64,000 bases of DNA from Zopfochytrium polystomum (Eukaryota; Chytridiomycota; Chytridiomycetes; Chytridiales; Chytridiaceae), in contig JAIVFJ010000265.1 in assembly GCA_025765615.1 (NCBI GenBank), forward strand, positions 20,190 to 84,189. Direction: 5' to 3'. The notes below the pieces were generated by a model. That model searched no databases. It saw nothing but the letters and a program-made list of their open reading frames with translations, and was not told the DNA's origin. Made by a program: the position numbers and the translations under genes. How positions within the stretch are numbered: the first letter of the stretch is position 1; each line of letters begins with the position of its first letter. This document shows positions 1 to 64,000 of the stretch, piece after piece.

Positions 1-396
1 TGTTTTTCATTCTCCTTGCATTGGCGTGATACTTGTACAGCGACCACCACCACGCAAGCGACGAAATCGGTTCGGAAAGTGTGCTGTACATGCAGTAATT
101 CAAACTTATCGAATGGTCTCCGAAAAAAATAGTTTGGATGTCAGCCAACATTTTCGCAATACTATTTCAAAGAATTTTTACAAATGTTGATCAAAGGATC
201 AAAATTAAAGTTGGAAAGAACTAATTGTGAAGCCGAGAAACATTAATTTGTTCTTGGTAAGTGCCTATCCCATTTTTCTTATGTAATGAATAAAAAGAGA
301 GAAAAAACAGGAAAATGAGAAGCAATGGAGGTTACCATCTCGAAGAAAGTGTTGAAGATTCAAATAATGAAATCAAGAATATTATTTTATCAGTAA

Positions 397-720
397 GAGG
401 TCGTTTCAAGTAGAAAAGGCAGAAAAGGTTTTTGAGCAAACAAGGAAATGTTGTTCCAAGTGCCCTTCCCATGGACTGGCACATGAGCAAGTGAAAAAAT
501 AGAAGAAAGAATTTTTTCACTGGCGGAGACAGACCACCCCCAAGGAGACGGACCACCTCACGGACAGAGTGAATTAGCTGAATTAGCTCAATTAAAGAAA
601 TAGAGCAAGATTAGCTGTGGCAAGGAAATGGAGGAAAATGTTTCCTCCATTAAGTTTTCAGCCAATTAAATCTTTTATTCCCCAGTAAAGATTTCTGCCT
701 TTTCCACTTGAAACGATCTC
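397..720. mobile_element. PIF/Harbinger-type MITE with TAA target duplication
   Basis: A 324-bp element begins GAGGTCGTTTCAAGTAGAAA and ends with the inverted counterpart (...CCACTTGAAACGATCTC). It is flanked by TAA at 394-396 and TAA at 721-723. Three-bp TWA duplications and such termini are characteristic of PIF/Harbinger transposons. There is no coding capacity inside, so it is a non-autonomous copy. Its right end is nearly the mirror of the neighbouring element's left end, which creates the palindrome at 578-880. Confidence 0.6.
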
Positions 721-880
721 TAAGAGGCCGTTTTAAGAGGCCGTTTCAAGTGGAAAAGGCGGAAATCTTTATCGGGGAAGAAATTATTTGATTGGCTGAA
801 AACTTAATGGAGGAAACATTTTCCGCTATTTCCTTGCCAGAGCTAATCTTGCTCTATTTCGTTAATTGAGCTAATTCAGA
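578..880. repeat. Large imperfect palindrome (two ~145-bp arms)
   Basis: The left arm (about 578-725) and the right arm (about 735-880) are reverse complements at roughly 90% identity, with about 10 bp between them. The palindrome arises where the end of the 397-720 element abuts the start of the 737-1519 element in inverted orientation. A further partial copy of the right arm lies at about 1523-1650. Confidence 0.75.
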
Positions 881-1519
881 CAAATGAACTTGCCCGTGTT
901 CGCAGCAGTTGTCTCATCGTCCTTGTCCGCCGCGCTCAATGGGTATGCATCAGCAGTTGCAGCAGTCTCCGATGGACGCTCCCACCCACCGGAGAGAACG
1001 CGAAAGTGGAGCAGTCGTATATCACAGTGGCTGGAGGTTGAGAATGACACTTCGTTTGATAATGGCTGGTACTTTGATATGTTCCATTGCACTCGCAGAT
1101 CATTCGATCAGATTGCCAGCTGCATCGAAAACAACTGGCTAAGAACCCACGGATGGCTGACTGCGATTAACTCAGTTTTTGACATGCGAGCCAGGACAGC
1201 AGTCACTATGCACTACCTCTGCCACTCTGGCTCCCTTGTTCCTCTGCAGACTTTTTCGGCGGTCATCTACTCTTTTTCTTTGGTGGAGCGTCCAAGGTTC
1301 CGATTTCGGCTCCCTTTTTCGGGGTCTTGGCTGGATGAGTGGTAGCGTTCCTTGTTGGTGCTAGGAGGATTGGGGTCACTGAGGGCGGCGCGGCTTCTGG
1401 GTTGACTGACATGGCGTTTCCTAAATGAAAAAGGTGCAAAACAGCACTGACCAGCTTGGAACAACAATTTCCTAGTTTGCTCAAAATCATTTTGCGCCTT
1501 TTCCACTTGAAACGACCTC
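737..1519 (+). mobile_element. PIF/Harbinger-like transposon remnant with terminal inverted repeats
   Basis: The left end reads GAGGCCGTTTCAAGTGGAAA and the right end, reverse-complemented, reads GAGGTCGTTTCAAGTGGAAA. The element is flanked by TAA (734-736) and TAA (520-522 of the second kilobase, i.e. 1520-1522). At 783 bp it is far shorter than an autonomous Harbinger element (about 3 kb or more). It contains a fragment of a transposase-like reading frame, so it is probably an internally deleted copy. Confidence 0.6.
884..1345 (+). pseudogene. Fragment of a PIF/Harbinger-type (DDE_Tnp_4-like) transposase
   Basis: An open frame of 153 codons lies inside the 737-1519 element. Its middle part (residues about 62-115, with NGWYFDMFHCTRRSFDQI and a following hydrophobic stretch) resembles the N-terminal part of PIF-like nucleases, where a 'W..MF...R.SFD.I' motif precedes the catalytic DDE region. 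No DDE residues follow, because the frame ends and the terminal repeat begins. Assignment is by pattern only; the fragment could be unrelated. It cannot encode an active transposase. Confidence 0.4.
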
Positions 1520-1689
1520 TAAGTAGAAATAGCGGAAAATTGATAGAGGAAAGAAAACATTTGATTGGCTGAAAACCTAATGGACGAAACATCTTCCTCT
1601 ATGTCCTTGCCTGAACTAATCTTGTTGAGCTAATTTAGTTAATTTGTGGTGGTTGGTGGTCAGTCTCCGCCTCTTATAATATTTTTCTT

Positions 1690-1960
1690 AGTCCTTTTTT
1701 TATTTTTTAATTATTGTTCCAGCCCTGAAGGGGCCAGCAGGAAGAGAAAGAGCCATCAATGGTGAACTGTAATAGACTACGTCCAGGTATCACCTCAGCA
1801 AACCCACCCCATGTGCTACAGACTTACAGGGTTGTCAGGGATCTCCACTGCACCACTCCTTGTGATTCAAGGCAGTACTCTTTCTTGCTGTTGAACGCTG
1901 GGCCTTTGAGTGGCAGATACCCAGACCCCCATGCTTTCCCAGCTAGGCTCTTGTGAGGGG
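1690..1960 (-). mobile_element. 5'-truncated LINE copy (3' end only)
   Basis: On the minus strand this stretch matches the 3' end of the LINE at 9763-13940. The segment at 1717-1822 is a close reverse complement of 13795-13900, including the GGGCTGGAACAAT end and the conserved stretch about AGGTATCACCTCAGCAAACC (plus strand here). A degenerate T-run at 1695-1712 corresponds to the poly(A) tail. Severe 5' truncation is typical of target-primed reverse transcription. Confidence 0.75.
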
Positions 1961-2084
1961 AATATCTTTCTTAATCCGATTTCCTGAATTTCGAAGAGAC
2001 TAACAAGGAATTCCTTATAAGCTTTTTTAAGAATTTAAGGTGGATTTTTCCAATTTTCAGTGAAATTGGTATTGTTGTTGCCCT

Positions 2085-2447
2085 TGTCAGGAACAGGGCA
2101 GGACAGGACAAGGCAGACAAGGAACTGAGAGGAGTGATGATTGTATTGGAAACAATAATTCACTTGAGGGATGGGACAGGTCCCCCATCCCCCTTTTATA
2201 CCTTTTGAGAGTCTTCCTTGTCAAGACTCAAAGAAGGTTCCAGAAAGAGCAATTAGTAATACAATGATACCAATGATACCAATGACAACAAGACAAGTCA
2301 GGAAAGCAAAGAAGGTTCCAGAAGGTTCCACAAGGTTCCATGAAGGAATGTTCTAGAAGGTTCCAGAAGGTTCCAGAAGGTTCCACAAGGTTCCATGAAG
2401 GAATGTTCTAGAAGGTTCCAGAGGTTTCCAGAGGGTGATTCATAACA
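2085..2447 (-). mobile_element. Solo LTR (minus orientation) with 5-bp target duplication GCCCT
   Basis: The element runs from TGTCAGGAAC to ATTCATAACA on the plus strand, that is TG...CA termini. It is flanked on both sides by GCCCT (2080-2084 and 2448-2452). It is the reverse complement of the solo LTR at 21646-21953. The reversed TATA box (CTTTTATA near 2201) lies between a GC-rich leader and an internal array of GGTTCCAGAA units. This copy has more of those units than the other, which explains its greater length. Confidence 0.85.
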
Positions 2448-2452
2448 GCCCT

Positions 2453-3726
2453 CATAAAAGTCATCAGAACAAAGAGTAACATTATTTGAACTTGAACCTG
2501 ATGCATTGTGAAGAGATGTCCTAAGAATCATCAATTGTATTATAGTCTAATAGTAACAAATATCGAAATAGATGCGTACTTGATTCAGAAAACAAAGTTC
2601 TGAGCAAGCGATAATCCAGAACCAGTAGGATTTGGTCTTGTAAGTAATAATTTTAGGATCAACATTTGGAATAAGAAACTATATTGTTTATTTTCAATAC
2701 CGCTTTGCATTTCTTGATGAAGCATATACTTTAAATTTTTGTCAAGCCATGCAATGTCCATTAAGGTAATGTGACTCATCGGGAGATAACACTTTTACTG
2801 TAAATACATTGTTGTTACTGTCATTTTCTCTACTTTCATAAAGACTGCAACAATAGTGACAATTTCTCAGTATGAAAAGTTTACCATCAGGTAAAGCCTC
2901 AACTCAGTACAAACAGCGTAGTCATCTTCCTTTACTTTATTTCAATGTTGTTTGAAAAAGAGCCAGTGTTGTTGTCAGTTACAAAGATATCTTCCTCCTC
3001 CACACCATTTGAAATACTTCATGAAAATGCATACACAGAACAAGACACTATACTCACTCCTTTAACCCCAGGATACAGGCCCTAGAGTGAAGGAAAGCAA
3101 TAATAGGTTCAACTAAGTTTATTGGGCTGCTGTTTAGGTGGTGTTTAATGCCTACTCGCCAAGACAAAGTATCACAAATCACCTGTCTTAGAGAGGTCTC
3201 AACATCAAGAATGGTCCGAGGGACAATCCTCCGAGATCAGTGTGGGAGCACCAATAGTGACAGAGCGAACGGTGTTGACTTGCGTGGCCACAAGCTGGTG
3301 CAAGGGGAAGCAGAAGGGCACTCCCAAGGGTGCAACATAACTGTGGAGTAAGAGAAGAGGATAACAGATATTTTATCTTGTACAACCTAATCTCAAACAA
3401 CAAGAGCAGTTAGTAGCGTGGTGGGATGGACAGGGTGGGGCTGGCGCCCCTCACTGCAAGGGCTCTGAAGAATCTCTAGCAACAAGAACAAACAGGTTTT
3501 AGCTGGACAGTGGGACGGACAGAGTGCGGTTGACACCAAACAGTGACCAAGGAACCGGCATTGTCGCCAGCGATGGGACAAACAGGGAGATGGCAACGAA
3601 ATGGATAGGGTGGTGATCCAGCACCCCTCATTTTCTAAAAAGCTGAAGGACCTGTGTTGCTGCCAACAATAGAGCGAAGGGAGAAGAATAACATTGTGCA
3701 CGCAGTTGCAGGACAAAAATGTACTT
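2453..3726. other. Intergenic, no supported gene
   Basis: AT-rich sequence with only short open frames and no recognisable domain. I see no repeats beyond simple A/T runs and no gene I can support. Confidence 0.5.
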
Positions 3727-4907
3727 TGTAAACAGTTTACTCTGAGTGAGTAGAGGGAGCGAACGAAGTGGAGATGTCTGTTTGTGGGTGGTCCTTCTCC
3801 CCCAACTTGGAGAGAAAGAGAAAAAAAATTCTATTATGAATTGGTAGCAAAGCGACTAGCACGTGGAGCACAGAAAAACTGACTGAAAGAAAAAAAGGAA
3901 AAAAGGAAATACTTGGAGAGAAAGAACAAACTCTGTTATGAATTATTGATAGATAATAATGATAAACATGCTATGACAGTCGCTAGGCAAGTGTGACCAG
4001 CACAGGGTAAAAACTTCCCCTGTATTATCTGCTTGTATGAGATCGTTGTATCGAATCTGGTCATAGTGTCTTGCGTAGGGGGAACTACAACTGAACTCTA
4101 AACTAGGACTCACATATTGTGACCGATTTGATCGAATTTGCATTTGAATGTACAGTGGTGTTGACCAAATTTGAGATAGATTTGGATGGGGGAGTGGTGT
4201 TGACCAGATTCGCGATGGATGGGGACTAACTCTGTCTTGCAGAATAGTGTGGATTGCAAAACGGTTTGACAGTGTGTTGCAGATTGCAGTTATGGTTGCA
4301 GTTGACTCGTGTGCAGTTGACTCACGTTTGGTTGACTTGCGTGTTGCAGTTGCAGCTTTCGACTGACTGTTGGTTGCTATCAGCTTGTTGCTCACTTCAA
4401 TGGCCAAGTTTGCCCAGTTGTTGCGCAAATCAGTTTGCGAATCAGTTGGTTGCGATTGGACTGGTGGTTGTGGATTGTGAGGCTCCGGATCAGCGAGTGA
4501 TCTGGGCTTCACCCACGCTTGTGACAATTGTGCTGACTTGGTTCCTTTTGATGGCATTTCCTTTTTTTTTGTTTTTATTCTTTTCGCATTTTTTGTTTTG
4601 TTTTTTCTCTTTGACCAGACTGTTTTTTTTGTTGGATATTTAAGTAGATAATCACACTCCCCCCCCCCTTCGCCCTTCAGCCAGCCAGCCTGAATGTGCT
4701 CATGGCGCAGCGACTGCGTCGTCACTCAGACAGCTCAGCAGGGATGATTGGAACGCCGGCGCAGGAGGAACACGTTCGAACCAAACAAGCCACCACCCCC
4801 TCTGGGTATGCTTGTTTTTGCGAATAAAATCCCTAGACTTTATCACTGAGACCTTGGTGTAGTCTCACAGTACCTCTTTTTTTAATCTCACACCCACAGG
4901 TGTGACA
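3727..4907 (-). mobile_element. LTR-like repeat, left copy (probable 3' LTR of the Ty3/gypsy remnant)
   Basis: About 3727-4040 is repeated in direct orientation at about 5049-5260. Shared blocks include GTAAACAG, GGTGGTCCTTCTCC, TTGGAGAGAAAGA, CTCTGTTATGAATTATTGAT and GCTAGGCAAGTGTGACCA. The segment from TGTTATG at 3934 to TGTGACA at 4907 has TG...CA ends and could be one LTR. I see no target duplication, and the shared sequence extends outside those ends, so the boundaries are uncertain. Confidence 0.4.
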
Positions 4908-5048
4908 AAGGGAGCACTTCTTACTTAGAAGGTTTCGACTGGGTGCTCCTTCTCAGGGGCACACAAGTTGAGTTTGTGGTGTAGACAGGCCTGCAACAGG
5001 CTGACTTGGGGCAGGTTGTACAGCCAGTGCACTAGCTTGCATGGTGGG

Positions 5049-5260
5049 TGTAAACAGTCTACTCTGACTGAGTGAGTGGAAGGAGTGAATGAAGTGGAGA
5101 TGTGTGTTTCTGGGTGGTCCTTCTCCCCAACTTGGAGAGAAAGAGAAAAACTCTGTTATGAATTATTGATACATGATGATGATATACACGCTGTAATGGT
5201 TGCTAGGCAAGTGTGACCATCGCAGGGTAAAAACCTCTCCTATATTATCTGCTTGAGCAG
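5049..5260 (-). repeat. Second direct copy of the 3727-4040 repeat
   Basis: This is the right-hand partner of the repeat described at 3727-4907, about 85-90% identical by eye over about 200 bp. It lies directly downstream, in minus orientation, of the chromodomain remnant. That position fits part of an LTR or 3' untranslated region of the same retroelement. Confidence 0.5.
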
Positions 5261-5621
5261 AGGAGAGGAAAACTGTTGACACCTGGTTTCCGTTCCACTT
5301 AATACTCAGAGTATTTGTCATCAGTGCAAGCCAGTGGCAGGACTGCATTGGCGGTGGCTCGCTCTCCCATGGGCATCGTGAGAATGATAACTGACAGTCA
5401 CAATAGGTTTGGGTCCATCTTGTGCTCCTTGCTGCTAACAAGTCATTTCTGCCAAACAGTGGGGTTGGAATCTGGTGGGGTGAGAGGACGAAGCAAGTGC
5501 TGATCTCTCTCCATTATCATCTGCGCAGCCACTCTTGCGGTAGGCGCACAGAACTTGCAGCTCTTTGGAAGCTGTGACCATTTCAATTGTTTCTGATATT
5601 CTTCAGGGTCATCAGTCTTCA

Positions 5622-7656
5622 TCAATTCCCAGTCACTGCAAGGCGGTGAAGATCTTCTTCAAGTTGGTACCAATTGTGCTTGGTAGAGAATCCTAACCAC
5701 TTGGTCAGATAGTAATACGTTTCTCCGTCAAAGGTATGACCTTTGATCCTCTTGATAGGATACTCTACATTGGTAGTTTGGTCTTCGGTTTCCTCCAAAG
5801 TGTACTTCTTAAGGAAGTCAACATGCACTCCAGGGGCCATGGTGGTCTCGGAGGCAGGTTTCTTCGTGAACCGGGTGGCAGTGTTCCACTCTTCAAGCCC
5901 TTTCTCAAAGTCATCAAGACTATTGGTAACAGCATCTTCCACAGAGTCTACAGGAGCTTGCTTGGTGTAGGGTCTCAGTGGGAGATATGGACAGTTTGTA
6001 CCACAATCTGTCCAGCAGGGAAGTTTTCTACAACACTATATTGTGTCTGTGCATCCTCACTTGTGATGGCGATGACTCAAACAGGTCCAACCCATCAGAA
6101 AATAAGAGAACAGCTTTTGTCGCCAATGCCACCAGGGTTGTCAAGGGGGACAGCCATCCATGCTTTCTCTCCAGGTCAGAAAAAGTAGTGATCCTTGTCT
6201 CTATCAAGGGAGGCCTGTTGAAGGGCCTCCTTGTATTTCTCAGAGCTGGAAATAACAGTCTCTTGCGCTGCCTTTAACTGGTTGAGAACCTCAGCAACAT
6301 AAGGTTCTGTCAAAATCAACTCAACTGCGCAAGTGAGTGGTTCTTCCTCCAAGCCACTAGGCTTGGGGATATCCAACAGAATTGGTGCAGAAAGACCAGG
6401 CCAGAGCTTGGTCCCATTAATAGGTGCTTCCCTATTCCATGGTTCAGGGAGGATGTCAACCGACTTCAGTTCTCCCTGGTTGTTGAGATGGAAATGTGAA
6501 AGACTTCCTAGTATCTCAAGTTTTTCCTCTTCTTGGCTGATTTGAATCTTGTGAGGCTTGGGGTCCTTGGAAATAGCATGGGCCCACACACTGTCAGGAA
6601 GCAGTGAAAGGTGTGTCTTGGATGGTGGGGTGAAACCATCTCCCCCTTCAGGTGCAAGGTCTGTCCTTCTGTGCTCTTCAGCAGTGGGGCATGAATTCTT
6701 GACTGGGAACTGTGATTCTTGAATCCTTGACTGAGAGTTCTGTTCTTGGCAAAGACTGTGAGCTGTGGAACTTGAATCTTGAATGTGGACTGTGAACTGT
6801 GGTACTTGAATCTTTGACTGTGGGTTCTGTGAACTAGAGTCTTGGCCATGACTGTGAGCTCTATGAGCTCTACTTGAATCTTGACTGTGAACTGTGAACT
6901 GTGGAACTTGAGTCTTCGCTGGCTGTGAATCTTGAATCAAGGGCTTGAGAGCATGAGACTTGGGGGCTTGACTTGAGTTTTGGGTGACTGTTCCAATTGG
7001 TGGAGGTTGGACTTGACCAGTGACCCAATCAATGTCAGGGTTCTGGTCTTGCACCATGGTAATCCCAGGATGACAGAGAATGTCGGTGAGCCAAGATCCA
7101 ATACTTCCAGGTTGACCATGGATGGTGGAAAGTCTTGGATGTGGAGGTTTAGCTTGGTTTCATGGCTATTTCCTTGAACAGAGCATGATTGGCAAAGTGG
7201 ACCTTGAGGGGTGTGGATTTCTTGATGGTGGGAATGCCACAAGACTTGGCAAGGGTGGCATCAATGATGTTGCAGGATGATCCAGAGTTGATAAGGGCCT
7301 TGGTTGTGATGGTTGACTTGGGTGAGAGTTGAATCTTGACATCCATGGTGAGTTGGTGGGGCTTGGAATCTGAGGTGTTTGTGGTGCTGGTGGTGGGGAT
7401 GAAACAGGGGCAGCTTGGAGGAGGGTCCAGGGAATTGCCCCTCAGTGAGCCTGGACCTGGGAGTTTGGGTGCTTCTTCCTTGGGCAGTCCTTGACAGCAT
7501 GCTCCTTGGAGCCACAGTAGAAACACAGTCCCTGCTGGGCCCTCCTTGTTTTCTCCTCCTCACTGCACAATTGGACAGCTGTCTCACCGCAGTGGACACA
7601 ACCACCCAGCTCCTCAGCTCTCGTTTCCAGACAATTGAAGAATGGTTGAAATACAA
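5622..7656 (-). pseudogene. Decayed Ty3/gypsy chromovirus: zinc knuckle, protease, integrase tail, chromodomain
   Basis: Read on the minus strand, the remnant shows a Gag CCHC zinc knuckle at about 7527-7486 (C-FY-C-GSKE-H-AVKD-C). Next comes a retropepsin-like region (about 7360-7060) with 'ALINSGSSCNIID', where the catalytic D of the usual DSG/DTG reads N, and then 'ILGLPW'. The integrase C-terminal side follows (about 6260-6176, YKEALQQASLDRDKDHYF) and then a chromodomain (5780-5650, including GETYYYLTKWLGF). Reverse transcriptase, RNase H and the integrase core are missing between protease and integrase tail. The frame is broken several times, for example between ILGLPW and NPDIDW. This is a dead, internally deleted chromovirus. 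Confidence 0.75.
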
Positions 7657-7759
7657 TGACCCGATTGATGAGGACCTTGACGACCGTGTGAGACTGTGCT
7701 CTCTAAATCCTCACCCTGGGCTATGGGTGGCAAATAGAGCAATGACCTAAATACCAATC

Positions 7760-9535
7760 CTGAAAAGTGAAAAAGGGCAAAAAGAAGATGTCTAGGGGTC
7801 ACTAGACAGGACAGTGTATTTGGAGTCTTAAGAAGCCCAAGAAACACAAAGAAACTCTCTTACTACACACAAAGAGAAGACTCTCACACTCAGACCAAAG
7901 GCAACTGTGAAAAGGTGGCACACCAGCAAAGAATGTGCAGGGTTCTCTGGTCCATGACACAGAGTGGGCCCAATGGGAGGCAAAAGCCAAAGCCAAAGGG
8001 GACCGGGAAATCTGGTAACAATGCTGGAGGTGCAAGATGCAGCAAGCTCCAGGGAGCGGCACTAAGTGCAGCACTCCAATCCAACTGAAGAAGACAAGAG
8101 AGTGGGGAGGAAAGTGGCCAGACCCCGGTCTGTTGGAGCCACCACCATGGAGCAAGGCTCCCTCTCTGTCAAAGACAAGCCCTAAGTTGGAGGGGGTTGG
8201 ACACAAAGGGCAAACACAAGGAACAGTTAGTGTGCAGAGGTATCTGTTGAATTAAATCAGAACTGTTTTCCACTTAACAGAACCAGACACAACTTGTCTC
8301 ACTCCAAGGAGAAGTTCCAACTCAATCCAAGGAGGGGGCACACAGGGGTGGGAGACAGTGGGACTCTTCTTACTTCATCCTACTAGGACACAGACATCTG
8401 CTTCACCAAGCCAGAGGAATTCCCTATCTTAGAAGCAAGGAAGGTTAACACCCACTCCCTCACCCAAATGTAGCACCATGACATCACAGGCATTAATCTG
8501 AGAGAAAGAGGGTCTGAACCCAGTGAAGACCAGGCCCACCAGAGGCCACAGGAGCCAACAACCAGGGAGGAGGGGGCATACCTGAGAGACCATTCCTGCA
8601 GCAGTACCTGACCAGACAGCTCATTCATATCCCCTTGAGAGACCTGGATTTGACTAGATGTATTGACAGGAACCTAGAGGCACCACCACAGATTTACCCT
8701 CCATCCTTCCATCACCAAGTGGCTCCTACCCAGTCCAACCTAAGCAGCATGCAGAATTGGTGAGGTGCACTGAGGCTTGAACCCAGCACACTGCCATCAT
8801 GGCCAAGAGGACTTCAACCTCCTGTCACACACCAGGGGACTGCAACCCCCAGCTCTACATACAGTCAGGAAGAAAAGGGCAGGCAAGGGACTTCAGGCAC
8901 AGGTTCTCACAGTCAACAAGATGGGGGGCAGCTGCTTAAATAGGAAAGGGTTGGAATCAGCAGGGTGAAGGAAGAAGGAAGGGAAAAGAGGGGAAAACAT
9001 ATACAAAGGAACAAAACAATAAATAAAACAGCAAAGAAGAGAGAGGAGGAGTGAGTCACCAAACAATGGGGCTGAGCCATCAAACAAGGAAGACAGCTCA
9101 GAAAATCATGGAGCATTCCTTGGCATCAGCTGCCAAGAAAGATGGAGGAGATGGAGAGAGCTGGTTGGTGCAAAGAGGAAGACAGTCACTCTCAGCCACA
9201 CAAGAAAGAAAAGACACAGACAGAGACAACAAGGAATAAATAAAAGAGAAAACAGGAAAAACAGGAAAAACAGGATAAATTACTAATTGGAAAAATAAGT
9301 AAAAATCACCAATGAAAAGATAAAGAAAACCCCTGTGATCTCATACCCTTTTATGAGGTAATACATCATGGTAGCAGGTGGTAGGGCTTGTTAGCTCTGC
9401 CATCATCTTGTTAACTCTGTCCATCTGGGCTTAGCACTTCTCCCACAGAAGTGTTTCAGTCCTAAGTCATTTCCAAAAGTGAGGGGCCATTGGCCAGGCA
9501 TAGCAGGACTTTGCATTTCTGCCCAGTCTGTCAAC
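7760..9535. other. Repeat-rich intergenic sequence, no supported gene
   Basis: Only short frames occur, none with recognisable domains. The base composition resembles the flanking retroelement, and the region may include untranslated or 5' LTR sequence of the chromovirus that I could not delimit. Confidence 0.4.
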
Positions 9536-9540
9536 TAGCA

Positions 9541-9604
9541 TGTCTCGAACTTGGCACCTTCCCAATTGAAGGGAGCGCTCTAACCACTGAGCAAGGGAGC
9601 CTTG
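9541..9604 (-). mobile_element. tRNA-like head, probable SINE or tRNA pseudogene
   Basis: Read on the minus strand, GGCTCCC is followed by TTGCTCAGTGGTTAGAGCG (a good pol III A box and D arm). A CTCCC-TTCAATT-GGGAA anticodon arm (nominal anticodon CAA) comes next, and then a B-box-like AAGTTCGAGAC. The T stem pairs poorly and no 3' acceptor strand matching GGCTCCC follows, so it is not an intact tRNA. A tRNA-derived SINE head is the simplest reading. Confidence 0.45.
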
Positions 9605-9762
9605 TATCAGCAATTAGAATCAAGACTGAGTCTTTCTGTCTGCAACATCGCCAATAATAAATAGTAATAGTAGAGCTCAGAGGCAGACAGATGGAGCCAG
9701 TCGGAGGCCATATGGAAACCCAATAAATAATAAGAGAGTAGGAATCCAAGCCTAGTCACGTT

Positions 9763-10111
9763 TTGCCAGCAAAACGCGGGTCGAGACGGGGTGGTAATCC
9801 TCACAATTACCAGTTAAAAAGTGGGTATACACTTAATTTATTTGAGGTCACAGGCTTGACGGCCTGTCGTCCTCACAACCGTTCCTCTGCTGAACCTTCT
9901 TCTACTACTACTTTCCCAGCTCAATCAGCTGTCACCACACACCCAAGCTCCAGTTCCTCTTCAACTCCTCCCAACAGAACTGCCCCCAAACCTGCCCCCA
10001 AACCTGCCCCAAAAACTGCCTCAAAACCAGGAGAACTGCCTCAACTTGACCAATATTCTTATTCATTCTTTTGTGAAAGCCCCTTTGCTATTGATATCAC
10101 TCTTATTTCTC

Positions 10112-10146
<35 letters not shown>

Positions 10147-13100
10147 AGAGATATTATTAGCAGGACTTCCTGCACCCCTTGGTCAACTATGTCGACTAGC
10201 CCTGTGTCTAGCACACCACCCCTCCCTCGCTTTGCGACTTGGAACAACATCCGTTGTGCCTTTCCCACCAAGGCTGCATCTATCTTCCACTGGCTTGATC
10301 ACACCAAAACCACCATCCTTGCCATTCAAGAAACTGGCTGCTCTGACACAGAGGCCACCCACTCCATTTGTCACATCACTAGGAATTACAAAGGTTTCTT
10401 CATATCCTCCACCCCCTCCCGTCACACTGGCGTTGGTTTCATCATTTCATCTTCCCTGGCACTACACATCACTGACGTCTCCCATTTTGGAACTTGTGCC
10501 ATTGCCCTCACCTTATCTTTTGCTCGACACTCCATCCTCCTGCGAAATATTTACTGGCCTGCTGACCCCCAATCTGAGGAACTCCCTGACTTGCAAAAAT
10601 GGTGCAACTCTCTTGCCTCATCTGACTCCACCTCACCCCACCAAGCCTACTGGTTTGGTGACAGGAATAGTTTGGTGACTGGAATGCCATCACTGACCCC
10701 CTTGACCACTCCACCTGAGCCCCCACACCTACTTCCCACCACGGGTTCCTCCCCTCGCTCTCCCTGAAAGGCTTTGTTGATTCCTTTCGACACCTGCACC
10801 CAGACTTACCCTCTTACACACACACTGCTGGCTCCTACTCCTCTCGTTTGGACAGCATTTGGCTCTCACCACCTGCTCTTGACTACTTCACTGAAGCTAA
10901 CATTTCTTCTCCACTTGAAGAGCCCCATCTCACTGACACTTCAGACCACCTCCCCTTCAACATAATTCTTGCTTCCTCCCCTTCCACACTTTCCCTTCTC
11001 CCCTCTGCACCAGCAGGTCATCAAACCCGTGGAAGCTTCAGAAGAGCAACTCGACCATTACACATCAGCTGTCTCAGTTGAGCTTGCCCCCCTCTCAGCA
11101 GCCCTTGCAGCCTTGGACAGCATTCTTCTCCCCTCTGAGCTTGAGTTCCTCCGTCTCCATCCCTACCCTTTCAATACCCCTCCCCAGAACGTGCATCACT
11201 CCTTGTCAGCCACCTTGACACACTCTCCACATCATTTCACAAGTTGCTGCTTCAGCTTGGCAAAAAGTTCCTTCCTCACAAAGGAACCTCCTCAGCAGCG
11301 CCAAAGATAGATTGCTGCGCCAAACCATTTCTTGTTGCACATTGGAAAGTAGAGAAACTGTGGGCACTTGCCAAAGACCCTGCGCATGATCTGGCTAACA
11401 TCTTCCCTTCCATTCCTTTGACCCCATCTGAGTGGGGCACAGATCAGTCTTACTCCTTCTTGTCCCACATCCACTCTCAGTACAAAGCCCGCTTCTTTGA
11501 CACAACTGACTATCGTGATGTTTTACTCCCCGCCCTCAACCGCCATTGCCAGGCCATCTACCGTGCCCAATGCCAGGCAGCAGAAAAGCACAACATGGAG
11601 GACATTGCCACAGCGCTCACACATAGACACGACCTTTTCTCCTCTGGCAAGATAAAGACTGTCCTCAACAACATCCTCAACCGCACACGCAGCAACTCTA
11701 GCATCGACCACATTCGCTATACTACTGCCGAAGGTTCCTCAATCACCCACAATCCTGACCTTGTCCCTGGTATCTGCCAACAACAGGTTGAACACTGGTT
11801 TCGCCCTCGTACCCTCACTCCCTTCCCACCATCCTCTCCATTTCACTCTGAGATGCAACCCCGTCCCCACATCCCCCCAGATCTTTTCTCCAAGGTTATG
11901 CTGCCCCCTTCTGCCAACGACGTCAAAAACGCTCTCACATCTCTTGCCTCAAACAAAGCCCCAGGCCCCTCCCAAGTCTCCAGAGACCTCCTCCTCGCAG
12001 CTGGCCCTGATGTCTTGCATTCTTCTCCTCCCTCATCATTCGCTCTTTTCTCTTCCTTGACATCCCAGACTCCTGGGCATCTTCCTCCATCTTCCCCATA
12101 CCCAAGAAAGCTGTGTGGGGTGGTGAAATCACTAACCTCTGTCCAATTAGCCTGCAAACTTGCTGCCAAAGTTGTTCAATCCATTCGTCTTTCTCGTATC
12201 TCTTCCATCCTCCCTTCTCACAATGTACTCCTTGGTTGCAACTTCTCTGCCCTACCTGGCTCTTCTCCTGACCCACCTCTCCACCTTGTACGCTACGCCC
12301 TTGACCTTGCCCATTCCACTAAACAGCCCTTATACCTTCTCCTCAACGACATTAAGAAAGCTTTTGACAGCGCCCCTGTTGCTGGCCTCATTGCCTCCTG
12401 GGAACATATTCACCTCCCCTCTTCTTATGTTCGCATGCGTGTCAATTCCCAACGTCGTTTTCGTTCCTCTGTCATCACAGCTTTTGGCCCATCCTTCCTT
12501 CCCCATTGGCACTATGATTCAGCAAGGCTCCCTTGAGGGACCCCTTGATTGGCGTATCTGTTGGGACCCTGTTCTTTGTGTTCTTGATCGTTGTACCACC
12601 GGTTTCTTTGTCTCAGTTCCCACCCCTTGTAACTTTCCTGTCCAATTCTTCAACCCCCCACCCCTGTTTCTGTTACTGGCTTTGCCCTTGTCAACGACAC
12701 CAACACCCTCCCCAGCACCTTGGAGGATCTGCAGCTTCAGGCCAACCTCCTCTTTGAGTACCAGTCACATAACAACATCGAGTCTAACACCAAGAAAATC
12801 TTCATCTCCGCCGTCAACACCCTGCGATCAGCACCTACCATCATCAACTGGGGCACCACAGTCCTTCCCATCCACACCCCAAACACCACCTTTCAACACC
12901 TAGGCAACTACTTCACAGCAGACGGTATGAGCTCAGCAGCACAGCAGCAAATCCTTTCCACCACCACCAATTTCCTCAACATTATCAAACACAAAAAGAT
13001 GGGCGACAAAATTGCTTCTTACCTCATCTGTAACATTCTCCTCCCACGTGTCCGCTTTCTGTGGAAAACTGCCATTCTCCCCCGTACTTTCCTCAACAAC

Positions 13101-13902
13101 CTCACCACACTCTGTCGCAAAACCTTCAAACGCCTGGTTGGCTACTGCACCTCTTTTCCCAATGCCCTCCTCCATCACCCCATGGCCCATAACTTCCCTG
13201 ACTTTTACAATGAATACTGCTCTGACATGACTGTTGACCTCAACTCTCGCTTGAACTCCCCCTCTCTCATTGGCCACATAAGCCGTATCATGATGCACCA
13301 CCTCCAACTTGACCTGGCCTCTGGAACTCCAGTTTTCTTACATCCCTTACCCTTGTCCCAGCCAAAAAAACACTTCACCAAGTCTCTCATTCCCCTCCTT
13401 TTTAACCAACAAACATCCTTCCAATACTCTGGTCCATCCCTATTTTCTTCCAGATGGATTGACCACTACCTCAGCTGCATAAAACTTATTGCAGGCATTA
13501 TCTGGCTTCACCACACAATACAACTCCCCTCACACCAACAAGCAAGAGCCACTCGTCACCCAACTCTTGCTGAGCCCCCCGACGTTCACTGAGCCACTGT
13601 TGCCCTTCTCAATCTTGACATGGGCTGTAGCCTAATCTGACTTATCCCAAACCTCCGACTTTTCACAGCTGCTCTCCTCTCTTACACTGACCTCCATCAG
13701 ACTCACTTCTCTATTTTCTTGATTCTGTGTTTTCCCCTTCTCCTTTGATCATTGTGGCCTTATGTGTGGTGGAGATGCCTGATGACCCTGTAAGTCCGTA
13801 GCACATGGGGTGGGTTTGCTGAGGTGATACCTGGGCGTAGTCCATTAGGGTTCACCGTTGATGGCTCTTTCTCTTCCCACTAGCCCCTCTGGGGCTGGAA
13901 CA

Positions 13903-13940
<38 letters not shown>
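9763..13940 (+). mobile_element. Decayed non-LTR retrotransposon (APE endonuclease + reverse transcriptase) with poly(A) tail
   Basis: An APE-type endonuclease lies at about 10200-10960: FATWNNIR, the catalytic-type Glu in 'LAIQETG', GVGFIISSSL, 'FGDRN', and 'TSDHLPFN' in another frame. Reverse transcriptase follows: SNKAPGPSQVS at about 11950 (motif like 'dKAPGPDGi'), LLNDIKKAFDSAP at about 12345 (motif A with its Asp), and 'GTMIQQGSLEGPL' at about 12510 in a shifted frame. The motif C region reads ALVNDTN near 12685 in place of F/YADD-T, so one catalytic Asp appears lost. At least three frame changes are needed, so it is inactive. A 33-nt A run at 10113-10145 interrupts the 5' part. The element ends in a 35-nt A run at 13905-13939. 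Confidence 0.8.
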
Positions 13941-13941
<1 letters not shown>

Positions 13942-14354
13942 AGCAACACCACTTCGTGGTTGAGGGCAACAACCTTTTCATTTTTATTTTTAACATGGGC
14001 ACAAACATAGAAACACAATTTAATTGTTTTTTATGGTCCCAATCGGCGTCACTTTTATACTGTCAATTTCATATACCTGGAGATTTTGAGGCAGCAAAAA
14101 AAAAGTTTTATGGAGGGCAAAAAACAATTATTATTTGATAAAAAGAAGTTGAAAATCTGTACTACTCAAAGAAAGAAATAGTAGTTGTTCAGGTGCAATG
14201 TGCAGCAAAAGGACTATTATCTCTCATTGACCACAGCAATCAATCCTTTTTATTTTCTTCAGTTTTAACAACGCACAGCCTTTGAAAAAACAAGTTTGCC
14301 TCAGGTAAAAAATATAGGAGTACAGAATATCAAAGTGACAGGGTCATTTTCTGA
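13941..14354. other. AT-rich spacer downstream of the NLR gene
   Basis: No coding signal is seen. It presumably contains the 3' untranslated region of the minus-strand NLR gene. Confidence 0.4.
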
Positions 14355-17300
14355 TCAAAACTCAATAAAAGAAGAAATTCCTTCACCAATGGTGAAAACA
14401 TTTTGCTGTGAGAGGAGCTGAAAGTCACCACGAAATTCAAGTGGAAGCCAGCAACAAACTTTAGTGACATCAGATATGAACCAAACACCATCATTTATCA
14501 CAGATTCAAGAACACCTTCCCCACTCAGCAGCCACTGTCCTGAAGAATTACGTGCACTACAATTGTGTGCCAGGTTTGGAGCTGTGAGTGTGATATCACT
14601 TCTTTCCACCGGCAATCCTGTCCTAAGCTTGATGAATATTCTCTTGTAATTTCTGTCCTGCAAAACAACAGATTGTCCATCCGCAGTGAATCCAGAAGAC
14701 ATTGTGAATGAAAAACCATCCAGCTTATGCAGCTCTTGGCCACTGGAAGGATTCCAAATCCTGACTGTCCTGTCCCTACTTCCAGATACAACGAACTCCT
14801 CATTAGGACTAAATGCTGCAGAGTAGACAAGATCAGAGTGTCCCTCCAGCGTATGCAGCTCCTGGCCAGTGGAGGAATTCCAAATCCTGACTGTGTTGTC
14901 CAAACCTCCAGACACAACAAACTGCCCATCAGGACTGAATGCTGTAGAGCAGACAGCACTAGAGTGTCCCTCAAGCTTATGCACCTCCTGGCCAGTGAAA
15001 GCATTCCAAATCCTGACTGTCTCCTCCAAACCTCCAGACACAACAAACTGCCCATCAGGACTGAATGCTGCAGAGTAGACACGACTAGAGTGTCCCTCAA
15101 GCTTCTGCAGCTCCTGGCCAGTGGAAGCATTCCAAATCATGACTGTGTTGTCCCCACTTCCAGACACAACAAACTGCCCATCAGGACTGAATGCTGCACA
15201 GTTGACACGACTAGAGTGTCCCTCCAGCTTCCGCAGTTCCTGGCCAGTGGAAACAGTCCAAATCCTGACTGTCTTATCAGAACTTGCACACAAAACAAGC
15301 TGCCCATCAGGACTGAATGCTGCCGATTTGACAAAATAAGAGCGTCCCTCCAGCTTCTGCAGCTCCTGGCCAGTGGAAGCATTCCAAATCCTGACTGTGT
15401 TGTCCAAACCTCCAGACACAACAAACTGCCCATCAGGACTGAATACTGCATAGTAGGCACCAACAGAGTGTCCCTCAAGCTTTTGCATCTCCTGGCCAGT
15501 GGCAGCATTCCAAATCTGGACTGGGTTGACCAAACCTCCAGACACAACAAACTGCCCATCAGGACTGAATGCTGCATAGTAGACACCAATAGAGTGTCCC
15601 TTAAGCTTATGCACCTCCTGGCCAGTGGAAGCATTCCAAATCCTGACCGTCCTGTCCCAACTTCCAGACACAACAAACTGCCCATCAGGACTGAATGATG
15701 CAGAAAGGACTTCTTCAGAGTGTCCCTCAAGAATATGCAGCTCCTTGCCAGTGGAGGAATTCCAAATCCTGACTCTGTTGTCTTCACTTCCCGACACAAC
15801 AAACTGCCCATCAGGACTGAATGCTGCACACCTGACATGACCATAGTGTCCCTCAAGTGTATGCAGCTCCTGGCCAGTGGAAGCATTCCAAATCCTGACT
15901 GTCATGTCATCACTTCCAGACACAACAAACTGCCCATCAGGACTGAATGCTGTAGAGTGGACACCACTAGAGTGTCCCTCAAGCTTATGCAGCTCTTGGC
16001 CAGTGGAAGCATTCCAAATCCTGATTGTCGAGTCTTCACTTCCAGACACAACAAACTGCCCATCAGGACTGAATGCTGCAGAGTTGACATCTCCAGAGTG
16101 TCCCTCAAGAATATTTAGATAGGAAGGCCAAGATTTTAGTTGCCCTTTTACCACTTTCGGGCATGACACACTTCTAGGCACCTTCAGAACAAAAGCCTTA
16201 AAAAATTCAGAGTCACTTGGGGCGAAGGGTACAGCTGTGAAGTAAACTTGCAGTGCAGATGCCTTGAGTGGAATGAGAAACGTTTGCACGACCCTCTTCA
16301 TGTCTTCAATCAGGGTGCACAGTGGTTTCTTTTCATGAATAGGGACTAGACTCTGGAGCTTCGTCATGGCAGGAAGCACCAAATTGAGCGAGTCAAGCAA
16401 GCTACAGGCTTCCAGGAAATGGTGACCATGCTCTTCCAGGAATTGTTGCAATTCAGTCTGCAGACTATGTGTCTCCTGAGGATAATTCTTTGGGAAATGT
16501 CCGCTTGACGCGTCAAAGCAGTGTTCCCAGAAGTGCTTCACTGCATATTTAACATGGTCAGGGATTCCTTTCTCAACTTTCTCATCAAAATCGGGGATCT
16601 CAGAGTGGAAATCCGAGAATGGCAGGTCACACAAATTAAATTTCAGATTCTTGTTCAATGCGCTGATGCACAGCCTTGCAAATTCACAGTGGCTACTTTT
16701 CGGGTCAATCTGAACAGACAGCTTGCATCTTTCTGGAGTTGTCAGGTAGTCCTTGACAGACTTGTGAAAAATCCTGATTTTCTTGGTAGAACCATCAAGC
16801 ACAAGGATGGGATCAAGCAAACGGATGCACCTCATCACATTTTCAGGTTTCGCCTTGTCCAGCAGCGAGACAATGGCGTCTGCAGTCAGAGGTTCATAGG
16901 CAAAAACAATGGTGGACAGAACAGAAAGAAGAGTGTCCAAATGATCCGCTTTGATGGACTGAAGCATGCCATTGAACATTCTGTCATACATTGAGTCAAT
17001 GCTTCCATCCATCTTGTCGCCCTTGGGAAGGTCTTTAATTTGCTCAAGAGTGGTTTCTTCAGTCTCCAATTTCTGCAAATAAGTGCAAGCAGTCACAAGC
17101 CAGACGAATATTCCAGCAGACTTTGACACCAGAATCTCTGATCCCTCATCAACAACAGATTGCTCAGCATTCAAGGATCTGAGGAAATGTCTTGTGAACT
17201 CAATCTGGTCCTGTGTGTTCTCTTCAGCCGTTGGCTCAATTTCCTCAAAAGGAATCTTCTCAAAGGCTTTCACAATATCTACTTCAGGGCGTCCAGTCAC

Positions 17301-19220
17301 CAGCATCTTCACGTTATCAGGAAGCAGCCTGTCCAGTTCCTGAAACACTAAAAGAATCTCAACCCTCTTCCCAATAACACTGGATTCTTCAAGGGCATCC
17401 ACAACCAGGACCACAGGTACATTCAGCTTCTTGCTTTCAACAACTTTCTTCAGTGGCTGAACAAGCAGCACCTTCATCATCTCAAACATTGATTTGGACA
17501 GAATATCTGGATTGGCTTGCTTGACTTGAAGCAGAATCTCTCCAAATTGAAGGTTGAACCTTGCAAGACCAAACACAAGAGTCAAGATCAGGTTTCGAGC
17601 ACTGCTGCGACGCTCGTCATCATGCTTGCAGAAGAACAAGCCACCAAGCATATTCTGGGCCTGCAGTTCCCTGGCGACCATAGCAGCCATCACAGACTTG
17701 CCCACTCCAGTCACACCTTTCAACCACATCACCCTGTTGGAGCTGGCCGCAGTGCGATCGTCAGGAGATAGAAACTTGAACACTTTCTTCAGCAGCCACT
17801 CCCTGGATCCAGAAAGAACATTCTTCAGGAGAGCCTCCCTCTCAAGATCCATGATTTCAGACAGGGGAGACAACCATTTCTCCAATTCAGCCAAATTAGA
17901 TCTGGAAAGTGAAATAACTTGGCTTGGACTCAGACTCTTCGAATCTACCTTGCGGCGACTGTACACTTCTCTGGCTTCAGTCACAATCCTTTTACAAGAA
18001 GGTCAGGTGAGGGTAGGTGTGAGCAATAAAAGGGGTAATTTAAAAGTGTTGGCACTTACTTCATTACATCATTCTCAGGATTTGCCTTTGGCCCATTCAG
18101 TTCTAAAATCATCTTGACAGTTTCACGCACTGTTTGGAGGCCAGGACTTAAAGCGTGGGCATGGGGGAAGCCAGGAAACTTCTCGAGGTCAAAGGTGCTG
18201 AAGTCCACCATGACCTTTGACTTTTTACCATTGGTCAAGGTTGTCTCCTCCCTGCTTGAAAGAAGGACAGGCAGAATGTCGTGTCCTTTCTCTCTCTTCA
18301 TCTGAAGTGCAAGCTCCCACTGAAATTTTGTGTTAAAGTGCAATATTGAAGAAAAACATTTCACCTCTAGCAAGCAGTTGTCAGGCTTTTTGTCAGCCTC
18401 AAGCATCCTCTTCATACTTGCATCAGAACAAAGCAGAATGATGACTGAGGAGTGAAACAGTCCAGACATGAAGTTGATTCCCCATTCCCCAGTGTAAGAA
18501 AGGCATTCTGCATCCAAGAAAGCATGTCTCCCTTCCAGTCTGGACTCCTCAGTGAGGACAGATCCAGTATAATCTTTCATGAGGGCAATCTGGATCTCGT
18601 TAAACAGAGTTCTTGCAAACTCTGTCTCTGAAGCCTGTCGGTAGCTGAAAGATATTTGGAGTGAGGCACACAGAGAGGCAGGACAGAACAGGTACCTGAT
18701 GAAGAATGGGTGCTTTTGAACTTTAGTTTTGCAATCCCAGTCACTTGGGATGAGATCCATCCATTTATCTGAGTGAGTGAACGAAAACGGCAGAAGATTA
18801 GGTGAAAGCTCAAGGCATACAACTGAATCATATTTTTTACCCATTTTGTGTTCAAGGCTCTTATCATAGCTGTCATCTGCTGCACCAGCGGTGCCTCCAG
18901 ATGTAGTGTCACGAGCAGTATCAAGAACCTTTACAATAATGAGGTGGTGATTGGGACTTATCAAACACAAATATACTTACTTTCCACTTATAATGCTGAG
19001 AAAGCAGACTGGGAATATCATCATCTGCTTCGAGGACAATTGCATTATTTGTGGCAGAGTCCACGTACAGCAACTCCATCGCAACATCCTCCACAACATT
19101 GAATTTGGTACGAACAAGCTGATGCAAGCCGTCAAAACCAGTGGCAACAGGTACACGGATCTTCCTTCCAATGCCTTCAAACACAAAGGTCACAGTCCAC
19201 GCATTCAGTTGGGTGGCCAT
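14355..19220 (-). CDS. PB1-TIR-NACHT-WD40 STAND receptor (NLR-like), 1,580 aa, three exons
   Basis: Exons (minus strand): 19220-18981, 18928-18060, 17988-14355. Donors are GTAAGT and phases agree, giving 1,581 whole codons. Domains: residues 8-75 fit a PB1-like ubiquitin fold, with an acidic OPCA-like end (LYVDSATNN...LEADDDI). A TIR domain spans about 168-345: 'ISFSYRQASETEFA' as first strand and helix, 'FLDAECL...GEW' as the BB-loop region, 'SSVIILLCSDA', and 'QWELALQM' in which E285 sits where TIR NADases keep their catalytic Glu. The NACHT P-loop GVTGVGKS is at 461-468 and the Walker-B-like VVLVVDALEES at about 562-572. The C-terminus carries eleven 42-aa WD repeats plus a degenerate twelfth. 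STAND proteins of this build oligomerise on ligand sensing through the repeats and signal through the N-terminal domain. NACHT-WD40 proteins are common in fungi, but TIR plus PB1 at the N-terminus is unusual. An upstream ATG in the same frame exists; 19220 was chosen because the PB1 domain starts there. The ligand is unknown. Confidence 0.85.
14717..16112 (-). repeat. Eleven near-identical 126-bp WD40-repeat units
   Basis: Each unit encodes LEGHS..V..AAFSPDGQFVVSG..D.TVRIWN.STGQEL.K. The framework residues are nearly invariant, also at DNA level. Changes concentrate in a few positions: after GHS, around the residue before 'AAF', and after 'SGS/SGG'. A twelfth degenerate unit (LDGFSF...) closes the propeller at about 14620-14717. 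The pattern suggests recent unit amplification or gene conversion. The high identity also makes unit number prone to assembly collapse. Confidence 0.9.
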
Positions 19221-20290
19221 TTGTTGATCAGTGACAGATTCTGGAAGTAAGAGATGAGTGTTAGAGTTGGCAATCAATAGGTAGAAAAGAAGGGATTTAG
19301 AAACAGATAGGGAGGGGGATGGGTACAACTGAATCAAATAATTGTCAGTCGATTGCCTTGGCATAACATGATTGCTCACCAAGGTTGTTTCTTCAGCAAA
19401 AATCCAATTGTGGGAGCAGTATGCAGACAGCAGAGATCAATTGGAAGACTTGGCTTGACAAGGTAGGTGGTCGTTCTCACCGTTGCCAAAGGTTTTCAGA
19501 ACAAGCGACAAATCTAAATTTCATCAAGGTTAGCTATTAGTGGGAGAATGGTAAATATTGACAATGATTGCGAGATCAGTTGGGAGCGGTTGACCGATGA
19601 TCAACGAAATTAAGTGTCACAGGGGAATTTGTTTGGAAGAATCCATCGGCTTCAATAAAAGAGATTGAGAGGCAACGAAGTGTGCGATTTGATATTGATT
19701 GAGAGATAGAGAGTTTGAGGATTATGATTCGAACCGGGGTTTCAGTTGGAATAATTGAGAGAAGAGGCGGAGGGGTTCGAAAGGCAATGAAGGAAATGGT
19801 CACAGGGGTTTGTTTGGAAGAATCTAAGCGATCGATTGAGAGATTCACAAACAAAGCGATGTGAGAGAGTGGGATAGGGAGATCGAGCTTCGTAGATCGA
19901 GCAACATTGAGGACTGGATTAATCGCAAAGAGACGAGAGAGAATAGAAAAGAGGAGATGAAGGAAATCGTCATAGGGATTAAGGAAATCGTCACATCGAT
20001 TTGTTTTGGGAAGATCTGAGCGATCGATTGTGGGAGAGGGTATCGTTTGGAAGGATCGAGAGAGGGCGATGGTTCTTACAGGGAACGGATCGGGGAATCT
20101 TCGTTCGTCGTTCGATTTTTTCTTTTCGGTTTTTTTCTTTGAAAAATTGTTTGACAAGTCGTTCTTTCAGAACGAGTGGCACAGGGATCGTGGAAGGTTA
20201 CCCGCAGGCATCCTTCAAGGTTTCCCGGAGTGGTTGGCCCGCCTACATCCCCCATGACCCATCCGCTCATACTCAGTTCCGAAATTATTG
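19221..20290. other. NLR 5' flank with degenerate tandem repeats
   Basis: From about 19600 to 20080 there are at least three decayed copies of a unit of about 130-160 bp. Each contains a variant of 'TTTGTTTGGAAGAATC' followed by 'CGATCGATTG.GAGA', and two contain 'AAGGAAATCGTCA'. The long minus-strand frame at 19576-20157 is repetitive and I do not accept it as a gene. The promoter of the NLR probably lies here or just upstream of 19220; I see no clear TATA box. Confidence 0.4.
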
Positions 20291-20906
20291 ACTACAAACG
20301 AATTTTTTTTTTTTTTTTCAGCGCCCTTCGGTCCTCCCAAGAATCACAAAATTCCTGAAAAAGACCCACTATTTCGTCGCTCTCCACCCCGTACCGCAGG
20401 GCTGTTGCCTGCCGTGGACACCACCAAAACAATTGCGCGGCAAAAACTCCTTGTCGTCCTTCTCATCCTCGCCTTCTTCTTTGTCAGTGTTAGCGATACT
20501 GCCCAGTCCTTCGCCCCCTTCGTCCCGCATAATCCAAAAGGAGATCAAACCACCTGCTACTCACCTTCCCGTGTCGGTGCTCGTCACCATTGCCTCCTTG
20601 CGGCGAGAGAGATTGGACGCTCACAAAAAAGGCGAAGAAAAGGGTGGTGGAGGGCTTGAACCATCATTTTTTATTTTTCTTTTTTTTGCAGATGGAGATG
20701 GTGATGGAGATCCATTTGAACCGTGCTCTTACATGACCATGTCTCCTGACGAAATGAAAGCTCAACTGTTCAAAAATGGTAATAGAATCTGTGACAATAG
20801 TTATTCTGTAAGGAAAAGACGCTGCCCCTTCGAAACAATCTACGTCAATTCAAAAGAATTTGTGTTATGTGACGAATCACCTGAATTCTATTTTAGCAGG
20901 TGTTGA
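20288..20906 (+). CDS. Possible small secreted cysteine-containing protein (hypothetical)
   Basis: Two overlapping frames look partly coding. The frame starting at 20288 includes a hydrophobic segment (LLVVLLILAFFFVSVSDTA, about 20450-20505) that could be a signal anchor. The frame ending at 20906 contains, from about 20692, a polar segment with five cysteines (DPFEPC...RIC...RRC...VLC...SRC). A 'TTTTTTTGCAG' acceptor at about 20682-20691 could splice the first onto the second. No known domain is recognised and the exon structure is a guess. Confidence 0.25.
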
Positions 20907-21645
20907 GATTTGAGCCTAGGAAGCCAGCTTCCTATGTTGACAGCCTCGTCGCCGCCGCTGATGCAACTTACACTGGGTCAGGTAAGCCGAAAGGCCTAAT
21001 CTGAATCCAACGAAAAGAGTTAGGTGAAGATGGCAGTGATTCTAGCTTTGCTATACTAGGCTTTGCTGGCGAGGACAATGCGATTAGAATCACACTCAAT
21101 GGTTTCAGAGAAATGTTGAACTGGGGCAGCTCACAGCTGCCCAGGTCAGCTGACTTTTGTCTGACCCACTGTTGAACCAGGGCAGCTCACAGCAGCTCCA
21201 GGTCAGACGGCTTTTGTCTCTGTGTGAAACACCCTTTGTCTGCTGTGCAGAGACCTCTGTCCTGGCCTCTGGACACACACTGGTTGATTTGAAATGCCCC
21301 TGATGATTTTAAATCATCTTTCCTCTGTGGGAAAACTGGTCACTGCACACAGACCTCTGGACAGACCTTGGTTGATTTGAAATGCTTCTGAAGATTTCAA
21401 ATCATTTTCCCTCTCTGTGGAGACCTGGGCATGGGCCTCCACACAGAGCTTGGTTAATTTGAAATGCTCTGAATATTTCAAATGGACCCTCCCTCTGTGG
21501 GAAGGGGTTTGCAACAGCTCCCCAGAGCAAAGTCTTGTCTGAAGCAGTTTGCAACTTGTTCAGATAGGCAAAACAGGAAAACTGGTCAACCTCCCTGCAG
21601 GAGCATAAATTAACGAAATAAAAAAAAAACTCTCACACCAATTTG
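20907..21645. repeat. Non-coding stretch with short tandem repeats
   Basis: Two copies of a ~55-bp unit containing 'GGGCAGCTCACAGC' lie at about 21115-21216. Three imperfect copies of a ~80-bp unit built around 'TTGGTT(G/A)ATTTGAAATGC' followed by 'CCCTCTGTGG' lie at about 21270-21500. No gene is seen. Confidence 0.6.
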
Positions 21646-21953
21646 TGTTATGAATCACCCTCTGGAAACCTCTGGAACCTTCTAGAACATTCCTTCATGG
21701 AACCTTGTGGAACCTTCTGGAACCTTCAGTGCTTTCCTGGCTTGTCTTGTTGTCATTGGTATCATTGGTATCATTGTAATACTAATTGCTCTTTCTGGAA
21801 CTTTCTTTGAGTCTTGACAAGGAAGACTCCCAAAGGGTATAAAAGGGGGATGGGGGACCTGTCCCATCCCTCAAGTGAATTATTGTTTCCAATACAATCA
21901 TCACTCCTCTCAGTTCCTCGTCTGCCTTGTCCTGTCCTGCCCAGTTCCTGACA
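21646..21953 (+). mobile_element. Solo LTR (plus orientation) with 5-bp target duplication ATTTG
   Basis: The element begins TGTTATGAATCACC and ends CAGTTCCTGACA (TG...CA). It is flanked by ATTTG at 21641-21645 and 21954-21958. It is the inverted counterpart of the LTR at 2085-2447. It contains GGAACCTTCTGGAACC-type units and a TATA box followed by the transcript start region. With no internal domain beside it, it is a solo LTR left by recombination. Confidence 0.88.
21838..21845 (+). promoter_or_regulatory. TATA box of the solo LTR
   Basis: TATAAAAG sits inside the LTR, followed by a G-rich stretch. The same motif is conserved in the opposite-strand LTR copy near 2201. It is the expected U3 promoter position and could still drive transcription toward the lipase gene, but no evidence of activity is visible. 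Confidence 0.6.
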
Positions 21954-21958
21954 ATTTG

Positions 21959-22996
21959 CAAGTCCCTGTGTAAAACAAGCTCTCTTTGCCCACTTGCCCT
22001 TGGTCGCTTGCTACGCTCGCTCCCTTGTACAAGTGCTCTATTCAAACCTCGGTAATATCCTTTCTTTCTTTCTACCTCTCATCTATTTGCTTTGCTTTGC
22101 AGCCTCGACCCTTCCACCTTCTTGCAAAGCCGCCTTCACTCACAACGACACCTTCTACACTGCAACTTCAACATAACCCTAACCAGAACGATAATGACAG
22201 TCACAATAGGTTTGGGTCCATCTTGTGCCTCTTCCTGCTAACCAGTCAGATCCACCTAACAGACTGAATGAAAAATTAAATGCAAGTGAACTATATATTT
22301 TGCTGGAATGATGGCGATAACTAATAAACCGAAAGAACAGGTGATGGCGCGTAAAAGAAAATTGCAATGGGCCTAATTTTTTGTCTTCGGTGGCCGATCA
22401 AAACTTCGTGAAAAAACTCCTGAAATGAGTAGAGGAAGATGCTCTCCAAAAAGGCAGGCAATCGAGAGAGTGAGAGGAAGAGAGAGACAGGCAGACAGAC
22501 ACTGAGACAGATAGAGAGACAGAGAATGTTTGTCTTTCACTCTCTCTCTCTCTCTGTCTCACTGGCTTGTGTATGATGAGAGCGTTGCCACTGGCCGCTG
22601 AATTTTTGCCGCAAGCTGATTGGCTCTTCGACTTTGGGTTGTTTGTTTCGGCTGCTGGGCAATCTTATGAGCAAAAAAGGACAGCACTGTTTTCGTGACT
22701 GGTTCCACTGTGTGGGGGCGAGCACCCGCGAACACGCGGTGTGGATAAATAAGATGATTTGGATATGCTCCAAACAGAAAATCCTATTTGTCCGATATTT
22801 ATTTGTCTTTGTCTCTCAATGGGGAAAGGGGGTTAGTTTCGACATATGCCTTCGCACCTCCCCGCCGTGTCGCTCTTTTCTGCTCCACGAGGTGGAGCGC
22901 ACCAATCATACTTCAAAGTTCAACGGGTGTCTGTCTCACTCTCTACATCGCAAAGCTGCGAAAAAACAAAAAGTGGACAACATTTTCAGCAAACAG
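21959..22996. other. Upstream region of the lipase gene
   Basis: At 22199-22245 there is a copy of the sequence found at 5396-5440 (CAGTCACAATAGGTTTGGGT...), a fragment shared with the gypsy remnant. A GA/CT-rich patch lies at about 22455-22560. An open frame continues upstream of 22997, but its sequence has no protein-like character. Confidence 0.4.
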
Positions 22997-25627
22997 ATGA
23001 TGACAGCTTTGCCACAGCAAATGGACCTCCAGTTGACAGTCCAGCTCAGTGGTGCCGACGGTCTGGAGGGGGAACCGCCAAGAAGCACGACCGTTCCGTA
23101 CTTCTCCCACCGCAATCGCTTGCGGGTTGACTGGACTGATATTATTCGCGATCTGGGCCTTTCGCCTGAGAGCCACACTCCGGCCATCTACCCAGACGCC
23201 TCCCTCACGCCTATCGTCAACGGCTCCACAGCTGGCCAGCGAGGCGTGACCTCCCAAGAAGACGGTAACGAAATCACTTTCTTCTTCCTTCCGTCGTGTG
23301 TTCCCAGAGACACCCATTCGCTCGAACTCCACTTTGGCGAGCCAGACGTGGAAGAGCTCGCCAAAGCGCAAATTCACCTGGCTAAAGCAGCCGAACCTGA
23401 AACTTTGACGGGCCAGGGCTTTCGTTTCAGTTCCGACGATGTGCGGATCGCTTGCCGCCTGTCCGTAGCCGCCTACCGAGAAGATCCCGAAAAATACCTT
23501 CTCGATGTCGGAGATAAGTGGCCGAGCGACGTCCATTCGCGTCCACATTTTGTTCGGTGCGGGGACCGCTCGTCCCGTTTGCATCCATATGTTCTAGCAA
23601 TGACAAGCGCCATGGGCGAGAGCCCTTGTGGAATCCCAGGGCAATATTCGTCCGAGTATGCTACGCACGAAGAACGCACCCTTTGGGTTGCTTTCCGTGG
23701 CACGGACAACCTCAAGGACGTCATTTCAGATTTAAAAATAATGCAGTCTGCAACAGATCTAGGTCGAGTTCACGGGGGCTTCTGGGCAACGATCGATGAG
23801 CTATCTGAGCACCTCAAGTCTATAAGCAGCGCATTGAGAGAAACAAACGTCCACCTCGGGCCAGGGCAGATGCGCTTGAGAGTCATCTTCACAGGTCATA
23901 GCTTGGGAGGTGCACTCGCCCAAGTATCATTTCTCCATCAGCTCGCCACTGACAGTCTCAAGGCTCAATCGCACGAGCACGTTGGTGCCATTGCGTTTGG
24001 CAGCCATGGGTGGCGAACCACAAAACAGCCGAATCGTTGGAAAGTAGACGCCTGTCCTCTCGTCTCCTAACGGTGGTCAACGACGACGATATTGTACCCA
24101 GGCTGCTCGACTATGCTGAAGTTGCCAGCTCCATATCAACGACGGTTCAAAACGCCGTTCCTGCCGCACGCGACATCTGCACTTTCATTGGAGCGTTTCT
24201 GGGAGATCAAGTAGTCACGTCGACGGTGGAAACTTTGGTCAAAGCCGTAGCCACAATTGCAAATGGTCTTGATCGTTTCCCCAGGATAGCTCCCCAGTAT
24301 GCACCTTTGGGGCACCTTTTAGTTATCAAGAAAAAGGACAGCACGAATGAGTTTGTTTCCGAAATGCTGAAGGATTCGAAGGCTATTCGACAATGGGTCG
24401 GGACGAAGTTACCAAGGGGTTCCAATGGGATGTCAATTCTCGAAAATGGCATAATACCTCACAAAACCACTAATTACCGGCACTCGGTCGACAGCTGCAA
24501 AAACCTCAACTTGGTGCCCGGTGAAAAAGTTTATCGATCCAATTTCCGTGAATTCGTTTTCGAATCAAACCCGAAGGAATTCCTCCTGCCCAAGTTAGAA
24601 AGCTGCAACGTTGTTCTGGCCGCGAACCGCATCCGAGTGATTTTGAAGGGCGAAAATCTTCAGTTCCTGAATGTGAACCATCCAGACTTTTTCGATTGGG
24701 ACTTTTCGCGCCTGGCAAAAGGCGAATGGAAGGTGGAATCGCTTCAACCAAGTGAAATCAGTTTGATTATTTTTGTTTCTGGCCGGCAGGTACATTTGGA
24801 TTACAGCCTACCGCACTTCTACGTCTATGTGCGCAAGTACTTCTGCCACCCCCGTCATGGGCAATGTGGACAAGGAAGAGCTTCCGAACAGCACTGCCTA
24901 CTTGAGCTGCAAAGTTGAAAAGAAAAACCCGGATGCGTTTGACATTACTAAAATTGACTCACCGGTGGATGAAGGTGTGAGATCAAGGATGACGGTTGAA
25001 TTTTTCGAGGCTGCGGTATTTCGCCTGTACTTCAAACTCTGTCATGCAATCATTTTCGATGGAGAAAACGGTGGCGAAGTGGAAGATCTTGTCAGTGATG
25101 CCTTAAAGAATTCTCCAAGTGTGGCCGTTTTCCACGAGTTGTGTTCCGCCCTCCCGCCAATCCCAAGGGCGCCGCATAGCCGCATCGAAGAATTCAACGC
25201 CGCGCTGAAGTCAGCTTTGGTGTCACAAGTCAGCGAAGCGAAAAAATATTCGCTTAAGTTCGGCTTGGACCGTAACGCTTTGATCTTCTTCAGCGGAACC
25301 ACCCGAGACACACTGAAAAAGCAAATTCGGCCCGTGCTCGAAGCAATTGTGCTGGAGCTCAGCAAGGTTCGCTCTTATGAGTACAAATCGTCCCTAGTGG
25401 TGAAAGGGGCAAAGGTCATCAACAAAGTCGTCCAGGTTGATCGATACGCCGGAATCGCCGTGCTCGCTGTCGTCCTTGGAGCTGCCGCTTTCATTGTAGG
25501 AATACCCGCGGCGCCACTGGCTGTGGCTGAGTTGTTGGAAGTCGGAGTCGCGGATTTGGCCGTCGGAGCTGCAGCAAACGTAGTAATCTTGGCCGCCAGC
25601 CATGCTTTCGATACGTGGCTGTCTTAA
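22997..25627 (+). CDS. Class-3 lipase-like protein with hydrophobic C-terminus; two 1-nt frameshifts as sequenced
   Basis: The start at 22997 (MMTALPQQMD) is the first ATG before protein-like sequence. The alpha/beta-hydrolase core is clear: 'TLWVAFRGTDNLKD' (oxyanion strand) at about 23683, nucleophile elbow GHSLGGALAQ at about 23896, and 'VVNDDDIVPRLL' (acid residue) at about 24074. The frame breaks at about 24005: adding one C to 'GGCAGCCATGG' restores the family motif FGSPWVANH. It breaks again at about 24857, where removing one C from a C5 run restores the frame. Corrected length is 876 aa. Residues after about 370 form an unrecognised middle region. A long hydrophobic segment (25440-25610, with AVVLGAAAFIVGIPAAPLAV) suggests membrane insertion. 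The gene ends at TAA 25625-25627 and the next ATG follows at once in the same frame. It could be a pseudogene, or intact with sequencing errors; I favour the latter because the reading frame is otherwise clean. Confidence 0.7.
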
Positions 25628-26761
25628 ATGTCCAAAGTTAACGTGACGAAGGACACAGAGATGGAAATGCGCTATCGAAAACACATCGGGTTCCTTATCG
25701 ATAGTCTTGGATCCGACAGTACCAAACAATTCAGCTTTAGGCAGTTAGAGGATGAGTTGCATAAACTTCTGATTGATCACGGGTTTGAGGACGTTGCTCA
25801 AGCAAACGAATCGGCTCCGAAATGGCTTTCAGAGGACAAGCAGATAAAGTTAAAGTTGGAGGGTCGTCATCAATCGAAAATGTTTGAGCCAACCAACGCC
25901 AAGGTTCCAACTTTGAAAAATTGCAAGCCCGAAGCCAAGTTCGCGGCACTGCGCTTCCTTCGCTTGGTCATGTGCGTGAGGGAAACGCGTCGTCTGATGG
26001 ACTCCACATTCATTTCGTTCATCGGCGAATCGGCTGTTGGCAAAAGTTCTCTTCTGAAGGCACTCTTCGACTTGGATATCACGGCAGGGTTAGGCGATGA
26101 AAATCGCACAAAGAATGTCTCTCTCTATCCCCTTGCAGAAGGAAAGGAAGTACCGATCAGTGTTCTTGACTATCCAGGCACCACGGACACGAGCGAAGAT
26201 GCATCGGTGGCCTTTTACGAAACTCATGGGATGATGAATATGCATGTTATCCTCACTCCGGTGGACGGTGGCTCTACCGGCCTTCGAGAGATAGCCGATA
26301 GATTGCGGGGACTTCCTCTGCGCATGCCAGAAGCGAATCGGCGCGATGCGGAAGCCCAGAATATTATGTTGCCGGCCGCCAGCACCCACGGGTACGAGGG
26401 CCTGATTTCGACACCGGTTTGCGTGTTGGTGTCGAAGCTCGACAGCGTGCCGGGGATCGAGGGAGACGGAGACAAAGAAATCGAAAAAATTAAAAGGCAG
26501 GTTGCGGCGCTGGCGCGAGTGCGCGACACACAGGTCCACGTCTTCTGGAACGAGACGGTGTGGAAGGATTCAGGGCCATTGCCGAGTAGAAAGCATCTGG
26601 TTAACCGCGGTATTGATTCGGTGAGACGCTTCCTTTGCGAACAGCTGCTGGACCAACTGAATCTCAAGAATTACGAAGCGGAAGTAAAAGCGCAGCTGAA
26701 ACTCCAAACGGAAGATAAAGCGCAGCGACTCCAACAAAGTCCTCCTCCTTACTCAAAGTGA
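25628..26761 (+). CDS. P-loop GTPase (377 aa), possibly the C-terminal part of a lipase-GTPase polyprotein
   Basis: G motifs are clear: G1 GESAVGKS at residues 133-140, G3 DYPGTTD at 181-187, and G4 SKLD at 269-272. An N-terminal helical region precedes the G domain, as in GBP/IRG-like or septin/AIG-type GTPases, but I cannot assign a subfamily. The ATG directly follows the stop of the upstream lipase frame (TAA-ATG, same frame, no spacer). That is odd for two separate eukaryotic genes. Explanations include a single-base error creating the stop, stop readthrough, reinitiation, or a broken fused gene. The C-terminus ends in a proline-rich PPPYSK. Confidence 0.7.
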   Translation: MSKVNVTKDTEMEMRYRKHIGFLIDSLGSDSTKQFSFRQLEDELHKLLIDHGFEDVAQANESAPKWLSEDKQIKLKLEGRHQSKMFEPTNAKVPTLKNCKPEAKFAALRFLRLVMCVRETRRLMDSTFISFIGESAVGKSSLLKALFDLDITAGLGDENRTKNVSLYPLAEGKEVPISVLDYPGTTDTSEDASVAFYETHGMMNMHVILTPVDGGSTGLREIADRLRGLPLRMPEANRRDAEAQNIMLPAASTHGYEGLISTPVCVLVSKLDSVPGIEGDGDKEIEKIKRQVAALARVRDTQVHVFWNETVWKDSGPLPSRKHLVNRGIDSVRRFLCEQLLDQLNLKNYEAEVKAQLKLQTEDKAQRLQQSPPPYSK

Positions 26762-27293
26762 TACGACAGCATTTAGTGAAATGTGCTCTGCCTTCGTTGA
26801 CCAATAAACTCGCCACATGCCATACCCAATATCTGCACCGATGCGAATTTTGTGATGAAACAAGTATTAGCACCTTCATAATTAAAAGGGCTTTCTGGTG
26901 GTACCTTTCACTTTGTTGTACCTTTCCAAGCCGGTTGCTTCCCGCTTATTCACCAAGTCGCCGCCGCCGCCGCGCCCGCACCATTCGTCGCATCTGTTGC
27001 ATGCTGAAGACCTTCTTACCCTTTTTCGTGTCGTCACACACATCTGCGGACAAAAGTTTCCGGGCACCCTCAAAAATAAGCATAGGCCAAGAGATACATT
27101 TGGACAGACTCTGCCTATTTTCAACCAATCGTTATAAAACTTGGTGTGCATTTACCAAAGTGGAAAAGCTATATGCTGTGTTAAAATGGATGTTCTAGTG
27201 CTGTGGCGAGCGAAATTTTTTTTCTGTCACTCCGAAAATTGGAAGAGAAACTTACATTGCTGAAAAACAGTTTGTGATTGATCACTTGAACAC

Positions 27294-27341
27294 CATGATA
27301 ATCCCTCACCAATTTCTTGCAATTGGTGAGGGATTATCATG
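27294..27341. repeat. Perfect 21-bp inverted repeat with 6-nt loop
   Basis: The arms are CATGATAATCCCTCACCAAT-T and its exact complement, separated by TCTTGC. All 21 pairs match. The function is unknown; it could be a young miniature foldback element, an RNA hairpin, or a replication or recombination structure. Confidence 0.85.
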
Positions 27342-28055
27342 AAGGTGCGCATCCCTGCTAGAAACAACTTCCCAAACCAAGATATGCTTTTAAAGTCAAC
27401 AGAAACACACCCGTTTTGAAAAGCCAAAATTTTTTGTTCACTTTTTTTTTTTAACCACTCATCGACACCCTAGTTCTCTTGCTTCCGATCTGGTGCTAAG
27501 AAGCATTCTATATGTGAGAAAAATCCTTGAAGCTGGAACAAGCTGTTGATAAAAAACGATTCCATGACAGGGTCAGCTTAAAATTTTTCAATTTTTGGCG
27601 CGAACAAACCATCTCGTAATTTACTGCTGCCACAGATTTTTTGACCCATCCGTTGAAGACCGAAAATATTGTTTAGCCAATTATCAAAAGTTGCACCCAA
27701 GCAGTCATCACCAGGCATTGTTTTGCATCAGTTCATTCAATGTTGACAAACCTTGCCAGACGTACCCTCTGATTTACGGTTGTAACGTCGTGATTGGGGA
27801 ATTCTTCGTCGGTCAGGCCATGATTGATATCAGTTCTGGGCCCAGCGCCATCAATTACAAGCTTGGGTCTTCACAATAATAAGAATGAAACTGGGGTTGT
27901 GTTTTTTTTTTTGTTTGATCCTTCGAACTCTTTCCGTTTTTGGAGATCATCCACGCTCTGGTGAAATCATAACTTCGGGTCGGTCGGTTGGTTGGGTTGG
28001 GATTTACGGCAGTCCGCTGATGCCGAGGGCGAGCGGGCTTGCGACAGAGGGATCG

Positions 28056-28057
<2 letters not shown>

Positions 28058-28148
<91 letters not shown>

Positions 28149-28163
28149 CAGAGAGAGAGAGGA
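28058..28163. repeat. (GA)n microsatellite upstream of the aldolase-domain gene
   Basis: About 40 uninterrupted GA units are followed by a few interrupted ones, ending about 140 bp before the start codon. In fungi and animals GA tracts can bind GAGA-type factors, but here only the repeat itself is shown. Confidence 0.95.
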
Positions 28164-28303
28164 GAGAGTCGAGACAAAAAGCCATCCGGCAAAACCGTCT
28201 CCCAAATTACTCCGACCGACAAAAAAAAACAATATTTAAATTTTTCAAAAAATTCTGTAATCAAAATAATCACAAACCCCAAAAAACACACACACACACA
28301 AAG

Positions 28304-29601
28304 ATGGCCACCGCCGCCGCCCCCGCCCCCGCCCCCAGCAACCCCGCCCCCGCCGCCGCCGTTACACCAGCAGACAGCGACGACCCGGCCTCGACCGTGC
28401 AAAAGGGCGCAAAGTCGTTCGGCCTGGACTTCTCGCTGCTGCCAAAGTTCGCCTCGCACGCAGAGCACCGCGCACACCTCAAGGCGCGACTGGCCGCGGC
28501 CTTTCGCCTGTTTGGCAAGAACGGATACGGTGAGATGGAGAGAGAGTGAGAGAGAGAGAGAGTGAGAGAGAGTAGAGCTTCAAGCGCGTTATGGTGGTGG
28601 GTGGAACCTTGCGGCGTGCGGGATACATCGGGGGAAGCGATGGGCTTTTGGTGTGTGCGTGGGTGTGTGTGCGTGTGGCATGCCCGGAAGGGTCGTGTGA
28701 CCTCCGTTGTGCCACCGCCCCACTCCCAAGGACAACCTCTAACCGTCATTCTCACAAACTCTTCCCACCCCACATTCCCCCTTCCAACCATGGACCTCCC
28801 CACCCCTCCACCCAACCAGACGAAGGCGCGGCCGGCCACATCACGGTGCGCGACCCGGAGCGCAAGGACTGCTTCTGGGTCAATCCGTTCGGCCGCCCGT
28901 TCTCGATGATCACCTTGTCGGACCTTCTGCTCGTCGACCACGAGGGCAACGTCGTCGAGGGCGGCAAGCCGGGCATGGGACAGCTCGTGAACAGAGCGGT
29001 TGAGTGGTTTTTGTTGTTATTGTTGTTGTTCGGTATCATCATCTCATGTCTCGTTCCCCGCAATAAGGCCTTTGAAATCCACTCCAAGATCCACGCCGCG
29101 CGCCCCGACGTGACCGCCGCCTGCCACGCGCACACGACCTACGGCCGCGCCTTCTCGGTCTTTGGCCGCACGCTGCCCATCACGACCCAGGACGCGTGCG
29201 CCTTCCACCGCGGACTGAAGGTCTACGCGGACTTTAAGGGCGTCGTTCTGTCCGAGGGCGAAGGCTTGCGCATCGCAAAGGCCCTCGGCGACGACGGCAA
29301 GGCCGTCATCATGCAGAATCATGGGTTCCTTACCGTCGGACCGACTATCGAGGCCGCCGTGTTTTGGTTTGTCACGCTCGAGAGGCTGTGCAGGCTGCAG
29401 ATGATGGTCGACGCCGTCGAGGCCGCGAGGGGGGCTAGTGCCGACGGCGGCGACGGCGACGGGTGGAGGGCAAAGGAGATTGGTGAGGCCGAGAGGGAGT
29501 TTACCTGGCGCCAGATTGGGCACGAGTTTTCGGGGTGGTTCCAGGGCAACGCGTACCTGATGGAGATGGAGGACCAGCTCCATGGCGCGCACCTCAAGTG
29601 A
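28304..29601 (+). CDS. Class II aldolase/adducin-domain protein, 312 aa, three exons
   Basis: Exons: 28304-28529, 28820-28998, 29068-29601; phases join to 313 codons. After an Ala/Pro-rich leader, the class II aldolase/adducin N-terminal domain is seen: 'GHITVRDPE', 'FWVNPFGRPFSMI', 'AACHAHTTYGRAFS' (the HxH pair of the metal site), 'ITQDACAFH', and 'MQNHGFLTVG' (third metal His) near 29315. Members include fuculose-phosphate aldolase-like and adducin-like proteins; fungal versions are cytosolic with poorly known substrates. The second intron (69 nt) is a multiple of three without a stop, so its retention would add 23 residues. The first exon starts with GC-rich repeats of Ala-Pro, and the CA-rich leader just before the ATG is typical of strong expression context. 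Confidence 0.85.
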
Positions 29602-30002
29602 AAAAGGCGGTTAGGCACTCTTGTGTGCAAAGCGGGACTGTGAAAGCAAATCAACAAACTAGCTAGAAAAATATCGATTTCTTTTTTATTTTTGTTTAGG
29701 AGAAAAAAAAGGCAGAGCCCCTCTTCGCACCAAAAAGTAAAGCTCTCCCCAACTATGACTAAGAAAGAGCGGGAAGAAGAGAAACAAGGATAGAAAAAAG
29801 CCGAGAGGAAGAAGCGAGACGAGGCACAAGGTTAAGAGGGCTAACCCAAAACGGATAGAAAAAAAAAGATAGGGGAAACGCAGAAATGAAAAGAAAGAAA
29901 ACCCCGCGTGCATCGGTCAGGCTAGTCATCACAACACCGGCAGCCGCCGAGTTTCTTGTCCTTTCCCTTTTTTCCCCCACTTCATTTTTCAACCAACTTC
30001 CT

Positions 30003-31353
30003 TCACTCGTCCTTCCTGGCCGCGGCGGCCGCCAGCTTCTCCTGCTCCTCGCGCTCCTTGGCCTCAAGCACGCCCGACTCGACAAACTTGCGCCGCTGCG
30101 CCATCATGTGTGTGTAGAGGAAGTAAAAAGCTTTTTGATGCATTTTTGGATTTTTTTTTTATGTTTTTTTTTTTGGGTTTGATAGAATCAGTTTGGTAAG
30201 TCCCTCTTGGGAGTTTGTACGGTAAGCCCGATTCTCTTACCGATAGGGTAGATCATGGTCATGACGCGGAAGAACTGGGCAGTGGGCTTGTGCACTCGCT
30301 CCGCGATGGGGATGGCGCGCTGGATGAGCAGCATCTCGCTGCCGGCTCCGACGGGGTAGAGCACGTAAAAGAGGTTGTACCTTTTTTTTTTTTTTTTTTT
30401 TTTTTTTTTGGTTTTTTAGTTCGTTTTTGTCTTCTCAAGCCCAAAAACCGCAACCCGTCTCGTTTTACCTGCACCAAACCAAGAACCAGTAGTAGTCGCC
30501 GCGAAAGTCGACGAGCGTCATGGCGTAGTAGAGGTACCTGACGATCTCGGTGACGCCCCAGGCGATCACCATGGTGATGTAGGCCCAGTGGCCGACGACC
30601 GTCTTGAACGGGAAGGACGCGCACACGCCCCAGACGAGGAAGAGGCGTGAGAAGACTTGCATCGTCGTCGTCAGAAACGGGGACCGCACGATTTTGAAGA
30701 GCGAGTGGAAGATCTGGGTTGAGGGCCCGGCCCCGCGGAAATGAAATTTGAGCGAAGAGTTTGCATTTCGTGCGTTTGATCACACCGCTCCCGGGCCGCC
30801 TTCCACCTCTCTATCTCTCTCTCGCTCTCTCTCTCTCGCTTTCTCCTTTCCCTCCAGCATCGATGACTTTTTTTGCCAGCCGACAGCTCACCTCCAACAC
30901 CGCAAACGATTGGACGATGGCGACCCACTGGCCGTAGCGGATAAAGAGGGTTTCATAGTCCCGGTAGGTGGCGATCGCCAGGTAAGTGAGCGTGAACCAG
31001 CCGATGGCGGAGACGGTGTTGTAGATAACGAGGTACTTTCGGATGAGCGGGTGGATCTCTGTCGGGGGTGAGTGAGAATGGTTTCGAGGGGGAGTGCGGT
31101 TAGATAGAGTTTTCAGGTGCAGCAAGGCTGCTTGCGGGGAAGTGAAGCCAAGTGTGCGAGAGGCGATGGCTGTGCATGCGGGTTTGGTTGGTGGAGGCGA
31201 GGAAGTTGCGTCGTTGCAAGAGGAAGCAAGAAGGGACGACGAGAAGGAGGAGGAGGAGGAGGACGAGAGCAACGTACGCTTCTCTCTTGGGACAGGCGCC
31301 GGCGCTGCCGAGTCGGCCGATGATGACGATGCAGTGGCGCCAGTGTCGGCCAT
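30003..31353 (-). CDS. PHS1: 3-hydroxyacyl-CoA dehydratase (PHS1/HACD family), 251 aa, five exons
   Basis: Exons (minus): 31353-31278, 31058-30892, 30713-30469, 30380-30241, 30130-30003; the joined length is exactly 252 codons. The enzyme removes water from 3-hydroxyacyl-CoA, the third step of very-long-chain fatty acid elongation in the ER membrane. Family signatures are seen: 'YLVIYNTVSAIGW' (first membrane helix), 'FAVLEIFHSLFKIVRSP' across the exon 2/3 junction, 'FRGDYYWFLVWCRYNLFYVLYPVGAGSE' region across exon 3/4 containing the catalytic Tyr and Glu (YPVGAGSE), and 'FLYTHMMAQRRK' near the C-terminus. The short N-terminal leader is low-complexity. The C-terminus is charged, ending ARKDE rather than a classical dilysine signal. 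Conservation makes the assignment firm. Confidence 0.9.
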
Positions 31354-33337
31354 AACGATGTTCCGTGGGTGAAAGTTGCAAAAGAGCAATTTGCCTCCTT
31401 CTTTGACAAGTACGGGCAGCATGATTGGGCACATTCTGATTGGATGGATGAACGCAAAGACAGAAGACAGAGACAGAGAGGGGGGGAAGACAGCGAGGCC
31501 ATGTGTTTCCGCTTTGATTAGCTTCCACCAAGGATAGCGACATCCAAAAAAAGTCCGACATGCATCGGTACCGAGGGTAATTTTCGTAATGCTACCGAAA
31601 TGCATGTCGAAATCATTCAAGCCCGGAGCCCGATACTGCTATTACACAACGCCGGACTCAATCGCATTAAGCCTTTATACCATTATACCATTACACACCA
31701 GGATATAGCGACATTGCATCAATTTGACACCTTGCCTGAATCCCTCATTTGCTGTCATTGCTCTCTCTAAAGGTGCTGTTCAACCCTTTTAGTGCCATGC
31801 TCAAATTGATAGAATATTGCGATAAATGGGCCTAATATCAGTATGGTCCCACCACAAGCAGCTAACGTACCGTGGCACATCGATGGCAGGATTAATTATA
31901 GATATTGCGATTTTAATATGCCGGGTACCAAATGCGATACACATGGCGATATTTCATATTTTTACGAACACCAAAACAGGATACATATCATTATTGCAAA
32001 TTTGCCATATCCCGATACAATCTGTCCAATATTTCTCGGTTTTGGGATATTGGCTTGGGTTCTCGACCGTCCTTCGTCCCATCTGTGGGTTTTCGCAGAA
32101 ATTTTCTGTTGTCAGCCCAAACAACTTGGGGGCCGCTGGAAAAGAAGGGTGGTCGCCAGCTTGGCAGGCGCTGACAGTTTGAATGTTGGTGTACAGTCAC
32201 TCAGGCCTTCGTATTTGGGCTGATCACTTGGGACATCTGGGGGCACCGAGAGAGTCTGAGACCGGATGCATAATGGTGACGAATGGTATTGTTAAGGGCG
32301 AAAATCCTATTGACGTTAAAAAACAACAAAAAAAAAATAAATTATATATAAAATGCGGACATCAAAAACAAGCAATTCACTCAGCACAATAAACAGATGA
32401 CCCTACTAACACAAACCCCTCTATTTCCTGGCGTATCGTTTCACGTCCGCTGACTAAATTGCATCGATATGCCATAATCTCGCGATATGGCTGTCGCGAT
32501 GTAGCAACAAATGGTGTTTTTCTACAGTGTCGCTATCGTTATTTGGGGCGTATAGCGATCCAATATTGCGAGATTTATCGGTATTACCATATCAATTTGG
32601 AAACCCTACTGCTGGTTCAAGCTGAACATTCGCATCTAGCCGGAACAAAGTTCCTCCCTGAAAATTGCTGTAAAAGGGGCTTCTGCAGACGTTGCAAAGT
32701 TGGTATGAATGGCAGGGCTCAGCATTTTACTTTTCCACTTCAAGTCTTTTGTTTTCTTTGATGTTCTTAGTTGTGTTGCACTTGCTAGAGAGTCAAGAGT
32801 GATAGCTTTGTGTGTCACTGTCGGGCAGGAACCACTTCAAGGCTGGTACTGAATCTCTCCTTATTGGCAGAAGCAGTGAACTGCAGCACGATTTTTGAAC
32901 GCATTAAAATTATTGTTGTTTTTGTTCGTTTGGCTCCAGCATTTATTTTATTTTGAGTGAAATGGTTTGTATGCGAACACTACCCGCCTTTTTTTTTTTT
33001 TTTCTTTTCCTCCAAGTTCCCCACCCTTTTCTCTTTCCTCCTCCTTCGTCTTGGGGACCTTTTCTGCACGCGCGTTGTGGGTGATTGACGAAGAAAAAGA
33101 AAAGAAAAAAGAAAGGAAAAAGAGGAAAAACAAAAACAAGCCACGACAGGCTGTGAGTCACCCGGTGCGACCGAGAAAAAAAAGAAAAACAAAAAAAAAA
33201 AACGAAAACGAAAACGAAGACCCACTCATAAATCGCTCTCACACATCTAATTACACTGCCCCCCCCCTTTAGAGAAGAGTCGGCAGGCTCCTTTCGTCTA
33301 CCTTCTAACCCACACGCCCACCACACAACTGTGCAAT
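31354..33337. other. Intergenic, about 2 kb, no supported gene
   Basis: The part at about 31650-32620 is AT-rich with recurring CGATAT/CGATAC-like words and looks like decayed repeat sequence. From 32980 to 33230 there are pyrimidine and A-rich runs typical of a promoter and 5' leader for the DUF2408 gene. Confidence 0.4.
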
Positions 33338-35470
33338 ATGGAGGAGCAGTCGCACGACGACGACGCGACCACCGCCGCCGCCGCCGCTGCCGCCGTTGCT
33401 GCCACCGCCACCACTGAGCAGCACCCACCGCCGCCAAAGTCCGAGGCCGAGATCTTCGCCCGCCTCAAGGAGATCAGGGAGCTGCTCTTTGACCTGCGCC
33501 TGCCCGCATCCGCGTCGGCCGCCTCAGCCGCCTCCGCCGCCGCCACAAACTCCACCGTCAAGGCGCTCGCATCCCTCGCCGTCGCCACTTCCCCATCCAC
33601 TCCCGCTTCCGCAGCCCCCGCCGCATCCGCCAGCAAAGGCAAGCACAAGTCCAGGAAAAAGAATGCCCCAAACCTCGCAAAGCTGTGGCGCGAGGTGTCG
33701 GACCTCGTCAAGACCCTCACCGAGCTGCGCGCATCCTCCTCCTCCTCCTCCTCCTCCTCCACCGACAGCACGACCGGCAGCGGCGGCAGTAGGAGCAGCA
33801 GCACGGCGACGATCGCCGCGGAAGACTACTCGCCGTCCGCCTCCTCGATCGACCAAATCATTGACGACATCATCCCCATGTTTTTCCAGTCGTGGAGCCA
33901 CCACCACAAGGCCGTCGAGCAGCTCTACCCCATCTACGTCAGCCTAGCAAAGACAAAGCACGTACTCGAGCAGCTGCTGGAAAGCGGCTTGTACACCGAG
34001 ATCACGCTCAAGGAGGTCGAGGCCGGGATCGCCAAGCTGCACCGAAACGTGGACGAGCTGAGGAGGATTGCGCGCGAACGCGCCACAGCTTCGCCCATGA
34101 CGTCGACCGCGTCAGATCACAGCGCCGCCGGCGCTGCTGCAGGGGACGCCCCAAAGGCGTCCAAGGGCGACTTGGCGGCGGGGGCGCTGGCTTTTGGCCC
34201 TGGACTCGCGCTCGTGGAATCAAAGCTGCAAGCGTGCAGTTGAGGATTTTTTCTCTTCAATTTTTTTTTTTCTTTTTGAAGTCCTCTCTGCTTCTCCGTC
34301 GCGCCTCGCTGACCCCCATGTACCCATACTCACATACTCACTTTCCAGACAAGGACCTTGCCTCGCTCCGCGCCGCGCTGGCCGCGATCGACCCCGCGCT
34401 GCTCCCCTTGCACACGCGGCTGATTGAAATCAAGCACGAACTGGCGTCGCTCCTCGCGCGCCACTCGCCGCACGCGTTTTCGCTCGCCGAGGTGCAGATC
34501 CTGCAAGACGACCTGCGCGAGATCGATTCGATCCGGATCGACGGCAAGTTCCTGGGCAAGGACGACGGCGCGGTGCTTCCCGGCCAGGCGGCGGTGATTT
34601 GGCTGCTCGAGGCCTGCTACGACGACGTGCACGAGCTGCTGGCCCTGCGCGAGGCCATTGGCGGCGACAACCCGCTGCGACCCGTCTACGAGCGGCTCGT
34701 CCGCATCAAGGGCCGCCTCGAACGCGCGTACACCGTCGCAAAGTGGAACATGCGCATGGACGACCTCGTCCCGCTCCAGATCGAGCTCGGCGAAATCGAC
34801 AACCTCCGCGTCGACGGAAAGTTCCTCGCCCCCCCCCGCACCCGCCGCCGACAGCGAAGACCGCGACGGCGACCAAGCCCCACACTCCACCTCCGCCGTC
34901 ACCACAGCCACTACCACCGCCGCCGCCGCCGCCGCCGCATCCGCCGCCGCCGCCGTCCCCGAAGGCCAAGCGGTGCTCCACTTCCTCCTGCACAAGTGCT
35001 ACCGCATCGTGTACAAGCTGCAGATGGCGGCGGAGCCCGTCGCGGACGCGCTGATGCCGGTGTACGCGTCGCTCGCGACGCTGCAGCGGTGCCTGCTCGA
35101 GCTGAAAAAGTGGCGCGTCAGGCTCGCGCCGCGCGACCTGGCCATGTACCAGATGCGGCTGGCAAAGATTGACGACATGAGGGTCGACGGCCGGTTTTAC
35201 GGCGAGGAGAACGGCGGCGGCGGCGGCGGGGGAGGTGCGGCTGGCGCCGCGGGCGCGGGACAGCAGCAGGCGCAACAAGGCGAGGTGCCGGAGGGCCAAG
35301 GCGTGCTGCACGCCATGCTCGACGCGTGCTACGAGCTGCTGCGCGAGCTGCAGAGCGCGTCCGAGTCGGCGGACGACGAGGACGAGATTGACCTTGACGA
35401 CGACGACGACGACGGGGACTTTGACGACGACGGGTACGGGGACGAGGACGACCGGGAAGAGGACGACTGA
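33338..35470 (+). CDS. DUF2408 family protein, 673 aa after one frameshift correction
   Basis: Exon 1 33338-34238, intron with GTTGAG donor, exon 2 34349-35470. The DUF2408 pattern is seen as repeated helical blocks: 'VESKLQAC..DLASLRAALA', 'LREIDSIRIDGKFLG', 'IELGEIDNLRVDGKFL' and 'LAKIDDMRVDGRFYG', each preceded by a helix of about 35 residues. The repeated '(E/K)ID..R.DG(K/R)F' is characteristic. The N-terminal part is Ala/Ser-rich; the C-terminus is very acidic (poly-Asp). At 34829-34837 a run of nine C shifts the frame; removing one C gives continuous coding and a whole codon number (674). The family is fungal, with no established biochemical role. I regard the shift as a homopolymer error. 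Confidence 0.75.
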
Positions 35471-35917
35471 TTTGGATGTTGGATATTGGATATTGGTTAT
35501 TGGATCGGATTTGATTGTTCTTGTTGCGCCGCCGCCGCCGCCGCCGCACGACGCTTATTTTTTTTTTTGTTTGTCCTCTGTGCTCTCTGACGCCCTTTTT
35601 TCCTTTCTTTGTTCCTGATTACTCCATCTTTTTGTTCTTTTTTTCTCCCTCTTTTTCTTTTTTCTCTCTTGCTATTGCCCTTTTTCTCCTTCTCGAAGCC
35701 ACTCCCTTCCAAAAGCCTTTTCTTGTCATGGACTTTTCTATACGCTCGCGCCCACCCACCAACCAACCACCGAATAAACTTCCAGAAAAAAAAAACAAAA
35801 AAAAAAACGTTTCCTATATTTTTCGTGTGCTTTGATTCCCTTATTGCACGCTTCTTGGGTTACACCCCAACAGCTCGCTCGACAAACACCTTTTCGTCCT
35901 TCCAATCCCCGCTCTGC

Positions 35918-37354
35918 TCACGCAACAGCCTTGTACAGGTCCTGTGGAGCGAAGAAATGGGGAGTGGAGAGTCAGCACGCACTGACCATGCTCAGACAAA
36001 CAAAACAAAAAAAAAAAACCCCCCCAAAAAAAAGGGAAAAAAAAACAAACCTCGAGCATCTCCTTCTTCTTGTACTTTGCGTCCTCGACGACCTGCGCGG
36101 TCCAGTCGCCAGCGGCGTACTCAGCCGACAGCTCGACGAGGGTGGTTCCGTCGTGGGTGACGGGGCGCAGCGTGATGGTGTGCACGGCGCCCATCACCTT
36201 TGCGGGCGGGTTGGACGCGAAAATCTCGTACGACAACGACGTGTTGAGATCCGAAAGCTCCAGGATGCGGTGGTGCTCAACTGTTTTTTTTTTGTTTGGG
36301 CGGGGTGCGGTGTGTGCGTGCGTGCGTGCGTGTTGTGTGCGTGTTTTATTGTTGTTGTTGTTGTTGTTGTTATGTGGGAGTGAGTGAGTGAGTGGCCGAA
36401 AGGAGAGAGTGAAGGAGAGAGAGCGCCGACCCCTCCGCGGCACGAAAAACAAACAAGCAACACTCACCGGTACCGTCCTTGTACGTGATGGTGCGGACCG
36501 AGCCGACTGTTGTTTTGTGTTTTCGCAAGAAAGGAAAGCGCGAGAATTAATTTTCACACGTGCTGACGCGTTTGGTTGCGCGCGGGCAAATGTGGCGAAG
36601 CGAGCAAAAGGAAAACAAAAACAAAAAACAAAAAACGAAACAAAAACAGAGACAAAAACGCGTCGACAGAGAAGGTCACCTGCGTCGGGGGTGCCCTCAA
36701 CTTCGACAGACTTGACCGCGTGCCAGAACGTGAACTGGGCCTGTGGCAGGGGGGAAAGAAAAAAAAAGGAACAAAGGGAAAAGGAAAGGGGTGCGCCCAT
36801 CGTCCGGTTCGGTTTTTTGAGGGGAGGGGGAGAAGCAAGATTTCGCGGTTATATCAGGGACTGTCCACACCAACAACAACCCGCAAGAAGAAAGGAACGA
36901 CGACAGGCGACGGGGACAAGGAAGGGGGCGGCGGGGGGCGCACAGGGGAGGAGCAGAAGGAGTCTCATCATTGTCATCGCGCAAACGGGTGGATCTCTGG
37001 CGTTGTTCGCGCGCTTGGCTTTGCTTGCTTCACACGCAACTTGGCGGCCCACATTCAGTGTGCCCTACCCAATGCATCGCGACGCGCGCGCGGACGGAAG
37101 GTGATGGCGGGGGTGGTGGGAGGCAGGGTTGGGTAGGAGCCGCAGAGTGGTGGGAACGGATGGTGTGAAATGCGGCAAGGTGCACGGCGCCACATGGATG
37201 CAAGCAGAGCGAGCGGGCGGGGGCGGGGGAAAGAAAGAAGAGCACGCATCGCACACAAGCACGAGCAGCCAGCACTCACGGTTCTCAGCAGCTTCCAGAC
37301 GGCGTCAATGTTCTTTGGCAGCACTCGGCTCTCACGCACGCGCGACGACGACAT
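35918..37354 (-). CDS. SRPBCC/START-like (polyketide cyclase-type) protein, 142 aa, five exons
   Basis: Exons (minus): 37354-37280, 36740-36680, 36506-36468, 36280-36051, 35941-35918; 143 whole codons. The N-terminus 'SRVLPKNIDAVWKLL' fits the first strand and helix of the Bet v 1/START fold. 'VGSVRTITYKDGT' and 'HHRILELSDLNTSLSYEI' fit the strands that line the ligand cavity, and the long C-terminal helix begins near 'AEYAAGDWTAQVVEDAKYKKKEMLEDLYKAVA'-like sequence split over the last two exons. Such proteins bind hydrophobic ligands; plant relatives include lachrymatory-factor-synthase-like and PYR/PYL-like proteins. No ligand can be inferred here. The 39-nt and 24-nt exons are unusually small but the splice sites and phases agree. 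Confidence 0.75.
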
Positions 37355-38418
37355 ATTGCTGTTATTGAGTATACGACGACGCTGTGTTTCTTTCGGTTTG
37401 GGTCGGGTTTGGGGGGTGTGTGTGTGCGTTTCTTTTCTTTTTTTCTTTTCTTTTACACTTTTTGTGCAGAAATATTAATACTTCTTTTTTTTTTTCTCTT
37501 TGTTTCTTCTTCCAGTCCTTTCCTTTTCCTTCTTCAATCTCGATGCCTGTGCCTCCCAGGCACGACTCGCATAACAAACAGTAGGAAATATTGGCACGTG
37601 CGAGTATGTACCTCTTTCGAACAAAAGCGACGAGGGCAATAACATTATATTATATTATATTATACACATATGTTTGCGTGCAGCCGTGCAAAATTACAGG
37701 AGGTCAAGGCGGGTTGAATTGCTGCTTCCCTTCGGTCGTCCGCACGCCTGGGTAGGGAACCTGCGCCCCAAACTGACCCCCTATTTGGACAATCCTCGGC
37801 TGCACGCGTTGCAAAACAGATATGCTTTGATCTCCTCCGTAAAGTGTGAGGCCCCCCAACCAAGCTGAATCGCAGCGGCCACCCACCAAATGCTGGCTCG
37901 GTTGATGTGGGTGATTGGGGGCCACGTGGAACGGAGGTCGGGTGTGGTTTTTCTTTTTTTTTTTTTGCTTTCTGCCGGCCGGGCTCTTGGAGGACGGCCG
38001 GGCTCTTGGAGGACCGCCGGCCCCTTGGAGGAAGGAGTTGTGAACTGGGGGGGGGGGTATGGGATATGGAGAGAAGGAAGGAAACGAGAAGTGCGTTGCG
38101 CAATTGCGTTCTGGTTTCGTCCTCTTCGCCCTGAGCCAAAGTAAAAACGGACAAAGGGAAGAGAAAGGGAGCCTGAGCTAACCATCAATGAATCGGTAGA
38201 AGGGTAACCGATGGGTGAAAGTGCAGTGGGGACGATGTGTCGCGGTCTGGCTTGGCGACCTTGGATGATCCACCGTCTGGTTGCGATGGAGGACGATGAC
38301 AACGACTGGGAGGTATCGACCTTGTCACCAATCACAGTCTTTTTTTCGCCTTCATTTTATTGAAATCGGCGCAGCGAACGCAGCAAGCAGCATCAAACAT
38401 CGAGCAGGCACTGGAAAG
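37355..38418. other. Intergenic between divergent genes
   Basis: It serves as the shared 5' region of the minus-strand SRPBCC gene and the plus-strand NAA15 gene. It contains a (TATAT)n patch near 37647-37668 and three tandem copies of a ~19-bp unit (GGCCGGGCTCTTGGAGGAC) at about 37976-38035. No gene is seen. Confidence 0.5.
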
Positions 38419-41400
38419 ATGGCGGCAGGATCTGCAAAGGGGAGCGCCCCCGCGAAGAAGAGCCCCGATCTACCCTCCAAGGAACTCGCCATGTTGAAGA
38501 ACGTGATGGTACTGCCCGCCCGCCCACCCCATACTTGACCCGACGTGCCTCAGCTAGCTTTTGTTGTTGTTCTTTTCGCGTGTCGCCGCTCTACCGTCAT
38601 GCGCTCCCCACCCCGACATAGGGCTGCTGCGCGTCACTTGGCCTGACCTTCCGGCCTCCCACCCCCACACGATCACTTGAAAATAAACGACCCCCTCTTA
38701 TAATCCCGTCATTCCAAATCCCTTCGAATCGACCTTCCCCACCACTCTCTCGAACCCACCCGATTAGAAATTTCTTGAAAACAAGCAGTACAAGAAGGGC
38801 ATGAAGACCTGCGATCAGATCCTGCGCAAGGTTCCTGAACATGGAGGTGAGCGCCCTTCCGCTCCAGCGCTGTTTCTTGCGGGCCCTCAAAGACGACAGA
38901 CACGCCCACAGTCATTTCCTGCTAATTACGGAACATCCCTCCTGACCCCAAACGGCAGAAACGGTGTCGATGAAAGCCCTCTTCCTCTGCCACCTCGAGC
39001 GGCGCGCAGAATCCCACGAGCTTATCAACAAGGCGATTCGTCTCGAAATCTCGAACCCCGTCTGCTGGCACGTGTACGGACTCATTTACCGCGCCGAGAA
39101 GAACTACGAGCAGGCCGTGCGGTGTTACGCGCAGGCCATGCGTTTGGACAAGGACAATGCGCAGATTTACAGGGATCACGCGATGATGCAGATTCAGATT
39201 CGTAACTACGAGGCGTTTGTGGTGGGTTCAAACGCGTGTCTCGGAAAGCATTCCGAAAGCCAACATGGAGGGAGTGACTCACGATCGCACGCGTTTTTAT
39301 TTTCCCCTTCGCGAAACTCAGGACGCAAACATCAGTTTGATCTTGGTGCGGCCACAAGTCAAGCACTACTGGATAGGCCTGGCCGTCTCGTTCCAGCTCA
39401 TCGGAAACTACGACGCCGCCTTGACAACATTGCAGCACTACTACGACATGTTTATGGTAATGATACCATTGCTTCCGCTCGCTGCCGTCCTTCCTAAGCA
39501 GTAACTTTGTAGACATACGTCGAACCAAATGTTGCCTACGAGAACAGTGAAGTTCACTTGTACCGCGCCGCCTTGCTGGGTGAGGCCGGTAAGGACAAGG
39601 AAGCGTTGGAATACTTGGCCAAGTTTGAGTCCAAGATCCTTGACAAGAAAGGAATGAAAGAGCTGCGGGGTGAGTTCGGTCATCTTCGATTACGATCACT
39701 GTTAACCCTAACACGCGGGAAAAATCATTATTCTAGCGAAGCTTCTCAACTCGTCGGGCCAGACGAAACAGGCCGAAGCGGCGTACATGTCGCTGGTGAA
39801 GCTGAATCCTGACTGTTACGACTACATCAATCAGCTTCTCAAAGTCAAAGGCCTTGGTGACACAAGTGAGATAGGACTGGTGCTTGCGTCGGGGAGTTCA
39901 TCTAAAGGAACCTTGTTGTCAGATTTGAACGAGGAGGGCCTGAAGAAGGTTTTGGAGGTCTTTGAGGACCTTGCCGACCAGTTCAGCCGATCGAACGCTA
40001 TTCGCCGGATTCCCCTGAATTACGTGTCTGGTGGGGAGGCGACTGAATTTTTTCTTCTTCCGTGATCTGATTCCGTCGCACCAATCATCCTTTAAAAGGT
40101 GAAATGTTTACGCGTCGAGTTGACAACTACATGAAGCCCATGTTCCGCAAAGGAGTGCCGTCTCTCTTCGTGTCGCTCAAGTCTCTCTACTCTGATCCGG
40201 CCAAGCTCGCTGTGATAGAGTCGTTGGTCCATGGTTACGAGGCGTCGCTCAAAAAGTCCCAGACATTCGAGCCTATCGAAGCCGACGCGGAATCTGTCGA
40301 ATTGGAACCTCCGTCCGCGCTGTTGTGGGTCCTTTACTTCTTGGCGCAGCATTACGACTTTTGCGGGAACCAGGCCAAGGCTTTAACGTACATTGACGAA
40401 GCCATCGCCCACACGCCGACGCTGGTGGAGCTTCAAATGATCAAGGCCAAAATTCTAAAGGTACACGAGGATCGCATTTCGTTTTATCATGTTGATGGCT
40501 CTTGACTGACATGCCCCATCGCATTACGTCGAAAAATATCCTTTCCGCAGCACGTTGGCGACCCACAATCTGCGATGGAATGCATGGATGCAGCCCGAAA
40601 GTTAGATCTTCAGGATCGGTTCATCAACTCAAAGTGCACAAAGTACATGCTGAGGAACGACCAAGTCCAACAGGCAGAGAGCACAATAAGCCTTTTCTGC
40701 CGGGTAAGCTCACAGTTCAATTTTTCTAATGGTGTGCGGGTTTAGCTGGATTGAGTTTGACCTGCTGTTGTTGTGTTAAGAGCGATTCTCTTGACAAAAT
40801 GGGAGACCTAGTGGAGATGCAATGCGTCTGGTTCGCGTACGAAAGCGCCATGTCCCACATTCGCACGGGCAAATTCGGACCAGCTCTGAAACGGTTCCAT
40901 CAGATTGAAAAGGTGAGGACAAGAGTTCGCTCATCAGCACTTAGGAGCTAAAATCTTGGCGTCGGGGCGGGCAGCACTACGCGGACATGACCGACGACCA
41001 GTTCGACTTCCACAACTACAACATGCGTAAACTGACCATTCGAGCGTACCTCGATCTTTTGAAGCTGGAGGACAAGCTGCGTGCTCACCCGCTGTACTTT
41101 ACGTCTGCCGTCCAGGCGGTGAAACTGTACATCCGTCTCCTCGACAAGCCTGCAGACGATGAGCGGGAACGTGCTGCCGGCGGTGTGGGTAAGTACACAC
41201 TTTGAGCCTTGCCAATGCCCGATTTGGAACATACTAAATTGACTCTCCTAAACACCCAAAACAAACAGACGATCTCTCCGAGGCAGACCGGCGGAAGGCT
41301 CTTCGCAAGGCGCGCAAGGCAGAGCTGATGGCGCCGGGAAACAACGCGAACGGTACCGCTGCTGCGACGGCCCCTTCTGCCTCGGGACCGGGCTCGAACG

Positions 41401-41825
41401 CCAACAACAACAAGAAGAAGGTCGACGAAGACCCAGAGGGCCTCAAACTCTTGGATCCTGCGGTCTTGATGCAGGACTGCCTGAAATTTGTCAGACCCCT
41501 CGTCGAGTTGAGCCCGGAGCGGATTGAGTCGCAGGTTCTTGGCGCAGCGGTTTTCACGCGAAGAAGTGAGTTTTGATGTTTTGGGGGGGATTCAGCGCTC
41601 GCTCCCAATTCTGTGCCCTCTGACGCAACAATATGTTTCTTGCTTCCGTTTGGATACTTTATCAAGAAAACTACCTACAGGCGCTCAAGTGCTTGAAAAA
41701 GGCGTACAACATTGACCCGGAGAACCCGGAATTGCATGTCGTGGCCGTGCGGTTCCTGAGGGAAGGTTGGTGGCTCTCTATTTTTTTTTGTTTCACACAC
41801 AGTTGGGACTCTGATGCCCACACGT

Positions 41826-41859
<34 letters not shown>

Positions 41860-42526
41860 CCAACAAAAAGTGACCACGACGACGACGAGCACGAACGCGA
41901 CGGTGGCCGCTGTGCTTCTTGACGAGACAAAAGCGCTCTTTTCGGGGCAGCTGGACGCGGCGGCGTTCACCGAGGCGTACGCGGCGCGCCACTTGAAGTC
42001 GCTGCCGCACCAGGTCGCGGCGGCGGAGGCGGCGGTCTGGATCGCGGCGACGGGCGGGCCGGCGGACGTACCATCGGGCAAGACGAAGGCGGCGTTCTTG
42101 GAGGAGACGCGCAGCCGGCTGGCGAGGAACTGCGTCCTGAACGCCGTTCTCGCGGGGAAGGGCGCGTGGAAGGGCGTGTCGTTAGCGGTTAGTAAGAGCA
42201 AAGCGAGTGCGCCGCGCGCGCGTGGGGGATGCGAGTGGGGTCTTTATTGTTTTTCCCATTTTGCCCCTTTGTGAAAGTTTCGTTGAAAACCCCAAACAAT
42301 TTCGGCTTCCACCCCTTGCACTCAAACCCCCAAACTAACTCGTTTTTTCCCTCCCCTCGTAACCCACCGGGCCAATCAGACTGCGACGACGGCGTACGAG
42401 TACCTGTCGGCGGTGAGCAAGCTCGGGTCTGCGCAGGCCGATGTCGCAGAGAAGGAAAAGGCCGAGTTTGCGGCAAAGTGCCGTGAGGCGTTCCCGCTTG
42501 CGGCGGCGTTTGCGCCGGCGCGGTGA
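38419..42526 (+). CDS. NAA15: NatA auxiliary subunit NAA15 (NAT1), 912 aa, 14 exons
   Basis: Exons: 38419-38508, 38768-38846, 38959-39221, 39322-39456, 39513-39669, 39737-40030, 40099-40460, 40551-40703, 40781-40912, 40975-41188, 41269-41565, 41667-41765, 41871-42187, 42380-42526; 913 codons in total. NAA15 is the TPR scaffold that anchors the NAA10 acetyltransferase to the ribosome and shapes its active site for N-terminal acetylation. Hallmarks: '[17 protein letters not shown]' TPR start, '[17 protein letters not shown]', '[19 protein letters not shown]', '[16 protein letters not shown]', '[15 protein letters not shown]', and '[15 protein letters not shown]'. A basic linker ([19 protein letters not shown]) precedes the C-terminal part. 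Size is close to the family norm (about 870). The intron before exon 13 contains a pure A run of about 31. Confidence 0.93.
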
Positions 42527-42678
42527 GGATGGTGTGAGCAGGCCCCGCGTGGGTAAGAGGGGGTTTTTTTTGGTGATTGGACTGTTTTGCCTGTCTGAAA
42601 GGTGGGAGGAGGGGGAGGGTGAGGGAGGCCCCCAAGCAAAGAAAACCAGAATGAACGAAGGAAAAACGAGAGAGAGGC

Positions 42679-42751
<73 letters not shown>

Positions 42752-43038
42752 AAGAGAAGAGAAGAGAAGAGAAGAGAAGACCCGAAAGTGATGAAAGCCG
42801 TACGGTCGAAGAGTAGAGAAAACGAAAGGGTTACAGCCCTAACCAAGATTGGCGGAGGGTGTGTAAAGAAAGCTGTGCGAAAATGAAGCAAACAAAGCGT
42901 GGGGTATTATGTGAGAGGGGTGTGCAATATTGCTCTCTCTCCGGGGAGAAGGGGGGGGGGGGGGGGGGACGGGGATGGTATCATCGTGAAAGCAGCGGCA
43001 ATGGAATCTACTCTTCTTTCTCTCTCTTTCTCTCTCTT

Positions 43039-43096
<58 letters not shown>

Positions 43097-44020
43097 CCTG
43101 TTTGTGATGCGATGGTGACATGTACCAAAGTCGGTCCGTGCCCCATGCTTGGCACCGACGTATTTTTTTTTCTTTTTTTTTTTTCGTGTTCCCACACGCG
43201 TCCGCCCCGTCTGGACACTCAAAAATTAATTATTTCTTCCAAGGCCAGCGGAAACAAAAGACAAGGGTTGGGTGGGTGATATAAAAAGGACGAGGGCTGC
43301 GTGTGAGTTCAACTCCACCCTTTTTTTTCTTTCATTTCCCAGGCGTTTCCGCTCTCTTTTTCTTTTTGTCTCTCGCGGAAAAAGAGTGAAAAGGAAAAAG
43401 AGTAACAACACCCATCAGAAAATCAGAAAGAAAAAAGAAAAAAGAAAAGGGAGAAAAGAAGGTTCGTTTTCTTTCGATTCCACTGGCTGGCGGTGAGGCG
43501 TTTTGAGGGAAGGGGCGGCGTGGGGCCACCCAAGCCGCTTGCCAGCCTGCTTGCTTGCCCATGACGGTGGCCTCCGTGTTGTCTCCTCCTCGCCTATATA
43601 CCGCTCCTCCTCATCCCCCCTGGTCCTCCACATCTGCCCGCTGGCTGCTGCTGGCTCCCTGTCACACACACACACATGCACACTGCTCATCCACCCGCCT
43701 CCCTCGAGCAGCAAACCAACCAACCAACCACCACCCCCTTGTGTTTCGGATGTCGCCGAGGTCGCCTTCGTTCTAACGTGTTGTGTTTCTTCAACCTCTG
43801 CCCCCCTCCAAAATACACACCGCAGGTTGTGCCCGAAAGCCGAACCGTTCCCGCCCCCCCTCCAGCTCCGCTTGCGCTCCACCGTCGTCTCTACAGACGA
43901 TACGAAGCAAAACCTCTGGAGCCTGCTGCCAGCCAACGGCTCTATTTATTCTTTTTTTCTCCATTTAAAGCACTCTTCCTCTCACGGCGAAGTCGTCGAG
44001 GCTCTCGGGTGAGTGTGTGT

Positions 44021-44059
<39 letters not shown>

Positions 44060-44412
44060 GAGGGGCGGGGGGTTTGAACGAGACCCCAGGGGGCAAGCCC
44101 CAAGGCGGCGGTTTCGGACGATTCTTGGCGGACGAATTTCGGAGCGGAGATGAACTTCTATTGGAGACATGCCCCGCCCCACCCCACGCACCCCTCACGA
44201 CAATTCTGACCCATGCTCTCGCCCTCATTCGCCCAGCCTTGTACTGCCGCTTCTTTGTACGTTCTCCCTAGCGTTGCAGACGCATCCCTTCCCGGCCAAA
44301 AAAAAAACCCCCTCAAAACCCAAAAAAAAATCTTCCGCTTTTTTTGCACCGTCTCTTTTGCCTCTCTTTCCCTATTATTTAGGCATCGCTCTCTGTTTTT
44401 CATTGTATCATT
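42527..44412. other. Intergenic with four microsatellites
   Basis: (GA)n at about 42686-42747 is followed by (GAGAA)n to 42780. A G run lies at about 42951-42968, (CT)n at about 43039-43090, and (GT)n at about 44009-44057. TATA-like words occur at 43279 and 43591, but the distance to the next ATG (44413) would need a long leader or 5' intron; the pyrimidine-rich stretch at 44330-44400 is a likely proximal leader. No gene is supported. Confidence 0.6.
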
Positions 44413-47400
44413 ATGGAGTCGTTTCAAACGCGTCCGTCTCGGTCTCGCCGGCCCTCTCAAGTCGCAATGACAACGTTGCCGAAGCTCTCTGTATTCGGCG
44501 TTGTTTCTCTGTCCGCGCTCTCCGCCCTTCAAGCTCTGGCGTCGCCCGTGCAGGCCGTCGAATCCGTCTCGGCTTCGAATGTTCAGCCCGCTGGAAGCAT
44601 TCACCCGTTTTGCACGTCGGATCTCGGAGAGCATGGCGTCAACGTTGTTGGAGCAACCGCTGTGTCGCTCATGACAAAGGAGGGGAACAATGCCGCGTCG
44701 GTCCAGTGGACGACTTCGTACTTTGGCGGTCGCGTGTGCGGTTACGCCATGGCTGATATGTGCGTTATTGATGAGGAGAATTATAGGTTGAATCGTACAC
44801 GCGGAGCATGTGAGTAAAGAAAAATTGTGGGCGTGGAGCGATTGGGAACCAGGGCGATTCTGACCCTTTCTTTTTTTTTTGTTCAGACGACCTGTCTTAC
44901 GAGCCTCGCCCCACGGCGCATCACTGCTGCGCTGTCGACCAGGACTCGGCCATTATGGCTTGCTTTGGTGGAACCTCTGCAAGCTCAAAAATTTATCGGT
45001 TTTCGTTGACCGACTCTGTTTGGCTCAAACCCATTACTGCAACCTTGAAGGAGGAACTGGACTTTGGCCTGTTGCGCCGCGGGCACGCGTGCTCTGTCGT
45101 TGATCACACGCTGTACGTTTGGGGTGGAGTCGACCCGTCTGGTCGGGATGCGAAGGAGGTGTGTGCTGCGCTTATTCCCACATTTTTTAATTGTCGTGAC
45201 TTAACCGACTCTATTTCAGGTCTTGATTTTCATTGATTTGGAGAAACAGCGAACTTGGAAATCCTTGAACGCTCAGCAACCCGTCGATCGTCATGGCCAC
45301 TCTCTCGTTCGCGACGGCGACGATTTGATTGCGTTGTTTGGACAGCCGGGCTACATTGGCGTGCAGTCGGCGATGCTTCGATTCAACGTCGAAACTGGCA
45401 GTTTCATGAAGCTGGACACAGAGCCGCCATTACCCGATATCATGGACGGCGCGTCGTGTGCTCCCTACTACTCGAAACAATCCCGTTCGCTGACTGGTAT
45501 ATTCTGCGCTGGTGGCCGTACGAAGCGCCCGGGATCTTCTTGGAGTGATTTGGACCAGTACAAGCCGTTTGAAAACCTCCTGTTCGTTGACGTGGAAAAT
45601 CGCAAGTCGTACGACTTGGGGCCACTGCCCGCTTCCGAGAAGCAATGGGGGTTGACGCTCAGCATCCACCACACCAAAAAGGCCAATTTCGTCTCGATCC
45701 ACGGCGGACGGCGACTGCCGCACATCAACGACCCACGCGTTTCCACCGACGTGTACAACCTTCCATCTCTTGCGTGTGCTAAAAGCGGCAGTCCATTCCC
45801 GTCGGTTCTGTACTACCGTATTCCAGAGAAAGGTCCGCATACTGCTGGCGCATGGATGAGCCCAGCAGAAGTTGCTCGACTGGCCGACCTTCGCTCGTTC
45901 TCTGTTGCCGGCGAAATTTCCTCGAAAAAGGCTGGTGACACGGTGATGACTTTGACGTACGCCGCTTACGTGGTCGTCTTCGGCCTCGTTGTCGCATGGC
46001 TCATTTTGTACTGTTGCCAAAGGCCGACGACCAGACCAAACACTACGTCGCGCGACGAGCGTGAACCTCTGATGACCTCTTACGGCCCTTCATCGCTCCT
46101 GCCTGCGCTTGCTACTGGTATTTACGGGAAAGGAAACGCCAAAGACGGTAACGGGGGTGGTAGCGCGGGCGTATATTCGGAGCCCCGCGGATTCGATGAC
46201 AGCGTTGGTTCCACCGCGCCTGGCGGAAATTCTGGGAAAACAGGCGGGAACATGGTCAGCTACGGGACGTTGTCGGGTAGCACCCAATCGTTAGCTTCCT
46301 CGAGCACCTCCTTCAACTCGTCCAGCAGTATTATTATTTCGCTGACGAGGCGCACTGTCGACCCTGTCTCTGGTGATGTTGTTAATACGGTAAGCGACCC
46401 CACATTTCTTTCCACTTCAACGTCTTTGTTCACGACTGAGCGTTTTTACTTTTAAAACAGATCGAGTACACCCTGGAGATTCCAGGCTATGCACTCAATG
46501 GATGGTGGATCCGCATGATGAGCATGATTTCCACTCGTTCGTCGACTTTTGATGTTGTAACGTTCTTGATGGCGCTGGTTGACACGACAGATATGAGCCA
46601 CCGGTCCCTGCCTCGCATTTTTCGGGTGGCCGGTGTTTCGCTTCAACTCTCCGACATTGAAGCCTTCGATTCAAATCTGGTGAAAACGGACGGGGCGTCC
46701 ATCGGCCAGCTGCTGAGCTTTGTTCGTGAGGCTGTTCTGCTTGTTGGCGTAGATCTGGTCATTCAGCAGGTGATTCCTCTCTTCAACTACAACGCGCAGT
46801 CCAAGGCGATTGCATCTGCAATGTCGAAATCCAGCTCGTCGAATCTGAGCTCCGGTTCATACCCCGCTACAGCCAAAATTACGGCCGAGGAGCCGAACTA
46901 CGGCGTTGGCGCGACTGCCAATGTGCACTCCGCGGCTGCGGGCGGAATGAAGACTTGCGTCGAGGAGCAGACGGTGACGGGAACAAGTGGCATCACTATC
47001 ACGCTGACAAAGCAAACCCTGGATACTTCGACGCAAAAGGTTCTTGATGTCGTGAGTAAAGCAAAATCTTGTTGTGATCGTTTCTGAACGATTTATTTGC
47101 AGCAAGAGTACACTATCAACATCCCTGAAGCCGCATTGAACGGATGGTGGACCAAGATGATTTTAACTACGAAATCGCTGTCAAAAACCTTGAAGATTAA
47201 CTTATTTTTAACTGCGTTGGCCGAAGCGAACGAAGTGAACGACGTTACGCTGATGGACGCGTTCAAACAGGCTGGATGTGAGATTTCTGTGAACGAGCTG
47301 ACAACTATCAAATCGGAATCGGCAGCAATCGACATGAGCCTGCTGAAACTCCTGGACTTTGTTCGAGAAACTGTCATTCTTGTTGGTCCAGAGCTCACGG

Positions 47401-50400
47401 AGGAACAAGTTTTGCCCCTGTTCGATTACAATGTTTCGACATCAACCACGCATACGACAACTACGACAACCACAGATACTGCTGCAACCGAAATGACGAC
47501 GGCAAAAACTCCCGAGCAGGTCCTGGAATTGGTAAACTCGTCAAAGGGCGAATCTGTGAAGGAGACGACTTCCATCGACTCCTCCGCCGTCCTTGTCGTG
47601 ACGCTGACGAAGCAAACTGTGAACCCGACGACCAATGAGATTATTGAAACGGTGAGGTTTGCCACCCTGGTATAAATTTAGGCTGCTCTTTGCTAACGGA
47701 CTTCTGTTCCAGTCCGAGTACAACTACGAAATACCTGTGTCGGCGCTGGACGGGTGGTGGTCAAGGCTTGTGACTATGGTTACAACTAGGTTTACAACGT
47801 TCAACATAACTGTCTTTATCGAAAGGATTGCTGCCTGCACCGTTCTCTCGAGCGAGAGCGTGCTCGAAGCCTTCCGACTTGCTGGTGCGCCCATGTCCAA
47901 GAGTGAATGCGAGTCGTTGTACTCGCAGGCTGGTATCTCGGGCAATGCTGTAGAACGAATTGATATCATCCGCAAGGCCTGCGACCTCGTTGGGCAGGAT
48001 CTCGTCATTGAGCAAGTTCTCCCGCTTTTTGACCACAACGCCACCCAGACTATTGCCACGACGACGACTGAAACAACGTCCACGACGACCGCAGTGCCAA
48101 TGGAGTCTTCTTCCACGAATACGAAAGAAACCGATGCCATCAATTACGACTTAACCGAGGCGGAACTGGCATCATCCATTGTTGTGACGCTCACCAAAAC
48201 GACTGTGAACCCAGTCACTAACGAAGTAATTGAATCGGTGGGTTTCTCAAAAGCAGCTAGATGTTTCTTTTCCGCGTCTTTCTCACTTTCAGTCTCACAC
48301 TAGGTCGACTACGATCTGTCGCTTCCAGAGGCGTTCCTGTCTGGGTCTTGGCAGCGCATCATCCGCATTGTTACGACCCGTTACACCACTTTTAACACGG
48401 CGGTTTTCCTCACTTGTATCGGCGAATCTTCTGGGTCACTCACCGAGTCTTCCCTTCTTGATGCGTTTTCGAAAGCTGGTGCGCCGTTGTCCCCTGGGGA
48501 ACTCGACCTGTGCAAGGGCGAAGTCAGCAAAGAGAATTCATACGCACTGATGAAGCTGATGACCATTGTGCGCAAGGCAGTGCAACTAGTCGGGGTCGAC
48601 TTGGTCGTGGAACAGGTGTTGCCACTCTTGGACTACCGGGTCTCTTCATCGACCGAGGTCTCGAACAGCGCAACGATGGTGAACACGTCGCCCACTCCGG
48701 ACTCAGTCTACCAGACAGCTGTCCCGAAAAGTGAGTACGGAACGGTCTCATCCACAACTACCACAACTTCGACGACGGAAAGTAGCACCTTGGAGAGCGC
48801 GCCTGGCTTTGTCGCGCGCAACGAGACCATTACAGAGGCGCCCGTAGTGTATGAGCGTACCGAGTCCTCGTCGTCCACAGTTATTGTCACCCTTACAAAG
48901 ACGACACTTGACGGTGAATCAGGACAAGTGATTGACTCGGTAATTTTTTTTTTGGAGGCTATTATTATTCATTTGCTTTCCTATTCTCACAACTTGCTCG
49001 TTTCTTAACAGATTGACTACGACCTTGAGATTCCGTCTTTTGCTTTGACGAATTGGTGGCCGACGCTCATTCAGCACCTCACCACACGCTACTCCCTGAA
49101 CGTGCACGTTTTCTTGACGCGAATCAGTGAGTGCAACGGCGCAGTCAGCGAAACTGTTATCATGGACGCACTCGCTGCTGCCGGCGCTCCGATTTCGTAT
49201 GCAGAGCTAAGGAGTTGCATGGGCGCCGAGTTTGGCATGCTTGTTTCGCAGATCACTTTTGTTTGCAAGGCGGTTCGGCTTGTGGGCGTCGAGCTCTTTT
49301 TGGAACAAGTGGCCCCGCTGCTTTCGGAGGCAACCTTGGGCACGCAAGAAACCTCGACCCACGAGACGACGACTACTACGACGACTGTGACCACCGAGGC
49401 ATTTGAGGAGAAGACTGCGGCGCCTGCTTTCACCACTTATGCCATGCCTGAGGCCGTCTCGAGCGTTTTGCAGACTGTTGTTCTCCCTAGTGAATATGCG
49501 AAGGATATGTCCGCAGGCGCTTCATACGTCACTCTGGCCCCTGCCGTCTCATCGCAAACTGTGTCGGAGACGTACACTACCAGTGTGGAACCGGCCGCAC
49601 CGCCGAAGATTACACCTTCTAGCTATCGCAGCGAAGTATCTGAGGTGGTACGGTCAGACCATCAGAAGCCAAGCTCAGTTATTCAGACTTACGAGTCGAC
49701 ACCAGTCGTGACCAGATCCGAAACCACCGTTGTAGAGTACGTTACGGTCCCGACACCGACCACCGTTATGCCGCAGTCTCCTTCCGTCGCCTCCTGCACT
49801 CCACCCGTGACAACGAGTGAAACAGTCACCACGGTCGCTGAGTCTTCGTTGCAGCCGCAAACAAAGCCCGTTCAGACCTCTTCTACTATTATCCGCAAGC
49901 AGTCTTCCCCGGTCGGCGCGAAGTCCGAGACGGCTTCGTACAACATTTCGACTGTTCCAGCCTCCGTCATTCGCGAGGAGAAGGTTGTTTCCTACTCGCC
50001 TGTGGTAGTTTCGTCTTCGACGACCAGCTACTCTGGGATGTCGAGTCCCGCATCCTCAACGCCCATCGTGTCTTCCCTGACCACAAGCTACTCGTCTACC
50101 CCCATTTTGAAAAGGACGGAGACGGTCCAGAACTACTCGACGTCGTCGACCCCTCTGCTGTCGAAGACAGAGGTTGTTAGTACGAAAGTCGAACCCTGGC
50201 AGACAGACAAGACTCTTGTCGAAGAAGTGGTCGTCTGTGAACCGTCTGTTGGACCGGTCGAACTGAAAAAGGAGGGTTACGATGCGCCTACCGCACCTTC
50301 CACATCAAACTACATGGCGTACTCGGCAATGCCCAGTTTTTCAGCCGCTGTTGTCGAGTCGAACAAGACCTACTCGACCCCTACCGCGCCTGTTGCTTCC

Positions 50401-53400
50401 AGTTCTCAGGTTACAGCCTACGAAACTGTAACGACGCAAAGTTCAACTGGTCGGGTCCAGTCGGTTGTGCAAGGAAAGGTGACCGCTGGGGAGGCCGTCT
50501 CCAAAGTCACGCAGACTGTCACAACTACCACCACGTCGGGTATCCAACAAGGCTATGCTCCAGAGCAGGCATCGTCAGGGTACACGAGCTTTGTTGAGAC
50601 CAAGGAGTCGGCCAATGTGGAGTCTGGCAGCCGGCCGACTATTTCGTATGCTTCCACTACCGCTCGCCCGGTTTCGTCTTACTCGACCACAAGCTCCTCC
50701 ACCAGCTCCAGCCGCCCCGTTTCGAGTTACTCGAGCTCGTCGGTATACTCGTCGCCAATGTACACACCTTCAGAACCGGTTGTAGATAAGTCGTCTGCGG
50801 AAGTCAAGACATACACTCCCGCGGAGAACGGCGGCGTTTCGAGCATTGTCAAACGATACGAAACCACGACGACAACAACCAACCCGGAAAGGACGAGTGT
50901 CTACGTTAGCGCCCCCGCAACGCCCTCCGTCACTGCTCCCCCGACGCCGCACACGACCTCGACTGTTGTTACAAAGACGGAGACGACTGGATATTCCAAC
51001 AGCAATTCGCATGAGAACCCTGCGGAGCAGTCCACCGCAAAGTCTGAGCAGATCATTCATATCCCGCTGAAGGAGACGCCACCTGCTGGCTACTCATCGG
51101 AATCGCAGACGAATGTACAGTATTCGTCCTCCGCGCCAAACACGGCATCCACGACTGTTGCCACAATGGCGGAGGCGACAGGATACACGGCCAACAAGCC
51201 ACAACCTTCATCCGCATCGTACACTGTGTATCAGGACGTTGGGGAAGTGCCGACTGCAAAGTCTGAGCAGATTATTGAGACACCACCGTCTGGCTATGCT
51301 TCTTTCGATTCTCAAACCACTATGCAGTATTCGTCGGCCGCGCCCACCACGAATTCGACGACCTCGACTGTCACGAAGACGGAGACGACTACCTACAAGG
51401 CTGATTCTCAGCAGTCAACCCCATCTTCGTACACGTTATATGGAAGTCCGGCTGCACAGTCGACCACGAAGTCTGAGCAAATCATTCAGATCCCGTTGGA
51501 GGAGGCGCAAACTGCAGGCTATGCTTCGGAGTCGCAGTCTACCGTGCAGTATTCGTCGACCGTGCCGACGTCGACGACCTCGACTGTCGTTAAAAAGACG
51601 GAGACGACGGTGCTCGCGGCCAACAAGCCCCAGCCTTCGTCTACGTCGTCATACACTGTGTATGAAGGTCCCGCGAAAGTGTCGACTGCAAAGTCGGAGC
51701 AGATAATTCAGATTCCGTTAAACAAGACTGCTTCCGAATCTCAATCTACTGTGCAGTATTCGTCGACCGCGCCAAGCACGACCTCGACGACCGTTACAAA
51801 GACAGGGACAGCCGAATTTTCGACCAGCGGGCCTCAGTCTTCGTCCACTTCGTCGTACATTGTTTATCAAAGTCCTGCCGCACAGTCCACAACCAAGTCT
51901 GAGCAGATTATTCAGGTTCCCTTGAAGGAGACACAGCCTGCTGGCTATACTCAAACAACTGTGCAGTACTCGTCGAGCTCCCAAAAGGTCCCGTCAGAGA
52001 CCTCAACCGTGACCAGTGTGACGGACGCGGTCGTGGGTTCTTCAAATGTTTATGGGTCTGCACAGCAAATGACAAGCACCAACATGCACCCTGCCGCGAC
52101 CTCTTCGACTACCACAGCCGTGAACTCTGACGCATCCACAAATGCAGCAAATTCCGCTTCTAGCCCGTCGGACACTTACGAGTCGGGTCCCATTGTTGTG
52201 GCTCTTCGCGAGACCCCGCCTGAGCACCTGACAGATCACTACGCACCGGCTCCATGGACGCAACGTGTAGAGACTGTCGAAGTAATGTTTCTTGTGATTG
52301 AGTTTGGTCCCCTTCAACAAATTTCTGATTGTTCTCTTTTAGACGTGGCAGATCCCCGAAAGCGAGTCGTCCAAGACCACTTCTGTCACCACTACGACAA
52401 CCGCCATAACCACCACCACGTCTTCCAGTTCCACAGTAGAGCCAACGACGGCGACGCATGGAACAGTGGTCGCTGAATCGTCGACTCTCTCTGTTGCTCC
52501 GTCGGATACGGTCACCTCGTCAGGTCCGATTATGATAACTTTGAAAGAAACTCCGGCGGAGCATCTGATGGGCTGCTATGCACCGGCGGCCACACCTTCC
52601 ACTGCCTGGACGACAGCTGCAACTGAACAAACAATAACGCGGACCGAGAGTGAATTTTCGTCGGCTGAAACTCCGGCCGCGTCTTACTCGTCGGACACAG
52701 CAACTTCGTCGGGGCCAATTATGATTCCACTACGAGAATCGCCGCCGGAGCACTTGACGGAAGTTTACGCCCCTGCAGCTTACACTGAGACTGTCAAAAC
52801 TGAAGAGACTGTCATTCACACAAGCGATGCGCCCAGCGGATACCAAGGGACTTCCGTTCACGAGTACGCGCCGACTGAGTCGATGCGAACTGAACAGCGG
52901 GTGATGGAATCCTACGAAACGATAGAGACAATCATCATGACAGTCACAAAGAACACTGTGAATGTTGAGACGAATGAAATTATCGAGTCCAAGGAATACG
53001 ATATTGAAATTCCTGGGTTTGCTCAGCGCGGATGGTGGTCACTACTAACGATCAGCATCGTTCGGAAATTCTCAAGCTTCAACATGACTGCATTCCTTGC
53101 TGCGCTGAGCCGCCGTGAGCAAGTAACTGTCGAGACGATTGTTGAGGACATCAAGTCCTGCGGGGCGCATTTGACCACATCCGACTGGATTGCAATCCTG
53201 GCAGACATGAAGTGCACTGAAGCAGATTTCGTCAAGCTGATGATTTTTGTCGGCACCGCAGTGAAATTGATTGGAGTTGAACTGTTCCAAGAACAGGTGG
53301 TTCCACTGCTAGTTTCTTTTGAGGCGAATTCCTCCTCCGTCACTACGGCGACTGTCACGACGTCTCCCGTGCCTGCGACATCATCAGAGGTCTATGTTGT

Positions 53401-56400
53401 TGAACAAAAGTCGTCAACCGGTGCACCGTCACCGTCCGCGACGGCGTACTCGACTTACGCCCCTGCCTCTTCTTCCTCCACCCCTGTCGTTACGGCAGAG
53501 TCTAAGAATGAGGCGCCTTACTCGCAGGACGCCACTTATGGATATTCGGCAAAATCAGAGGCCTCCAGTGGTCCGGAGGTCAACACCACTTCGTCCACGA
53601 CGACGACAACAACAACCACGACGTCTTCTGTCACTGACATCGGCGAGCCCATCCCTGGTGCCGTGGAAACGGTGACGAAAGTGGACCAAGTTGCAGGGTG
53701 CATTTCTGTCCCCACTGACAATGGATCTGTCGCTCTTGACGTGCCCGAGTACGCTTGTGGCGACTGGTGGACCAGGCTTGTAGTCACGATTCGGAGGAAA
53801 TACTCTTCTTTCAACGAAGAAGCGTTTGTCGCTCGCATCGGCCAGTGCGAAAACGTGACGGAGTCTGTAGTCCTCGCTGCTCTCAATGACTGCGGCGCTG
53901 CTGTCTCACGACAAGAGTACGCGCAGATCGAGTCTGATTGTGGGTGCACAGTGGAAACGAACCTTGTGAAGCGTCTCACGTTTATTCGGACCGCCGTGCG
54001 CGTGGTTGGAGTCCAGCGAGTCCTTAAGACGGTTGTCACGGCGTTGTCGACTGTCCAGTCGTCGGCGCAGGTAGTTCCCTTCCAGCAAGGTTTGTGAATG
54101 TTTCCTTACAACCCCTCGTTCAATGTTTTACGCTGAGACTTTGTTGGACGGCTCTCAGAGACTCGTTTTGAAAAAATCGAGACGACCACGATTATCATCA
54201 CTTTGACCAAGAACCAAGTCAACCCCGACACGAACGAGGTGCTGTCCACCACCGAGTTTACGCTCGAAATTCCTGGCTACGCCCAGAGCGGGTGGTGGTC
54301 TCGGTTTATTGCCGTCGTCACTAGGCGTCAGCCCACTTTTGATGTCGCCGAGTTTTTGCAGAGGATCAGCTCTTGCGAAGTGGTCAGCACGGAAATGATT
54401 GTCACAATTTTGGCGTCGTGCGGCGCTCGCATTTCGGCCGAGGAGCTCTCTGTCGTTCGTGCGGAAGCCGGTTGCGAGAGCGACGCCACCCTCTCCCAGT
54501 TGCTCACCTTCTTTGGCGCCGCCGTTCGCCTGGTTGGTTCGGACGTCGTGCTTGAGCAGGTTGTTCCTTTCTTGGCGTCGCTGGACGAAACGGAGGGTGC
54601 TTTCACTGTCATTGACAAGAACGAGTCGCCGTCGTCTTTGGTGGCAGTGCCGGCCGTTGCGGCTCCGTCTGCGGCGGCTTCAGGCAAGTGTGAGTTTATT
54701 TTTCATTTCCCCCCCAATGGGTCTCTGACCTGACGTTTTTAAACAAACCAAAACCTACCAACAGACTCGACCGGAAAGCGGGAAAGCTGGTTTTCTCGCG
54801 TTGCAAAAGTGGTAAAGGAGGGCGCTGCCGCCGCCGGGACCACAGTTCGTCTTGCGAGCGAGTCTGCCGGCTCGGCTATTGTTCAAGGCGCTTCTGCGGT
54901 GGCGGACGGCGCGGTTGCTGTTGGAAATGCTGTGAAGACAGGCGCACAGGCCACGGGCACTGCCGTCTCGTCAGGCGTCAAGGTGGCGGGATCGACCATC
55001 ACCGAGACCGCAGCAGCAGCTGGTAACGTCATTACTCAAGGTGTTGACGCTGCCGGAGGCGCTGCGCTTGCAGGGGCTACTGTTGTCGGCGTGACCGTTT
55101 TCAAGGTGGGAGAAGCGGCCGGCTCTGCCGCCAAGACCGTCTCTAGTGCCGCTTCAAACGGCTTCCAAGTTGCGACCGAGTCGACGAGTTCTGCAGTCGC
55201 CCAAGGCGTCGCTGCGATTGAGACGACGGCCAGTGCCGCGGGAGGTGCCGTCAAGTACGGAGCGCTTGGAGTCGCTTCTGCTGTCGCGTCTGGCGCGAAA
55301 AATGCTGGGGCTTCCATCACCCAAGGCGCGTCGATAGCAGGCGGTCTGATGGCTCAAGGTGCGAGCGTGACCGGAAGTGCCATTGCGCAAGGAGCGAGGG
55401 CGACTGGGAACGCGGCGCTGTACGGCGTCGATGCCGTCGGTGCCGCGGCCTTGAAGACTGCAGAATTGAGCGAGGCGGCAAAGACTACTATCGCGTCCTC
55501 TGTCTACCAAGGTGGTGCGAGTGCCTTGGCGGCTGGCACCAGCATCAAGTCGGGATTGGCAGGATTGGCCGATTCCGTAGTGACGGGTGCGAAAGTTGCA
55601 GCGGGCTCTGTGTCTCAAGGAGCGACGAAAGCCGGAACCCTTATTGCGCAGGGCGCCGCTGCAGCGGGAAACGCCGCTCTGTCTGGAGTCGATGCGATTG
55701 GGGCCGCGGCGCTGAAGACGTCCGAAGCCACCGAGTCGGCGAAATCGAAAATCACGACGACGGTTTACAAGGGCGGCGAAGATCTTTTGACAAACACTTC
55801 GTCTGCGTTTCAGGCTGCCTCTAGCGCGGTCCTTGACACTGCCGTCACAGCGGGCTCGTCCATAAAGTACGCTGCTGGTGCAGCTAGTTCTACCGTTTAC
55901 GCTGGAGCCGAGTCGGCCGGTGCTGTGACGGCCGAGGGCGCAACCGTTACGAAACAAGCTGCGTCAAATGTGGGGGCGACCCTGTTTGGCGCTGGAAAGT
56001 CTGCGGTTTCCGCAGTCACCTCGCTGCTGGGTCGACGACCGGAGTCGGGTGGCTCTCCCACTCCTGCTGCAGGTGGTGTTGTGACCACTGCCACCTCATC
56101 GTCGCAGCCATCATACTCGACCGTTTCTGGCAGCGAAGGTACCTTGGAGTACGCCACGGTGACAGTTCGGAAGCAGGTTTTGGACCGCAAGACCAACGAG
56201 GTTGTCGATACGGTAAGGGATTATCTTGAGCACACGGTCCTGTAGTTCATGTTACTGACTAACGCGCCCATAACGTTTGAATTTTGTAGGTGGAAATCCC
56301 GTTAGAGGTCCCGGCAATCGCAATGGAAGGCTGGTGGGGCAGGATGGTGGCCTGGGTCACTGCTCGCTACCCTGCGTTTGATGCCGAAAAGTTCCTGACC

Positions 56401-58570
56401 TCCGTGAGCGAGACGCAGGAGGTGACGGACGAAACTTTTGCAGTCTCTTTGAAAATTGCCGGCGCTTTTGTGACGGAGGACGAGGTGAAGCAGCTCGCCG
56501 AAGTTGTCATTGGCGAGGGCGACGCGACACGGTGCAAGAAGATCCTGGTCGTCGTCCGCAAGATTGTCCGCATCGTCGGAGCAAAGGCCACAATTGAGCA
56601 GGTTGCACCCGTGTTCCAGCACGTGACGACGAGGACGACGCGCATCACCATCAAAATCAGGAGGATTTTGACTGCGGAGCAGGTGGAAGCCGGTTGCCAA
56701 GAGGTATGCATGCAGTCAAGGTCCCATGCTCAGCGATGTCTTTCATTTGACAAAATTTTTCCTGAAATCTAGACCGAAGAGACAATCGACATTCCTCCCC
56801 TTGCTCTTGCCTGGTGGCAAAAATGGATGGTTTCCGTTATTCGTCGATCGAAGTCGTTCAGCATGACTGTGTTCCTTGCAGTCCTCGGTGACTACGAGGA
56901 TGTGAACGACAGGACCGTGATGGAGGCTTTCACCGCTGCTGGCGCATCCGTGTCGCACAGCGAGCTGCAAGAAATGCGGCGTGATCCATCGTCCGGCGCC
57001 GGTGTATTGACTACCACCTGGACTGCCCTGAAATTTGTGAGGAGGGTTGTGCGCATTTGCGGTGTCGATGCCGTCAAGCAGCAGATTGTTCCCCTGCTTT
57101 GGACGTCGGACGACCACCACGACACGTTGACGGCTTCCTCATCTCATGATGACTTGTCGACTGTCGAGTCGTCGTACGCTGTGACGCCCTCCACCTCGTA
57201 CATGCCTTCGCCGGAAAGGAAGCCTTTTGGTATGTCTTCTTCCCCCAGAAATTCACTGGTAGCATGCCTCGTCTTATGGTTTTCAATTTCTTCCTCCTAT
57301 AGACGGTCAAATTACGTCTTTCCCAGCTCCGTACACCGCAGATGGTGAGACTCGACTTTTTTGTTTCTTACTTGTTTGTCGGTGTTTTACTGAAGACGTT
57401 TACACAACCACCCAGAGTCGCCATATGAAGCGCCGTCGAAGAGCCAGAAGCGAAAGAGCTTCCTGACCAAGGTGTTTGAGTCGGGCCAGAATGTCCTCAC
57501 AAGTGCGTTCCCCATTGCTCGCAAGACCTCTCTCTCGGATGAGTCTGCACGCGCATCGCCCGTCCCAGCCGACGTTCCTGCCACGGTGTACGAAGAGCCA
57601 GAAAAGGTCGTCATGTCGCCGCCGGGCGGCTCTAGCGGTACAGTTTCGCAAGAGAGCAAGGAAGGGTGGTTCACGCGAGCGAGCCGTGTCGTTCGCGACG
57701 GGGCGGCGGCAGCGAGTGCGTCGGCCGCTCAGGTCGGCGAAGTTGTGGCTGCGCCCATTCGACAGGGTGCAGGGGCCGCTGGCACGGCGATTTCGGCCGG
57801 GGCCACCCTCGCGCTGTCTTCGGCGGTGAAGGGTGCGGAACGAGTCGGCGAGGCCGCCGAAACGATTGGCACCACCGTCATGTCGACCGTTTCCAGCAAT
57901 GGATCTTCGGAGATGGCAAGCTCGAATCTGTATGGCACAGACTCGGCGGGCCAGTCCTCGTCGATTGTCGCGGCCGAAACAATGGAACAGCAGACCACGA
58001 CAGTGACTGAGAAGTCGGACCAAACGACTCAGCGCCATCAGACATTTACAGTCGAAACGGAAGAAATCCAATCTTTTGTGGTCACACTTACTCAGGAGAC
58101 TTACGACGGCGACACGAATGCGGTTCTGTCATCGGTACGCCGTTGTCTTTTTTTTTTCTTTTTTGTTTTCGCACAAATTTTTCTGGTCCTCACACGCCTT
58201 TTGCGCCCACAAATTTTTCACGCCACAGAAACAGCTAAGCCTGGAAATCCCCGCGATGGCCCTGGGCACGTGGTGGTCGACGATGGTGTCGTCGGTGAAG
58301 GCGAGCCACTCTGCGTTTGACTCTAAAGTGTTCGTAGCCGCGCTTGCGCAGTGCGCGACTTTGAACGACACTCTTGTGCTCCAGGCGCTCTTTGACGCCG
58401 ACGCGCCGCTGACGCTGGCGGAATGGTCGAGCGTGAAGCTGGCTGTTGGCGGTGGCGACGAGGGCAAGGTGATCCAGTGGCTGTCGTTTGTTCAGTCGGC
58501 GGTGAGGATCGTTGGCGGAGATTTGTTTGTTGACCAGGTCGCGCAGCTGCTCGAGTCGGTTCACATTTGA
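44413..58570 (+). CDS. Giant Kelch-TM protein with eleven copies of an unrecognised 'GWW' module, about 4,369 aa, 16 exons
   Basis: Exons: 44413-44809, 44887-45158, 45220-46389, 46461-47051, 47103-47651, 47713-48237, 48304-48939, 49012-52281, 52343-54089, 54159-54689, 54765-56212, 56290-56703, 56773-57229, 57303-57344, 57416-58134, 58229-58570; every junction keeps frame (4,370 codons). A signal peptide follows the second in-frame ATG (44467: LPKLSVFGVVSLSALSAL). The ectodomain has Kelch/beta-propeller features: 'MACFGGTS', 'GHACSVVDHTLYVWGG', 'RHGHSLVRDGDDLIALFG', 'FCAGGRT'. One TM helix (YVVVFGLVVAWLILYCC) is at about residues 468-488. The cytoplasmic tail contains modules 1-5, a Ser/Thr-rich region, modules 6-8, an Ala/Gly-rich amphipathic region, modules 9-10, a short Ala-rich region, and module 11 at the very C-terminus. 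Architecture suggests a surface receptor or adhesin linked to a large intracellular scaffold; that is inference. It might instead be split into two or more genes; transcripts would decide. Confidence 0.7.
51000..52000 (+). repeat. Five ~70-aa Ser/Thr-rich repeats within the giant protein
   Basis: Copies of (A/S)TAKSEQII.IPL recur at about 51040, 51262, 51472, 51691 and 51898, spaced 207-222 nt. Each is followed by GY.SESQ.TVQYSS..P and TST.TKTETT. Three further copies of a different motif, GPI.(V/I).L(R/K)E(T/S)P.EHL, occur at about 52185, 52524 and 52720. The region is probably disordered and rich in phosphorylatable residues. Confidence 0.8.
54800..56030 (+). repeat. Ala/Gly-rich ~11-residue periodic region (LEA/perilipin-like) in the giant protein
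   Basis: About 400 residues follow a recurrent pattern of roughly eleven: (A/S)G.A(I/V).QGA..AG.A. Small residues alternate with single V/I/L and few charges. Such 11-mer sequences form long amphipathic helices in LEA group 3 proteins, perilipins and synucleins. A shorter related stretch recurs at about 57690-57890. Two nearly identical internal segments (GNAALYGVDAVGAAALKT and GNAALSGVDAIGAAALKT) show internal duplication. Confidence 0.75.
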
Positions 58571-59241
58571 AGGGAGGGCGGGGTTCGTTGTTTTTTGCTG
58601 TTCTTCATTTGCTGTTCTTCGTTACTGCCGTTGGGAAGGGGGTTCGTGGATAGGCGTTTAGTCTGTTTGTGTGTTTGCCTCGTTTTTCCTTACCGCCCAT
58701 CGTGTTGGACGGGCTTAGGTTGATGAATAAATTGAACTTTGCGTTGCGCACGAGAGCGGGGTTATGGCGAATAAGATGTCCTTATGTTTGGGAGCATGGC
58801 TAGAACAGTAGATGCTTTGGGCCTGCCGACACTGCGCTGAAGCATGGCCTTGCACCCGGAAAAAGAGCGACAAACAGCGCGAGGAGCATAAGTCAAGAAG
58901 GATTGGAGTTGCACGGCGAGTAGACCGGTGCTGATTGTATATTCGTTCCATAAAGAGGAAAGGGAGCTAGGAGAGAGCGCGCGCCCCTCGCACACCGAAG
59001 GGAAAGGAGGCCGCAATAAAGCCAAAAGTACAAGGGAAACATTACAAAAAAAAAAAAAAAAAAAAAAAAGGAAGGGCCGTGAGCCATAAGAAACCAGGCC
59101 GGAAGCCACGAAAGAACTCCTCCGATGGAAGGAACCAAAAAAAATAAAATAAAATAAAGAAGATAACACTGCCGGTGCGTGCGTGCCCCCCGCCTTTTCC
59201 CCCTGCTGGGGGGAGGGAGGGGAACTTGCCCCTCAACTACC
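58571..59241. other. Intergenic between convergent genes
   Basis: It contains the 3' regions of the giant gene (GAATAAATTG-like signal near 58724) and of the small minus-strand gene, plus an A run at 59046-59069. No gene is supported. Confidence 0.5.
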
Positions 59242-59742
59242 TCAGATCAATCCCATCTCCCTCAACCTCTCCTCGAGCGCGAGGCGCTGCTGCTCGGCCA
59301 GGAGGTCCTCTTTGCCGGCGACTTTGCGCGCCTTGGGGTTCATCAGGTTGGCGGCCTCGGCCTCGGTGATGCCGAGGAGCTTGGCGACCTTGGCCGGCGA
59401 GCCTTTGTCTTTGTGCGCGACCGGGTGCGGGTGCGGGGCCGGGTGGGCGGCGTGTCTGGGGGAGTTGGGAAGGCGGTGGTGGTGGGGATTAGTTGTTGGG
59501 GGTTGTTTTGGTGGACAGGGCTGGCCCGCGAAGTGCGAGGAGGAACTGGGTGAAGAGAGGTGCGATGGGAATGAAAATGGGGGTGGGGCTGGGCCGGGAG
59601 AAAGGGGGGGAAGTTGGGGTTTGGAAAAGCGTTGGGAAGTGGGGTTGAGTACTTACCCGTGCTGCGGGAGGGGCGCGGCGTTGACCACGATGCACCAGAG
59701 TGCGAGGAAGAAGGCGAGGAGGAGGCGGATGGACAGGTTCAT
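59242..59742 (-). CDS. Small secreted protein, 99 aa, two exons
   Basis: Exons (minus): 59742-59657 and 59455-59242; GTAAGT donor, 100 whole codons. The N-terminus MNLSIRLLLAFFLALWCIVV is a textbook signal peptide with cleavage likely after VNA. The mature part starts with a His/Pro-rich stretch (HAAHPAPHPHPVAHK) and continues with a helical, charged segment containing 'KVAKLLGITEAEAANLMNP' and 'DLLAEQQRLALEERLREMGLI'. No cysteines are present. The His-rich part could bind metal. I recognise no family. Confidence 0.6.
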
Positions 59743-60757
59743 TTTGTCGGTGTTGGGGAGAGAGAGACGAGCCCTTGATTTGTTTGGAGGACGGTGTGGA
59801 GGGACTTGAATTGGTAGTGGAGGGAGTTCTTGCCGAGTAGTGGTGGCCGGGTGTGTTGGTTGATGGAGGGAGAGGGTCGGGGGGGGGAGGGGTTTTATAG
59901 GGGATGCGGAGAAGCGGGGTTCGAAATTTTCTTTTTTTTCTTGTTTGGTTTGTTGGGGGGCGAGCAGACACGCACAAGAAATCGGCTAGAGATCGAACAG
60001 GAAGACGCACCCCGCTGGAACGGTTCGCGTCTGGTGCTGACAAGTCCGCAGATGGGAAGACACACAACGTGGGTTGGCCGTGTCTGTCAGGTGGGTTGTC
60101 TCGCTTCTCTCTGTCTCTGTCTCTCTTTCGCTTTCGCGCGCGCTCTCTGGACCAAATCTCTCCGCCTTCGCCCTTGTGGCGCCCTTGGATTCCCCGCTTT
60201 CAGACTCCGCTCGTTGGAGAGCGTGGGGGGAAGGGTGGATTTGTCACTTCATTACCATGGAGTGTGATTGTGGGAGGGAACACCTGCTTCAACACCAGCT
60301 CCATCCGAGACAACACGTTACTCGACTCACCAGTATTAAGGATGGTGGGCATGGGAAAGACGGCAGCAACTAGAAACACTTGCAAACAAATTGGATAATA
60401 CATTTTGAACGGGAATTTGGGAAAGGCCAAACGTGCTCCAAACCATTGCACTTGTGGCGGGTGGTGGTACAGTTTCTGGTAGTCTTCAGTCGGTCTGAGG
60501 TGATCTGAAATGTGACACTTTGAGCAAAGGTAGCTGTAATGTGGTCTCACTAGACGGACGGTCCGTCAGTGAAGCACGAGTGTGGGCTGATGAGAAAAGA
60601 GAAGGAGGCTCGATTGGGCCGGCCAACTGTTCCTTTATTGAGTGCGTGTCATAAATCAATAGGTATTAATATCTGACGGAAAAGCGGGGCGGGGTGATCA
60701 GACCCGCGCTGTGAGAGCGGCACCCGCGATCCGCAAAGTCGGGCCCCAGGCCCGTCT
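59743..60757. other. Intergenic, no supported gene
   Basis: Mixed composition with short frames only. The first 200 bp upstream of 59742 are purine-rich and hold the promoter of the small secreted protein gene. I see no domain in any frame. Confidence 0.5.
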
Positions 60758-61850
60758 CTATTCGCTCACAGTCCTCGCCCTCGTGCGCCCGCTTTTCCAC
60801 CGCGACGACTCCCGATTAGTAGACCAGTGCGACAAAAACGCGCCAGAGCTGTCGGACGAGTCGCCCAGGGAGCACACGCGGACTAGCGACAAACCGTTGA
60901 GCATGAGCAAGCTCAGCACGATCTGCTCGACGAAGCCAAACCCGTAGACGTCGGCGGGTGCCGCGATGCCCCACGCGACGTTGATTGCGAACCCGGCGTA
61001 CGCGACGATCTCATACACGAGTGCGATCCAGTGGTTGTAGAACATTCTGAACGCGGAGAAGCATCGTTTCTGCCAGGGGTTCGTTTCGCCGAGGGCGATG
61101 AAGCGGGCGTCGGCGGCGAGGCCGAGTGCGACGAGGATGCTGGTCGTGGCGAGGTTGGCGAGGCGGAAGGCGGCGAAGGACGGGGTGGCGCGGGCGGTTT
61201 CGGGGACCCAGTTGCTGGAGGCGTAGGCGTGGACTTCGAGGGCGAGGGGTGACGGTGGAGCAGAGGGCGTAGACCGCGACGACGAGGGTGCGCTGGGCCA
61301 AGCGGCGGTGCTGGCGCCACCAGCGGCGGGTCAGGGGCCGTGGGGGGTGGGAGTGGGCGGCCGCGGCCGCGGCGGGGGAGAGCGCGGGGCCGAAGCCCGG
61401 GGCGGACGCGCGGCGGGGCTTGGTGACGTAGTCGCCGGGGGGGTTGATGGGCGAGTCGGCGGCGTCAGTGATGGTGTCTTCGGCGGAGTCGGTGGTGGTG
61501 TCGACGAGGACCTGCAGGCGGAGGGTGGTGACGTGGGCGACGTGAACGCTGTAGACGCGTTTGAGGGCGGAGACGGCGACGACGCAGCGGGAGTAAGGGG
61601 GCCAGACGCCGCCGCCGATGACGATGGCGGCGGACGCGACGAAAATGATAAAGTCGGCTGCGATGGCCATGGCAATGGAGACTATGGTTGCGATTTGGAG
61701 GGTCGTGGAATGGCCGTAGCCGAACGCGACGCAGTTTAGCGCGCCGACGTTGGTCATGAAGGACGGCCCGACGACGATCAGGCCGGCGATCCGGCTCATG
61801 CTCTGCAACGCGTTGCCGCTGGGCGAAACACCGACGCCATTTGCGCTCAT
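60758..61850 (-). CDS. Multipass membrane protein of unknown function, 363 aa after one frameshift correction
   Basis: Hydrophobic helices are visible: 'IAGLIVVGPSFMTNVGALNCVAFG', 'IATIVSIAMAIAADFIIFVASAAIVIGG', 'TLVVAVYALCSTVT', then in the shifted frame 'FAAFRLANLATTSILVALGLAA', 'HWIALVYEIVAYAGFAINVAWGIA' and 'FVEQIVLSLLMLNGLSLV'. About six or seven membrane segments result, with a long cytosolic-looking loop (residues about 105-180) rich in Asp, Pro and Arg. As sequenced, the frame breaks at the G run 61246-61249 (C4 on the coding strand); removing one base gives continuous membrane sequence and a whole codon number. The start at 61850 is the first ATG; more upstream exons are possible. 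A receptor-like role next to the binding-protein gene is conceivable but unproven. Confidence 0.55.
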
Positions 61851-62414
61851 TCGGAATGGACGCCCGTCTCCTATTGTTAACGGGACCCTCTCAATCTGCA
61901 GGCTCCCGGCGTGGTGGAAGTGAGCTTTGACAGTTGAAGTGCGGCGGGGAGGGGGGCTCGCAGTAGGTCACCTCTTCACCATTTTTCACTCCTTGTCCAG
62001 AACTTCCGGAAGAAGCTTCTCAGAGCGCTTTTTATGAGCTGTAATCCAAGGTACAAGCTTTCAAATTCAAACGAGCAGGCACCAGCGGAGGCGATAAAAA
62101 AGGTGCAACCGATAAGGAACTCAAAGCACGAGAACTTCGAGCAGTATGCAATAAAACGTGAACGGGATTAAGTAACAACAAAAAGGCAGCTGCAAATGTA
62201 GCGATCAGCGAGCAGAAAATGGCAAAATAAAACAAGGACTGCGTCATCGCTAAGTAACGGCTACTGCGGCAAGAGCCCAGCAAAATCTGTCAAGCAACCC
62301 AGTTTTGATCACTCTCTCGGCCTGTCCCTGTCTCCAGTTGTGAGCCTGTAGTGGTGAAAAGAGAGTTAGAATGTCGAAGTTAGAATGTCGAAGCGCGGGG
62401 AAACACGAGGAAAA
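61851..62414. other. Intergenic between two minus-strand genes
   Basis: No coding signal. It should contain the 3' end of the TroA-like gene and the promoter of the multipass protein gene. The short distance leaves open that these are parts of one longer gene joined by an unseen intron. Confidence 0.4.
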
Positions 62415-64000
62415 TTACAAAAGCCCCAGAGCGACAATGACGCAAGCAACCCACCAAGTGCTGGCATCCTGCAGACTGACGTTTTCGATAAGCGGTTCAT
62501 CACGGGCGCCATTCTCCATCCTATAAAACTTGCGCTGGGCGCGGCCGCCGCCGCTGCCGCTTCCGCCGGCGGTACCACCGACTCCACGGAGCGTCGGCAG
62601 GGCGCCCCGCTTCTTCAAGTACACAACACCGGCGACTGCAGCGGCGACCGCGATGATGGCGGCGAGGCTGACTGCAATGGGCACCGACGCGTTCCGGGAC
62701 TGTCCGGCGCTGCCGCCGGAAGCGGACGACGACGCGCCGCCGGCGCCGGCGGCAAACCTGCCAAAGGAAGGGGCGTAGACAGCCGAGTCCGGGCACAGTT
62801 TGCCGTTGAGATACGGCACAAACGTCGCGTTATTTTCGCAAGGCGGGTTCACTGCAGCGGCAATATCGACGGCGACGTTGCGGAGCCAGTACGGGGTGAA
62901 AGCCGGGTTGAAGGTGGCGTCGAGGCGGTAGAGGAGGTCGGCGAGGAAGAGCTCGGGCTGGACGTTTGCGGACTGGGGAAAGTCGTCGTAGCCGTTTGGC
63001 AGGGTGCGGCCGTCGGTGCGGAGGATGTTTGAGAGGTCGCCGTCCAGAAAGTTGTAGCCGGGGCTCGTTTTTGTCAGGCCGTACCGTTTTGTCCATTGAA
63101 GGATCGTGTACGGGCGGTCGTTGGCGGTGATGGTCGATGTGTCGATGAAGATGTCGGCGGTGGGGATGAATTCGGTGAGCACGGCGAGGGGAATGATGGA
63201 GTCGTTGTTGATGAGAAGTGGTTTGACGTTGAGGTCGATTAGGAGCTGGTACCAGTAGTTGCGGTTTGGGGTGGAATAGTTGCTGGGCGTGTCGGAGGCG
63301 GAAATAACAGTGACAACCGGGTCGTCGCCGACGTACTCTGCCAGCTTTGACCTTAGGCAGTTGTACTGCTGAGTGATGTTGTTGAAGATGGTCGGCGCTT
63401 TCCGAAGGCCAAAGAACGAATCGAAAAAGAAAATCCATTCTGCACGAGCAAGGGGAGTTGCTTCGCTGTTGATAAGGTTCGAGATGGTCGGTCCAAACAG
63501 GACATCAGCAGTATCGGGCAGGGCCGTCGAGTTGTACGGTATCGGGTTGGTCGACATGGCGTAGAGGCAGGGCGAGGTGATCAAGCTCGGAGCCACGTGG
63601 CGGAGAGTCAACCTGAAATCAAGCCTCTCAATGTACGTCCACGATGCCGTCGGCGGAGACGGCGATGTTGTTGATGGGCACCTGGAGGAAAATCGACGAG
63701 TCTGGGACGGTGACGTTCGGCTTTGCAATGTTGCACAGGTACAGCACGTAGGTCGGTCCGGCCCCAGCAGTCTTGATCACGATATAGTTGTTTTCGATGG
63801 CCATTGCAAAGTTCTTTGCGTACGTCGGAGCTTTGGTTGGTGGTGAGGTGTCATGTATGTACGTGCAGTTCAATGATCGGTGGTTAGAAACAAGAACCTT
63901 TGTTCAAAAAAAAAAGTGCCAGAGAACACGCCCCTCTGATGGGTGGCGAGGAAAAGGTTCAAAACTCACAGTACTGTATCGCCTCGTAGGCGTTTGCGTT
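62415..64000 (-). CDS. TroA-like extracellular binding protein with one TM helix; 5' end outside the window
   Basis: The 5'-most visible exon ends near 63971 (NANAYEAIQY, donor GTGAGT), and the next starts near 63854 (SPTYAKNFAMAIENNYIVI). The fold of chelatase-like/TroA periplasmic binding proteins is suggested by 'YVLYLCNIAKPNVTVP', 'VPINNIAVSADGIVD', 'YIERLDFR', 'LPDTADVLFGP', 'RAEWIFFFDSFF', 'LLINNDSIIPLAVLTEFIPTADIFIDT', 'GYNFLDGDLS' and 'VQPELFLADLLYRLDATFNP'. A TM helix (IAVSLAAIIAVAAAVAGVVYL) near 62670-62610 and a short basic Gly-rich tail follow, ending at about 62415. Between 'ADGIVD' and 'YIERLD' (about 63636) the frame changes by one base and no intron explains it. Such binding domains in eukaryotes are known from algae, plants and zoosporic fungi; ligand unknown. 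Confidence 0.65.

Follow-up and report, generated by a model that had tools for sequence, protein, structure and literature searches.

The genome of Zopfochytrium polystomum carries a gene family whose members appear to be kelch-bearing single-pass membrane proteins with a giant cytoplasmic tail of repeated modules, which would serve as a multivalent scaffold or lipid tether; as a whole, this explanation has in our estimate about an even chance (roughly 0.5) of being correct. The member described here lies in a window of 64,000 nucleotides (the whole stretch of DNA that was analysed) and contains eleven copies of a module of about 137 aa, predicted to open with a beta-hairpin and to continue in six short helices. 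The repeats, the gene frame, the kelch similarity, the transmembrane stretch, the paralogues and the 11-residue repeats are all established at the level of sequence, while the role of the protein is likely that of a membrane-anchored multivalent scaffold.

Gene structure and domain organisation

The eleven modules were located at positions 46461-58561 on the plus strand, in a single frame running through 16 exons, in agreement with the sequence-only reading, which had placed them in one gene. The exon model (Table 1) is a putative one, with GT-AG introns picked by the analyst. Position 46461 is the start of an exon, and 58567 is the final base ahead of the TGA codon at 58568-58570. An alternative start codon is the ATG opening MTTLPKLSV. 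The spliced protein comprises, in order, a signal-type N-terminus, whose hydrophobicity was judged by eye, a kelch propeller, one transmembrane helix and a tail of about 3,900 aa that carries the modules and 11-residue-repeat regions, the helices of the latter being putative.

Table 1. Features of the module-repeat gene in window coordinates
Feature	Position	Strand	Details
Whole gene	44413..58570	+	16 exons; 4,369 aa; sole stop codon at end; GT-AG introns
Signal-type N-terminus and kelch beta-propeller ectodomain	44413..45957	+	introns 44810-44886, 45159-45219
Single transmembrane helix YAAYVVVFGLVVAWLILYCC	45958..46017	+	recognised by eye
DEREPLM, acidic-dileucine-like motif	46054..46074	+	counterparts ERQPLM in C51, DERLPLM in C41
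Module 1	46312..46793	+	strand 1 46312-46389 (exon 3), intron, rest 46461-46793
Module 2	46974..47432	+	strand 1 46974-47051, intron, rest 47103-47432
Module 3	47574..48039	+	strand 1 47574-47651, intron, rest 47713-48039
Module 4	48160..48639	+	strand 1 48160-48237, intron, rest 48304-48639
Module 5	48862..49332	+	strand 1 48862-48939, intron, rest 49012-49332
Long Ser/Thr-rich linker	49333..52912	+	short motifs of GPIxxxLKETPxEHLxxxYAPA type; intron 52282-52342
Module 6	52913..53320	+	hairpin included, intronless
Module 7	53645..54055	+	hairpin sequence off-pattern, yet hairpin predicted (AlphaFold2)
Module 8	54173..54583	+	hairpin included, intronless; structure predicted (AlphaFold2)
AH1, 415-aa Ala/Gly/Ser-rich amphipathic region	54788..56032	+	11-residue period
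Module 9	56135..56625	+	strand 1 56135-56212, intron, rest 56290-56625
Module 10	56626..57108	+	strand 1 56626-56703, intron, rest 56773-57108
AH2, second amphipathic region	57667..57891	+	opening WFxR.sRVVRdGA as in AH1
Module 11	58057..58561	+	strand 1 58057-58134, intron, rest 58229-58561; ends protein

The spliced ectodomain matches the Pfam kelch profile PF24681 (KLHDC2/KLHL20/DRC7) above the curated cut-off (62 bits versus 50, E 6.6e-17); the next match, the attractin-type PF24981, falls below it (40.5 versus 50). Unlike the kelch-repeat propellers that it resembles, this one belongs to a single-pass membrane protein that also carries a giant array of modules. The transmembrane helix precedes the array, as expected from the earlier proposal of a membrane-anchored tail, and in the paralogues on contigs C51 and C41 the most hydrophobic stretch occupies the matching position.

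Close to this helix, the motif DEREPLM resembles DERAPLI, the lysosomal sorting signal of LIMP2 (SCARB2), and the core ERxPLM is common to three paralogues. The acidic-dileucine consensus is given as [D/E]XXXL[L/I] and the LIMP2 signal as DERAPLI (PMC5297682); the window motif differs in ending in M, outside the L/I consensus, and would be a putative signal in a fungus. The motif suggests that the three paralogues may travel by way of endosomes or the vacuole. No dileucine-like motif was seen by eye in the genes of C37 and C59.

The long linker is rich in threonine and serine (219 and 212 of its 1,169 residues), and the pattern of its short motifs occurs three times, against none in 1,000 shuffles.

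The repeated module

Scored with a profile built from the other ten, each of the eleven modules reaches 92.9-119.5 bits; 200 shuffles were made of each module, and their top scores are 4.0-9.8 bits. Among open frames that start outside the gene, the highest score with the module profile is 7.6 bits (E 0.23; 335-610, minus strand). Pairwise identity ranges from 21 to 45% (mean 31%); an earlier estimate by eye was about 25-45%. The length of about 110 aa first assigned to the module has to be revised, since the domain begins some 26 residues earlier with a hairpin. Strand 1 of this hairpin, of the type VVTLTKxTVNPxTNEVIES, lies upstream of the originally drawn start and, in eight of the 11 copies (modules 1-5 and 9-11), in the preceding exon, the hairpin of these eight copies being cut by a phase-0 intron.

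Two tryptophans, a phenylalanine and two glycines are conserved in 46-48 of 50 modules. Across three near-identical contig pairs, module dN/dS is 0.29, 0.22 and 0.40, values based on a combined 15 synonymous and 14 nonsynonymous differences; on these few differences the modules look constrained, as had been supposed. For the C216/C37 pair the ratio is 0.40 in the modules versus 0.30 in the remainder, i.e. the modules are no more constrained than the rest.

Predicted fold and known families

AlphaFold2 models were obtained for module 8 (mean pLDDT 94.4, pTM 0.84) and module 7 (mean pLDDT 88.7, the first 11 residues low). The two sequences are 32% identical, and the same beta-hairpin and six helices are predicted for both, with two tryptophans opening a helix and the glycine of the LVG motif placed between the final two helices. 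The "compact helical domain" of the sequence-only reading is thus borne out as compact and mostly helical, but not as purely helical.

No Pfam family reaches its curated cut-off for the module in scans of four and then 50 modules, consistent with the initial failure to recognise a family. A Foldseek search of the PDB with the module 7 model gave nothing below E 2.0. No death-fold family appeared in either Pfam scan or among the structure matches listed, an absence that is not in itself excluding. Confident placement in a known family, which would have contradicted the claim of novelty, was not obtained; profile searches nevertheless lean towards EF-hands and above all EFCAB6, a protein of ciliary doublets with arrays of degenerate EF-hands. 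EFCAB6 is the recurrent best match of module profiles among PDB sequences (E 5.2e-5 for the whole chain, without any single significant stretch; E 0.0047 and 0.87 in two further searches) and is also found among the weak structural matches of the module models, while a control profile search with reversed sequence returned no EF-hands. Because both sequence profiles and weak structural matches point to EFCAB6, a remote tie is possible, though unproven.

The helical core could accordingly be read as a far-diverged EF-hand pair that lacks calcium loops and resembles the arrays of EFCAB6, with a hairpin and a C-terminal helix added, and it would then clasp amphipathic peptides in the manner of calcium-free EF-hand lobes. 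In contrast to EFCAB6, however, the module has an extra hairpin and helices and neither a calcium loop nor an EF-hand Pfam match: the loop DxDxDG occurs in none of 50 modules, and no EF-hand model is among the 21 Pfam families at E<=1 for these modules, a search in which HMMER filters drop most weak matches. We regard this derivation as unlikely.

Amphipathic 11-residue repeats

Region AH1 has 92 identities in 404 positions at an offset of 11 residues, against a mean of 55 and a maximum of 76-78 in 1,000 shuffles, and it is composed of 63% Ala/Gly/Ser/Thr with few large hydrophobics. The corresponding region of C51 also exceeds its shuffles (55/189, maximum 43); offset-11 identity stays within the shuffle range in AH2 (15/79, maximum 19) and in the region of C12 (23, maximum 25). 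Hydrophobic moments fail to tell 100 from 98.18 degrees. The period and composition of AH1 recall the 11-mer amphipathic helix of perilipin-4 type, found also in alpha-synuclein and apolipoproteins; the Plin4-type helix, with few large hydrophobic residues, binds lipid droplets (PMC5889406). In perilipins such helices are part of soluble proteins and accompany a 4-helix bundle, whereas AH1 lies within a membrane-anchored tail, and its repeats are much less regular than the Plin4 33-mers. No Pfam family, the perilipin domain (PAT/4-helix bundle) included, matches AH1 at E<=1 (frame 54743-56245); other parts of the tail were scanned in pieces.

Paralogues and history of the array

The module had been taken as confined to one giant protein; matches on eight further contigs of the same genome correct this, and in total it is present on nine contigs, in about six genes, with 66 matches in one search and 76 in another, the window's own included. 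A kelch ectodomain is found in five of the six genes, and in C51, C41, C37 and C59 the kelch region and a hydrophobic stretch lie upstream of the array. E-values for the alignment of paralogue ectodomains to that of the window gene run from 5e-94 to 5e-11. Upstream of the modules and similar putative helices of the C12 gene, neither a kelch match nor a transmembrane segment was seen; a membrane anchor is therefore not general in the family.

In a module tree whose bootstrap is not fully settled, window modules 2, 3, 4, 10 and 11 pair with paralogue modules at starred support, and module 1 does so at 84/84. As previously proposed, the array thus appears to be old, predating the gene duplications. 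Length-limited searches found no relative outside Z. polystomum, so kinship tells nothing of function.

Possible function

In the scaffold reading, the kelch propeller would face the non-cytoplasmic side and the module tail would lie in the cytoplasm. The array may have grown by duplication of an exon unit with the phase-0 introns that cut the hairpin. As a scaffold, the tail would be flexible and built like beads on a string: its folded modules would provide many weak docking sites or self-associate, and Ser/Thr-rich linkers would hold them apart. The helices of 11-residue repeats could lie flat on a lipid surface, either a droplet or a neighbouring membrane, and the protein would then tie the kelch-bearing membrane to a second lipid surface.

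The same signal-type N-terminus, kelch domain, single transmembrane helix and long tail would also suit a receptor or adhesin of the cell surface or vacuole, whose propeller binds an outside ligand, whose modules recruit signalling or cytoskeletal partners, and whose 11-residue repeats keep the tail against the inner leaflet of the membrane that anchors it. Expansion of the family with diverging ectodomains and the dileucine-like motif fit such a protein, but the parts scanned gave no match to a kinase, an adaptor or any other known signalling domain, and one family member lacks the ectodomain; we consider this possible, though somewhat improbable. It is very unlikely that the gene is a fast-evolving repetitive one of little specific function, or belongs to a decaying family that unequal crossing over maintains. 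Three near-identical tandem units in C51, a cluster of recent modules in C12 and in-frame stops in two module matches of the near-copy C519 would agree with this, whereas the 4,369-aa frame stays open, the five residues noted above are retained and the module dN/dS, for all its few differences, is 0.22-0.40.

An extension of the scaffold reading, which we hold to be a long shot, is that the module fold is absent from solved structures and that the family members tether organelles in a manner peculiar to chytrids, as part of the microbody-lipid globule complex of zoospores. In this arrangement the kelch-bearing membrane would be a cisterna, the Plin4-like helices of the tail would coat a lipid globule opposite it, and the array of modules would act as an adjustable lattice. 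We know of no protein component of the fenestrated cisterna of this complex, and the attachment of membranes to lipid stores in chytrids has been described by electron microscopy with, to our knowledge, no named proteins.

If the module holds up, it would add a domain family whose structure is predicted with confidence and which a profile could find in other early-diverging fungi. The weak lean towards EFCAB6 would offer a sharp test of how EF-hands drift after calcium binding is lost. The combination of a kelch ectodomain, a membrane anchor and a giant perilipin-like tail was not met elsewhere in the searches made, and it would offer direct access to the question of how membranes might be attached to lipid stores in chytrid cells.

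Architecture and repeat structure of the window protein

The window comprises bases 20190–84189 of contig 265 in the 80-Mb eukaryotic assembly of Zopfochytrium polystomum, a chytrid of the Chytridiales. The predicted gene model, in which we picked GT-AG introns from sequence, has 16 exons (44413–58570) and one 4,369-aa frame whose sole stop is terminal, which places all eleven segments noticed in the sequence-only reading within a single gene. The kelch ectodomain matched solved kelch-domain-containing proteins in the PDB (best E 1.1e-4).

Features of the module-bearing gene and of another gene in the window
Feature	Position	Strand	Details
Signal-type hydrophobic stretch	N-terminus of protein		
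Kelch ectodomain	after N-terminal stretch		PF24681, 62 bits (cut-off 50)
Transmembrane helix	45958–46017	+	
DEREPLM motif	C-terminal to transmembrane helix, ahead of modules		
Module starts (1–11)	residues 614, 811, 994, 1169, 1381, 2687, 2931, 3084, 3713, 3851, 4257		
Linker	between modules 5 and 6		>1,100 residues
AH1	after module 8		Ala/Gly/Ser-rich, 415 residues
AH2	after module 10		Ala/Gly/Ser-rich, shorter
TIR_2 match	18059–18976	−	weak, 22.7 bits (below cut-off 28)
NPHP3_N/NACHT-type NTPase	16140–18002	−	82.9 bits
WD40 array	14722–16109	−	11.0 copies of 126-bp unit, 85% matching

The eleven-fold repeat is borne out by leave-one-out scoring: every module reached 92.9–119.5 bits against the profile of the remaining ten, compared with top scores of 4.0–9.8 bits for shuffled modules (200 each) and 7.6 bits for window frames beginning outside the gene. 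Pairwise identity within the gene averages 31% (range 21–45%). The ~110-aa length first proposed was too short, since strand 1 of a predicted hairpin begins ~26 residues earlier. A phase-0 intron parts this strand from strand 2 ahead of modules 1–5 and 9–11 (8/11), and this recurrent symmetric position fits growth of the array by exon-unit duplication, which we infer from the gene model. In the linker (49333–52912), the short motifs IIHIPLKETPPAGY, IVVALRETPPEHL, IMITLKETPAEHL and IMIPLRESPPEHL recur and may be a docking motif; EIIAVELKETP, which recurs in the public protein P0002, resembles them.

The AlphaFold2 model of module 8, built on a 16-row input of window modules plus fragments of the public proteins P0002 and P0003, has a mean pLDDT of 94.4 and a pTM of 0.84, with predicted strands at residues 7–16 and 23–33 and helices at 41–52, 58–65, 73–82, 89–98, 104–121 and 123–136. 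Module 7 gives the same order of elements (pLDDT 88.7, pTM 0.80; residues 1–11 unreliable), even though its hairpin sequence is off-pattern. The most conserved positions among 50 modules are W41, F61 and G122 (48/50 each), W42 (47/50) and G84 (46/50). Within the searches made, the modules form a real, previously undescribed domain family with a confidently predicted fold.

Paralogues in the genome

Searching the genome gave 66 matches with module 2 and 76 with module 8, spread over nine contigs; three near-identical pairs (C51/C519, C12/C688 and C37/C216; dS 0.006–0.023) reduce these to about six genes, two of which (contigs 51 and 12) have Z. polystomum proteins in public databases. Requiring at least 18 bits and at least 85 model columns gives 73 matches (C12, 17; C41, 13; C265, 11; C51 and C688, 7 each; C519, 6; C37, C216 and C59, 4 each). 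In the contig scan, kelch matches precede the module arrays of C265, C51, C519, C41, C37, C216 and C59 on their upstream side, above cut-off only on C41, C37 and C216; none was among the matches listed for C12 and C688. P0003, the C12 protein, ends in leucine-rich repeats (31.6 bits).

The kelch-membrane genes of C37, C216 and C59 carry a distant module subfamily (~20% identical), including weaker copies scoring <20 bits with the seed profile. The window ectodomain aligns with those of C41 (34% identity, E 5e-94), C51 (39%, E 3e-70), C37 (32%, E 4e-42) and C59 (45%, E 5e-24, and 26%, E 5e-11), which argues that the kelch-membrane-array order is common by descent, even where modules are only ~20% identical.

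In a tree of 52 modules, limited by long branches and unsettled bootstrap, window modules 2, 3, 4, 10 and 11 pair with C51 or C41 modules with starred support, module 1 pairs at 84/84, and the majority of C12 modules form a single group. These cross-gene pairings indicate that much of the array order predates the gene duplications. In three contig pairs, dN/dS was 0.29, 0.22 and 0.40 within modules (15+14 differences) and, in the same order, 0.68, 0.69 and 0.30 outside them (about 50+82 differences). The suggestion of an old, constrained array is supported as to age relative to the gene duplications and is favoured by the module values; the third pair speaks against constraint special to the modules.

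On C51, three near-identical tandem units (19780–23792, spacing ~1.87 kb) each carry one module match of equal score, with amphipathic openings at 20480 and 22346, and represent a recent expansion. Its near-copy on C519 has in-frame stops in the matches at 17555–17866 (one TGA) and 18731–19054 (two TGA), reflecting a broken allele or assembly errors.

Other genes in the window

The STAND/NLR-like gene at 14358–18976 (minus strand) looks like a TIR-NACHT-WD40 immune-type receptor, and its WD40 repeat looks young and still homogenising. At 22580–26758 (plus strand) a Lipase_3 match (43 bits) lies near an MMR_HSR1 GTPase match (27.9 bits).

Amphipathic regions and putative role

Identities at offset 11 exceed shuffles in AH1 (92/404; shuffle mean 55, maximum 76–78) and the C51 region (55/189; maximum 43), and lie within the shuffle range in AH2 (15/79; maximum 19) and the C12 region (23/109; maximum 25). 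At period 11/3, AH1 has a hydropathy power of 45.5 (maximum of 1,000 shuffles, 39.5). Windowed hydrophobic moments were above all 500 shuffles in AH1 and the C12 region, but not in AH2 or the C51 region. The 11-mer repeats of Plin4 are described as becoming a 3-11 helix upon lipid contact and as targeting droplets though large hydrophobic residues are few (PMC5889406); the likeness is one of kind, not of demonstrated homology.

The module array may act as a multivalent scaffold anchored through the transmembrane helix, while the 11-mer helices would place the tail on a lipid surface. The acidic-dileucine-like DEREPLM could sort the protein by analogy with the LIMP2 signal DERAPLI (PMC5297682); the consensus ends in L/I, whereas DEREPLM ends in M. 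The giant membrane proteins that carry this domain themselves form a family, one whose role is putative. A microbody-lipid globule complex with a fenestrated cisterna is described in several chytrid groups (PMC6492006), and, speculatively, the window protein may be tied to it.
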